Shown: in pieces, positions 1 to 64,000 of the stretch
Numbering within the stretch: position 1 is the stretch's first letter
How the letters are laid out: every line of letters begins with the position of its first letter
Origin: Tricholoma matsutake
Taxonomy: Eukaryota; Basidiomycota; Agaricomycetes; Agaricales; Tricholomataceae
Direction: 5' to 3'
Length of the DNA stretch: 64,000 nucleotides
Assembly: GCA_026075535.2 (NCBI GenBank)
Contig: AP026542.1
Location: 2,666,001 to 2,730,000 of the forward strand
Program-made: the position numbers and the translations under genes
Notes under the pieces: generated by a model
Databases searched by the model: none
What the model was told of the DNA's origin: nothing
The model's input: the letters and a program-made list of their open reading frames with translations, nothing else

Positions 1-1766
1 AACCTTCTGTTAAACAAAACCCTGAGCCCGAGACCATCAGGTTAAGTTTTATTCAATGGCCTGAGGCACTGACAATAACTAATTTTTTTCATCCTGATAC
101 CAGAACTGTAAAAAGTATGGCGGCAATTGCGAAGAGGATGCTCGTAATCCCCATGACGCCGAATCGGGAGACAGGAAAGGAGCCCTGTAGGAGCGAGGCT
201 TGGACGACAAAGTACCTGTGCGAACCTGGACGATGGTTCGGTGGGATTCGATATCACGAACCGCATGGAAAACAAGGCGACTTACCAAGGACCAATACAA
301 GTAGGCCAAAACTTACCATAGTAGCCCCTAGAGGACGTGCGAACTGATCTAATCGCCGAAACGTAGAATTTGTACCTGTCGAGGATGCTACTGTAAAGAG
401 TTGTACAAGCGCTGCAGGTAAAAATAAGGGGCAGTATCTCGAAGAAAGGCACTATCACTTGCCGATACCCGCAGTCGCAATCACCGAACTTGTTCGTGTA
501 TATGCTAAAAACGTCCTTTCTAAGGCGAGATGATCCCTGGCCACGCTCCCAGAATTCTCAAGTACCAGCTCCAAAACAGCAGGTTTAAGTCTTGCCAGGA
601 GAGAGCTGTCTTCTTGTCGAGTTGACCTCTCCTCCTTCCCACTTCCAGAACTCCGCGGAGACAGTGATGTTGAGTGTGGAATCGCTTAACAACATACGGT
701 GCTATCTTCAGTATGTACAGTAGACCAAAAAATTGGAAGACTTGCGTGCTCGGAGTGGTGTGAAGAGGTTGACTGATCCATTAGGGGAAGATGAAGACAG
801 ATTCATCCCTAGCATCAGGGGCAGGCAGGCAGAGATAATGATATATCCATGCCTGCATAAGAATGAACCTTTATTATCTGCAATTCGGAAGAAGGCTTGG
901 AACTTCGACCAGAGAAATTCTAACAAACTCCGCGATTCCGATCTAGATACTGGGCCCCCAACCGCTTGAATGTAAGCACATCAATAGATATCGTATAGAC
1001 CAAAGGTGCCGAATATCCCGTCCTGAGAAGGTGCGATTAGCCTGGTGAGACGTTTGAAATCCCCCAAGAAGTTGCAGCGTTTCGATGACGATGCGACTAG
1101 ATCTATAGATAGGCGCTCCATAGGCCTGAGTGCTCTCGGGACTATCGCTTTCCGTAGCCCGACTATTGAATCAACGGCTAATCCTCACCCAATCGCGCCA
1201 TGTCTAAATCCCCCTGTGTTATGAAGCAACCTGCGAAGTTGGACAAGTAGTTAACGAGTCGCCACTTGCTAGCCCCCATAACATGTTGACTTCAAGAAGA
1301 TAGAATGTGAAGCATGCATTGTAAGAGCTCTCATAGTCGTTGCTTCTCCGCGCGTACGTGTGTCGTCCAAAAACGAATGAAAATTCTGCGCTCGGCAATC
1401 ATCATAACATAAGCAAATTCTGTCGAGAGACGCCGGTGTAACGCAGCGCCATAGGATAGCATACCTTGAGTTGTAGTCACCAAGTCTAACGCGTGTAGAT
1501 CGGCCCCAGGAAGCTGGTCATATCGAGCCTGTTTAGTGACTAAGGAATAACGGTGAAGAGAAAATGTAATGTGGTCGGAACCTGATCATGATTCTCAATT
1601 GAAAGGTTGTCAAGTGAACCGTCCGATTCGCGGAGTCATTGACTCATCAATGATCACGTGACAAATCAAGTGACTCAAGACACAAGATCCTTCCAGGACC
1701 TTCCTGTACTTAGTTCGAACCGCGCTTCCAGTCTTCTTTTTCTCAGGAAAGGAGGATCAACTAGCT
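1..1766. other. No recognisable gene
   Basis: Only short open frames of up to about 90 codons occur here, with no family motif, no convincing exon chain and no long repeat. I see nothing I can name. Confidence 0.5.
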
Positions 1767-1879
1767 TACGGTGCGCCAGCTGTACCAGCCAGGATTTCAA
1801 GATCAGAAATATAAATTCATCACGGATGTTGGAATTTCAAAGTTTGCGATGGTCATTTAGAATACGTCGAGGGCTTCTA
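1767..1879 (+). repeat. Left copy of a 113-base inverted repeat
   Basis: This stretch is the reverse complement of 27197-27309 with no gaps and five mismatches, all transitions at CpG-type positions. On the minus strand the copy at 27.2 kb reads as a short coding-like stretch (core ILNDHRKLRNSDI), while this copy carries TGA in place of a CGA codon. It is probably a remnant of a dispersed gene or element. The parent family is not recognised. Confidence 0.75.
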
Positions 1880-2020
1880 TTCCGGTTTTCGTATGAAAAT
1901 GCAGGAAGAGGGGAGGAAGAGGTTCACATTTAGGAGGTCCTGAACTGGAAGTTTGAAGCTCGAAGTGGCATACAGTATTCAGGAGTTCCATGATCATGCA
2001 CCTGATAATCCCACCAATCA

Positions 2021-2069
2021 CCTCTTATTAGAGGTGGAGCTACATATGAGGTCCTCCTCTAATAAGAGG
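2021..2069. repeat. Short inverted repeat (stem-loop)
   Basis: The 14-base arms at 2021-2034 and 2056-2069 are exact reverse complements (CCTCTTATTAGAGG / CCTCTAATAAGAGG) separated by 21 bases. Each arm is itself nearly palindromic. The surrounding AT-rich sequence may be a decayed element end. Confidence 0.6.
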
Positions 2070-4077
2070 GAATTAAATGTGTATGGCCCTCCTCCGATAA
2101 ACCTTGAATAAATATAGTGTAGACTCCTCCAAGACATCTACGGCATGTGCCGGACATCAGTACCTGCCATCAATGTCATCGGCTACCGTCACCATCAAGG
2201 CCATCAATCTCTCCCATCACTGTCGGCTTATGTCCGCCCACGTCGGCTAACGTTGTCACTGTCTCTGACAGCGAGCTCACTATTTCCTTCATTCTGGCCC
2301 GTTTCCCTTGGTTGTACATAGAATGACTACCTGCCATCCTTTCTACTTTACCTGCCCTGATAAGCCTACTAGAGCACTACCTTCTTGAAGTGAGAATGAG
2401 AGATTGTTGTACTTATGCATGAGGCTCTCCCTTGATATCCAGGCCAATAAAATCATGTCAAGGTCTATGTACATGATAGGGATAAGTGCTCTAGCCCATA
2501 AGGCAGTGACTACAGTGGGAAAAAAGCGAAAATGTAGGGGAGGAGGAGAGGGTACCCACTGCTGAGCTGGCATGTGGATCAGGACCAAAGGTGTACAGCC
2601 AAAAGGGTGTGAGGGTACCATATAGAGTTGTATACCAAGTATAGAGACTAGGGGGCCAGTGGGTGGATGTCAAATTATGTGTTAGTGTGATATCAGAGAT
2701 GGTGACTCACCAGCTCTCCTGTTCATCCCACTGCATGAATGAGCATCATAAATGCATCATAGAGACCTTACAAACAATGGGGAGAGCCTACCATCAAAGC
2801 TACATGGGATAAGATAGTCAAAAAAGCGAACTAGGGGTGGGGAGGAGGAATACTTGCTGCATGAGATCCGTGGCACAAAAGCGTTCGCTTTCTTCGTTTT
2901 CCAGGTCTATAGGTGAATTAAATAAAAGGTATGTATGTATAATGGGATGGGACTGAGGTCCTGGCTCACAGGGGCATGGGTTTCCCATCAATAGAACAGA
3001 ACTTTGCTCATAATTGGTCACACACCTTTCCTATTGTCCAAATCTCCTTCTGAGCAGTTAGGGTAGTCACCTACCCTATATTTATAGCCTACAAGTCAAC
3101 TATATAGTCAATACTTCGAGCTACAGAATAGGATCTACACATACTCACCTAATCTCCTTGTTACTCAATTCCAGGTCATAGTACCCATTAGTGGCAGTAT
3201 ATATGAACATACCAAGGTACTACAAGTAGAATTAACACCTTGGAATGGTCCAGGTGTGATCATGATGTGCATCATTTGCTGCCGATTTCTTCCGACAGTT
3301 GGACATGGACCGTGGTATGTCGACGCCCCCAATTTCCCAACCATTATATCCTAATTTCGCACCACACAGCTAGATTCATGAGGGAACACTTACTTTTCCA
3401 CCTCGACATTTTGCCTGCAGCCAGCGAAACAACCAAGAATGAGCTCTTCCCACTGATATCTAATGTCTTGTGTTTTCGACCTATTTTCGTGTAATCTGTT
3501 TGGGGCAGGGGATGGGGTTGACGGAGGTCAGGATTAAATTTACTATCCAAGTGGTGCTCTCAACTACCAGCGCACCCACCGCTGCAGAGATTGGTAATAG
3601 TGTTGTGATGGTTGATGGTATGTCTGCCTGGTACAACACCGTGCTTTGAACCTAATTCTTTTTCCATAGCATTTGGTCCTGCTTTTCATATACTGCCCCA
3701 TGCACTCTTACCATGGGTGTCTGTACTGGATGTGCTGTGCTATTCCATGGACTCAACGAGATGATGTGCATGAAGTGTATTAAACTTTCTGTGGTGCCTT
3801 CCTCCATTGACCATGAGGTAATCGCGGTAGGAATATTCCTCACACCGTCTAAGTTTCCCTGTCATAACAAACAACTTTAGAATCAGCCACAGTGCGAAAA
3901 CCGTTTGGTAGTATATCCATTTATGAAAAATGTGCTCTGTGGAAGTTGTATGGAGGGTATGTGATATTTTTTCAAGTGATTCTCTCGAGAGTCTCATTTT
4001 CCACTAGCCTCGGTGTCATTTACAAATGGTATGTTCAGTTCAGGTCAGATCATCAAAGTATTGATTCTTTGTTACAG
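2070..4077. other. Spacer upstream of the alpha-kinase
   Basis: No family could be assigned. Because the recognisable kinase reading begins right after a splice-acceptor-like TTACAG at 4071-4077, one or more upstream exons of that gene probably lie in about 3.2-4.0 kb. I could not fix their borders. Confidence 0.4.
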
Positions 4078-6092
4078 CAAATGCCATAAAGGATATTGTC
4101 GTTTTGTGCGCTGCCCAATACCAATCAACGGCATCTCAGCACTGTCTTAATCAACCTCCAACACTTAATGCGGGCCTCCAAGCAGCCAATGCCGCACAAG
4201 TAAAAAACAAACTTGCAACACTCAAGAAACAAGCAAAGGCTGACATGGTTACTGTGGAAGCTACTCTTTATTACTATCCGAAAAATGGTGCGGTGGCGAA
4301 GAAGGTAAGCATAATTTTTCACGCCATTAGTTTATACTTAACATGTTTCTCGAAGGCTCAACTTCTACCTGTCTTGAAAAAATACTTCGGATCGGATCCA
4401 GCAAAGCAAGTCTTGGATACTGCCCAGGATGATCTTAAGAAAGCGTGGTTGGAATCCCCTGCATCAAACATCAGTGGGATCAATACCATGAATTTTGACG
4501 AGTGAGATCTGACATTTAACATATTTTATTGGACATATGATCTGAAACTTTCCCAGCGCCATTTTTGGGATCAACCAATCTGCGAAGGCTGTTTATCATT
4601 TTGAGCAAACGGAAGACTGTGTTCTTGGGAGTGCAGAAGCCATGTTTAATGCGCTTAAGGCAGATTCCAAACTCTCAGAGTCTGATATCAAGGATCGTCG
4701 ACTTAGCCTTCGCGTCTACGTCTACGAAACTCAATCAGTATATTGTGCTACCCCCTGCTTTCATATACTCAAATCATGTAGGTCTTGGATGATGTGGACG
4801 AGTATGATTCAGTGAACCAATTGCTGCTAAGATGCTCATCAGTGCATGCCACTTTGACTCGCAGGAAGCCCAGTGCAAAGCGCAAAGCATCTGGCAGTAC
4901 ATTGTTGGCTGTCTGTCTCATGCCAGTGATACATTCTCAATTGTTGACTCTGAATAGGTATTTCCACAACAACAGAATATACAAGTTCATACCGCCCTCG
5001 CAAACTTCCCTCCACTGCTTGTGGAAAGTCTGAGCTCGAGTACAAGTCATACGAGTTTCAAAAAACCACAATTTTGATAGATAGGGAAGGGAATCTTGAA
5101 GAAATGGTTAGCCTTGAGGAGAAGATCAAGATTTCCAAAAACTGGCGTAAATATAGTGAAGGTGATAAACCAGAGGATGGGTACCTTTTGAAAGGTGCTA
5201 CAAAGTTCGCATTCCTGGTATCTTGTGCATAACTCATCCGCTAAGGTGATCCTAAGATTCTGCATAGGGCCAGTTTGATAATGTACCTTATGCTATATTC
5301 CAGTGCAAGCAGGGTAATGATGTTACTGAAGCATCCAACCATGCAGACCTTTTGGCTGAACTCAGACTTCTTGTTCATGGTCAATACTTTGTGGAATCTT
5401 TTGCCCAACATGTGGAAACCTACAAAGTCTGGATCCCAAGTATGCTTGATTGTTTCACGATGGTTTCATATTTGTGCTGAGTAAGACTGGGAATAGGTAT
5501 CCAGTGGAACTCCCAAGGTGCCTTCCTTGGAAAAGTTATTGACTTCTGGCTCAATGACACTTCAAGCCTCCTTTTCAAGACCTTCCTTGCAGCGCCACTC
5601 CTTGATATGTCCAGCCTATACACTGAATGAAAGTTTAGTGGGAGCACTATGGCTGGGTGCAGTATCGATGTTGTTGGCAGTGCCATGGATGCATATGCTC
5701 ATCATACCCTTGTCAATTCAAATGGGGCTATCTTGCTAACTGACTTGCAAGGTGTGTTGGTCAAACCATGTCACACTACATATGCTGACTTTTTGTTCTA
5801 TCCTTGAGGTGTTGTCGGCCCGTCACAGTCTGTGGTCTTATTTGACCCGCAGGCACATTCATATGTCCCTTTGTTTCTCTATCATATCTAATCTCAGTTA
5901 CTTCATAGTGAGGAAGCAGACACTGGGTTTTGGGATGGTGGCTCTGTCAAAATCAAGGCATGGCGAAATGCCAGCCTATTCAGTAGAAATCCACGATACA
6001 TCTGTCCAGCAGATTTCTGCAAAACGACGATAGATCCGTCAGTAGTGGATTGGGCCCATAGCAGGAAAGACTCGTGTGGGCCGAGGGTGTGA
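4078..6092 (+). pseudogene. Alpha-kinase (MHCK/EF2-kinase type) gene, probably damaged
   Basis: This is an atypical protein-serine/threonine kinase of the alpha-kinase family, which is expanded in many Agaricomycetes. Exons at 4078-4304 and 4356-4501 and one from about 4559 to 4737 join in phase through introns with GTAAGC, GTGAGA and GTATAT donors. Downstream, a nucleotide-binding stretch ends GYLLKGATKFAF (about 5200). It is followed by QFDNVPYAIFQCK, the core DLQGVVGPSQSVVLFDP and the family hallmark GFWDGG near 5930. The protein ends CGPRV with TGA at 6090-6092. The reading frame shifts near 4810, and an in-frame TAA near 5910 is avoided only by assuming a 33-base intron, so the copy may be inactive. 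Its last coding stretch is duplicated at 19.23 kb. The 5' exons and true start are unresolved. Confidence 0.7.
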
Positions 6093-6124
6093 TGCATCCA
6101 TGTGGGCCCAGTATACAGATTCAC
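5992..6124 (+). repeat. Dispersed repeat covering the alpha-kinase 3' end, copy 1
   Basis: This stretch matches 19230-19361 at high identity. It encodes the last residues of the alpha-kinase (core DFCKTTIDPSVVDWAH) plus about 30 bases past the stop. It contains TGGGCCCA-type palindromes that recur in the neighbouring repeats. Confidence 0.75.
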
Positions 6125-6430
6125 TGCCGGTGATGATTCTTCCCAGTGGTAATTGCTGAAAGATTCTCGGTGGCAGTAACATCTGACTCACGGCACTGGC
6201 TAGCATGGTCACCATTTTACTACATGGCACCGGCGATGATTATTACTGGTGGTAATTGCTTGATCTGTGTGGGCCCAGTGAATAGAATTATAGCACCAGC
6301 AGCAACAATCGCCGCCAGTAATTGCTAGAAAAATATGGTCTACCCTTCACGGGTGATGATTCTCGCCGCCGGTAATTACTGAAAAGATTGTAATTGCCGA
6401 AAAATGGTGCTGGCTAGCATGGTTGACATA
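6125..6430. repeat. Degenerate tandem repeat, GGTAATTGCTGAAA units
   Basis: Irregular units built on CCGGTGATGATT followed by GGTAATTGC recur at about 6128, 6230, 6300 and 6350. A GGCTAGCATGGT segment appears twice (about 6205 and 6412). A similar fragment follows the second alpha-kinase tail near 19.38 kb, so the module travels with that tail. Confidence 0.6.
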
Positions 6431-6669
6431 TACATTAAGCAAAACAAAAGAAGTTGCTAGTGATAATTTTACGATGTCCTTGGTAAAGAATTCATCATTG
6501 TCCTGCACTTCTGCTGCATTAATTGGGCCATCTGGCACATTGCCTCATCAAGGGTGGTGAGCTGCCGGTGAAGGGCATGGTTTACTGCAATGTTGGACTT
6601 CACCGTCTTGACGGCCTTGCGGTAGCTGTGTTCAACAGCATCAGAATAAGTCAAAATCTCCTACAATCA

Positions 6670-7986
6670 TTATTCAGCAGCTCCTGGCCAAAGTTCAGGA
6701 CTTACTTGGGGGGCCTGCTGGGATGATGCCGGTGTCGATGGAGTACAACCTGGGAATACTGGATGAATGCGGCTGGGTAACAAAAGGCAGACGGTGCACT
6801 GAGGAACATTTTGGGGAGAGCCAGGGAAGGAATGGACCTCATCTGAATCTCTCTGTGTCAATATTGAACTATGAGAAGATCCAGGCAAAGACAATGTTGG
6901 GGTGACATGATCCAGCACAGGTTCGATATAGGCCATAGAGACATCGAGCTCCATGTCACTACCTTCAGTCACCTCAGTAAACCAGAAGTGTGCACTGTCT
7001 GCATCTGGCATGTCAACACTGGCAGGGATCTCAAGAGTGTCCACCATTTGTAATTGTGATGGCAGTGTTGCCAAATGATTAGGACTGCCAGGAATATAAA
7101 AAGTGTCTGGGTCAATGGTATGGGTATGTAGCACCATTGGGGCTCCAAAATCAACTCCAGAACAATCTGTGCCTGGTGAGTCAGGAATATGAAACATGTT
7201 CATGTCATTGTGTGCCGGGGATGATGTCAAATGAGCAGTGGTGCTCGCCACCAGCGACTCAGGACTACCAGTAATATAAAACACATCAGTGGCCAGCGAG
7301 TCAGGAATATGCATGTCTAGGTCATGGTGTGCCGGCAATAGTGTCAAATGAACAGTGGTGCTCGCCACCGGCTCAGGACTACCAGGAATATAAAACGCAT
7401 CGGTGGCTGGCGAGTCAGGAATATGAAACATGTCTAGGTCATGGTGTGCCGGCAATAATGTCAAATGAGCAGTGGTGCTCACCACTGGCTCAGGACTACC
7501 AGGAATATAAAACACATCGGCGGCCGGCGAGTCAGGAATATGAAACATGTCTTGGTCATGGTGTGCCGGCGAGTCAGGAATATGAAAGAGATCTAGGTCA
7601 TGGTGTGGTGGTGATGATGTCAAATGAATGGTGCTCACTGTGGGTGAGTCGGGACTACCAGGAATGTGAAATGCATCCAAGTCAAAAGATTGGGAATTTT
7701 TGGCGGGTGGGGTTGCCAAATGGATAATATCTGCAGCCGCTTCAGAAATATCAAAAGCAAATGAGGAATGTATCGATGAATGTGGTATGGAGAAATGAAG
7801 AGTACCATCCACTGCCGGTGAATCAGGACGTTCAGGAATATGAAAAGTGGCCAGGTCCAGATTATCTATATACACCGCTGGTGAATCAGGACTACCAGGA
7901 ATATCCAAGGCGTCGAGGTCCAGAGTGGGCATACTTGTTGGTGGCAAATTTGGCAAGTTTACTGATGAGCTGCCTGAATATTCCAT
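6670..7986 (-). CDS. Repeat protein with 39-residue FHIPDSP/FYIPGSP repeats
   Basis: A single open frame of about 438 residues begins at ATG 7986 (MEYSGSSSVNLPN). I chose this start because the frame upstream overlaps the 5' end of the divergent gene at 8096. The body is built from repeats of about 39 residues (117 bases, clearest at 7180-7560). Each contains FHIPDSP, then FYIPGSPEP, then a Thr-rich link and PAHHDLDM. Dipeptide Ser-Pro sites and acidic positions dominate, and no catalytic domain or membrane segment is visible. It is divergent from the Zn-cluster gene with 109 bases between the starts, so the two may share a promoter. The family is not recognised, and the transposon-linked setting suggests a multi-copy accessory gene. 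It may be intrinsically disordered. Confidence 0.5.
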   Translation of the reverse strand: MEYSGSSSVNLPNLPPTSMPTLDLDALDIPGSPDSPAVYIDNLDLATFHIPERPDSPAVDGTLHFSIPHSSIHSSFAFDISEAAADIIHLATPPAKNSQSFDLDAFHIPGSPDSPTVSTIHLTSSPPHHDLDLFHIPDSPAHHDQDMFHIPDSPAADVFYIPGSPEPVVSTTAHLTLLPAHHDLDMFHIPDSPATDAFYIPGSPEPVASTTVHLTLLPAHHDLDMHIPDSLATDVFYITGSPESLVASTTAHLTSSPAHNDMNMFHIPDSPGTDCSGVDFGAPMVLHTHTIDPDTFYIPGSPNHLATLPSQLQMVDTLEIPASVDMPDADSAHFWFTEVTEGSDMELDVSMAYIEPVLDHVTPTLSLPGSSHSSILTQRDSDEVHSFPGSPQNVPQCTVCLLLPSRIHPVFPGCTPSTPASSQQAPQVSPELWPGAAE

Positions 7987-8095
7987 AAGACGTGAAAATT
8001 GATCAACAAACGCGGTCACATGAATTTTGAATATGGAAGTTGAAAATTTATTGACGCTATCAACTGCATCCACCCTAAGTACAAACAGTTTTATC

Positions 8096-9894
8096 ATGTC
8101 TTCTCAGCACACCGAATCCATGGAGCGCGCCCTCAATACATTTTTGGATGGTACTCGGATGACCGTGGATTTGAAATCCATGTTGGGCAAGTTGGTGTGT
8201 GATTTTTATTATGTCCTATGAATCTTTCTAAGAAGGTGTTGAAGTTGGATTATAGGAAAAAGGTGTTGGCGAAGGAAGCGGCGATGATGCCGTTCCTCAA
8301 ACACATGTTCAAAGTACTCCATCAGTGGGATAAGTCTGGCCCAGTACCTTGGGAATCCATCGACCGGAGAATATATATTCGTCAACCTTCGCCCGTTGCT
8401 GTGCCAAGCAGCACTCTCCCGGCCATGCACGTTATGCTCCAAATCCCCACCACAGCTATGCCACCCATTGTTGCTCCTGGTTCTGCAGCCACATCACTCA
8501 TCGCCGTGTCTGCACCCATTCCCACCACTGCGACACCGGAGGCTCAGACCAACCAAACAGAAGCAGCTGCAAGAGCCCAGAGCAAGGGCAAGGGCAAGGG
8601 CAAGGAAAAGAAGGTCATAGAACACCTGGCTCCACCTCAGTCAAAACGCCGAAAGGTGTTGCCACAGCTGGTGCCACCTGAAACAGAGGACAGCAACATC
8701 ACAAAAGAGCCACCATTCATCCATGCCAACCTGCCAATCATGATGGCCACTCCTGCTCTACCTGAAGACGATATATGGAGGTCCGTTGTGGAACAGCCCA
8801 CTGCTCTGTGCGACACCTGCAGTTTGAGGGGCCTGACAACCTGCCAAACGATGGGCATCCAGATTGCTTGTGTGATGTGCCACAAGGGCAAGACAAAATG
8901 CTCATATACAGCATCATGTACAGCACAGTGAGATGAATTGATAGCAGCAGGGGAGCTCAAGGGGAGAAAAAAGGTCATTGGGAAGAAAAAGGTGAAGGCA
9001 GAGGAAAGTGAACGACCAAGAATGGCGCCGAAGAGACAACGCCGGGCAGCAGACACTGCCGGTGAGTCAGATGAGTACATCCCCATCACGCCAGCCCCCA
9101 TCCCCTCAACTTCACGCATCTCCGACCATATACCAACCCCAGAGCCTGTCCCGTCAACAAGCCTCACAATCCCCCAATCCATCGACACCACGCTTCCTGC
9201 ACCACTGCCACCAGGTCGTGTCACCCATCCCAATCGCATGCCCACCGTCGGTGGTTTACAACAGGAGCTCCAAGACCTCCGCACACTCGTATCGGTCTTG
9301 GCAGAAAATCAAGGGAAATTGGATAAGGAAAGCCTCATGTTACATGGATACATGGAAGTTTTGAACACGTTGAAGGAAAAGATGACAGTGAGCATTCCGG
9401 CATTGGAGGCTGAGATGGGTGAGTTGAGAGAAAAGGTGCTGGTGAGCATTCCGGTGCTGGAGGCTGAGATGAGGGGGTTGAGGAATGGGATGGAGTTGGA
9501 GAAGATGAAGCAGGAGGTTTTCATGTTGCGTGGTCAATTGGCGGCAACAAACAAGCGGCTGGCCGAATTGGAGAACGAGGGAAGCTTCGAGGAGGAATCA
9601 GAAGATGAAGATCCACGGAATGCAGATGCCACGGCGCCGTTGACAATCCATCTCCCAAAGTCATCAATGTTCGTCAATCCAGCCCATTTGCGCGAATCCA
9701 TTCACTCCCCACCATCGCCTGTTCCCATTATTATGACCACAGCTACATCGGTGATCCCTGACACCAGTTCTTTCACCAATGCAGCTGCAACTTCTACCTC
9801 CCCGGATCCAACATCAACATACACTGCACAAATGTCCCCCCTCCCGCCTGATACCACTGTCTCAATTCCAAAAACATCAACACCCCCAGCATAA
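8096..9894 (+). pseudogene. Zn-cluster plus coiled-coil protein, split by one in-frame TGA
   Basis: Exon 1 (8096-8194, MSSQHTESMERALNTFL) splices in phase 0 through a 38-base intron (8195-8232, GTGTGT...CTAAG) to a long exon at 8233-9894. The first part has a basic KGKGKGKEKK tract (about residues 150-160) and a cysteine cluster near its end. That cluster has the spacing CX2C-X7-C-X8-CX2C-X6-C, resembling a fungal Zn2Cys6 DNA-binding cluster. TGA at 8929-8931 then interrupts the frame. The same frame continues for 321 codons with a basic stretch, a coiled-coil region rich in E/K/L (about 9250-9600), an acidic patch EESEDEDP and a Pro/Ser/Thr tail. It could be one gene with a nonsense mutation, or a functional protein ending at the TGA. 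The role is unknown. It is probably a multi-copy transposon-linked gene. Confidence 0.55.
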
Positions 9895-10675
9895 TTCTAT
9901 GTTGGATAAAAATTAACAATATTTTTTATACTATGCCTATTTGTGTATATATTTTGATCAGTATATGCATAGTTGCTTCATTAATAGATGGAGTATAAGG
10001 TATATATTGAATTCATCATGCTGTAGGAATGTGGAAGGAGGCTACAAGGATAGATACAACAAATGTACATTGAAGTGACCGACACTGGTAGTGATAAAGT
10101 CGCCGGCGGCCATAAGCGTAACAGTGGAGCTAAGCGAATGACCGGTGCCGGTTACTGTATGAGCTAAGAAAATGTGTATGGGCCCATCCTAACATAATGC
10201 AGGGAAATGGGCCCATATGAATGATATGCCCGATGGAATGATCGGGTGGGCCCATGACAGTAAAAGGAAAACAGTATGGGCCCACATGACTTCAGTGCAT
10301 CTCTGGCGCCAGAAAACATAAAGTCGGCGCAGGCGATTCACATAGCTCTTAAAAGATTTGTATTGTAATAGCAGCAGTAATTCAAGTCCTGTACGCTATA
10401 GTTGGGGGGGCCCATACTGTTTTAAGTCATCTATTTAGGAAAAGATAAAGTGGGCGCCGGTCATGCACATAGTTCTTAAAAGACTTGTATGCTAATCGCG
10501 GCCAGTGTGCACTAGAACATGGATAAACAAAGGAATGGTGACATGCTGTATGCTGTAGGAATGTGGGAGGATAAGGATATATGCAAAATCAGTACATTGT
10601 AGTGACTGGCGCCGGTAGTGAAAAGTGCCCGGCGCCAGGAGTGAAAAGGTGACCGGCGCCAGTAGTGATAAAGTC

Positions 10676-11704
10676 GACGGTCCGAGAAAATGATGCCCAA
10701 CTTCAGAAGGACAGGAAATTGTTGGCTTACTGGGAGGATGTGCGGAATCAGGTTAGGGAGCACCTTGACACTTAACAAGTCGTCTATGTAGGAAAAGATA
10801 AACATTGTAGTGACCGGCGCCGGTAGTGATAAAGTCACTTGTGGCGATAAGCATCCAAGGTCAAGAACTAAGTGAATGACTGGTGCCGGTTATTGTAGAA
10901 CCCCATGAGCTACGAAAATGCATATGGGCCCATCCTAAAATAATACAGGGAAATGGGCCCATATGAATGATATGCTCGATGGAATGATCGGGTGGGCCCA
11001 TGACAGTAAAAGGAAAACAGTATGGGCCCACACAACTATAGTGTACAGGACTTGAATTACTGCTGTTATTACAAATCATAAAGAATATATCCTAAAACAG
11101 TACATTGTAGTGACCGGTGCTGGTAGGGAGATACACAGGCACATAACAGAAGAGAACAATCATTAGTCGAAGACAGTAGTAATGTGCAATGAGAGTAGAC
11201 ATAGATTAATCCTGACACTGGCCGGAAAGCAACTGTCGCTTGTGTGGCAGTCAGCTATTTCCAAACTGTATCTCTCGGCGCCAGAAAAGGTAAAGGTGGC
11301 ACTGGTCATCCACATAGCTCTTAAAAGACTTGTATACTAATTGCGGCCGCTGTGCACTACAATATGGATAACAAATGCAGGAATGGTGACATGCTGTATG
11401 CTGTAGGAATGTGGGAGGATAAGGATATATGCAAAATCAGTACATTGCAGTGACCGGCGCTGGTAGTGATAAAGTCACTGGTGGCAATAAGCATCCAAGT
11501 CAAGAGCAAAGCAAATGACCGGTGCAGAATATATGCTAAAACAGTACATTGGAGTGACAGGCACTGGAGAAGACAATGTCGTGCTGATCATTCCCATAGC
11601 TCTTAGACTTGTACACTAATCACTGCCAGTGGTCACTGATAATGAAAAGCAATGACATGCTGTAAAAGTAAGAAACTATTGACCAATGGGTATCACAAAC
11701 ACTG
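10676..11704 (+). repeat. Approximately 1 kb duplicated segment, copy 1
   Basis: It matches 20955-21983 nearly end to end in the same orientation. It starts inside the 3' end of an open frame (…AYWEDVRNQVREHLDT then stop at about 10773) and ends just after TATCACAAACAC. Here the frame keeps CAG where copy 2 has TAG. Confidence 0.85.
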
Positions 11705-11765
11705 TGTGCACTAATCACCACCGGATGACCGGTGCAGAATATATGCTAAAACAGTACATTGGAGT

Positions 11766-12127
11766 TGTAGAACCCCATGAGCATGCATATGGGCCCATCC
11801 TAACATAATACATGGAAATGGGCCCATACGAATGATACGCTCAATGGAATGATCGGGTGGGCCCATGACAGTAAAAGGAAAACAGTATGGGCCCACACAA
11901 CTATAGCATACAGGACTTGAATTACTGCTGTTATTACAAATCATAAAGAATATATCCTAAAACAGTACATTGTAGTGACCGGCGCTGGTAGGGAGATACA
12001 CAGGCAAGTAAGAGAAGAGAACAATCATTAGTCAAAGACAGTTAGTAATGTGCAATGAGAGTAGACATAGATTAATCCTGACACCAGCCAGACAGCAACT
12101 GTCGCTTGTGTGGCAGTCAGCTATTTT
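11766..12127 (+). repeat. Third partial copy of the palindrome-rich module
   Basis: It repeats 10894-11270 (and the matching part of the copy near 21.2 kb), from GTAGAACCCCATGAGC to GTGTGGCAGTCAGCTATTT, with scattered transitions and small indels. Confidence 0.8.
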
Positions 12128-12713
12128 CTAACAGGATGTCTTGGCACCAGAAAACATAAAGTTGGCGCCCAACATGGTGTAGTGATAATGTTACCAGGGG
12201 CAATAAGCATACAAGTTCAGAGCTAAGCAAATGACTGGTGCCATGATCAGCGATGGTCACTGTACATGACCTAAGGAAATGTCTATGGGCCCTTCTCATA
12301 AAATAATCTATACACAAACAGTACTTTGTAGGGACCAGTGATAGTAGTGACAATGGCAGTGATAATGCACCGGCACTTAGGGGCACATAGTTTGAAGAAT
12401 ATATGCATGGTTATTTCATTAGTAGATGAAATATATAAGGGATGTATTAAATGTATTGCATCCATGGCAGCGCCAAAAAAAAACTATCCGCCGACTGCGG
12501 TGATATCCAAAGGCATGGTTTATTGTGCATGTCGGTGTCTTAAGTCAAACGTATCCTGGGGGTCAGTGGATGCATCTCCACAAGCTTTTGGTCTTGGCTT
12601 TGGACGGAGGCCGGGATCCATTGTCACATTCATCACTTCAACATCAGTGTTGCTGGGCTTTGATTTTTTAGGCCACCGGCTGTGACTATTGTGGTCATTC
12701 AACCATGCTCTTT

Positions 12714-15080
12714 TCAGCTTTCCCTTGCCAGCTTTCCCTTGCTTCCTTCCACTGGTGTACTCGTTCCAGCATCCTGTGTTGTAGTCACTTCATCGGTGTT
12801 GCAAGCGCAGGATCTGTGGTCATTCGACCGTGCTCTTTTCAACTTTCCCTTGCTTCCTTCCGCTGGTGTACTCATTCCAGCATCCTGTGTTGTAGTCACT
12901 TCATCAGTGTTGCGAGCGTGGGATCTTGATTGTGTTTTCATCCAACGCTTTCTGTGGTCAGGGATTACACTATCGGTTGAAGCAACTGATGTTGCCTCAG
13001 GGATGGTATCCATCAGTAATGAAGCTAGTGTCATGTTCTGGTGAGAATTTTGACCTTGCCGAATGGCCGGTCGGAGGGCAGGTGCAGTGGAATCATGGAT
13101 ACTACCATGTTCCATCCATGCAGGAACTGGACTGTTCATTAAATGACCCCCACGCTCCAAATCTGCAAGATAGCTAGCGTAGGTAGGCTCTGTCATGTCG
13201 ACTCCTGTAGGACCGGTCGTCAAACCCGTCATCGCTGGAATATTGTGATCCTCCGCTGTTACGTATCAGCCAGGTGGAATGAGCACCTTCTGGAGCATGG
13301 GATCGAACAAAAGGTCCCATTCCAGCGGCATCAGGTTTTCCAGTAGCAGTGGAGCTAACCCAGTGGCTTGCTGCTTTTTCTTTTGTTGTTTCGGTACTGG
13401 TGCACTCTCACTTTCGGGTTGCTGTGTGGTGGCCTTGGGCCATTTGCCTTTTGTTTCCTTTTGGTTTGTTTGCGCTTCAGCAGATTGCATGGAGCTGCTG
13501 TTGTTCCTTCAGTCTCCGTGTCATCCAAGTCTGTAAGTTCTTGTAATCGAACTGCCAGCCAAAGTGTTCCCTCCCGTGAATTAAGGACATTTGTAAATTT
13601 GAAACCAATCTTTCCTTCTTCCTGCCTTCCCATCCAATGGGTAAAACATGCCTTGATATCATGTTTATGCATTTTCAATGGTTCCCACAATAATACAAAC
13701 TCCTCATCCAGTGATTCATCTGAGTCTTCCAGTGCCGCAGTCAATGCTCGTGATCTCCCCGGCGCTGAGGAAGTTGCACAGCTCTTTCCTCCTTTCTGCA
13801 GAGGTATATAGTCCACCTGGTTGATAAATTCGGATTGCTGTGTGTGAATATCAAGCCACAGGACATGACCAGAGGTTCTCCTTGCAGCTAAATCTTGCCG
13901 GGGATCAGTATCTTCATTAATCAAAAATGGTTCACTCACTGTACATCCTTTCAATGTATGCCTGTAAAACTTGTTTTTGGTAATTCAAAAACTGGGCATT
14001 GTCACCGTGGTGGATAAGACAGTTCGCTGGTAGCAGTGGCTGTCCCTTCACTCCAGTCTCCAGGATTTGTTTAGGCTTTGCCCCACCAGCAGGTCATATC
14101 ACTGATTTCTCCTCTTCATCGGCGGTGAGATATTCCTCGATGTATGCCTTGAATGTGTCTGCAATAGGCTTTTCATGCCACCCAGGTTCATCGGCGATGA
14201 AATTTGGCTTATTGTTGCCTAGAAAGCTATTTGTTTCAAACCTACAAATTCTTCATTAGTCGCCGTTAAATGCCAGGTGAATGGACATACACGCTCCACT
14301 TCCTCTTGCCTGCTGGATTTACCCATCCACCCAACACAACCATTTGAACCCCAAGTTCAAGGTACATCAAATTTTGAAATTCATTCATACACTTTGTGAG
14401 CATTTTCTCGGCATCCCTAAGATCAATTCAGCCAAGTTACTGAATTACGGGTGATACACGTACTTTTGCCGAACAGCCAACGGTGGGCTGGTATTCATCC
14501 ATTGTTGCCAAAGTGCCTCAATCTTTGCGTTTTCCTTTGAATCATTGGAGATTCTTTTGTTGACCTTGGCATATTGCCGCGAATATTTGGCCATCCAGTC
14601 CGGTCATCCTTTCTCTAGTTCTGGAGCCTCCCATCCAATCGCCACCTCTATTTCTGACCCATACAGGTGGATAATTACTTTGCGCCATGGAGGGACCTTG
14701 CTGACCGCTGCCTTTGGTGGTTTGCAAGCATTTTGTCTGTACCAAGCTCTAATACACTGATAATCATGTTTGTCAAAGAGCAGAATATACATCAAGGGCT
14801 TATTGCTCACTTCCTGCAGGCCATCCATTGGAGGTTTAACAGGTAAATTAAATAAGTCTGTCATGGCACCTTGTAAGGTTAGTTGTTGCACTTTGCGGTT
14901 TTTTGATGTCTTCCAGTCATCCACTCGTTGCTGTAGCACATTCAGTTCTGCTGGTGACCACTTATGGGCAACTGGTTGAAATTCCGCATGCTCGTCGGTC
15001 TGATTTCCATCATCTGAGCTAGAACTTGAAGGACAGCTGCCAAAGTCTTCCCCGCTTTGATCAGCATCCTCGGCGGACAT
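12714..15080 (-). pseudogene. Unknown multi-exon, probably multi-copy transposon-linked gene
   Basis: On the minus strand the reading starts at an ATG near 15080 (MSAEDADQSGEDF), with an acidic Ser-rich N-terminus and a conserved-looking block (WSPAELNVLQQRVDDWK). TGA at 14604-14606 interrupts the frame in the middle of a continuing sequence (LEKG-stop-PDWMAKYSRQYAKV). A further exon after an acceptor near 14420 reads DAEKMLTKCMNEFQNLMYLELG and ends near VYVHSPG. Separate open stretches at 13355-13954 and 12714-13232 lie downstream on the same strand. The first has a basic KRKQTKRKQKANG region. The second contains two near-identical repeats (NTDEVTTTQDAG...STP). I recognise no catalytic family. 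The style and setting are those of gene families that multiply with transposons in Agaricomycetes. The exon chain is only partly resolved. Confidence 0.45.
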
Positions 15081-15089
15081 GATAGTCAA

Positions 15090-16152
15090 TGTGGACGCAG
15101 TAGACAGGTTGTGCTGGCAAATACATTAGGTACCTTGATATTGCATCAGACTGTCCCTGAGGACTATTTACAGGTCATATTTCAGCCTCAATATACCCTA
15201 ATATACCCACGACTTCGCTCGGTACACCTTTAATCCTCTTGCCACACCTTAATATATCACAATGTCCCTGAGCAGAACAGCGAGTAGTGGAGTATTATTA
15301 GCTGGGTGGTCCGCCAATTATTTAGAATTTTATAAAAAAAAGGTAAGATTAGTAAACCATCATTTGTTGTCTTCAGTCATGGCTCCAATCGAGCCATTCG
15401 AGCCATTCGAGCCATTCGCCGATAGATGGATGTGTTGTCAGTGGGGCCGCAATTACAATGTCAGTGGCAGGGTACATGCAGCAAGTATGGTTGAATATCA
15501 CAAATGACAAGCTAATTTACCTACACCGCCGTTACACACTTCCACCGTGCTGGCACACCACACACATCGCCGACACAGCTACCGGCGACAGCATAGCCAC
15601 CTATGGTGCATCACCAACTCACCAACACCTGATATACCAATGTATGTGTTACAGTGAGTTATGACCACCCCATGCTACCAACACACTCCCACGGCGCCGG
15701 CACAGCTACACACATCGCCGACACAATCACCCTCGCCACCGGCACAGCCACAGGTGAATACAACAACAACACGCCGGCGATATGCATCCTGGCAACGGCA
15801 CCATACATCTTTATTACCCTTCCATCCACATCCAGCAGCGCCGACATTATCCTATTGATGTGGTATTTTCATATTATGTGACTATGCCCAATGTGGCCTT
15901 CACAAATCACACACTACACTTGATGCGGCCTTTTACTTGCACGGTCGATCTTTTTCTTATATATTACTTATTTTTTATTCCTTAACCTTCATGCCTACTT
16001 CCATGCAACAAAGGTATAGTAACTTCCAGTTCTTTTAATTGTAGTAACTTATGGTTCCTACTTCCATCCAACGAAGATAATTTGATCCTGTCTTTCCCGT
16101 AAACATAAGTCTAGTGTAGGCTGCCAAACACGGCATCCTTCCAATTACCTGG
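15090..16152. other. No gene; simple and low-complexity sequence
   Basis: This holds a short triplication of GAGCCATTC (about 15390-15418) and a C/A-rich stretch at 15520-15850 with repeated CACCGGCACAGC-like words. No protein motif or RNA gene was seen. Confidence 0.5.
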
Positions 16153-16421
16153 CTACTCAAAACCCCAGACATTTCCTACCCATGGATGTATGGCTTTGAA
16201 AATATGCATGGAGGAAGTGGCCATCCTTTTCCAGTTCGCCGCCTGACGTTTGGTATATGCCACAGCTCCCAGCGAGGTCTGAGTCTCCAAGCAGTTAACC
16301 CAGACCTCTGCTCTGTGAAGAAAATAACGTGGGATCCAAGCCATTTCATGACTAGTAATTGATAACTCCTCCGACCATCTATCATGTTTGGCATTCACCC
16401 GTAACCAGTGCACCCTGTAGA
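16153..16421 (-). pseudogene. Detached last exon of a KDZ transposase
   Basis: On the minus strand an acceptor TTATTTAG is followed by FYRVHWLRVNAKHDRWSEEL, then a stretch including WIPRYFLHRAEVW. This is the typical C-terminal end of Kyakuja-Dileera-Zisupton (KDZ) transposases, ending with a stop at about 16153. No other KDZ exon lies upstream on this strand. The intron remnant at 16422-16447 runs straight into a copia fragment. The phase (two bases before the first full codon) fits the orphan donor of the KDZ gene at 25533 on the plus strand. The two are therefore best read as halves of one gene separated by an inversion. Confidence 0.8.
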
Positions 16422-16447
16422 CTAAATAATAGTGAAGTCACTCATTA

Positions 16448-16531
16448 AAGTAGTTGCCAAATCCAACCTTCTTTGCTGGGTTCCTCAAAACCAGCAGGCT
16501 GTTCCATGTACTGCACCTGTTATTCTCAACA
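16448..16531 (-). mobile_element. 5' piece of a copia element (LTR vestige plus RT fragment)
   Basis: On the minus strand it begins TGTTGAGAATAACA (16518-16531), identical to the first 14 bases of the LTR at 26687. It jumps directly into reverse-transcriptase sequence (QYMEQPAGFEEPSKEGWIWQL), which lies just before the YGMKQ motif in copia RT. It then stops at the junction with KDZ intron sequence. The five bases before it (minus-strand ACGCC, 16532-16536) equal the five bases after the 3' LTR at 26993-26997. So this is the 5' terminus of the same, internally deleted, copia insertion. Confidence 0.8.
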
Positions 16532-16536
16532 GGCGT

Positions 16537-17140
16537 CAAGTACTAATACCCATCATTCCCAAGGTTTCTGAGTAATGAGAAGTTTTAGAAGATGCTGGTT
16601 GGTCTCGAGTTAGTGTTAACATTAATACCCTCTTTGCTGTACTGAGTTAAAACAGCTCCATGCAGCCATATCCATGACTTCCCAGCTGGCTTACGTGTGG
16701 TGCAGCTACTCTTTTCCAGCACCTCATGAATGTCAACTCCTGTCAGGACCTTTGCGCGATTCTCCCCAACAACCAATGATCCTATCGCTACCATACAGGC
16801 AGATTTGGGCCAAGAAACTGTCCAACCACCCCTGGGGAGTACCAAAGGTGTGTTTGGTGTCCGCCTTGAAATTCTGCAGCCTGACCATATTACAACACAA
16901 CCTGCATGTCCAGATAACTCAGAAATGACCAGAAATCACAGCGCATAGGCCTCGCTGTTACTCTTGATGCCTTCGCTGAGGCTTCTAGGGTTTAGACCAC
17001 CCATGAATGGCCACTAATACGTGTGTTCTGGGTCTCAATGGCAGCTCCAGGTATTCACCGTTTCATCTCTGTTCCAAGTATCTTCTGATGGTTCTTTATA
17101 ACTAGGTCTTTCCATAACCTTCAGGTGGAACAATTGTGGG
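16537..17140. other. No assigned gene
   Basis: A minus-strand open frame of 86 codons (16585-16845) and short plus-strand frames occur, but none carries a motif I recognise. Confidence 0.4.
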
Positions 17141-18990
17141 TGAGACTTGCTGCATCGACCAATGGTCATCCAGTTCCTGTTCGTGGATTTGGGTCAGAGA
17201 TTAGTGATCATTAGTCAGGCAAGGGCAACTGAGAGTGATGTGGCTCAATATAGTTATCATGATGGTGAGTTCAAATTGTGGCCATGCACCTGCGAATAGA
17301 CCCCCAGAATATTTCTGTATTACGTTCTTTGGTGGGTGATGCTGACTATTTCAAGGTGAAGCAGGGTCTGAATCATTTAAGGACTGAGAGAATTTCAGTT
17401 CAACTTCACCAGTTCCCTCTAGTATGTCAGTATAACCATCGAACAACAACCCAACTGGGATTAACCAGTTTGAAGATTGCCATAGGTTGAATTCTTGCCC
17501 TCCAGTGTCTTGACTATTGACCAGTTCCTCATAGCTAGGTCAGATGACAACTCTGTCGAAGCTATCATTCACGACTATGATCATCGAGGTATTATGAACC
17601 GGAATCTGATCAGTGAGATTCTCCTTGCTGAGCACAATATTCACATGAGGTAACCATATTTTTGTTATTCTCATATTACTGTGCTAATGTACTGTCACAT
17701 AGTGCTACTACGGTTGCACACCGTCGTGGGCAGTATGGCCTCAAAGGAAGTGGATGGACAACTAAAGAGCTCCCACTACCAGTTAAGCGACAACTTGTGT
17801 TGGACAAAATGGCCAAAGATCCAACCAGTAGGAAAGGGCCAAAGACTATTATCAAGGGAATCGGTCTTACCCAGGGTATCTATCTGACTCAGTATGATGC
17901 CAGCCTGGAAAATCTTTTCGCTTTTTTTTTTCTTCATTCGTATTCCCCTTTGACAGTGAGTTTGTTCATTCAACAATGCACACCGAGGATCCCGAAGGTT
18001 TTAGCATTTGTGAACCTTCTGCTAAAAAGATAAAACAAGGAGTTTTGACTGCAATTGGCCCTCACCAAGAATGGAGTGGTGACAGACATGACAAGCTAGC
18101 TGTGATCGGTTTCCCAATCTGGGGATGCATGATAAATGGGGATTGCAATGGTTAGGACTCTGGGTGGTTCCAAATAATTGACTCAAGAAAGCAGTTGCTT
18201 TGTTATATCTTCGGCTCATCAAGAAACATGGTGGTGAGTACTACTATTGTTTAATCAAACTGACTGCAGCTAAAATTTATATTCCAGGTATGCCAATGCA
18301 GATGAGCACCGACTGTGGAAGTGAAACCACTGAGGTGTTTGGTTTAGCCAATGCACTGAGGTAAATTGTGTCATAGACTTTCGAAATAAGAGTTACCCTG
18401 TTTCTAGGGAGATATTTTCGAGCCACCTTGATATCAACGAACTCCCAGCCCACCACTTCATACAGAGCATCTACAACATCACAATTGAACGGGGATGGCT
18501 TCACCTGCACCTCCAATGGGGTGACAATGTCAAAGTATTCTGGGAAGCTGGCTCTGAGATCTACAATGAGTCCAATATTGCACAGTAGTGGGTTTTATTC
18601 TTTTTAATGTTGTCGCTATTCTTATTCTGCCCCAGTAACCTCGTTCAATGGCTCTGGTCAACTCTCATTCAGTCTGAACTCGATAAACTACTGGATCATT
18701 TCAATAACCATGTCATGAGAAAGGACCAAGGAAAACAGCTACCGTCGGGGGTTTCTCCTAATGTTGCCATAGCCATGCCATCAAAGTATGGTGGTGAGAA
18801 TTGTTTGCAGAGAGTGGATATAGATGTCATCAATAAGCTGATGGTGGAGATTGGTGAAGAAGTCCTCCAGTTTGTCACCCTGGAGTATGCAGAGCATGCA
18901 CAAACAGTTTATGATGCTCTCGATCTGGGTCAGTTAACATTTGATAATATCTGGCATGTATTTACAGCAATGCTCCCTCATTTAGAGTAA
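17140..18990 (+). pseudogene. Integrase-like DDE protein gene (fungal integrase-core family), decayed
   Basis: Several plus-strand exons read as the integrase-core protein family that is common near transposons in basidiomycetes. They include RGQYGLKGSGWTTKELPLPV (about 17725) and FSICEPSAKKIKQG (about 18000). The first Asp motif, EWSGDRHDKLAVIGFPIWG, is near 18070-18125. STDCGSETTEVFGLANAL (second Asp, about 18308) is followed by ITIERGWLHLHLQWGDNVKVF (likely Glu, about 18480) and a C-terminal exon at 18637-18990. One base is shifted between GFPIWG and the following KWGLQWLGLWVVPNN. TGA at 18179-18181 falls where an Arg codon is expected. It is thus probably dead. The gene may have moved DNA or been domesticated. 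The N-terminal exons are uncertain. Confidence 0.6.
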
Positions 18991-19229
18991 TCTATTTGTT
19001 CTTTTTCTCCTATGCTCCACCCCATTTAACAAAATTGCAACAAGTTTTATTTGAGAACACATAAAAAAAGGATTGGTTTGTAGATCGAGAAATGAATTGC
19101 CTGTAACTAGGGAGAGGGAAATCCATAATGAAGAGGGCCATCACTTCAAATTTGAGCTCCCTTGAGTTTAAGCTTTTTGCAGAGATCATTGCATTTGTGG
19201 GCATTTCCACACTGTTCAGTAAAAAACAA

Positions 19230-19361
19230 CGGTATATCCGTTCAGCGGATTTCTGCAAAACGATGATAGATCTGTCAGTAGCAGATTGGGCCCACATCAG
19301 GAAAGACTTGTGTGGGCCCAGGGTGTGATGCATCCGTGTGGGCCCAGTATACAGCTTCACT
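19230..19361 (+). repeat. Alpha-kinase 3'-end repeat, copy 2 (orphan tail)
   Basis: It encodes a tail nearly identical to that of the alpha-kinase (core DFCKTMIDLSVADWAH; stop at 19326-19328) but with no kinase domain upstream. It is followed by the same TGGGCCCA-bearing non-coding tail as at 6.1 kb. Confidence 0.75.
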
Positions 19362-19430
19362 GAAGAATTCTCGGCAGCAGCAACATCTGAATCATGGCGC
19401 CGGCTAGCACGGTCATCATTTTACTACATG

Positions 19431-19563
19431 TTACCACATATACATGGGCCTATGCAATGCGTGTGATACTGCACAATCGTATTGGCCCACCACTGGTTTT
19501 CTTATAGACATCAGCCTATACGGACATATCGTTGGTGCTGGTTCCCGGTGCTGATGATCATTG
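19431..19563 (+). repeat. Direct repeat, copy 1
   Basis: It matches 19829-19966 (TACCACATATACATGGGCC ... TATTGGCCCACCACTGGTTT ... TTGGTGCTGGTTCC), with transitions and small indels. The spacing is about 400 bases. Confidence 0.7.
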
Positions 19564-19828
19564 TAGGTTTGGTAGGAAAAAGTGCAGCAGCAGGTCAGCA
19601 GGTATCGGTGGTTGGATGCATACGGCATCGGGTCACAGCAGATACAGTTGGATGCATGCGGTGCCGGGACATGCCACACTAGCCAATTGTTTTAGACACC
19701 GATGTGATGTCCTGCTATAGATTATGGTTAGATATAAATGAATGTCCCAATGTTGGGGCCAGAATCCGGAGGTATGAGCGCACAATTTTACTGACTTGAC
19801 AGAGGGTGTAGTTAAGAGTTTGAACTGC

Positions 19829-19966
19829 TTACCACATATACATGGGCCCATGCGATGATTCCATTTGACAGGGAACGATCGTATTGGCCCACCACTGGTT
19901 TTCCTATAGACATCGGCCCATACGGACTTATCATTGGTGCTTGTTCCTGGCACTGATGATAATTTT
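19829..19966 (+). repeat. Direct repeat, copy 2
   Basis: Second copy of the repeat at 19431-19563. Its downstream end runs into the unknown open frame at about 20.0 kb. Confidence 0.7.
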
Positions 19967-20019
19967 GTCCATTGATTACTTAATCATCCAAACATTCTGT
20001 ATCTACAACTGCATTGAAG

Positions 20020-21055
20020 TTATGATATCCTACTATACAAACCTCGAATCCATGCCTCGCTGGCCATATAAAGCTGACCCTGTTACTGCTGGCAAATTCA
20101 CTACCGCATTGAATCAAATAGAAGTCAAGCATCAGAGGAACACCAATTTCCTAGAGAACCCTCACCCTACAGTCAAACCTACTGAGTTCCATGAGCAGGC
20201 CATCGCTGCTCAACAGGTAGCTCATGATCTCAGCATTCGAGAGAGTACTATGGGACTACTACCAGCACGGAATGATCTAGCACATGGGCAGGAAGTGCTG
20301 TTGTATGGAATGTCACGTCTCCATGCTGCAATCACTGCATGGATCCTTGCGGTAGATAACGATGAAGACTACGAAGAGTCATGGTTGGGGTGGGTGTCTA
20401 GCCTATTTTTTGAGACTGTAAGTGAACATATTGTGATTGCCAATTATCTGATCACCAATACCAACTTAGAAGGAATTCTTGATGGCCACTGGAATTTATG
20501 CCTCTATGGGTGGCAGTGCTCCCTACACTCCCCCGCTCGTCATGGAAACCATAAAGATGGTACAGGATGGGACTTTGGGGTGCTCAGAACGCAATGATCC
20601 TGAGGGCAAAGATTTTCTGGAACTAGAATACATTCCAGTGATACAAAGGTACTTGAAGGTTGATGCTGATGACCCCACCCATATTGTCGATAGCTATATC
20701 AATTCTTAGTGGAGTAAACAGAACGATCTGGAGAACTATGACTCATACCCATTCGCTCCACACGACTTCCTGGTGGTTCATCGGCCACAGGTGAGTAACA
20801 TGTTGTTGTCCTTTAATTTATCTTAAGTTTCATCAGATCCAGTTCACCTGGCAAGACCTACGGCCAGTCCCATATGCCGCCGGTGACCTGGCCAAAATAC
20901 AATTAATGATGAAGATCTTCGATGACCTGCATTTGACATAGAAAAGGATGACTGAGACGGTCCAAGAAAATGATGCCCAACTTTAGAAGGACAGGAAATT
21001 GTTGGCTTACTGGGAGGATGTGCGGAATCAGGTTAGGGAGCACCTTGACACTTAA
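20020..21055 (+). pseudogene. Unknown transposon-linked coding remnant
   Basis: A plus-strand reading (PRWPYKADPVTAGKFTTALN, about 20053 on) continues for about 140 residues, including ESWLGWVSSLFFETVSEHIV. It shifts frame near 20480 (GGSAPYTPPLVMETIKMVQD), passes TAG at 20707-20709, and after an intron-like GTGAGT...CATCAG ends with AYWEDVRNQVREHLDT and a stop near 21055. TAG interrupts it again near 20983 where the duplicate at 10.7 kb has CAG. No family is recognised. Its 3' end is carried on the approximately 1 kb duplication. Confidence 0.45.
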
Positions 21056-21983
21056 CAAGTCGTCTATGTAGGAAAAGATAAACATTGTAGTGACTGGCGC
21101 CGGTAGTGATAAAGTCACTTGTGGCGATAAGCATCCAAGGTCAAGAGCTAAGTGAATGACCGGCGCCGGTTATTGTAGAACCCCATGAGCTACGAAAATG
21201 CATATGGGCCCATCCTAAAATAATACAGGGAAATGGGCCCATATGAATGATATGCTCGATGGAATGATCGGGTGGGCCCATGACAGTAAAAGGAAAACAG
21301 TATGGGCCCACACGACTATAGCATACAGGACTTGAATTACTGCTGTTATTACAAATCATAAAGAATATATCCTAAAACAGTACATTGTAGTGACTGGTGC
21401 CGGTAGGGAGATACACAGGCACGTAACAGAAGAGAACAATCATTAGTCAAAGACAGTAGTAATGTGCAATGAGAGTAGACATAGATTAATCCTGACACTG
21501 GCCGGAAAGCAACTGTCGCTTGTGTGGCAGTCAGCTATTTCCAAACTGTATCTCTCAGCGCCAGAAAAGGTAAAGGCAGCACTGGTCATCCACATAGCTC
21601 TTAAAAGACTTGTATACTAATTGTGGCCGCTGTGCACTACAATATGGATAACAAATGCAGGAATGGTGACATGCTGTATGCTGTAGGAATGTGGGAGGAT
21701 AAGGATATATGCAAAATCAGTACATTGCAGTGACCGGCGCCGGTAGTGATAAAGTCACTGGTGGCGATAAGCATCCAAGTCAAGAGCAAAGCGAATGACC
21801 GGTGCAGAATATATGCTAAAACAGTACATTGGAGTGATGGGTGCCGGAGAAGACAACATTGCGCTGATCATTCCCATAGCTCTTAGAATTGTACACTAAT
21901 TGCTGCCGGTGGTCACTGATAATGAAAAGCAATGACATGCTGTAAAAGTAAGAAACTATTGACCAATGGGTATCACAAACACC
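20955..21983 (+). repeat. Approximately 1 kb duplicated segment, copy 2
   Basis: Direct, near-identical copy of 10676-11704, 10.3 kb away. This copy keeps the coding sequence to its left, so it looks closer to the source. Most differences seen are CG against TG or CA. Confidence 0.85.
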
Positions 21984-22141
21984 GCCGGTGTAATTTTACA
22001 TTGGAAACATTGACAGTAGCTTTGTGAGTATGACCTAGGTAACATGTTAGTATGCTGTGTAGAACAGTCCCATAGTAACCTCTACATGGACCATTGTCAT
22101 TTACATCGCCATGTTGCCATGTTTCCTCACTGCCTACAGTG

Positions 22142-22148
22142 CCTATAT
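22142..22148 (+). promoter_or_regulatory. TATA-like box before the KDZ gene
   Basis: TATATAA lies about 50 bases before the ATG at 22197 used for the KDZ transposase. Position and sequence are plausible for a core promoter, but there is no independent support. Confidence 0.35.
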
Positions 22149-22196
22149 AATCCTGGAGATGCTTGTTCATAATTTTACATCGCTCTACAAACCATC

Positions 22197-25100
22197 ATGC
22201 CTAGAGGACACACTCGCACCATCATTGGAAGAATCACCCAGATGACTGTCGTTCGATCCCAGACATCGCAGGGACCCAGGGATCGCCTTGTACCAGTTTG
22301 GCAAAGTCCTCAGTCAACTCCAAGGCATAAGAAGGCCAAGATAAGTGCACCAGTGTCAGGATCAGCGACCACATCCAACACCAATATAACATCTCTGATG
22401 TCCGATGAACCAATTGAGCATCACGCTCTAAATTTCATTGCAGATCTTGATCCCCCCTCTTCAAAGGTGACTTATTATGGCTACCACATTTACTATGCTA
22501 ATATTACCCTCAGACACCTCAAGATTACATCGAAGAATGGTTACCTAAAAAGGCCATGTATTTGGAAGCACTACTATCCAATGAAGTACCCGATTGCATG
22601 AAATGCAATTTGTGTGGGGATGATGCTGCTACCTGGTGATGCCGAGACTGTCTTTTCAATCCCATGTTCTGTACTGACTGCTGCCATGATAACCATGCTT
22701 CTAACCCATTTCACCGCATTGACCACTGGACAGGTTCCTATTTTGAACCAGCTTGGTTGTTCCAAGTCGGGTTAGTTTTACATCTCAGTCACAATGGTGC
22801 ATCCTGCCCAAGTTACTTTCACCCATCGGCGCCAGATGTGGTTGGACAAGAGGCCGACAATTATGAAGATGATTTGGATGATGCAACAGAAGGTGATGGA
22901 ACCAACAACATCGTCAAGGAGATGAAAAGGTTTACCAGTGTTTATGACCTTGGTCCCACAACTTTCCCAATGCCGATGGATTGTCACAAATTGACAGTAA
23001 TCGATGTTTCTGGTGTACATCGTATGTGGGTCAAGTGGTGTAATTGCCCTAATTCCCGTCAAGAGCAGGAAAATCACTTGTTGCAATCGGGGCTTTTCCT
23101 GGTCAGCTACAAAAATATCAAGACCACGTTCACATTTAAAGTTCTTGATGATGTGCGATTGTCCAATCTGGAATGTAAATCTTCAGCCTATCAATACTAC
23201 CAGAAGCTCCGGTGCATGACTTCACCCTTATTTCCTAGTGCTGTGGAGGTATGACTGATATACTACAGTTGTCAATATCTCTGACATCAGTACTTGAGGA
23301 TCGATACAGGGAGCTTCTCAGGGCAAGCTGGCTATGGCGAATGTTGAAACATTTGAAGTGGAGAGGCTGCTGGGGAGAATCACAGTCCAGTGCTGGTGGC
23401 TCATTGGCGGCTGCAATGCATGGTGCGACTGACATCCCAACATTCTGTGCTGCATGTCCTCAGCCTGGTGTCAATCTGCCAGAAAATTGGACCGAGGATC
23501 CTGACCAGTAAGTCAAATCACATGAATTGGAATGTATTTAATGTAATCTTACCTCAGAATGGCATACACTTGGACTTTTGTCATGGATGGAAACTTCACC
23601 GCTGTTCATCAGAAGTGCAAAAATGCTCACCGTGATATTAAGCTCAGTCATGGTGATTTTTTCATGACTGAGCCGAATTGCTACAAAGCACACCTCGCCA
23701 TTGCTAAGGAAGTCACAGAGGTAAGATATTTGAAAGACTTTCAGCATATTTACTAACTCCAAATTAGAAACCGACCTGCAATGAGCATCATGCTGTAAAT
23801 GACTGCTTCATCAAATACAAGGGTCTTGATGTAACTGGTGTCAGTGCAACTGCTTGTGGCTGTCATGGTTGCTTCTGCCCCAGTGCGGTGGTTGACTTCC
23901 AAAAAGGGGAACGGTGAGATATCTTCACATTTTGAGAGACATTGTGTAATGTTTTCTAGACAAGCAAACATGGACTATTCTTTATCTGAAGCCTTGAAAA
24001 ACACTAATATCACCAGACTCAAGAAAATCATTTTGATTTATGATATAATGTGCCAGTATTGGAAGAGGCTCAGACTTCGGATGGAGGAGAGTCAGTAGAT
24101 CCAGCTACCACTTGGCATCGCCATTCTGCATGGTATTGGTCTTTTCCATGTTGGTGGCCACGTCTGGCAATGTTTCTCATGCTTTTCACCAAGTTTCATT
24201 CCTGGCGCCGGACAAGTGGATGGAGAAATCCTTGAATCATTGTGGTCAGTGTTGAATGAAATCTCACCTAGTACCCAAAATGCTACCATTTCTGGATGGA
24301 TTGAAACCTTGGATGATCATATGGGGGATTCCAACTTCAAAAAAATGCAGGACATAGGTGAATACATGTTTGTACCTTGTGCCAGATTGACTTGGAACTA
24401 GATGTAGTGGTTACCACCGCCCACCGATTCAGAGCCGCTGTGGCAGGTGAGGAGGAAAGTCGGGTGGACCTATTGCAGTACACGGCAAACTCAGACCCTG
24501 AGGAGATTGCAACCTGGAAAGAATTGGAAAAGCACTCTCAGGCAACACGTCTAACCGATCCAGAAGCAATGGACATCTATGATATAAACCCTGGTCAGGT
24601 AGTGGTCACACAAAGTGACCTTCAAATGAACCTTCTAGAGGATGAAGATGAAACTGGTGATGGAAAGGGTGAAACCACCTGGGTTGCTCTTGGCCTCAAA
24701 CTTGAGGGAGCCCAGTGCATATCCAGCCATTGCAAAATATTCCTATGCTAACTAGTATCAGACTGGCTCTTCGGACCTTTATATGTCAACAGCGTTTGGT
24801 GTTGTCCAAGGCCGATAAGCTGAAGATTGCAACAAAATGGCAAAACCTTGATACCAGAGTGGATTCCTTCATTGCTAAATCAGAACAATTTGTGAACAAT
24901 GACACATTGGATACACTGCAAAAGCTTATGACTCACCACCGAGACCAGTACTCCCATCACAAGCTCCCGATTACCAGACTAACTTGGATGATGATGATCA
25001 AAGCAACCCGTTTATTACAAGGCCCCTGGTAGCAGCAGTCCATACCGCTGAAACACGCCCATTACCTCTTCCCTCTACATTTGGCTTTCCACAAATTACT

Positions 25101-25533
25101 CAGCTTGGTTTGGATTCCCTCACCGAGAAAGAGTTGAGATTGAGGGAAGGACAAGCAAACAATGAGCTCCAGGGCACTAGAATGGCCCTCAGTGAGAAAT
25201 CTTTCTTATTCAGAAAGAATTTACGTCTCGCCACCTCCAAGAACAAAAAGGGAAGGGCTTGGTCAAAGGTGCATGCTATTAGCCACCAGGTTCAAGCACA
25301 TCATCAGGTATACAATGCTGCGAGGGCTGCAATGGTATAATTGGGATGTTCACCTGAGATGCAGTCCAAGTATCAGGTATTGCACTGGGATGAACTCAAG
25401 ATTTCAACTGCCGCGGTGAGGGGTGGTACCAGCAATGCTGAGGGTGGAAGCCGGAGACAGGATGAACCATTGCCATGGTTTGGGACCATTAATGTCCAAG
25501 CCGATGTCGAGGCAAGCGAAATGATGAAAGAAT
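22197..25533 (+). pseudogene. KDZ-family transposase, missing its last exon
   Basis: ATG 22197 opens a basic N-terminus. The next exon carries the CxC2-type cysteine cluster of KDZ transposases (CMKCNLCGDDAATW, then CRDCLFNPMFCTDCCHDNH). Later exons give CGCHGCFCP, the catalytic YDIMCQYWKR (Asp, about 24045), GIGLFHVGGHVWQCF and QVDGEILESLWSVLNEIS (Glu, about 24230), followed by LDDHMGDSNFKK. Introns have clean donors and acceptors, including 23513-23560 (GTAAGT), 23721-23767, 23928-23960 and 24715-24755. TGA at 22637-22639 replaces an Arg of the cysteine cluster. TAG at 24096-24098 and TAA at 25338-25340 also interrupt the frame, and a frame change occurs near 24970. The final donor (GAAT|GTAAGT, 25533/25534) has no acceptor: copia sequence follows. 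The matching last exon is at 16153-16421 on the other strand. Confidence 0.85.
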
Positions 25534-25553
25534 GTAAGTACACCTCAATTCAC

Positions 25554-26679
25554 TATGGCATGAAACAAAGCAGGCAAATATGGAATCAAACCCTCAATGC
25601 CCAAATGATTGAATGGGGGTTCACCCGTTTATCCTGTGAATCTTGCATATATTACCGCAAGTCCGACTCTGGGACCATTATTGCAGCTGTCCACATCGAT
25701 GACTACCTGTCCATTGCTGACTCCACGAGCGAGAATGATCGCTTCAAGGATCAGATGAGGAAGGAATGGACTATTTCTGAGTTGGGCATGGCACGCTTTA
25801 TCATCGGGATTGCTGTCACCTGGGACAGGACTAACAGAACTGTCACGCTATCACAGACAGTGCTGATTGACAAAATTGTCAAACAATTTGGCCCACCCAG
25901 TATCTGCACCTCTAGAACCTGGTTCCAAATTACGCTGTGCAAATTGACAATCCATGTCCTCTGAGGACCAGATTCAACTCAACAAACTCCCTTACTGATT
26001 GCTCATAGGTTGTCTACTCTATCTAGCCATTGGTACACGTCCCGATATTTCTTATGCCGTCCAACAACTCTCGCAATACCTTGATTGCTATTCCTTCGAA
26101 CATTGGATGGCAGCCACCAGGCTAGTGCATTACCTCAAAGGTACAAGGGATCTTCAACTTCATCTTGGTGGTGATCATCCTATATCCCTCCATGCATTTA
26201 GCAATTCCGATTGGGCTAACTGCCTTGACACATGTCGCAGTGTAGGTGGTTATACATGCTCCCTCAGTTCTGGCGCCATCTCCTGGACAGCGTGTAAACA
26301 AAAAGTTGTCGCAACTTCGTCGTGCGAGGCCAAATATGTTGCTGCGTTTGAGACAGCTAAGGAATGTATTTGGTTGCGAACGCTACTTCATACCATCAAT
26401 CATCAACAATCACCCCCAACAATAATCTACTGCAACAACTCAGCCACCAAGACATTATCCGAAGATCCCCTCCTTCACTCCCGTGTTAAACATGTCGACA
26501 TAAAATACCATTTCCTTCGTGAACGCGTCCAATCAAATGAATTGCAACTCATCTATGTCAACACCCACGAGAATGTCGCAGATATGTTCACGAAGGCGCT
26601 GGATGTCAAACAATTCACTTACCTCCGTAGCTTCCTCTTCGATAACTCGATTCCATGCGAGGAGGAGTACTCACGGTGA
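25554..26679 (+). mobile_element. 3' half of a copia pol gene (RT end and RNase H)
   Basis: It starts at YGMKQSRQIWNQTLNAQM and continues with HIDDYLSIAD, the RT catalytic region (family YVDD; here HIDD, so the first of the conserved residues differs). Copia-type RNase H follows: LYLAIGTRPDISYAVQQLSQ, SDWANCLDTCRSVGGY, SSCEAKYVAAFE, HVDIKYHFLRERV and NVADMFTKALD. There is no gag, protease or integrase. The frame breaks near 25965 between RT and RNase H. It ends just before a polypurine run GGTGAGGAGGAG and the LTR. Its missing 5' side is at 16448-16531 on the minus strand. Confidence 0.85.
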
Positions 26680-26686
26680 GGAGGAG
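26675..26686 (+). other. Polypurine tract of the copia element
   Basis: GGTGAGGAGGAG lies immediately before the LTR, as expected for plus-strand priming in LTR retroelements. Confidence 0.6.
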
Positions 26687-26992
26687 TGTTGAGAATAACA
26701 CCGTGAGCGCATACGAACGCCGTATTACCATATACGGATCTCGGCACGTATTTGATGCGTGCCCTATATTTAGCGCATCCCTTTGAGGCGTGTGTTTGTA
26801 GCCATGTTATGGATACCTTTCTGCCATTCTCCTTTATCTAACATGGCTCGTATATATACAGTAGATAGATATCTGACCACCTCAGTCGCTTATACAGAGA
26901 CTGAGGTGAGTACCGACGTTATTATTTAGTAGTGAATGATTACTTACTGTACTTACAGTTTACTCTTATTGTACTAGGATTGATTTTCTACA
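26687..26992 (+). repeat. 3' LTR of the split copia element (306 bases)
   Basis: It begins TGTTGAGAATAACA and ends TTTTCTACA. A TATATATA box lies near 26850. It is followed by ACGCC (26993-26997), the target-site duplication shared with the element's displaced 5' end at 16532-16536. The 5' LTR survives only as its first 14 bases. Confidence 0.8.
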
Positions 26993-27196
26993 ACGCCCTC
27001 GAAGAATGGAGAATATTCACCCAAATGCTAATAGCCCGCTAAAGAGACCTTGCCATTGTACCAACTTCAACCACATACACAGAAACCTTATTGAATCAAA
27101 GAGAGGACTTGATATGTTCAGACTGAGAACTGGTGAAAAGAATCAACGAACAATCCGATTCCACCCGAAGTGAACAGAATGTTGACTAAGCTCGGT

Positions 27197-27309
27197 TAGA
27201 AGCCCTCAATGTATTCTAAATGACCATCGCAAACTTCGAAATTCCGACATCTGTGATGAATTTATATTTCTGATCTTGAAATCCTGGCTGGTACAGCTGG
27301 CGCACCGTA
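27197..27309 (-). repeat. Right copy of the 113-base inverted repeat
   Basis: Reverse-complement partner of 1767-1879, ungapped and about 96% identical. Read on the plus strand this copy stays open (ILNDHRKLRNSDI...FLILKSWLVQLAHR) and looks like a coding remnant of an unrecognised gene. Confidence 0.75.
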
Positions 27310-30108
27310 CTAGCTACATTCATGATAGAGGTCTCCCTGAGTCAAGGGTAGGGAGCTGTGCCGCGATGTCTTCGCATATCTTACTTCATTAGCCCTCCCA
27401 CTGGCACATATAAACGGCAGCGTTATGGAGCATATATCTGTCAGTTCTCCGAGCACGAAAGCTTCTGTAGAGTCTTGCTGACGAGGAAGTCAAAGAATGA
27501 AAGGTTATGGTGCAAAAATGTGTGAAAGATGGCAAGTGGGCAAATGCAGTTGTGCCATTTCTAATCGCAGGGTTTAGTCCGCTCTTAAGTCATTTTAACG
27601 TTGATAAAGCAGTTTTTCGTGTTAGCCGAAGTCACTAAACGAGGGTTTTGTGGGTTCCAATTGAACGGAATAAGCTGAAGCCGATGTGTTCCTGCCATCT
27701 CTTTCAATTATCATATTCTATTCTATTCCTCGGTCTTCTTGCCTTAGAGAACGGTGTATTCATAATCCTTCCATCACCTACTGTATTTATAATGGTCTTC
27801 TAGCCGTGGTTAATGCTCGGAACTGGACTACAATGGCAAGACATACCAAATCTTACTGGACGCCGTGGACGAGGCCCATGCACTGCCAACACAAAACATC
27901 ACGCTAAGACTGTCCCCACAGCCCAGTCATCCGGAACTGGTATAAGTAAATCTAGAACTGTCGACAAGATTGCCACCGAACGGATTGTTTTTCCTCTCCG
28001 ATTGCACGAAGATCTCGACAAAGGATATTATTATGGTGCGTGTCTTGACCTACGCTTGTAGCCTGAGCCTGGATATACTTCAGCTATCCTCTCACTGACA
28101 CTCACGTCCGCAACCATCTCATCGAGGCACCCAATGTGCAAGAGGAAGAAAAATTCCAGGCTTACCCTTGTGCTCCCTCTTTACTTCGGAAGTCAAACAG
28201 CTCTTTCCTGCCTTTACAAGTGTTCGCTATGCAGATATGGCAAAAAAGATCTACGGTTTTTTCAGGGATACGTCAAAGAGGCACAACCTCTACACGAGGA
28301 CATTGCTATACACATCCTTCAAAAAAAGGCGTAGATACCCTCCATGCGTGAAAGAGATGATGAGTATTTTCTTCCAGCGCTGTTTTGCGAAAATCATTCT
28401 TGCTGAGCCGTGATACCAAAACAGTCAAGTACCAAAAACAGAAGTTTGATACCGAAGTGGTCTCGTACCGCGACCAGCTCGCGACGCTGGGCGTCCCAGA
28501 TCATGAAGAATTAAGACTAGAGGATTCAGATTCGGTGGTCCATAAAGCAAGTAAAGCGCAAGTATGACGGCTGTATCGGTTGATTCTGTGAGGCTTATAC
28601 ATGGACAAAGAGTCCCAACTGGTCAGGCCCCCCCAGTGTTCCATCAATGAACAAGCGCGTCGAATTTCTGCCATATCGACAGGTTGCTCTGGAGTTTGGA
28701 CAAGTGCCAAAATCCCACACATGGTTGCACCTCGATTGAAGAACGGATATACATTCATCGCACTTATATGAAGGCTCAATCATTTCCACTGTGCCGATCT
28801 GTATTGTCCACGAACCACGAATTAGTTATCACACTTAGAGTCAGAGCTCGGTCGGACTTGTCGCCACCCCAGAAAAAAGGTGAGACACTCATCTTGATGA
28901 ATAGGCCATTGTCACGCATGACGGTATACGGGCCTATTCTGCATCCGCTTCGACGCACTCCGAATCTTCAATGTATGGGCAAAGCGCGTTAACTCATCAA
29001 TCCTGTAAAGTCTACCAAGTGAGCTTCCTTACTGACACGATGAGGATGGTCGATATGCTGCGCGAAATAGGAGGTTTCTAAAGCCACATTCACATTCACT
29101 CTTCGGTATCATGACGGCCACCGTACGTGCGTAATTAGAACACCGGAAGATCTTCAGCGCATCGGCCAGAAGGTTGGACAGGAGATGAGGCCACTTGTCT
29201 CCAAATAGATAATCGAACAAAGTATTGTGAACGAGGGACTGGCTAGGATCCGTCACGGAATTCAAGTTTGTTCAAAAACTTTTTACCTTCCGTCGAACTC
29301 AGCGTCAAACCGAAAACGCAGCAGATCTTCTGAGCGCCCACTGGTAAGCTTCTACGCTTCTCCATCCACTCCACTTGACCATTATGGTCTCTTGTATGGA
29401 AATCCAGACTATCGCGCTCTATGAATATCACAGAGAGCCTAGTGAAAGACCGGAGAGTGGAAGGAAAGACCAGGGAGGATGAGCGAGAAGCGGAATGTAT
29501 TTTGGCAGAGAGAATGATGACGCTTCACTTTTATAAGCAATGCAGGGTTGGGGTTGTCGATTACTTTTCCTACGCTCACGTCTCCCTGGGTAGAAAATAA
29601 TGACAAGCGGATGCCATTTTTGGAGAAACCTAGTAGCATGTGCCATGCCAGTGTCTGTAAGCTTCGGTTGAATGCCCCTAAACAAAAGTCTGGGCTATGA
29701 GCCAAATTAGCCGAGACAGAAAAACAAAACGCGGAACAAGAAGACTAATTTTTGTTGAAACCAATAGAGTGAGACTTCCAGTGCGAGGATGCGGCTGCCT
29801 TGAGTGCTGACAAGTTGCGCAGGGTTTACGATGCCATTCTATTTTTTTAAAGCCTGGATGGCAGTCTGAGCAGGAGTCTTGAGGAATCCCAGGACGTCTT
29901 GACTCTTGAGGAACAAGTGAAAGAGTATTGAGCTTGATGGCTATGCTCCGGACGACATTTTTAACAATAGCCAAACCGACTGCAGTAATAAAAATGGACC
30001 AACCTCCTTTTCGCCTATGAGTCCCTTTATATACCCCTCTAGCCTCCTACTCCCCTTTCCATTCAAACGGTTCACTAACCAACACCACTCACCGAAAAAG
30101 TAGCATAA
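27310..30108. other. Possible decayed genes, none recognised
   Basis: Open frames of 60-100 codons occur on both strands. Plus-strand pieces at about 27.8-28.6 kb (RIVFPLRLHEDLDKGYYY; VSYRDQLATLGVPDHEEL) and minus-strand pieces at 29.0-29.3 kb (TLFDYLFGDKWPHLLSNLL) look coding-like but could not be chained or assigned. A TATATA box near 30030 suits the next gene. Confidence 0.35.
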
Positions 30109-30678
30109 ATGAAATTCTCCACCGGTATCACCCCCGCCATCTGCATTCTGCTATTTGCCATTCACGCACACGCACAAGGACTCAGCACCACACCAGCAGC
30201 AGCGGTCGTCACCACCACCACCACAGTAACTCCACCCATCCAAGCTCTTACCGACACTAGCAGTGCAACTCTCACCTCGTAAGTCCACTTTCTCCCTTGT
30301 CTGGATGATGGCAACCGATTGTTTTTCCATTCAACCAGAGACTCGGTCGTTGGCGCCTCCTCTCTTCTTTCCATCTTACCAATACCCGACACTGCTACAG
30401 GGACAGGGACAGGGACAGGGACATCAACAGGCACCGCTGCCATCCTCCCCGCCACCGGCCTCAGCTCCATCCTTTCCGCAGTGAGCGTCGCCCCTATCGC
30501 CGCGAGCCCATTCTCGAGAGCCACAGCGGCTGCGAATACTACACCCCGCACTTCCACGAGCACGTCGACGTCCTCGCTGCCTACGGCTACTATACTTAAT
30601 GGAGCGATGCAAGTGGGAGTGAAGAGATTGCCATTGATGCTAGGCGCTGTAGCTGGGGTTATGGTGGTGTTCCTGTGA
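30109..30678 (+). CDS. Small secreted Ser/Thr/Ala-rich protein, probably GPI-anchored
   Basis: Exon 1 (30109-30278) and exon 2 (30339-30678) join in phase through a 60-base intron with GTAAGT donor and AACCAG acceptor. The spliced frame is 510 bases, giving 169 residues. The N-terminus (MKFSTGITPAICILLFAIHAHAQ) is a clear signal peptide with likely cleavage after HAHAQ. The mature part is almost wholly Ser/Thr/Ala/Pro/Gly. It includes a TGTGTGTG stretch encoded by a GGGACA tandem repeat (about 30398-30423) and an STSTSTSS run, so heavy O-glycosylation is expected. A hydrophobic C-terminus (PLMLGAVAGVMVVFL) preceded by small residues fits a GPI-attachment signal. It is probably a cell-surface or wall protein. 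No specific family is recognised, and the repeat makes length polymorphism likely. Confidence 0.75.
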
Positions 30679-31070
30679 AAGGGTGATAAAAATGGGTGCT
30701 ACACCCGATATGTTCATGTGGACTTGTGGTTTGTATTTTTTAAATTTCTGGTAACATGTATTCAACTCAGACACGAAATTCGAAATCCCATGGCGCTGCC
30801 TCGGGGGTGCACTGAAATTTGAATCAGAAATTCTTAATGCAGAACTCAGCTTGATCACTGACTGTCGTACAAGATACTCCTCAGGAGAGGAATGAAATGC
30901 TGGTGATTGCGAGTGTCGGACCAATCGTGTTGTGTGTGTTTGCTCGTGTGACCGAGATGCCTTATGTCACATGTGTCCAGAACTATCACAACTTGTCGTT
31001 AACTTACGACATGCCTCACAACATCTTGCCCCTCGACCTCTGGGACTTATTGCATTCGCCCTTTAGGGCC
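30679..31070. other. Intergenic spacer before the ceramidase
   Basis: No gene is supported. The sequence directly upstream of 31071 has no clear TATA element. Confidence 0.4.
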
Positions 31071-34000
31071 ATGAATGGCCTTGTGTGGTATCTGACAGCT
31101 TTTTTGACATCCACGTCTGTTTTCAGTGGTAATGGCGAGGGAACCGCAGCGCAGTATCTTCTCGGACTTGGTGAGCCTTTCAGGCTTGTACCGAACCTCG
31201 AGCTCTCAATGATCCTTTGAAGGCATTGGGGACATCACAGGGTATTTACATTCCCATACTACCAAAGACGTGTTAATGATAGAATGATTTGCAAGTCCCG
31301 TTGTGGAGACGAACATGATGGTATACTTTCTACCTAATGTCGTCAAGCTTATAGCATGAATGTTATAGGGTTACGCCTCTCTGAAACAAACAGCTAGTGG
31401 CCTTCACATGCGCCAGCGCAGCCGTGCCTTCATTGTCGCAGATGCCTCATCACCCTCCGACCGTGTGGTCTTCATCAATGCCGGTGCGTATAATCGTACT
31501 CTCACTTTTCCCACTAACTTATCTTCAACCCACAGACATTGCCATGGGTGACGACGGCGTCCGGCGCACCATCGTCTCCCAGCTCTCCTCACAGTTTCCT
31601 GGCATATACGCTAATAATAACATTGCCTTTGTCGGGACACATCAACATTCTGGTGTAGGCGGTTATCTAGAGAACGTCCTCCCACAAATCACCTCCCTCG
31701 GTTACGTAAAGCAGACCGCAGACGCCATCGTGGCCGGCACTGTGCTTGCTGTGACACGCGCACATATGAGCTTGGCTCCGGGGAATCTGAGAGTGGGGAA
31801 CACCACAATTTTGGGTGCAAGTATCAATAGGTCGCCCACTGCATATTTGGCCAATCCGGCGGCAGAGAGGGCGAGGTATGAGTTTGACCAGGATAAGGAT
31901 ATGACGGTGTTGAAGTTCGAGGATTCGTCTGGGAATGCGAGGGGCTTGCTCAGTTTCTTTGCTGTACATGGGACGAGTTTGTATGAGGTAAGTTGCTATT
32001 TGGGATCTTCTATTGGCGCGATGTTGACGAGGTGTGGATAGAATAACACTTTGATAAGTGGGGATAACAAGGGCATGGCTGCCTATCTGTACGAAGGTAT
32101 GCTATCGTCGTCGTCAAATACACACTCGTTGCTAAGAACTTCAACAAGCCTTCGTCGAGCCTAACTCAATGCCCGGCCACACCAGCTTTGTAGCCGGATT
32201 CACCCAATGTACGTCCTTTTTCCACAAATTACCTTTCCTCCTTGACAGTCCACAGCAAATGTCGGCGATACCAGTCCCAACACGTCTGTCTTCCCTTCCC
32301 TAACACCAACTCCGACTCTAAACTAACCTATCCTTTCCCTTCAGTCTAGGCGCATTCTGCGAAAGTCCTGGCAAACCCTACGATGGCATGGCGTGCGAAA
32401 CCAACCACTCCACATGCGGGGGCACAGTTCAGGACTGCCACGGTCGGTACGCTACTTCTTTGACCCTGATCCTGGCTTGCATTCACCTTCCCAGTTAATT
32501 GACTGATACATCTTTCGCAGCGGTCCTGGCTTCCGCATCTCGGACTTTGAGTCAAATAAGATAATCGGGAATCTACAGTTTCAGGGCGCGCAGAAGGTCA
32601 TGAATAGTGCGATGACTGTCCAGGGGACGGTGAGGAGCGTGCATGTGAACTTGGATATGTAAGTGGATTCTTACCTCTACGTTCCGTCTTAGCCTGTAGG
32701 ATCTAACTTGGGGGGGTTTATTATAGGGCTACACATACATTTGTGCTGGCCAATGGGACTCAAGTATCAACGTGTCCTGCTGCACTGGGTTGGTATTATT
32801 GTGTTTCTGAAGGAGAATGATGACTGAATTGGATATAGGATACTCGTTCGCTGGCGGAACAACGTTAGCTTTTGTCGGTCATTCGTGTCAAATGGTCGGC
32901 TGATTGCCTGTTTTGGCATGGCAGCGATGGCCCTGGAGCATTCGATTTTGTTCAGGGAGACAACTCTTCTCAGCCACAGTATGTCATAAAACGACCCTGC
33001 ATCTCTATTCTAACTTTTGACTTGGACACGTGGTCTTCAGGAATCCGTTCTGGGAACTCGTAAAAGGTGAGAGGGGTAATATCCCCGTGGCATGAAACCA
33101 TCAACTGACTGCTTCTCTACTTACTCGTCTTCCCTGCTGAACCATATCTCATGATCACTGATCAGGCGCTGTAACTCCCCCACCATCGGCTGTACAAGTA
33201 GCCTGCCAGTATCCGAAGCCCATATTACTCAACACTGTACATGACCATGTTCACTTCTTGAACCCTCGCTGATCGGGAAAACAGGGGTTTGCGCATACAC
33301 CATACGATTGGACACCAAATACCGTAGATATTCAAATGATGCGTGTGGGGAATTTCGGTTAGTTGCTGTTCCGTTGCCTATGTTCCGGTGAGTTCGTGAG
33401 ACTGACCGATTCGAAAATAACATTTAGTTATGTTAATCATGCCCGGTATGTTGTTGTCAAGTACCTCTTGTCCTGATCCGACCTCGGATTTACCCTAGGT
33501 GAATTAACCACGATGGCAGGGAGACGGTTCCGGTTCGTCGTCTTAATCTGTCTAAATTGCGTTCCGTGATCTACTCCGTTATTCCCTTCTTATTTCTTAT
33601 CTGGTGCATCATCTCGGTCTTATGCTCATTACCACATAATCACAGCGAAGCTATTCGCACGAAGTTAATATCCTCCGGCATCTTAGGCTCCGACGCCTAT
33701 GTTGTCATCGCAGGCCCTGCAAACACCTACGCACACTACGTGACCACTCGTGAAGAGTACGGCGTACAGCGGTACGAAGGCGCGTCGACGATCTATGGAC
33801 AGTGTGAGCCTTATATCCTACCTTATGATTGTCGATCTCGGGCCTCTCTTGCATACGTAACCTATCTAATGAATGAATGTATGAATCTAGTCACATTAGA
33901 GGCTTATATTGACAAGTACTCGAGCCTTGTTCCATTCCTGGCGGACAATCCGAGTGGTACACCCCCCACGGATGCTCCCTCGCCTGAACAGACGACGAAG

Positions 34001-34687
34001 GCTATTTCGCTCCAGGTGTGGTTTCCGATTGACTTGTACTTCATAATGCTGAATTCCGACGTAGACGCCAGTGATATATGATACCGCGCCTATCGGAAAA
34101 CGCTTTGGCGACGTTCTGGTTGACGTGGACAACACGACGTATCGTGCAGGTGATACTGTCCGAACTCAATTTGTTGGAGCCAATCCTAGGGTGAGACTCG
34201 CTTGCGTCATCTTGTGTTTTCAGGTCCTAATTTTAGTGAAACCGAAGAACAACCTTCGACTGGAGAGTACGTTCTTGACAGTTGATCGATTGGTTTCGGG
34301 GCAATGGAAGACTGTGCGAACCGATTCGCATCCTTCCACTACGTATCAGTGGCACAAGACTAGTAGCGTGCGTTGGTTCTTCCTTTGACGAAGGATCGTT
34401 GACGAAGTGGAGACTTCTGACGTTCAGGTGATTGGAACTAGTACCGCTACGATTTCTTGGTAGGTCTTTAGAGGACTCTACCTATCTCTTATCTCATCTT
34501 CCAATAGGACCATCGAAAACGGTACGCCTGGTAAGTGTGCTGTTGGTCGAGGACGCATACGAGATCACTGAGGCAACTATGTTCTATAGGGGGAACGTAC
34601 CGACTAAGTTATTTTGGAGACTCGAAGCCTCTCATCGGCTTGGTATCTCCGTTCTCTGGAACATCGTCGAACTTCACTGTCGCCTGA
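31071..34687 (+). CDS. Neutral ceramidase (neutral/alkaline non-lysosomal)
   Basis: The enzyme splits ceramide into sphingosine and fatty acid, and fungal forms are secreted or endomembrane enzymes. I resolve 25 exons from ATG 31071 (MNGLVWYLTAFLTSTSVFS, a signal-peptide-like start) to TGA 34685-34687. The spliced length is 2139 bases, giving 712 residues with no internal stop. Family landmarks in order are GIGDITGP, MGYASLKQTASGLHMRQRSR and GTHQHSGVGG (zinc His). These are followed by INRSPTAYLANP (catalytic Ser), VHGTSLYE (zinc His), GDTSPNT, GPGFRISDFESNK, MPGELTTMAGRR (zinc Glu), EEYGVQRYEGAST and the C-terminal immunoglobulin-like part ending SNFTVA. Several exons are under 30 bases (31223-31241, 31296-31320, 33428-33445). 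The length matches the family, so it is probably functional. Confidence 0.92.
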
Positions 34688-34932
34688 CACGTGCTGTGAT
34701 AATTGTAATGTACGATTACTTACATAGACTTGACTGAATCTGACTGAATTCGTATACATATATATGTACGTCGTGATATGATGTGGACGTAACGTCCTTA
34801 TGGACAACGATCGATCACAAGGATGGTGTATGCCGCGCGGCTCCCATGTGTCACGAAGGTGGGTATAAGTCGAGGCCTTACTTTCCCCAATTACCTACCA
34901 ACTCCCACCTGCGAAATCACGTATAGCCTACG

Positions 34933-35571
34933 ATGTTCCGCAACCTTACTAGTCAGCTGGCAGCTGCTGCCACAGGTACCAATGCTCAAGGCACGAAAGT
35001 CATGTCACCCAGCCTGCGATCAGATATTTATAGTGCGATGGACACCGCACAGAATTGGGTTGTTGGCGGACGAGGTGCTGGGCAAGCGGGGGATGGTGTA
35101 TCTTATGGAACTATGTTGTCGACTATTCAAATGCACTTCCCCAACATCAAAGTTGGACTTGAGTCGATCGGACATGCGGAGGCTGAGGTGGCTGCTATTG
35201 TTGGAGGGATTACAAACATGATTATGGAGTACAGCAGGTGGGAGAGTATGTCGGGAGGTATGGCGATGCGAACATGGGTGGATGGTCTTGTTGACGTGTA
35301 CCAGAGGATGCAACCGGGAACGAGGAAGGATGAAGTCGCTAAAGGAATTACTAGAGGAACAAATCAGAACAGCGATGTGGCGTTGATGACCAAAGATTTT
35401 GGTGCACGGATTCAGATGATATCATGTTTGAAAACAGGTAGATTTCTGATTATTGTTCTCAACGGAGATCTGGGACTAATCTATCTGCTTCTAGTTAGCT
35501 CGAGGATATATGGGCAAGGAAGCGTTGAGGCCAGGCAGGCTGAAGCAATACTGAGTTCGAGGTTCATGTAA
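34933..35571 (+). CDS. Small unknown helical protein
   Basis: The frame from ATG 34933 is open to TAA 35571. A likely 57-base intron (35438-35494, GTAGAT...TTCTAG) keeps phase when removed, giving 193 residues. The sequence has an Ala-rich start (MFRNLTSQLAAAATGTNAQ), a Gly-rich turn (WVVGGRGAGQAGDGVSYG) and amphipathic helices (EAEVAAIVGGITNMIMEY). There is no signal peptide, metal cluster or catalytic motif. It lies 245 bases after the ceramidase stop in the same direction. A coding start further upstream (ATG 34823) is possible through another intron. I do not recognise the family. Confidence 0.5.
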   Translation: MFRNLTSQLAAAATGTNAQGTKVMSPSLRSDIYSAMDTAQNWVVGGRGAGQAGDGVSYGTMLSTIQMHFPNIKVGLESIGHAEAEVAAIVGGITNMIMEYSRWESMSGGMAMRTWVDGLVDVYQRMQPGTRKDEVAKGITRGTNQNSDVALMTKDFGARIQMISCLKTGRFLIIVLNGDLGLIYLLLVSSRIYGQGSVEARQAEAILSSRFM

Positions 35572-35881
35572 AGGTTCCGACCACTATATGGCGATATTAT
35601 TCTTCAAGGCTCGTCTTCTCTTCTGATATGCAGTAGATAATAATTGTGGTATTGGATACATGGAGATTAGTAATGTTGAATATGCAAAAAAAGCGACTTG
35701 TAATGAGATGACTCGAACAATAGATTATCTATAAAAAGGTCATGGTCAACTGAGATTCGGTGAAATAGTTCAGAGAAAACCCTTACAAAGTAAATAAAGA
35801 ATAAGGATTACCCTAAATACTTCCGACTACGGCCGCCTAGACTTATATCTTACCACAGTGTTAATACAAATTAGGATGCTA
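35572..35881. other. Convergent intergenic spacer
   Basis: AT-rich sequence between the convergent small gene and TEA gene. It presumably holds both 3' ends. No gene is seen. Confidence 0.5.
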
Positions 35882-37427
35882 CTAAAATAGGAAGTCAGCA
35901 AACGACGCGATGTGAAGCAAGCATATTAAACGACTTGCATAATTGTACAGATCTGTCTGAAAACAGGTATCTGTAGGTGACACCGACAAGTGGTCGTAGC
36001 CAGACGACATGTCGTTGGGATATGCAGAGGAAGAAAGGTAATCCCAGGTGGGCTTGACATCCATGCTGGTGAAATCAAAGTACGTGTCCAAGTCTTCGTA
36101 GTCCATGAACGAGACTTGGTCCATTGGAATAAGATTGTCGAATGGGACAGATGCTTGGATAGTACTACCCGTGGTGCTCGTATCGTCGCTAGACTGATCT
36201 GACCCGCCTGACGACGGCGCTGGTGAATCAGGCCACTCAGATTCCTTGGAACGATAAGTGAATTTGTACACCGCCGAGAACATGGTGACTGGTGATGAGG
36301 AGTCGTCTTTTACGACATCCTGGGTAATAGTGTACTGCGTCGGATCTACGCAAGTCGTTAGACACTGTAAAAGGAAACAGAAAAACACCAAGCACATACC
36401 TGAACTCTCAGTGATTTTTTGCCAGTAACCCGGTACTAGCGTGGTACTATACAAAAGAGCGCCACCCGTGCTGTTCGGTGCTTGACCAGCAGAGGTCAGG
36501 GTCGTGACTTCTGAAAAGACAGTCATGCCGGAAGAAACAACAGTAAATGTTGATTTGGCCATAATGGGCACGTCAGACAAGAAAGTGACTGTCGGATCTA
36601 TACTGCGCAGAGGACGTGGTTGCTGAGACACTCGAACGACATCGTCGCATGCCAGAGTTGGGAAGTTATCAAAGCCAGAGAGAAGAGGAAGATCGGGTAA
36701 GGAATCTAAGCAACTGATATCGTCGGGCAGTATATCGATGTGGATGACAATCCGAGAAGACTTTTTTTTCGATAAATCTGTGGACGGCTCTGTGGGGGTA
36801 GCAGGCATGCTGGACGTATCGCTAGATGAATCGGTATCACACTGGAAGGAATCTCGAAATTTGAGATGGGCGTCAGTTGATCCTAATTCGGCTTGTCGTC
36901 TGGGTGATAGCAGATACAACACTGAGGTGTTCGATAAGCTGCAGTCACAGCACGAGTTTGAATTTAGCAGACGTACGTCGTTTGCCACCGCAAGTGTCTC
37001 GCAGTTGCTGCAGACGACTACCAACTTGCTTCGCTGTTCTTCGTTTGCCAGTCTTGTGAAAGATATACTCAGAGATGAATCGGTTCCTCATCGGGAATCG
37101 GCCAAGGAGTCTCGTTTCTCTGGAATCGTCAGGCTGGTAAGCTTCCAACCCTAAATAGATGGATGATTGAATGAGCACTGGCATAAAAAAAAAACATTTG
37201 GAAGAGTTTGTCTGACCTTCAAGCAATGCAGCCTCCAGCTCTGGAGGCCAGACTAGTTCTCCTCCTCTTAACGTCTTCCAGCTCTTTCGACCTTTAACAA
37301 TTGATTGGAACACGTCTTGAGTCCTTGAATGTTGGAGAGGAGGACATCTGTATGCGTCAGAGATGGACATGCATACACGCTTCTTTGGCGACAATGCTTG
37401 GGAGGAAGCGGGATTTCCTGAAGACAT
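35882..37427 (-). CDS. TEA/ATTS-domain transcription factor
   Basis: The family includes AbaA, Tec1 and TEAD. It binds DNA through a three-helix TEA domain and controls development. Exons (minus) are 37427-37217, 37150-36973, 36938-36400 and 36345-35882. They sum to 1392 bases, giving 463 residues. The TEA domain lies at about residues 45-125: RKSWKTLRGGELVWPPELEA, then EAYQPDDSRETRLLGRFPMR, NRFISEYIFHKTGKRRTAKQ and VGSRLQQLRDTCGGKRR. The last helix, which contacts DNA in this family, is intact. The rest is acidic, Ser/Pro-rich and low in motifs (SEWPDSPAPSSGGSDQSSDD; MDYEDLDTYFDFTSMD), fitting an activation region. Intron 2 is very short (34 bases, GTCTGC donor); a GTACGT donor four bases upstream would break the frame, so its exact border is the weakest part of the model. 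Confidence 0.88.
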
Positions 37428-39774
37428 GACTCGGAGTCAGGAGGAAATGGCAAGCACGAACGAAGCTCAGGCTTGATGTGTTAGCCGATTTAAATATTTT
37501 TCTGGCGTGGAGCCAGAGCCCAGGATTTTCGTAAGGATAAGTAAGCTCCTGGACAAGTTGCAGTAAAGTTATTCGGCAGCCGTCGAAAGCACCGATCAAC
37601 AAGAAGATCTTCTTAACCCTGCAGCGCTTTAGCCCATAGGAGTTGTTCAGATTAGGACGGGGGGAACTTGTGAGATCCAGATTCGAAGCCAACGTGTGTT
37701 CGTACCTTCGGCCAGATTTGATTCCGTTCCAAAATGACAGCCTCTTTAAACGCGTGGCCATGCGAAACTCCTCAAAACATTTGCGCCCTAGTTTCGTGTT
37801 AGAAGGTCAAGATATGCCATATCCATTTCTATAATCTCCAAACAGTATTCTTTCAACTTGTGTGGACCCTGATGCGACGTTTAACTTTAGTGCCAGCCCA
37901 TGGGAAGGATTTCAACGTGTAACGTTAATAAATTATGATCTGTTTGTTTAGAACAAATGATCAAATCATAGAAATCTTGACATGGTACAGCCACCCGGTG
38001 GGCCAGGATTCCGAGTCGCAAAATGGGGAATCGAACTGATCGATCATGTTCTCCCGAGAGCGAAAGTTGCCGCTACCTTTGTTACATACATAGCGCAAAT
38101 AGTGAAGGCAATGTATGCAATGTTTCGATCCTTGCAGCCGCTCAGCGGACCTGTGCAGCGCCATAATGTTTAGTCGTCATACACTTAGCCGGACATCGTT
38201 CAACAAACAACATCTGTTCCGTATTCATTGTATACTGTAGAGCCGATTTACCAGTTAGACCGGGGTTGTCAACTCCCTGAACTTTCCTTGTTTGAATCAG
38301 AAGACAATGTCCAACCGAGATCGCAAAATAAAATTTAAATACATGTGAGTTATACCTAAATATGGTATTCGAGAAGGCTGCTCCGTAACACGTGGGTATT
38401 TTGGATTGATACCGTAACCTAGCAAACTCAAAAAGTAAAGCTTCAAGATCATTGGATTTGGTTACTGCCACATATCTAGAAAAATATCACACCTCCCCCG
38501 AAGAAATGGTTGATCCATCTGCTAATCTTTGATAACAATAAAAAAAAATCAAAGTAGCCGTCCATGCGAGAGACGAATTGCTTTTGCTATTTGTAAATTT
38601 AATTTGGACACACTACAGGCCGACCCTGGTCATGTTAGGCGGGGTAATCACAACACGACAAATCGCACTAGTACAGAGCCGCTGAGCGTACAATAGAGGC
38701 GATACTTAGTCGGGATTGATAGCAACCGGTCAAATGGATTGGAAACTGGAGTGAGAGTTCGGTTAACCAAACCGGCACAGGTAAACCCCTAGCTCGACGC
38801 AGAGTTATCGATCGGTCTTTGAGTAGGCAATCCGGTACGAGCTTCCCCTTTATTGCCGGGAGCAGCGGGACGGTTCATCATGAAAAGCGATGAAAGCGGT
38901 TATCCAGATTAACCGGCGAACTGAATTTCTCACGGGACAAACCGATCCGAATAAGAAAAGAATCGCGTATCCAGTCGCGCCAAACCTTAACCCAACGGGC
39001 GTTGTAATTATCGACATCAATCGCGCAAGTAGAAAACGCCAAGGGTAAACTAGGTGTACTCGGGCACCGTGGTAGTGTCGGAATGAGCATCAAATAACAG
39101 TGAGAAATTCCAGACCCATATTAAGACAAGGGCGCGAGGATGACGACATGTGTGTGAATTATATGTCGTTGGCCCCCAACTTTGCACATTTGTTTCGTCA
39201 CCATCGGTGGTGAACAAGGTAAGCGAATATCTAATGACAAACTTGACGGCACGTATGTACCACACGAGTGCCTCGACAAATAATGCGCTCCTATGGCAAG
39301 AATGTCTGAGCATAAGCGGGGAATCATTCCTATAGGATGCCGGTGATAGCATCGAACAACCCCGCTCGAGGTTTCGTTCCAGAAGGAAAATTGAAAGGAA
39401 GATATATAAAGGACCCCCGATTCCATTGACGTACATCACGCCTATCGCAACTGTCAGTACACATGCATATGGATCTACCAACGACAGGTCGGCCATGGCA
39501 GACACAGAAACCCAATTGCAAGTACATAAGGCGTTAGACGAGAAAAAAAAAAAAGCAGATTAAGAATGTATCCGAAAGAAGTGTCCAATAAAAAGAGTGT
39601 ATCAATGTCCTAAAAAATATCAAGTGGGCTTACCAGCGTACAATATAATAATGTTCTTGGGGACCATAACAAATAAATGACGGCTATCCCTCATCTCCTT
39701 GACAGCCGAAAAAAAACTTCCATATCGTTAAAATTGACGTGTCTCGCACATGCCAACTTATTGTCCAAGCTTGT
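37428..39774. other. Long intergenic stretch, nothing recognised
   Basis: Only short open frames of up to about 150 codons occur, overlapping on the minus strand at 39.05-39.5 kb with no homology I can name. No repeats over about 30 bases, RNA genes or mobile elements were seen. Confidence 0.5.
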
Positions 39775-42589
39775 CTACGATGTTGTTGTTGCTAATGATG
39801 GAGGTGGCGTAATTGTGGAGACGGCAGAACCAGTAGCTGCCCCACACAGCGGGGGCACTGCCGCGCTTATAGCATCCCACGCATTCGGGTATTGGCACCC
39901 AGCAATAGGCGTCGCCGCGCTCGCGATATCCTGCTGATCGAACCAGCCATTGCCGACATTGACACTCTTCGTCGGCGTCGGCGTCAACGACGGCGGTGGC
40001 AGGGTCGGGACTGAGCCGGTAGAGGTATACGTCGGTAGCAAGCTTACCGAGGCTACTGCATTGATCGATGAGGGTAGCCACGGGAATTGCACTGTGGCGG
40101 TCGGGTCAATGGAGCCTGCGCCCGCGCCACCAATCATCCACGGTTGGTAAGTACCGTCAAAGGGGGTGCCTGTGACGCCTAAAGAACTGCACATGCCGTT
40201 GGCGGCCCTAGGATCCCGAGGAATCCACCCATTCTCCAAGCCTAGCTGATACGACCAGAGAGGGGATTCGACTACACCGGCGGATGAGTTGCCCACCTAG
40301 GATATTTTGAATGAGGTCAAATCTGAGAGGTAGACGGATAAAATATAACAAACCTTCCATGTCCAGAAGAACCAATTTTGAAGCGCGTCCATCTGAGCCA
40401 ACGCCAGGTTCATGAGCCCGGCCTTGGTCCCGGCCGTCCAATTCGTAGAGTCCTGCCAAAGGCCGCAGTTGCCTCCATAGGTATGCGAACCAGGTACGCC
40501 TCTGAGGAACAGCCCACAGTCGTTGAAGCCAGTGCTAAACTCTCCAGCCATTGTCACGCCAAAGCCAACTTGACTGAAGATAATGCTAGTCAATCGATAT
40601 ATGAACCATGAGCGACTAAAAATATACCTCGCATTTGTGCCCTGAGCCCATCTCTGGCAAGCCGCCTGTGGCCAGGTACCCCCGGCATTTGGTCCTGTAC
40701 CTGTGTCAATCGGCGTGGTAGCGGGGGAGCCATCGAACGCAAAGTAAGGGTGCGTATCCAAGGCAATGCGGTCAGACTGAGGTAAGAAACCTGTCCAGCT
40801 CTGGAGACCCGTGAAGCCGTCGTGAATAACAATGAACGGGCCATGTCCTGCGCCGTAGCCTGTAATACTTCGGATCATGGTGTGGGCCTCCAGGTAACTG
40901 AAAACCACAGCATGAAAATGTAGTCGAGATAAAAAGAAAAAAACAAACAAGCTTGTGAGGGCGTTTCTGCCTATCGTTGTGATCAACGCTTCATTTACAA
41001 TCCCGAACATAGGTACTACATTCGTGAATTGCGGCTGCGAAATAAACTCGGTGATGACCCGAATGTACCCCAGCGTGCGCTGTGCGTTCGCAATTCCCAT
41101 AACGCCGTTAAGGAAATTGAAAGCACCCAACTTCCCACCATGATTGTAGCCTGTGATGGTGAATTTACAAAATTAGGAACAACAGAAATGACAGAACAAT
41201 CATACCATTGGCCGACCCGGGGACTGTGTGCAGATCCAAGAGGACACGCAAACCGTATTTGCGGGCCAAACGAAGGATTTCCTCAATATACCTATTAAAA
41301 AATTAAAACTTGATAAAACCTAGCGTGGAACAGCTACGTACTTCCAGCTAGTTTTCGCAAGGAAAGGTTCACCTGGCCAAGTTTCAATCGCCCAGAAGGG
41401 AATAGGAAGACGAATCCAGTTCAATCCAGCACCGGCAATCTCCGCAATATCTTGCTCCGTCTGCCAAAATGTCAGTCTTTATGGGTCAACTAAGAGTGTG
41501 ACACCCTCCACTGACGATGAACGTCTTGTAATGAGTCTCGAGTTGACCGAGCCCGCCATTCGCAGTGTCCGCTGCCATCTGTGTGCTGAGCGTCCATTCG
41601 TCTACCGCAGTAGGATACCGCTGGAAAAGCGCCGGCGAGATGAAGGGTTCAAGAACAAAGAGACCACCTAGGTTGACACTGACTCACACGAAGAAGGGGA
41701 TGGAGATAACAAGAAAAAAATCAGTCAGCATCACATGAAAACGACGGCGGCACGTACCCAAACATCTGATCCTGGCCCCACCTCCAACTTTGATTGAGCG
41801 GTGGTGTCCATGAGTTTGGTTGTGCGTTATTATTAAAAGGATCATTGGGATCGTCCACCCCTGATGGAAGCAAGAAGGCATGAGGTCAGCAGAAGTTCAG
41901 AAGCTAAAGCAAACGCATGATCGATATTCGATGACGACATAGACAAGTTCTCTGAAGTGAGAGCTGTACAAAGCGATGGAACAGGATAACCAGTAATTTG
42001 GCTCATTCTAAATGTGTTCGAACCGAAAAGAAGGTAAAAGAAATCAGATGCACGCACAGAAACCTCCAAATTTATTGGAATAAGTAAAAGTAGATCCATC
42101 CTTCATGGTGACAGTGGAACCATCGCCTCCCGACGTGAGTCGTACGTTACTGGGATTACCGCCACCACTACTGCCTCCGCTGCCGCCACCATTAGTCCCA
42201 GTGGATGGAGTGGTTGATGCGACTGTATTCCGTTGCTTTGGCTTTATGACCGTGAAATATACTGGCAGAATGACTGCGAGCACCACTACAGCTATGATTG
42301 CAAGGACGAGTGCAAAAATGAGAGGCTTGCGGTTAGTTTTGGTTGGTTGGTTGCGTTCCTCTGCAAAAGGGTCTGGTTCTCTTTTGTCCGCTGGAGGAAG
42401 AAGGGCTCCAGAATCGTTGTTGGAATGTGTTGGCGTATAGGGAGCGTAAGAAGAACGAGAAGAATCAGAAAAGAGATGAGAAGCTCGTGGAGGCTGCAAG
42501 ATTAGTGCATCAGCATCATCTGCAGGTAAAGGAGTGTGAATAGCGGTATTTGGTGTAGCAAAGACATTGGATATAGGGCGGTCTTCCAT
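39775..42589 (-). CDS. Membrane-anchored GH5 exo-beta-1,3-glucanase-type enzyme
   Basis: A glycoside hydrolase family 5 enzyme of the fungal exo-1,3-beta-glucanase (EXG) type, acting on cell-wall beta-glucan. Nine exons (42589-42058, 41860-41758, 41678-41516, 41460-41342, 41291-41206, 41150-40949, 40897-40628, 40573-40354, 40296-39775) sum to 2217 bases, giving 738 residues. I chose ATG 42589 because the frame upstream opens only with GTG. A cytoplasmic Pro/Ser-rich head is followed by one membrane segment (about residues 90-112, LIFALVLAIIAVVVLAVILP) and a Gly/Ser linker, so it is a type II membrane protein. Catalytic-domain marks are VNLGGLFVLEPF, LNWIRLPIPFWA, GYNHGG, MFGIVNEAL (acid/base Glu), DTHPYF and TMAGEFSTG (nucleophile Glu). 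The Thr/Pro-rich C-terminal extension ends in ATTTS. Confidence 0.9.
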
Positions 42590-45244
42590 GGAAGCAAATG
42601 AAGAGGGAGGAGGAGAGAGGGAGTTGTGCCTGCAAGGCGCCACACGGAAGACGCTGGGGAATGTGTGATTGGCATCTCATTAAGTTCCGTAAATACACAC
42701 ACACCGCGTGAAAGGCGCTATGAGCACGTGGTCTTCACACTCGTGACTTTTCATCCGGCCAATTTGAGCCGCTTTATTACCGTTCAAGCCTCTTGAGCGT
42801 TAGCTACTCCTAAATGAAGTACACAATTAGAGCTCTCCTATGTTAGCTATTCCTAAATGTAGTCGCCTTGGATGCATGTCGGTCCAACGACTATTATTTG
42901 TGCCAGCCTTTAGTACACACGCAATACCATCTCAGGGTCACCAGTGTACATAATTTTGATCGTCCGCAACTGCACAGGCTTGTCAGATGAGTTCCCTCTC
43001 TTGCACCTCTCAGGTTTTCAGGGACGACGGACACTTGCATTTGTTGCTCTCAAAATGGTCCAGCGGTAACTTGTAGTATGCAAATATTGTTGACATGATA
43101 GAAGCCTGTAAGAGTGACTAGCCCAATAGTGAGTCAGAGCGCTCATGCGGTCATTAGTGGGCATAAATAGAAATAAATTACCCCAAAAGTAGGGCCTGCT
43201 CGCAGCTCAAGACTGGCTACATTCCAAAAGATGTCGGTCACTGAAGAAGTACTTATGAACACGCGACCCGCGATCCGCATGTTCTCGATTTGATGCCATG
43301 ACTTCGCACGAAATGGTCATGGGGCGGAAGATGACGTCTCTGAATACAGTCCCCCAGGACATTACCTCTTTATCAACAATCAATACTGAAACAAAGATAC
43401 GCACAAGCGGAGCTAACCTGAAACCCAATGCTAATCGATAGGCTAAAACTTGTTCTTTTCCCAGCCATTGAAAAAAAGTTCGTTATGTGGAGAGATTGTA
43501 ATAAGCTATCTGCAACTCTCTATAAAAGGAATTTTCTACGATCGCAAGACGCTGATTGGGAGACAGAGCCCCACTTTGGAGTTGCGCATACGCTCTAATC
43601 TGAACGATAATTTAGCAGTAGTTAAATAAAGAACCGCCACCATTAGAAGTGGTTGTCGGGCTTCCCCGGGGCATTTTTTTTGTCTGCGCTATCAAGTTGT
43701 TGGATTACTATTTCATAGGCCCATTAATGGTCTTGAGTCACTGAGAACAAGTTCAACACGTTGGGCCAACATCACACGGATGTCGGGACGGACCTTACTT
43801 ATGTCCAGAAGATGAAGTACTTGCAACCGTAATTACACTGAACCAAGATTTGTACTCTGCCACCCTCAAATGGTATGTGTGACAAGTAACAGAGACAATC
43901 TCAAGCCTTTGGAGCGCATCCACTACTGATATCACCAACAACAGTCTCAGAAGCAGAAGTGATGTGCGACGCGCAGATTTCAACATGTTGTGGGTACTTA
44001 ATTACATCGGGCAGCTGTAGGCTTGAATTCAAAGTGAATTCCTTTTCGGGAGTGTGTGACATGTTCAAAAAAAACAGTTGACAAAAAGTTTTGAAACCCA
44101 TCGAACCTATTTCCCACGAGTTTAGCGTCGAAGTAGATCTAAACATTGATAAACATTGTACTGGAAAACGCGGCCAAACTTTATTTTTCATCACAAGTTC
44201 GTCGGTGGAAGCGATTTGGCTGGTGCCAATTATAAGTGCTTAAGTACCGAACAGACAAAGACTCTCAGCAGCACACCATCACGGACGAACGGGGTATATG
44301 AAAAAACTAGTAACTATATACGTATGTGAGAAAGGTTCTTGAAAGACTAGGAGACAACTTGAAAGCAGTCTACGCTATGTTTTCACAATATGTGCATGCA
44401 ATGACGAATTACGACTGTTAGCTCTACACCGCCGCGGATTCAAATTCTCGCCAAATTAGTCACTGCGAAGCATTTGAGTGTTATTCGGAAGAGAATAGAA
44501 TCCCAGGGGTGATGCGATGTGATATAACGGCCCTTAACCCCAAGATCCCATTGGAGAGATTAAGTATATGGATAACGGCTTATAGCGGCCTCAATCAAAG
44601 TGTAATCGAGTAATCGAGTCCAGAGAAAGTCTTCCCCCTGAAGGTTCAGCTGCCCCCATCGCGTCATTGTTCGTAAGATATCGTATCTGCTGACTCGGTT
44701 GTAATGATGAAACGAGTTTTACGATGGGAGTTTCTTCACAAGACACGCAGAAGCTGACGTTCACACGCCTGGAGGTTCCTATCCAAGCACCCACATCATT
44801 GAGAGAGAAAGGCGAGCCTAGCACCGGTGCCAATCGTCAGAGGAGAGTCAGAACGATCCCACTGGTGCACGTTGTCCGGTAATCGGAAAACTAACTATAC
44901 CCGGCATCGTCCGCCGCAACTTTTCGATCGATCATCCAGCTTCGGAATCTTGAGTCCCAAAACACACGCAAGATGGCAGTGATATAGATTGAGGGAGATG
45001 ATGCACATGTGTGCTTACATCGTCTGATATATCCAGCCTACAAACGATTGAAAGTGGACAACGGTGTTCAAAAAACACAACAAAAGAGAGAGAGAGAGAA
45101 AATAACGGTGAGAATGACAGAAAGAAGGGAAGCAACGCACAGGAAAGCAATTATATCAATACTAAGATCGACCGTTAGAAATCGAACAGAGAGTTAGTTC
45201 GCCATATCAAACAAACAAAAAAGATTGTATACCTTGATTAGTAG
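42590..45244. other. Intergenic, no recognised gene
   Basis: Short frames on the minus strand (43207-43428, 43901-44194, 44591-44833) lack motifs and exon support. A GAGA run occurs near 45090. There are no repeats or RNA genes that I can identify. Confidence 0.45.
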
Positions 45245-46368
45245 CTAATACTCCACTGCTTCCTCATCGTCAGCCTGCATCGACGCCGACTCCTCCTTCT
45301 TCTCCTCTTGCACAGGTCCCTTTGGTTCATCACGCGTGTTTCTAGCGCCGTCGTCCACATCCATCTCGACCTCCCGTGTGGGCTCGGCAGCAGCAGCATC
45401 AGGGGAAACTAAAGAAGCATCCATGTCTATGTCGTCCTTATCTGAACCCTTATCGGTTTTTCGCCGGGCATCCTCGTCGGCGACCCGTTGCCGAAGCTGA
45501 TTGATCTCCTCAATACCAGTGCTGCGCTCCTCTCTGAAAAGCTCCCATTCTTTTTCGGTTGCTTCGTGTACCTAATTGTCGGATAAGACAAGGAATTGGG
45601 AATGAAACGATAGACTTGCCTCTGCTTTCCGACGGTCAATGAAAGCCTCCTGTGCCGGCGTGAGGATGGCAGGAAGGTAAAAGAGTGGTGGAGGATGACT
45701 ACGTGGCATGAATGATAGGGGATTCGTAGATGGAGGTGGGGGTGAGGAGTCATCGGACGGAATAATGTCCGACGTTAGCAAGAAGTTCGCGAGGAAAGGG
45801 AATCGTGTCCGACGAAATTTGTACTACAAAAGGAAGATGTCATATCAGCGATAACACCGCAGATGCATAGCGGGTAATGCACGTACGACGGAGTCCTTGA
45901 GTTGCAAGTCTTCCTCTTTCCGGTTAGAAGCCGTCTTGTCCTTCTTGGCCTCTTCGGCCCTCCTGACAGAGTCAGTTTCTTTTCGTAGCTTAGTCTGTAG
46001 TTTCTGTTCTATCTGTTGACGCTTTTTTGCCTGTGTTAAAATAAATCAGCCAACGGCAATTACAGAGACCAATTCAGACCCACCGCCTCACTCGCATTTC
46101 TCTCCTTGTCCTCGATCTTCGCCTTATTAAGGGTGCCAACTAGAATACCAAACATGCTTTTACCGCGTTTGCGTTCGCGACCACCACCTGCTATGGCGGC
46201 TAGATCGAGTCGCGGACGCTTCTTGTTCCCTGCTGCCATTGCAGCTGGTTCTGTGGGGGTCCGATGAGATTCCTCCGCTTGAGGTTTTGCAGCATCTTGA
46301 GGAGCTCTATGAAAATAAGAAGAAGTTAGAGAAGCTGAAATAGAAACGGCGTACTCGTCCGAGGACAT
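45245..46368 (-). CDS. Pinin/SDK/MemA-domain protein
   Basis: Pinin homologues are nuclear proteins associated with spliceosomes and the exon junction complex. Five exons (46368-46355, 46306-46084, 46030-45887, 45823-45620, 45571-45245) sum to 912 bases, giving 303 residues. The domain runs from about residue 45 to 190: KRGKSMFGILVGTLNKAKIE, then a coiled-coil (KRQQIEQKLQTKLRKETDSV), RTRFPFLANFLLTSD and FYLPAILTPAQEAFIDRR. The C-terminus is acidic. Intron 4 (45572-45619) has a GC donor (GAG|GCAAGT), the other introns GT-AG. The start codon lies 75 bases from that of the divergent SRP72 gene, so the two are likely to share a promoter. Confidence 0.88.
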
Positions 46369-46443
46369 GGTTGCTAGTGGTGGTGGGAGGTTAGGAGCGT
46401 GAGAATTTTGACGATCCTCTAAGTGGAAACCACGTCGTCCACG
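46369..46443. promoter_or_regulatory. Compact bidirectional promoter (pinin / SRP72)
   Basis: Only 75 bases separate the two start codons, with no room for separate promoters. No TATA box is visible. Both products act in RNA/RNP processes, but co-regulation is only inferred from the layout. Confidence 0.55.
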
Positions 46444-47552
46444 ATGGCGCCCAAAGCATCGATTCAAGTGTCCTCTTTGACTGCCAAGAACAAAGGCAAA
46501 GATTCTGCTAGAAAAACTGTTCCTAAACCACCTTTGAGCACGCAGGAACGTCTCAATCGACTGTTTACATCGTTATGTGCACAAATCGACGGAGGTCACT
46601 TTAACAATGCTATAAAGACTTGCGATAAAAGTATGTTTCATTGACTTTCTCTTCAGACATGAACTCATTTTTCTATATCAGTTCTTCGGATAGAGCCCAA
46701 GGACGTTGACGCAATCCAAACTAAACTTTTTCTCTTACTGCAAACAGAGCAGTACCACCCTGCTCTTTCTTTGATTGAGAGGGAAGACGAGAACCAGAAA
46801 TGGGCATTCGAGCGGTCATACTCGTTCTATCGGTTACAGCGTGAAGAAGAAGCAAGACAGATTTTAAAGGATCAGAAGGGCGAAGATGACAGAGGAGTAA
46901 TGCATTTGGAGGCACAACTTGTACGCATTTCTACCTTATTTTGAGACATCGCTTACTATGTCTTCAGTGTTATCGTGAGGGAATGTATCAGGAGGCTGTT
47001 GAGCTGTATAATCAACTACTAGACACCGCAGAACGAGTCAGTATGACATCCATCTCAGAGTCACGATCTGACGTGTTTGCGGCTTTGTAGGGATCAGAGG
47101 AACACTCAGATATTCTCACTAACCTCCAGGCCTCCCAAAAACAACTTGATTTCATCGAAACTGGCTTCCTGCATGCTTTAGATACACTACCTTCTTCCTT
47201 GACGAAGGACATTGAATCTAACCCGCCGCCGGCGCAGCCCAGTACCCAACTACTTGCCACGCTAGCTTCGGCGTCTGTTTCGCAGGAGCCTGTAAAACTA
47301 GCACAGAAGAAAACACGGACATCGCGTGTCCCCGCTGGTGTCGTTCCCGGCGTGACTCCCCCGCCTGATCCGGAACGGTGGTTGAAGAAGAGCGAGCGGT
47401 CGACGTTCAACCTGGCTAAGAGGAGGAAGGGGCCTGGTGGAGGTGGTGGAGCGACGCAAGGGAGTGCGAATTTAGAGGCTATTACACCTTCGACCGGAGG
47501 CACGCCTAGCCAGAGTACGAAGTCGGGGGGTAAAAGGAAGCCAAGGAAGTGA
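46444..47552 (+). CDS. SRP72: Signal recognition particle subunit SRP72 (short form)
   Basis: SRP72 is the TPR subunit of the signal recognition particle that, with SRP68, binds SRP RNA. Four exons (46444-46630, 46682-46920, 46968-47036, 47091-47552) give 957 bases and 318 residues. The N-terminus carries TPR-like helices (LSTQERLNRLFTSLCAQI, ALSLIEREDENQKWAFERSY, YREGMYQEAVELYNQLLDTA, SEEHSDILTNLQASQKQLD). The C-terminus has the conserved SRP72 RNA-binding motif (VTPPPDPERWLKKSERS) and a Gly/Lys tail. Yeast and animal SRP72 are about 640-670 residues, so the central TPR part is missing or was lost here. The frame is clean, so this is either a real short lineage form or an internal deletion. 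I chose ATG 46444 since the frame upstream starts with GTG. Confidence 0.82.
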
Positions 47553-48416
47553 AGATTCGAATGTAGTGTGAGTGTGCTTGTCACGATGCAAGAAATATAA
47601 CTACGACCTTTTGACGAGTGCTGATTGGACGTAATTTCCTTGGGTCAGGCAGGTGATCGGAAGTTGTATTTAATAGTTCAATTGACCCAGCAGCATAAAT
47701 CCTCATGTCAAGCATATGCCTATCAAAGTTTCACACCAGCAACGATACCGTGCGTTGCATCGTCCTACTTCGTGAGATCATTGATTTCTGCAATAGGTCA
47801 AGTACGAGGGAGCGGACTTCCTTGAGCTGGTATTTGTAAGGCTACAAGCAATGAATCGTCTTCGTGAAGCATGTTGCGGAATGTTCCTGTATTCCAGAAT
47901 CGCGCAATTCCATCAGCCTCGTGTTTAGCGTGAGGTGGTGGTGTCAATGTCCATCCCTGAGTAACGGCAGCACAACTGCGTTGAAAATGCGGTTCTTGGC
48001 ATGTAACAGTATGTCTGGCAGGGTCCTTTGACTGAATTCTAACACTGTTGCAACACTCCAGTGCTATAATCTTGGGGGATTTCGTTAGGGCAACCTATAT
48101 GAAAAAGATATGGCTACGCTCAGGGTGTGAGTCTCGGTCTGGAGAATGTTTGGTGTGGCGTGTTCTCCATCATCTTTGACAACGTGCAACTTTGCTTCAC
48201 CCTTGCCGGAGGTTATTCGCTTATTTCGTGTATTGAAGCGTCTGCTAAGGTGTGAATGAGCCACATCACTTACCATGCGAGGTCCAGGCCGTCCCGGTCA
48301 TGAAGCCAACGTTGTTCCTGTTCCCCAGCCCTTACTTAAAGCTAGGCATTTGCAAGGTTCAGGTTCGTCACCCACTCTTCTCTTCCTCTTCTACCTGGTC
48401 TCCATCCACTAGTAAG
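47553..48416. other. Intergenic, nothing recognised
   Basis: No family match or repeat. The 3' end presumably holds the promoter of the next gene (CT-rich at 48370-48400). Confidence 0.5.
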
Positions 48417-50286
48417 ATGCTGTTGTCTAAAGTTCTTGGGGTCATCGTCATTGCCCGCAACGGCGATCGCTACAACTATTATCAAGATCCCAAGACATAT
48501 GCTGCCTCCAACACGGAGACGACAGCCCTTGGCGTGGTCCGTATAGTTTCTCCATGTCGTGAACTGATATCTCATGGAAGCCCGACATCTTAGGCCGAGT
48601 CTCATCAACTGGGTACTGCTCTCCGCTCCGCATACTTTGACAGCACCTCGCCTTCGTACATCCAGGGCATGCGCACCGACCTCGTCGACAACAGCGAAGT
48701 ACACGTTCGTGTCAAGGCTGGCGTCGAGGGCACCGTCGTCTTTGACTCCGCCATCGCTCTCCTTCAAGGCCTATTCCCCCCGAACCCCCTGAACAAGATC
48801 AAGCTCGCAAATGAGACCACTGTCGTCGCACCTCTTGGCGGATATCAATATGTTCCCGGTACGTAATCATCGTTATTCTCTCCAACAGAGTGTTGGCTGA
48901 CGATGCAATATATGTTCATAGTTGAGACTGTTGAACCCGGTAATGACCGCTCGTTGGAAAGTTGGACCACCTGCCCGGTTCGTCTTGTCCTTCAATTTAG
49001 GTTCTGATAGTACCTTAGTCTGGAGGCTTTCAGGCGTTTGAGAAACACACGAAAGAATTCTATGCGTCGCGGGAGTTCAAGGACGTGGAGCGCGATGCGC
49101 AACCTTTCTTTCGCGCCGTTAAAGATTTCGTTTTTGGTCGGCCTACTACCCTGGAGAACATGGTATGTTGATGTCCCGTTCCAGCTTAAAACTGATCTCG
49201 AACGGAATGGTCTTTGCAGTGGAATGTGAGTTATCGTTGATATTGGTTTCGCAGAGGACAACGATTGAACGCACTGCTGCAGATCTACGACTTCATGAAC
49301 ACGGAACTCATTCACAACAAGACCTATGCATACCGTCTGCCCCCAACATTGATCGAACAAGCCCGTGGCCTTGCAGATTTCCATGAGGATGGCGTTTTCT
49401 CTGACAAGGACATCATCGGTATCGGGAACAGTTAGTCAAAGCATACTTTCTGTTCAAGTTGACGATGAGCTCACACCTTGTGGCTAGTTGCTGGTCGCAC
49501 GCTCCTGCATAGCATTCTCACCTCTCTCGAGCGCATCGCATTCAACGGCGACCCCTTGCAGTTCTTGCTGATCGAGACCACCTATCAGCCATTCATTTCA
49601 TTCTTCCACCAGACTGGCATTGTCAATGAGCACCCAGAGCTGAAGGGCATCCGTATGTGTCGCTTCTTGTGATTTAAATATGTATTCATCCGCATGGTCA
49701 TAGCCAACTACGCTTCCGCTATTGCCATCGAGTTGCGCCGAGGAGAGCCCCCCGACCTCCGTGACTTCCTCCGCATCAAATTCAAGAATGGCACCTCCGA
49801 CAGTTTCAAGGATGTTCACGTTTTTGGCCACCACGCAGATATTCCGTTGACCGAATTCATCTACAAGGCTGAGGTAACGCATTCTTCGCGGATATGATAG
49901 CGATTCTCATACTTACTGCAATTTCACAGAATGCCGCTATCACCACCAACAAGCATTGGCGAGAAGTCTGTGGCATCAAGAATTCCCCGGTCTACGATGT
50001 CTTTTCGAGCCCATCTCCCAACAAGACCCAGGCTGCCTTCTCCGGCGCCTTTGCATTCGTCGCATTACTCTGCCTGTTCATTGCCACCAAGCTCATCCGA
50101 CGGAGCAGGGCAAAGGCCCGCGAGGCTCGGCTCAGGCTGGAGGGTGATGAGGTGAGTTCAGTTGTCCATAATTACGGCTCCATCGCGCATGGGAGGACTG
50201 AATGGTATGGCGGGGATCCTACCATTCAAATTGCGCCTGGCGACCGACCCTTCATGGTCTCGAGTGCTTCGTGGCTTGGCATGTGA
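48417..50286 (+). CDS. Histidine-phosphatase (clade 2) homologue, membrane-anchored, catalytic motif altered
   Basis: Nine exons (48417-48533, 48594-48858, 48922-48977, 49034-49162, 49220-49225, 49283-49430, 49488-49652, 49704-49873, 49930-50286) sum to 1413 bases, giving 470 residues. The fold resembles fungal acid-phosphatase-like histidine phosphatases (PSYIQGMRTDL, YDFMNTELIHNKTYAYRLPP, FNGDPLQFLLIETTYQPF). The usual RHGxR motif near the N-terminus reads IARNGDR (residues about 12-18), so the phosphate-accepting His is Asn. The C-terminal HD motif is not evident either (VFGHHADIPLTEFIY). One membrane segment lies at about residues 387-407 (FSGAFAFVALLCLFIATKL), followed by a short basic tail. 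It may be a pseudoenzyme. Exon 5 is only six bases (Trp-Asn). The last exon contains a GTGAGT that could be a further donor, so the C-terminal tail is tentative. Confidence 0.8.
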
Positions 50287-51424
50287 CTCCTCGCAGGTGG
50301 CCATGGCCGTTGAGTTGTCGGATTCCAACCAATATGTATTGGCGTCCGCTTACCTGTTTCTCGCAGAGTCTTCAAGTCCACCCACCCGTCATGGAGAAAA
50401 GAAGGCTGATATAAAGTGGTGGTCTCGAGCATCTTTTGTTTCGGACGATTCGCAGGATTTTTGTCTCCGTAAACATCATTCTCGCTCGTTCTGTAGCAGC
50501 GAAAAGCATTTGTTTGTGTCTCGATGATACTATTTTACTAATGTATTCATGATCTCCTACCATAAATATCGATTTCACGCCACGTAAGGAGGGTCCTCCG
50601 GCTTTACAGTCGCCTCTGTCTTAACCTGTGATAACCCATAACCTCCCATAAGCCATATACTTTCTCATATCCACCGAGTAAAAAACTTCTGAAAAAATCT
50701 GGTATCTTCAACTCCTCAGAAACCCTTTCACCTCGTTCAGTTCCCATCACTTCCTTCCTGGGACTTTTGCATATATGTACAGTCGGAACTTTTGGTTCCC
50801 TTCCTGCCTTATATGGTAGTTTACAGTCACGTGCATGGTTGACAAATTGTCAACTTTCATAATCAAATGCCATGTGGCATTACTTTTCTGTGACAACCTG
50901 TCAGATTAGGAAGTCTTGATGGATAGTAAGGAGACTCGGAGAATGGCAAAATCTACCAACATTTTAATATATATGTTTGAATTTTTATGAAGCTTGAGTG
51001 AAAGCTGTCTGAGAAATAAGATGTGCAAACTTTGGCAGTTATATCACTGTCTTATCAAATGAAAGATGCAACAAACTTCTGCATGTTATTTCAAGTTGTC
51101 TGAGAAATCAAGTTTGCCATGTGAAACAGGTTTAATGGTACTTTAAACAATTCCTTTCTTTCCCAACTCCTCCATGATGTTCATGGGAATGACCTGATGT
51201 GCAAGGGGACTAGGAGGTGCATGTGTTTCTCCTATTTTTTACATTCGTCCTATATTTTTCCTCACCTCATTTCCTTCTATTCTTCATTTTCTATGATTTT
51301 TCCTTATTTTATTACTAATTTCCTGTAAGCATGGCTTACATCAGATGACTGTTATGATGTATTTACATACTTACATATCATCACACCCTCGAACACTTAC
51401 TTACGAACTTGCTTCCTTCCTCTC
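50287..51424. other. Intergenic; contains a T-rich repeat shared with 57.6 kb
   Basis: No gene was found. Bases of about 51211-51322 (TTTCTCCTATTTTTTA ... TTTTCCTTATTTTATTACTA) match about 57601-57731 at high identity, so the copia element at 51.4 kb has landed in or beside an older repeat. Confidence 0.6.
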
Positions 51425-51429
51425 ACCAC

Positions 51430-51725
51430 TGTTGGAGCAGACTATATACGCTGCACAGGGGAAGAGACAACACGTTCCTTACAACCTACCTGGGGTTTAG
51501 TTAGACTTACAGCTAGGGTTAGCAGAGGTAAGAACACTGTATTCCTACTACGGTACAGGTTCTCCTTATATACATAATATTAAGGATGTCACATGACTCG
51601 GGAATGTGTTTACCGCATGTATGCGCAGTAACATGCGTATGCTGCATGTATCGCCTCATGTATACATGTGTATGCTGCATGTATTGCCTCATGTATACAG
51701 CATGCATCAGGGATTAATTTCAACA
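51430..51725 (-). repeat. 3' LTR of the copia element (296 bases)
   Basis: In plus-strand reading it begins TGTTGGAGCAGAC and ends AATTTCAACA, with TG...CA ends. It carries an extra tandem unit (ATGCTGCATGTAT...CTCATGTATACA twice, about 51630-51705) compared with the other LTR. Confidence 0.92.
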
Positions 51726-51757
51726 CCCCCCCTCAAACTGTACAGCGCTCTAAGCAG

Positions 51758-54700
51758 CTAAGTTTGAATCTCAAAAGTAATTCCGAGAGAGTCTCTAAAT
51801 TTCCTGAATAGGACGGTGCCAAGGTTCTTTGTGAACATGTCAGCCGGATTATCACTTCCAGGAATGAAAACGACTGTGACTTTGTCATTTTCTATGCATT
51901 CATGGGTGTAGTGGTAGCGAATGTCTATATGTTTGGTCCTTCTTTCCTGAACTGGATTTGATCCAATAAAGATGGATCCTTGATTATCAGCGCAGATTGG
52001 TATGCGCTTCAGTGTATATCCAAGTTCCTGGAATAAGGACTCTATCCACACTATCTGCTGACAAGTGTCAGAGAGAGCCATGTATTCGGCTTCTGTGGAT
52101 GACAGTGCTACAGTTTTTTGTAAACGGGACTGCCAGCACACAATGCCACTCACCAGAGTAGCAAAGTAACCCATTGTAGATCAGCGCTTGACTGTGTCAG
52201 CTGCCCAATCAGAATCTGTGAAGGCCTGTAGCCCCTCGGATTTCTCTCCATCATAGACCATACTGTACTTCTGGGTTCCCACCAGATAGCGCATTATGTA
52301 CATTGCTTTGTCTAGATGTTCTTGGCTAGGATTAGCCGAGAATTGCGACATCTTGATTACCGTGTAAGCGATATCAGGTCGCGTTCCGAGCATCAGATAC
52401 AATAAAGATCCGATCACAGACTGATATTTTGATCTAAGTGCCGCGTTTGGCGTCGCTGTGTTCTCCGACGGTTTGTAGCCAGTCGGGAGCGGAGTGGGGG
52501 CAATCTTGGCATTTGTCATCTCGAACCTCTCAAGCACTTTGGCGAGATATTCTGTTTGATCGAGTTTGACTTTTGCAGCGGTCTGGGTGACGCGCATGCC
52601 TAAGAATTCCGTGACTTTTTCAGTACTATGGCACTCCCAATGCTTCAGGCAAGCATTCTTCTTTTCATCCACAAGTTTCTTGTTCTTGCCCATGAACAAG
52701 CCATCATCAACATAGACTAGCGCAATAACGATGCTGCCTGTCTTAGGATCCTTGTGTATGAAGATGCCAGCATCGGAGCTGGCGCGCACGAACCCAATGG
52801 TGCGCATAAATGCCTCTAGCTCTTTCCACCATGCTAGTGAAGCCTGTTTAAGGCCATACAATGCTCGGCGTAAGCGCATTACTTTGCGCTCTTTACCCTC
52901 GAGTTTGAAACCCTCGGGTTGATCCATATAGATCTCCTCATCAAGTTTGCCGTATAAAAATGCGGTTTTTACATCTAGACCAGTCATATACATGCCTTCT
53001 AGAGACGCAAGGGCAAACATGAGGCGTACGGTCTCATAGCGGACTACTGGTGAGAAAATCTCATCAAAGTCAACGCCTTTGACTTGTGAAAAGCCTTTGG
53101 CCACGAGTCTGGCTCGTTTTCTTCCGTCCGATTTCACAGAGAAAACCCATCTATTTTTGATCGTTTTTCGATCATGTGGAAGATCGACGATGTCATAGAC
53201 TTGTCGCTTGCGAAGAGCCTCTAACTCTTCACGACAAGCCTGTTTCCACTCAAGTTGCTGCTGCCGGGGTAGGCGCGCAATATCGCGAAATTGGTTTGGA
53301 ACTAGGCTTTTTCCACTTGATGGTGTGACTGCTTTTGACAACAGCCAGCGGATAAGCTCATCTCCACCTTCCTTGGTTATCTTTTTAATATAACCTGCTT
53401 CGTCCGGTTCCCCCATTGGGTAATCATGTTCTTGATTATTGGAATCGGGCACACTCTCATGGGGTGCCGAACTCGGTCCAGTAACCGGTTCTTGCTGTTG
53501 AGGTCGTGGTCGTGTTCGGTTATGATCCAAATCTTGACCCACAGACTTCTTCCAATATTGATCATGCGCAATGTCTCTCTCTATGTCAGAGGGGAGTCGC
53601 TGTTCTCCATAGGTATTGCCGGGACGGTTTGGGATTTTCCTCTGCCTGCCTGATCGACGGGGCAATTGCTGCCATTCCTGTTGATCTTCACGTCTTGGAT
53701 GAAAGTCCTCAGTGCTAACTGGAGGCGGTGGAGGAGGAGCGTTAGTCGCATCGTCATGCGCCTTTTGCTCGCTTGGTAAATCATCATCATCATCTTCTGA
53801 TGATGGAGGAAGGGGCGGATTTTGTGGCGGTATAGGGTCATCACCATCCATTCCAGATGAGTGGTCGTCATCTTCTGGTTCTGGTGGAAAATCACCAAGG
53901 TCTGTCTTGGCAGGAGTTTTAGCTCCGGGACAGTATGGGAACATCGTTTCATCAAATAGTGCTGTAGCACCAATGAATATTGCGCCGTTTCGTCGCATGA
54001 AACGATATGCTTTAATGCCATCTTCTACTCCAAGGTACGTCATTAGCTCCGATCGAGGAGACAATGTTGTTGGACGTTTTTCCTTTGGTAGATAGACATA
54101 AGCACCGCAACCGAAGACCTTCAGATTGTTTAGATCTGGGCGGACCTTTGTCAGGTCCTCAAAAGGTGTCAGCCATTTCAGGCGCCTTATTGGGGTTCGG
54201 TTGTATAAATGTGTTGCATGTTCTATGCAAAATTCCCACCATGATTGTGGTAGACAAGCGGTGAATCGCAGGGTTTGCGACTTTTCCATTATTGTCCTTA
54301 TAGCGTGCTCTGCGCGCCCGTTCTGTTGATGAACGTGGGGTGCAGACATCTCTATTTTGATGCCTAAATCCTTGAGCTGTTTTTGTAGCTCACGATCCTT
54401 GAACTCCCCCCCTGGATTGACACGCCAGCGCTTGATTGTAGCGCCATATTGGGTCTTAGCCATCGCTTGAAATTGTCTAATCGCTGCAGCAGCATCAGAT
54501 TTCTTTCTAAGGCATTGGACCCAAATATGTGACGTTTTGTCATCCAGAAATACAATGAAGTATTTATGTTTGTGGTACGATAGTACCGGGAGTTCCTTTA
54601 GGTCGGAATGTATTAATTCAAAGGATTTGTCAGCTCATGAGTCTGACTCGGGAAAAGATTTTGAGGTCATTTTCCCTTCTGCACACCCTGGACATATAAT

Positions 54701-56623
54701 TTTGTCTTTAGGAATAATTAAATTCCTTGGGAATTTTATGGTGCTTTTAGGCATTTTCCCTAGCACCTCTTTGGATGGGTGTCCAAGTCGCCTATGCCAA
54801 GTCAAGTAGTCAGCAACATAAATGGTCGCGACATTAACCTTTTTGGTGCTCAATATATGAGTCCGAGCCCAATAGATCGTGTCATTCCTCCTTAGAGGGA
54901 CACAATGCATGATTGGGTTTCCATGCTCGATGAATGAAATGTATGCGGAGGAACCACACACATCACTTCCGTCTTGTAAAAAGACCCCCATTGACATCAA
55001 TTGAGTATTAATGTCGGGTATGTAGTAGACGGGGTATAGTCACATTTCACGCGTCTCTGACTTCCCATTACATACTACCTGGTGTCTAATGAAGACTGCT
55101 CCTTTTCCTACTATATGAGTAGTACCAGTGGCCGTTTGGACCAAGGTAGAGTCCTTTCTCGGTAAAGGCTCGTAAGAAGCAAAATCTTTCATTTCACCAG
55201 TGAAGTGTTTTGATGCGCCTGAATCTATGATCCAGTCGGCACCTTTCTTACAATCTCCCTTTGCACACATAGCACATATATTAAGATCTACATAATTCCA
55301 TGATACATTTAATAGCAGTAAAATTTCACATGAAAAGTTCGCTGTATTCATAGGAATTTTAATCTTAGTGCTTGTGGCAGGGAAAAGGACTGACCTGTCA
55401 TCATACGCCCCTGTGTCAAGGGGTTCATCGACGAGCATTTCGTCGACGGCTTTCCACACTTCCTCGTCAGTTACTGGAGGTTCGGATCCGAGGGAGATGG
55501 TATCATCTTCTACCTCCTCGATCGTTGCCTCGGTTTCTGGCTCTATCCTCCTTCTCTTACCTTCTCGCACCGTAATGTGCTCTTCCAGCGGTCGCAGGTT
55601 TTTCGCGCTGCGTGGAAGTTGCATGCGCTTGAGGGTGTCTTGAGCTTGCTGGTATTCGGTGTAAACCGAGCGAGAAGAGGAGGCCGCGCCTGTGTATGCC
55701 TGTGCAGGCGGTCGGCGGCGAGGATCCCTTGTGGGAGTGTGTTCGCGTCGCTCGATGCGCTGTATGAGCGGCATCGGCGGTATGATGGTGCCATTACCAT
55801 TTATGGTGGTAAAGGCGTTGGAGGCGAGGTGGGTATGTTTCTCCTTTGGTTTCTCCTCCTTAGTCTTTCTGTCCCCACGTCGTCCACGTTTTCGGGACGA
55901 GTCTCCGTTGCTGTTTTGCCCTTCTTTGGGCTGCCATTTGGGGTTTCCCCCCTTGTGCTTAACAGCGGAAAGTTTGTTGGCCTGAGGCTGGCCAGCGGGC
56001 TTTCCAACTGCTGTGCGCCTTGAGGCTTCAGCAACAATGGAGTCCTTGACATGTTTAAATGTCAAGGCGCTAGTGGCGGTCGTGTTAAGGACCGTTGCAG
56101 ACAATGAGTCGTACTCACGTGGCATCGCAGCAAGTAAAATCATCGCCTGTACTAGCTCGGGGATGGCGACATTAGCAGCCGTGAGGCGCTCAAATTTGTC
56201 AGCCATTCTTGCAATCTCCGGTGCGGGGTTCGCAGCCGGGATTTTGATTGCTATTGTGGACCTAAAGTCCACGAAGACTTGGGAGGGGCCGTCCACACCA
56301 TAATCGGTGCGGATGAGATCCCACACCTCCTCAGCAGTGTCCTTTGTGTTGGCACGCTGCTGAATGGAGGGGGCCAGGCAGAGCACTAGGCTACCAATAG
56401 CCTGGTCATTTTTGTTGCTCCAGGTCTGGAGCTTGGCATTAGCGTCCGCTACCAAGGTAGCGTTCGTCGCCGTCAAGGGAGGCGCCGGGGGCGGTTTTTG
56501 CTCTGCCCCGCTAGTTATTTGCCAGAGGCCCTGAGACCTGAGCCACGCCTTCATTGAGTCGGCCCATAGAATGTAATTTGATCCATCGAAAGTTTGAACG
56601 AGTTTTTCAAGAGTTGAAGACAT
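51758..56623 (-). pseudogene. Copia gag-pol, interrupted by three TGA codons
   Basis: ATG 56623 (MSSTLEKLVQTFDGSNYILW) opens a copia gag. The protease motif WIIDSGASKHFTG is near 55220. The integrase zinc motif (WHRRLGHPS...CPGCAEGK) lies at 54700-54800. The core has HSDLKELPVLSYHKHKYFIV and the Glu block HQQNGRAEHAIRTI, but the middle Asp position reads RVNPGGEF, so the catalytic Asp looks lost. RT follows (VVRYETVRLMFALASLEGMY, ALYGLKQASLAWW, LVYVDDGLFMG). RNase H (LSSTEAEYMALSD, HIDIRYHYTHE, NPADMFTKNLG) ends at 51758. TGA interrupts at 55040-55042, 54635-54637 and 52181-52183. All three are in one common frame where neighbouring sequence expects Arg. Confidence 0.92.
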
Positions 56624-56857
56624 GATTCTGTGGTGGCAGCTGTTAAAAGCGCTCAATCAGTCTTTTTACTCAATAAAACACGTTTAACGTTCTCAGGAGA
56701 AAACACTCCTTCAGAGTGGTTAACCCTAGTCAACCTAGGTTTTATATGCAGCTCGCAGGGAGCGCAATGCAGCTCACGAAGAGCGCAAGGTTATAATTTG
56801 GAGACGATGAAGTCAACGTCGTTCGCAGCTAATTAAAGCGCGTTCGCGACGTGCCCA

Positions 56858-56872
56858 GCAGGGCCCATAACC
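56858..56872 (-). other. Primer-binding site matching the initiator-tRNA anticodon arm
   Basis: Directly inside the 5' LTR the minus strand reads GGTTATGGGCCCTG. Its complement (CAGGGCCCATAACC) resembles the anticodon stem-loop, including the CAU anticodon, of initiator methionine tRNA rather than a tRNA 3' end. Drosophila copia and yeast Ty5 prime this way with a half-tRNA. I infer the same here. Confidence 0.65.
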
Positions 56873-57144
56873 TGTTGGAGCAGACTATATACGCTGCACA
56901 GGGGAAGAGACAACACGTTCCTTACAACCTACCTGGGGTTTAGTTAGACTTACAGCTAGGGTTAGCAGAGGTAAGAACACTGTATTCCTACTATGGTACA
57001 GGTTCTCCTTATATACATAATATTAAGGATGTCACATGACTCGGGAATGTGTTTACCGCATGTATGCGCAGTAAGCACAGTAACATGTGTATGCTGCATG
57101 TATTGCCTCATGTATACAGCATGCATCAGGGATTAATTTCAACA
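56873..57144 (-). repeat. 5' LTR of the copia element (272 bases)
   Basis: It is nearly identical to the LTR at 51430-51725, with at least one CG/TG difference, an extra GCACAGTA and one fewer internal repeat unit. A TTATATACATAA element near 57012 is a TATA candidate. Confidence 0.92.
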
Positions 57145-57149
57145 ACCAC

Positions 57150-58205
57150 CATCTCATATCATGACAAGCTTAGTTCTAGACATCTGGAATACTATGCCGT
57201 ATCCTGTTATGACCCCATGTGATAAGAAGTGAGTGCTAGATCTAGTTATCTCTCTGTCCTCCCTTTTCCTAGTGCTTGTCTGTCCCAATATTAGGGACAG
57301 GCACACATTCCCCTTTTTTATCATGTTTGTGCATATTGACAGTTTTATTTCTATCTCCAAACCTTACTCTGCGGACTTTCAAATGGGTGGAAACACATTT
57401 AGAGTTTGGAGTTAGAAAATCATAGACCTGTGACAGATCCCTAGTACATGAGCAAGCATCAATGTATAGGGACCTGTACATCTGAGTTTAAATTGATAGG
57501 ACATTACAATATGATAGGATAGGATTCTGATACAGAAACTACTCTGTATGACATCCACCCCTTGGTGTGACATCATTCAGCAGCCTCAATCTGCCTATGT
57601 AAGGTGACTAGGGACTCGGGGGGGTGCCCTGTGTATTTCTCCTATTTTTTATGTTTGTCCTATATTTTTCCTCACTTCATTTCCTTCTATTCTTCATTTT
57701 CTATGATTTTTCCTTATTTTATTACTATTTCCCTTTCTATCACATTTGTGCATGTTGACAGTTTTATATTTAGAGGCAGAGCACCCCTTCCAAGGGGGTG
57801 CTGGCCCGGGAATCCCATATCAGTGCCCAGTTAGTTAGTCCAGCCACAGGCTATGAAAAAAAAGGACACCTCCGGAACAGGACCTCAGAACACCAAATTG
57901 AGTACATTAAAACATATTATTAGTATCCACAGACAGTGTGGAGAGTGGTACAGCTTTAGGAAGGCCTCTAGCACCAGAAAGCGAGTGAAAAAACATATGC
58001 CTTGAATGTCTTTCCATATTTGGACAATTTCTTTTTTCTTGCGTCATCAGTCAATGCAAGCTACCCACCACACTCGTATTTGCTGCACCAGAAAACTATT
58101 TGATTGAAAACATGAGCACTGTTCAAGAGTCTATAGTATGTGTCACAGATTCTAGGTATAAAGCAACATTGATGATCTAATCAAGACAGTGGAAATGAAG
58201 GCAGC
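57150..58205. repeat. Mosaic of dispersed non-coding repeats
   Basis: It contains the T-rich repeat shared with 51.2 kb (about 57601-57731), a short inverted repeat GCACCCCTT/AAGGGGGTGC (about 57780-57800) and a CATCCACCCCTTGG segment (about 57550-57605) resembling 63046-63095. No gene could be assigned. Confidence 0.55.
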
Positions 58206-58546
58206 GTGAACAATGCAAATCACATACAGGTGGCAGCAACAGAAATTGAAATTCCTAAGGAATCAGGACAGTCGAAGCGCAAAAGGGTTCCACGCAAACT
58301 TGCAGACACACTGAATGGGTGTTTATGCAGGCAAGTCCTCGACAGTTCATTGAATGGGGTACTTGAGTGCAAACAAGCTGGTTGCAAGACTCAGTGGGTA
58401 AGTACAGCATATTATGAGCACTGATGAATTTTCTGACTCACTTTATATGTCCAGTATCATCTACAATGTGTAGAACTTGAGCTAGAGCCACGTAATTGGG
58501 TGTGCATCGCCTGTGAGGCATCCAGGCGAGGACATGGAGGGAAGCG
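58206..58546 (+). pseudogene. PHD-type zinc-finger gene, cut by an LTR element
   Basis: A basic stretch (ESGQSKRKRVPRKLADTLN) leads to a PHD-like C4HC3 finger in two exons: CLCRQVLDSSLNGVLECKQA, GCKTQW, then after a 56-base intron (GTAAGT at 58399) YHLQCVELELEPRNWVCIAC. The exon ends GRGHGGKR-like at the insertion point of the LTR element (58547), whose duplicated target AAGCG is part of the Lys-Arg codons. After the element (62902) the reading resumes AAGCGCAAATGA, so the original protein probably ended two codons later. This finger type occurs at the end of multi-copy transposon-related proteins in basidiomycetes. The upstream exons were not found. Confidence 0.65.
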
Positions 58547-58739
58547 TGTAGTGATCCCCACCAACCCCAGGGGGATCAAGTTTGTATCTATTATATTCTG
58601 AGGCAGCTGGTTTCTATAAAACCAGCTATTTCCTAATTTGTACCTTAGTTTACACCAGATCACTCACTCAACCCAATTTATATGTTATTTGTGTCATTGC
58701 CCAGTGTGATCTAACTTAAACTACCCCTGACTCACTATA
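58547..58739 (+). repeat. 5' LTR of the RT-less element
   Basis: It begins TGTAGTGATCCCC and ends CTCACTATA. TTCTATAAAACC (about 58612) is a TATA candidate. It differs from the right LTR at about ten positions, mainly transitions, so the insertion is not very recent. Confidence 0.88.
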
Positions 58740-58779
58740 CTTTTTTTGACATAAAAAGTCATATACAACTCAAAACAAC

Positions 58780-59139
58780 ATGCCTCATGGTGAACATTCT
58801 CACATTCATTATCACCCCATCAACATCGACCCTGATTTCTCCCTCTGGCACCATCCCAGAGACTTCCCAAAGCGCGCTGATGCCTTGTGGGCACCAGACA
58901 ACCCTTTTTTGGGCCATATCAACCTGAAACAGCAGCATGATGCATCAAAGCATTGTGCCACATCACAGCCTTGCATGGCACAAGACTGTGAAAAAATGCG
59001 AATTTTTTTCGATGCCAATGAGCATCAAACCTGTATATCCATTGAAGAGCTCGCTGCCAAGCATTTCACCCAGGCAATGAGTGAGTTAGTTGATCACTGC
59101 AGAAGCGCAATCATTTATGATCCTCAACAACTTCATTGA
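58780..59139 (+). CDS. Unknown 119-residue ORF at the 5' end of the RT-less LTR element
   Basis: The frame starts at the first ATG after the LTR (MPHGEHSHIHYHPINIDPDF) and runs to TGA at 59137-59139. It is His/Asp-rich at the start, with SLWHHPRDFPKRADALWAPD in the middle, four Cys and a helical C-terminus (ISIEELAAKHFTQAMSELVD). No zinc knuckle or protease motif is present. Its position would suit a gag-like protein, but nothing in the sequence proves that. Confidence 0.5.
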   Translation: MPHGEHSHIHYHPINIDPDFSLWHHPRDFPKRADALWAPDNPFLGHINLKQQHDASKHCATSQPCMAQDCEKMRIFFDANEHQTCISIEELAAKHFTQAMSELVDHCRSAIIYDPQQLH

Positions 59140-61590
59140 GAAGTGAGAACCCTCATGAACTGCTTTACTAAACAGTTTGAACCCCAGCAACAACTAAGTC
59201 TGAAGCCTGTCAGACACCAGGACAGAGTCGGGTCCTGGCATGGACAAGCCAAAGAGACAGAAGAGATGATCCTACAAGAGGATCATCGAGTCCTAGACCA
59301 GAGGGACAACCAATGCAGAGGCGAGGTGATTGAGGGAGCCCACAGTCTGAGATCTGGGCAACACCCAGTGGCACCTGAATGGAAAAATCTCGTTGCTAGA
59401 TGAGATGATGATGGCACCATTGACAGTGAGATTCAACAAAAGCCACTGGACAGAAACCGGGCTCAAGTTGAGTCCCAGTATGCATTGAAGAACAATGATA
59501 GATGTTGTTTGTCGAAAAGTTTGCAGGGACTGAGTGTCACACCCTGTGTCAAGGTCCCCAGATTGGATGCCTCGTCCCACCAACGAGGAGGAAGGGGAAA
59601 GGAGGTTGTCTTGACAAATCAATGAGGCTTAGAGCTTGTTGACTTTGATGGAAAGGAAACTGCATTCTGAAAACCAAGATGCAGTGATCAACTCAATGCA
59701 ACTGTGTCGAGTCCCAAACTGACAGACCTGAAGGGCAATGATACCTGTCGTTCCAAAGAAAGAGATGTTAGTGAATGAAGAGTGACACACATGGCACCAC
59801 TCCCTGCAGTTCACATGAACTGCGCACCAGTTAACCAAGACCTTATGCACTCAAAAGTGCATTACAAGTACTCCTACAGCCCCAAAGTGGCTATCTTCCC
59901 AATCCCTCCCCATTTCTGCGAGGAGTCAAGACACCATCGTCCTGAGAGGGGCGAGGGTTTGATGAATGATGAAAAACATATTTCTGTCAAAGAACACGTT
60001 AGTAAACAATGGACAGTGCCTCTGGCACTGTCCTCAATGGTGCAGGTAAAAGATTTACCTGTAGCTCAAGCCCAAACACATTCACAAATGCGTAATGTTC
60101 TGTTCAACTCTCAATCCCCCAGAGAGAAGATGCTCCATGAGACCCTGGATGAGCATGACAACGATGCAGTTCATCGTCGTCAGGTCAGTCCATGGAGAAA
60201 TGCCCATTGTGAAGATGTGTGCTTTGGGGTGGCAAATGCCTCGGCCTTGGGTTGAGGCAGGATGGGTGGTGTCCACAGTGAAAACAAACATTGTTGGACA
60301 TTCGTACTTAAGCAACAGAGTGTACTCGACACAGTGGCATTGAGTTCAGATTCTCAAACCCTAAGGAACAATGAAAGTTGTTGTTCACAAGAGAAAAGGG
60401 TCAGAAAACAATGGACAGTGCTCTCAGCACTGTCCTCAGCAACACAGGTGCTTCGCTCACCTGTTTCCCAATCACTAGAGTGCTCAACAGCACTCAACTT
60501 TCCACCCTGCGGCCCCCAAGTGGCTGCACCATCAACACCAATGCAGCCCTTCAAACAGCTGCATTCCCCTCAATCCAATGCATTGGAACCATACCAAGGT
60601 GGCACGATTACCTGAAAATATTTGACCATGAATGTTAACACTGAAAGGAAGTCAAAAACTTCATCAACAACAGCCCAAGTAGTTCAAACAAACTACTTAC
60701 CTTGCTTCCAACAACCGACACATTCAAGGATGCATTATGAATCACCTAGCAGCCCCCAAGTGGCTGCACCTGCAACTCCCTCCCTTTCCTATCGGTGGGG
60801 TATTCGAGAATGTTTGAACACAAACATTAAAACTAACAAGAAAGGGAACCCTTCGTCAATAACAGCTGAAGTAGTTCAAATGAACTACTTCCCTTGTTCC
60901 CCAACCCCTATGCACTCAAAGGTGCATAATGACACACGTTACGGACCCCTGGTGGCCATATCATCAATGAACCCACGATTCCCCAGGGAACTGTGTTGTC
61001 GTCATCTTGAAGGTGGCGAACCTGGTCAGAACAATGAAAAATTTTGTTCTGTAAACAAAGATGTTAGTAACCAATGGACAGTGTGTTTGGCACTGTTCTC
61101 AGCAACACAGGTGGTTTACACACCCATGTCCAAACATCCAGCGCATTCAAAAATGCATATTGATCCTCCACATGGCCCCCAAACGGCCGTACCCTCTACA
61201 CCATTGCGGCCCACCAAATTGCAGTGTCCCTGTCCATCCGATGGGTTGAAACTGTGCCAAGATGGTGCGGTTATCTGAGTACGTTCGAAAATGAACGTTA
61301 AAGCTGCCAAGAAGTCGAAATCTTCCTCAGTATTATTCCCTGTAGTTCACATGAACTGCTTACCTGTTCTTCAAGACACCACACACTCAAAAGTGCATGG
61401 CAACCCCTCCGGCGGCCCCCAAATGGCCATATCCAATACACAGCCACGACCTCAGGCAGGGCCATGTCACCACAATCTTGAGGTGTCAAGACTGCGCCTT
61501 AGTGATGCAGTATGCAAGAAATGTCCATGTTCGGACGTTGTAACTAAATCAAAGTCACAAACTTTGTTAGCAGGGCCTCTGGACTGAGGT
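59140..61590 (+). repeat. Hairpin-rich repeated units inside the RT-less element
   Basis: Units recur at irregular intervals of about 190-240 bases. They carry at protein level a ...VVxMNYxPC...(M/T)HSKVH...GPQxAxP... pattern (starting near 59800, 60675, 60870, 61335) alternating with ...SKQWTVxLALSSxxQV... (60005, 60400, 61065). At nucleotide level most of these motifs fall in perfect short hairpins, for example at 59806-59823, 59846-59861, 60011-60033, 60413-60435, 60677-60698, 60869-60890, 60910-60927 and 61028-61050. Stop codons separate several open pieces, so it is not one clean gene. Confidence 0.7.
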
Positions 61591-61671
61591 AATAGGCTGT
61601 ACTTACCTAGTACAGTTCCACCACCTCTTGGTCATGACAGGAGGCTGAAGAGGGAGCACCAAGGACTCAGG

Positions 61672-62340
61672 ATGCAATACACCCCGAGGATAATGGGTGG
61701 ACGACATACACATCGTCCACCTTTGCGAGAGTTGATGCAGATGGTTGCTGGTCAAGTTGAAACATGTGACAGTCACATGTCACATGTTCGAACATGTTCA
61801 ACGTGTTCCAATTCCAGCCACAGTCGGGAAGATTCTGACTGTGGATTCGATACAGATGGCTCAGAAACCTTTGTAGGTGCTACTGAGACTGTACAGATAG
61901 CATGTATTAGGCAATACATGCATTATCCAGCCTGAGAACAGCTGGATGGTTCCTCCAACAATGAAGCATGCCTCGTTGATGAAGATTTCTGGACTTATAA
62001 AGTTCAGACTTGGAAATGCCCCAATCCCAAGAACTGCTCCTCAACAGAGGAGCACTGGCAGCCCTATGAAGAATCTGACAGAGAGTCAGATGACAATCAC
62101 ATCCAGGAGGATAGTGATCTGAGTACCAGTGAGGATCATTCTTGTGAAAAGAATGATGATATATCAGACTCAGAATCAGAGAATTACTCTGATGAGGAGA
62201 ATCACATCCGGGAGGATAGTGATCAGAGTGAGGATGATCATTCTTGTGAGGAGAATGATGATATCTTGGAATCAGAATCAGAGAATTACTCTGATGAGGA
62301 TTGCTGCTATGAACTTTATGATTCAGATGAATCATATTGA
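61672..62340 (+). pseudogene. Acidic Ser/Asp/Glu-rich repeat ORF, interrupted by one TGA
   Basis: From about 61672 (MQYTPRIMGGRHTHRPPL) the frame reads through a Cys/His/Ser stretch, meets TGA at 61933-61935 and continues open to 62340. It ends in two imperfect repeats of about 35 residues (NHIQEDSDLSTSEDHSCEKN and NHIREDSDQSEDDHSCEEN, each followed by SESENYSDEE). Function unknown. Confidence 0.45.
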
Positions 62341-62384
62341 CTTATATCTCTCTGGGAAACTCTCCAGAGACACCCACATCTCAT

Positions 62385-62640
62385 CGTTGAACCTCAATGA
62401 TAGCTAACCACCAACAAACCCTTTGCAAGGTCGTCTTGTTTTTCAATAAACAAAAATGTTTGTCCTCATTGAACCCCAATGATACCCACATACTTGACGA
62501 CCCTGTTCAGGTTGTCTCATTTTTTTTATAAACAAAATCGTTCCCCTCGTCGATCCACAATGATACCCACATCCTGACAACCCAAATACTTAAGGTTGTC
62601 TTGTTTTTGATAAACAAAAATATTTGTTGTTGCACCCCAA
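62385..62640 (+). repeat. Three tandem units of about 90 bases
   Basis: Each unit has CCCAATGATACCCACAT-like sequence, then GGTTGTCTTGTTTTT and ATAAACAAAAATGTTTGT. It lies between the acidic frame and the polypurine tract. Confidence 0.65.
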
Positions 62641-62696
62641 CAATGCCCCCTTCCCTATTTTTTACTTTCTTCTTATCTTCACCCATGTGTGAAGCT

Positions 62697-62708
62697 AAAG
62701 GGGGAGAG
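62697..62708 (+). other. Polypurine tract of the RT-less element
   Basis: AAAGGGGGAGAG abuts the right LTR, giving the element's orientation. Confidence 0.75.
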
Positions 62709-62901
62709 TGTAGTGATCCCCACCAACCCTGGAGGGATCAAGCTTGTATCTATTATATTCTGAGGCAGCTGGTTTCTATAAAACCAGCTATTTCCTAATT
62801 TGTACCTTAGTTTACACTGGATCACTCACTCAACCCAATTCATATGTTATTCGTGTCATTGCCCAGTGTGATCTAACTTAAACTACCCCCAACTCACTAT
62901 A
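62709..62901 (+). repeat. 3' LTR of the RT-less element
   Basis: 193 bases, direct repeat of 58547-58739. It is followed at once by the target duplication AAGCG. Confidence 0.88.
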
Positions 62902-63045
62902 AAGCGCAAATGACGATGAGGTCATATTACTATATATAGAAGCATTCTTGATTAGGTAAGTTAGTTAGTCCAGCAGAATTGGCCTTAGCAAAAAAATTGA
63001 CCCCGGGTCTTTTTTTTCGATGCTGGAGCACCTTTGACCCCTTCT

Positions 63046-63427
63046 GACATCTACCCCTTGGTATGATGTCATTTGGCGGCCTTGATCTGCCTATCTCTGC
63101 CTTTTCTATTTTTAGATTATTATTTGATTTTTGCAGTCTTCACATATACTGGGCATTGGCAGAGGGGTCCTCAGAGTTTTCTCTTTGGATTTCCCTTTGC
63201 TAGGTGTGCCTCCAATCCCTGTAATATGTAGTATAATTGTAACTTTGGATTTCCCTTTGCTAGAGGCTGAGGTTGCCCTTATAGCCTATCTCTGCCTTTT
63301 CTATTTTTAGGCTACTATTTGATTTTTGAAGTCTTCACATATACTTACTGGGCATTGGCAAAGGGGTCCTTAAAGTTTTCTCTTTGGATTTCCCTTTGCT
63401 AGGTGCGCCTCCACTCTCTGTAATATG
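63046..63427 (+). repeat. Direct repeats of about 145 bases
   Basis: 63090-63233 and 63281-63427 share CTATCTCTGCCTTTTCTATT, then CTTCACATATACT...GGGCATTGGCA, GGATTTCCCTTTGCTAGGTG and TGTAATATGTA at high identity. The preceding 63046-63095 resembles a stretch at 57.55-57.60 kb, so this is another dispersed-repeat field. Confidence 0.75.
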
Positions 63428-63844
63428 TACCATATGCTGCCCAGGCACTTGTCTCCCATTCAGTCCATACATGTGTGAATTCATAAATTTACATGAATGG
63501 TTGGCAAACTTATGCATAGATTTCAAGGGAACAGACTCTAGTGCAGCAAGCATGTTTTTCTCTAGCACATCTTCATGTGATGATTCTGGATTGATGCAGT
63601 AAATCCATCAACACTGACCACCACTGGTTCTGCTGAAATTTTCCAATCTATTAATTGTAGATCTCTTTTTTTGTCCCATTGGTGTGTTACAAACATGTAA
63701 CAGTGATATAGAATATGTTTTTTGAGGCACAAGCACTTGATGCAACCTTTCTAATTGATTTCTCATATTTTTACTATTTTAGCATGAAATCATTACATTT
63801 TCTCAAGTATGTATATATTCACATGTGTACAGTATATACCAACA

Positions 63845-64000
63845 AATAGGGCAAGGCAGGGGTTACCCCTGGGTGTCAAATCTCATACCCTTACCCCTAC
63901 CCCTGAACACCCTACCCTTAGGGGTAAGGGTATGGAAACATATAAGGGTTGCCAAGAGTATGGGAGGGTTTGTCAAGGGTACAAGGGTTTGGCACAAAAT
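63845..64000. repeat. GGGTA/TACCC-rich degenerate repeats at the window end
   Basis: Clusters of CCCCTACCCCTGA and GGGGTAAGGGTA-type words on both strands form imperfect inverted repeats around 63885-63940. This could be the edge of a transposable element. It is too irregular for a telomere array. Confidence 0.5.

What the first reader, a model, noticed from the sequence alone, without database searches (positions are those of the whole stretch)
16422..25553. A single inversion of about 9.1 kb reciprocally split a KDZ transposase and a copia element
At about 25.54 kb the KDZ gene ends with an orphan splice donor (GAAT|GTAAGT) and runs into copia RT at YGMKQ. At about 16.44 kb, on the minus strand, copia RT ends at WQLL and runs into a KDZ intron end with acceptor TTTAG followed by the KDZ last exon. 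Inverting the segment between the junctions restores both elements at once. Three independent checks agree: the intron phases fit (1 base + 2 bases), the copia RT halves abut in the family order, and the copia target duplication ACGCC is found at 16532-16536 (minus) and 26993-26997 (plus). The inversion therefore post-dates the copia insertion.
Basis: partly seen in the sequence, partly recalled or inferred. Interest (0 to 1): 0.87.

Follow-up and report, generated by a model that had tools for sequence, protein, structure and literature searches.

The report
A 9.1-kb inversion split two transposons
In the matsutake mushroom a 9.1-kb piece of chromosome 5 was flipped, cutting one large DNA transposon and one retrotransposon in two; the cut ends, the insertion footprints and an undisturbed sister sequence elsewhere in the genome all record the same event, which is a clean but ordinary kind of rearrangement.

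Summary
The inverted segment is 16450-25553 (9,104 bp).

(1) The KDZ breakpoint sequence is continuous at 82 other genomic places (up to 3 mismatches); the window's halves meet there without loss.
(2) The two ends of the 16.8-kb KDZ element carry a perfect 7-bp target duplication, one copy inside the segment and one outside, in inverted orientation. Of 11 other paired copies 8 are perfect, 1 is 6/7, 2 do not match; 0 of 132 cross-pairs reach 6/7.
(3) The copia halves are collinear with other copies and carry ACGCC on both sides, but 11 bp are missing, so they do not exactly abut.
(4) A chromosome 7 paralogue holds both copia flanks fused at one 5-bp site: the empty site, in uninverted order.

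Junctions share 1 and 2 bp, the breakpoints lack homology, and losses are 0 and 11 bp, which fits end joining of two breaks (inferred). A second KDZ copy (chromosome 4) appears split by another inversion. This is a well-resolved example of a known kind. Reads, strains and haplotypes were not available.

The parts
16450..25553 (.). Inverted segment, 9,104 bp (ends uncertain by 1-2 bp because of shared bases)
25552..25554 (+). Junction A: KDZ intron joined to copia RT; 1 bp (T) shared
   Evidence: coordinates
16449..16451 (-). Junction B: copia RT joined to KDZ intron; 2 bp (AC) shared; 11 bp of copia missing relative to 6 of 6 copies
19208..25553 (+). KDZ element, left part (positions 1 to about 6350 of the 16,838-bp C11 copy), inside the inverted segment
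5972..16449 (-). KDZ element, right part (positions about 6348 to 16,838), outside the inverted segment
19201..19207 (+). 7-bp target duplication GCATTTC, left copy, inside the inverted segment
5965..5971 (-). 7-bp target duplication GCATTTC, right copy (read on minus), outside the inverted segment
25534..25553 (+). First 20 nt of the split 48-nt KDZ intron (orphan donor)
16422..16449 (-). Last 28 nt of the split KDZ intron, ending TTTAG; last exon follows
22640..23254 (+). CxC2 cysteine cluster exon of the KDZ gene (E=3.3e-22)
23835..24401 (+). KDZ domain PF18758 in two open pieces (22.0 bits, under the cut-off, and 60.9 bits, over it) separated by an in-frame stop at 24096-24098 that copy L010 lacks
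16450..16531 (-). Copia 5' piece: 14 bp of 5' LTR (16518-16531) running straight into RT sequence; the element had an internal deletion
25554..26992 (+). Copia 3' piece: RT (RVT_2, E=4.6e-19), downstream open frame without a Pfam hit, 3' LTR 26687-26992
16532..16536 (-). Copia target duplication ACGCC, inside the segment
26993..26997 (+). Copia target duplication ACGCC, outside the segment
16532..17379 (-). Copia flank inside the segment, 94.7% identical to the chromosome 7 paralogue (L029 4050-4897)
26993..27213 (+). Copia flank outside the segment, 95.9% identical to L029 4054-3834; contiguous with the first flank on chromosome 7
20956..21982 (+). Arm of the element's 1-kb internal inverted repeat, now in direct orientation to 10676-11702
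10676..11702 (+). Other arm (96.8% identical to 20956-21982)

Best explanation
One balanced inversion of about 9.1 kb. Before it, a 16.8-kb Kyakuja-type KDZ transposon and a copia retrotransposon lay about 2.7 kb apart. A double-strand break fell in the KDZ gene's last intron and another in the copia RT. The piece between was rejoined in the opposite orientation by end joining with 1-2 bp of shared sequence, losing no KDZ bases and 11 copia bases. Shown: order and orientation of the parts, the breakpoints to within 1-2 bp, both target duplications, the empty copia site, and that the event post-dates both insertions. Inferred: two simultaneous breaks and the end-joining pathway. Not known: whether the copia's large internal deletion came before or after. 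Consequences, inferred from sequence: the KDZ gene lost its last exon in cis, and a former inverted repeat inside the element became a direct repeat that could now recombine to delete about 10.3 kb.
For: KDZ copies run through the breakpoint without loss: 24 of 24 copies in both hit lists show the same 3-base overlap, 82 genomic places. The KDZ ends in the window share a 7/7 target duplication in inverted orientation; of 11 other paired copies 8 are perfect, 1 is 6/7 and 2 are 3/7; cross-pairs at 6/7 or better 0 of 132. Copia halves are collinear in 6 of 6 fetched copies with 11 bp between them, and ACGCC flanks both sides. The chromosome 7 paralogue has both copia flanks fused with a single 5-bp site. 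The 600-bp neighbourhoods of the two breakpoints share nothing above 11 bp. The assembly is from PacBio HiFi reads with N50 10-11 kb (PMC10211490, section 3.1 read), so each junction can lie within single reads.
Against: No reads, second strain or phased haplotype could be inspected, so read support, fixation and heterozygosity are unknown. The 5-bp site on chromosome 7 reads ACACC against ACGCC (4 of 5). No empty site for the KDZ insertion was found. The two KDZ halves cannot be tied together by shared variants, because the 20 fetched copies are about equally distant from each. 2 of 11 other paired copies lack a target duplication, so the rule is not without exceptions.
Confidence: 0.95

Rival explanations
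1. Assembly artefact: the segment is placed backwards in the assembly and the true chromosome is collinear.
For: The region is repeat-rich and the KDZ family has more than 80 copies; repeats are where assemblers err. Chromosome 1 of this assembly was joined by hand; chromosome 5 is listed there as single contigs A10 and B4.
Against: The junctions join unrelated sequences with only 1-2 shared bases and lack 11 copia bases; a misplaced contig would be expected to keep those bases and to join within homology. Both junctions would have to be chimeric in a matched way. Reads were not inspected.
Confidence: 0.03
2. Two or more separate events (for example overlapping inversions, or independent deletions and insertions) gave the present order by coincidence.
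For: The copia element also has an internal deletion 68 bp from the breakpoint, so more than one event hit this place.
Against: One inversion accounts at once for KDZ continuity, the KDZ 7-bp duplication, copia continuity, the copia 5-bp duplication and the empty site on chromosome 7.
Confidence: 0.02
3. The inversion arose by homologous recombination between inverted repeats rather than by end joining.
For: The KDZ element contains 1-kb arms that are inverted in intact copies.
Against: Those arms lie about 3.6-5.8 kb from the breakpoints (coordinates). The breakpoint neighbourhoods share nothing above 11 bp, and such recombination would not delete 11 bp.
Confidence: 0.01
4. Transposase-driven rearrangement (aberrant transposition) made the breaks.
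For: One broken element is itself a transposon, and a second copy (chromosome 4) also appears hit by an inversion.
Against: Aberrant transposition is expected to break at element ends (recalled, no call); here both breaks are internal and the KDZ ends keep their 7-bp duplication. The chromosome 4 break is at another element position (about 11,830-11,850 against 6,350).
Confidence: 0.03

Closest known systems
Simple inversions formed at non-homologous sequence, as opposed to those at repeats (two mechanisms named in PMC6861252; only the start of its abstract was seen, in the listing)
   Same: Two breaks without homology, short shared bases, small loss at one junction, balanced product
   Different: Only 9.1 kb and in a mushroom; both breaks fall inside transposons, so the event can be read from one genome
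Kyakuja families of KDZ DNA transposons in Agaricomycotina (PMC12730594; passages and section 3.2.1 read)
   Same: KDZ transposase domain, 7-bp target duplications, 5'-CA..TG-3' termini
   Different: 16.8 kb; the ends form an imperfect inverted repeat (11 of 14 bases at the tip, about 77% over 251 bp), where the paper reports no TIRs for its two Laccaria families; long internal inverted repeat; no TET/JBP domain in the open frames scanned, which were only some of those in the element
Inversions between Tricholoma chromosomes (PMC10627285; passages read)
   Same: T. bakamatsutake and T. matsutake chromosomes differ by multiple inversions
   Different: Those come from gene positions at chromosome scale; this is a base-resolved 9.1-kb event
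Mesosynteny through frequent intrachromosomal inversions (PMC3219968; passages read)
   Same: Intrachromosomal inversions as a mode of fungal genome change
   Different: Described for filamentous Ascomycetes; this is one event in a basidiomycete

Membership tests
Balanced inversion by end joining | Both reciprocal junctions present | tested here: met
Balanced inversion by end joining | No homology between breakpoints beyond a few bases | tested here: met
   1 and 2 shared bases; nothing above 11 bp in 600-bp neighbourhoods
Balanced inversion by end joining | Little or no net loss of sequence | tested here: met
   0 bp from KDZ, 11 bp from copia
Balanced inversion by end joining | Ancestral order found elsewhere | tested here: met
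   copia target site empty and uninverted on chromosome 7, a paralogue; no allele or other strain could be compared
Balanced inversion by end joining | Joining by the end-joining machinery itself | not testable with these tools
   inferred from the junctions only
Kyakuja lineage of KDZ | KDZ transposase domain | tested here: met
   PF18758 E=6.2e-25 in copy L010; in the window E=1.8e-16 and 1.5e-4, the latter under the cut-off; CxC2 E=3.3e-22
Kyakuja lineage of KDZ | 7-bp target duplication | tested here: met
   window 7/7; other copies 8 of 11 perfect, 1 of 11 at 6/7, 2 of 11 at 3/7
Kyakuja lineage of KDZ | 5'-CA..TG-3' termini | tested here: met
Kyakuja lineage of KDZ | Absence of TIRs, as reported for two Laccaria families | tested here: not met
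   imperfect inverted similarity of about 77% over 251 bp at the ends; so 'Kyakuja-type' is a likeness, not a proven membership
Kyakuja lineage of KDZ | Position in a transposase tree | not tested
   no tree was built
Ty1/copia retrotransposon | RVT_2 reverse transcriptase | tested here: met
   E=4.6e-19 in the open frame 25341-25964
Ty1/copia retrotransposon | TG..CA LTR and 5-bp target duplication | tested here: met
   3' LTR 26687-26992, ACGCC on both sides
Ty1/copia retrotransposon | Integrase upstream of RT | tested here: inconclusive
   this copy lacks the whole region, since its 14-bp 5' LTR stub runs straight into RT; other copies were fetched only as 601-base pieces around the RT

The most novel reading that the evidence does not exclude
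Small end-joined inversions are common in the transposon-rich parts of the matsutake genome, and large KDZ elements are often hit: 2 of 58 copies whose two ends could be paired (56 in proper orientation plus these 2) have ends in the wrong relative orientation with a matching inverted 7-bp target duplication. If so, inverted target duplications would allow small inversions to be counted from a single genome.
Probability: 0.25. Interest if true: 0.5.

Novelty: new member of a known kind. Interest (0 to 1): 0.36.

Why it matters
Small inversions are hard to see without a second genome. Here one genome is enough, because the two broken transposons carry their own before-and-after marks: family sequence across the breakpoint, inverted target duplications, and an empty site. 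A practical caution, as inference: annotation would be expected to report truncated KDZ and copia pieces here rather than one broken pair.

Tried and rejected
Assembly error, separate events, recombination between the internal inverted repeats, and aberrant transposition were considered and rated low (see rivals).

An empty site for the KDZ insertion was looked for with both flanks. One flank found only itself; the other found itself and three weak partial matches. These searches skip very common words, so absence is not proof.

Linking the two KDZ halves by shared variants gave nothing, because the copies are about equally distant: 95.8-97.2% for the left half and 95.4-97.4% for the right over 20 of 20 fetched copies (one of them, L017, over only 288 bp on the right).

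Other mispaired KDZ ends: of 96 left ends found by pattern (at most 2 mismatches; 82 right ends), 56 have a right end in proper orientation within 60 kb (56 different right ends, 53 of them under 30 kb), 36 have no right end within 60 kb, and 4 are odd. Of the 4 odd, 2 show a 7/7 duplication in inverted orientation: the window and C4:11871145/11885244. C8:8794210 does not (1/7); its nearest right end pairs properly with another left end. C13:89094 was not tested; its nearest right end is 41 kb away. Pairs at 43-59 kb may not be true pairs.

Paper searches whose listings (titles and abstract starts) showed no report of this event: KDZ, transposase, target site duplication, fungi; inversion breakpoints with end joining in fungal genomes; Kyakuja and Tricholoma, no paper; inversion breakpoint with split elements; T. 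matsutake, inversion, transposon. Passages of PMC2773423 concerned large maize inversions and did not help. Subscription journals are mostly not held.
Full report
WHERE IT IS. The window lies at 2666001-2730000 of contig 5 of a genome of 161,040,721 bases in 13 contigs. The total and the contig lengths returned with fetched regions (for example 19,249,005, 13,874,649 and 13,809,479) equal those of Table 1 of the Tricholoma matsutake telomere-to-telomere paper (PMC10211490, section 3.1 read), so this is matsutake chromosome 5. That assembly was made from HiFi reads with N50 10-11 kb from two sporocarps, with an estimated heterozygosity of 1.05%.

OBSERVATION. Both hybrid junctions are present. 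A 401-base query across junction A lists its best 40 hits; the 39 other than the window match only 25340-25554. For a query across junction B, of 39 others 37 begin at query position 190 (window 16451), one at 191 and one at 194. 24 copies appear in both lists, and in 24 of 24 the two matches are neighbours with a 3-base overlap. A pattern across the intact breakpoint (29 bases, up to 3 mismatches) occurs at 82 places, 71 of them exact, and at none when read backwards as a control. So the KDZ family is continuous where the window's copy is broken. The break is inside a 48-nt intron with GTAAGT...TTTAG ends. The frame fits: one base of a codon before the intron and two after, followed by 88 open codons.

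COPIA. The copia pieces match other copies in the same order. In the nearest copy (C7:3742359-3742836) and in the five others fetched, 11 bases lie between the point where window 16450 ends and the point where window 25554 begins (6 of 6). The element also has a large internal deletion, since its 5' LTR is 14 bp long and runs straight into RT sequence. Its target duplication ACGCC stands at 16532-16536 (minus) and 26993-26997 (plus).

EMPTY SITE. The copia flank inside the segment (16532-17379) and the one outside (26993-27213) each find one further long match in the genome, both on chromosome 7, at 94.7 and 95.9% identity (one search also lists five shorter partial matches). There the two flanks are contiguous, in the orientation predicted by un-inverting the window, with the 5-base site present once (ACACC against ACGCC). 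This is the state before the copia insertion, in the uninverted order, in a sequence that is not a copy of either transposon by these searches.

KDZ ENDS. Mapping copies showed that the KDZ element is much larger than the gene: 16,838 bp in the C11 copy. The window holds element positions 1-6350 at 19208-25554 (plus) and 6348-16838 at 16451-5972 (minus). Left ends read CACACTGTTCAGTA and right ends CAGCCTATTCAGTA in the window; the two ends are about 77% alike over 251 bp in inverted orientation. Ten further copies were fetched at both ends: 8 of 10 have identical 7-bp duplications and 2 of 10 match at only 3 of 7; the C11 copy has 6 of 7. The window has 7 of 7 (GCATTTC) when its right end is read in inverted orientation. 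Left flanks compared with right flanks of different copies never reach 6 of 7 (0 of 132). One copy of this duplication lies inside the inverted segment and the other outside, so the two halves are the two ends of one insertion.

MECHANISM. At junction A one base, and at junction B two bases, could come from either element. Nothing longer than 11 bp aligns between the 600-bp neighbourhoods of the two breakpoints. KDZ lost nothing and copia lost 11 bp. This is what joining of two double-strand breaks with a turned middle piece leaves; recombination between repeats does not. The pathway itself is inferred. The event came after both insertions. Its order relative to the copia internal deletion is not known.

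CONSEQUENCES. The KDZ gene is cut off from its last exon; it also has an in-frame stop at 24096-24098 that copy L010 lacks. The element's internal inverted repeat (1,027 bp, 96.8% identical in the window) is now a direct repeat, 10676-11702 and 20956-21982.

A SECOND CASE. Of 96 left ends, 56 have a right end in proper orientation within 60 kb, 36 have none within 60 kb and 4 are odd. The copy at C4:11871145 has its right end in the wrong orientation, again with a 7/7 duplication read in inverted orientation. Mapping shows a break near element position 11,830-11,850, with about 20 bp missing, and an inverted piece of about 7.9 kb that takes in the right end and about 3 kb of flank. There is no outside check such as an empty site for this one. 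The breakpoint differs from that in the window, so no common fragile site is shown. Two of 58 paired copies thus show inverted ends; this small count has no matched control.

FAMILY. Published Kyakuja families have 7-bp duplications and 5'-CA..TG-3' termini without TIRs (PMC12730594, passages and section 3.2.1 read), against 8 bp for Zisupton and for the Dileera family named there. The element here fits Kyakuja on duplication length and terminal bases, not on the lack of terminal repeats. No tree was built, so 'Kyakuja-type' is a likeness.

VERDICT. It is a clear example of a known kind of rearrangement. Whether it is polymorphic, and whether such inversions are unusually frequent in this genome, remains open.

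Noticed in passing
L065 and L066 (C4:11877400-11893000), with ends C4:11871145 and C4:11885244: A second KDZ copy apparently split by an inversion of about 7.9 kb, with a 7/7 target duplication (ATCAACC) in inverted orientation and about 20 bp missing at the break.
   Followed up: partly
5972-16449 (-) and 19208-25553 (+): The KDZ element is 16.8 kb, with open frames in its right part (for example 6670-8103 minus, 477 aa) that have no Pfam match above the curated cut-off; their role is unknown.
   Followed up: partly
9949-12452 and 20956-21982: Iterated subrepeats and a 1-kb internal inverted repeat in the KDZ element, also present in the two copies stitched from neighbouring pieces.
   Followed up: partly
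27204-27306, 1770-1872 and 57430-57493: Short pieces similar to one place in the chromosome 7 paralogue (L029 2070-2244), about 1.6 kb beyond the empty site; the paralogue or the window has a further insertion or deletion there.
   Followed up: no
16518: The copia 5' LTR is cut after 14 bp and joined directly to RT sequence: an internal deletion separate from the inversion.
   Followed up: partly
17380-19200: Flank between the chromosome 7 homology and the KDZ left end, with two open frames of 133 aa that have no Pfam match; its last 458 bases find only themselves in the genome.
   Followed up: no
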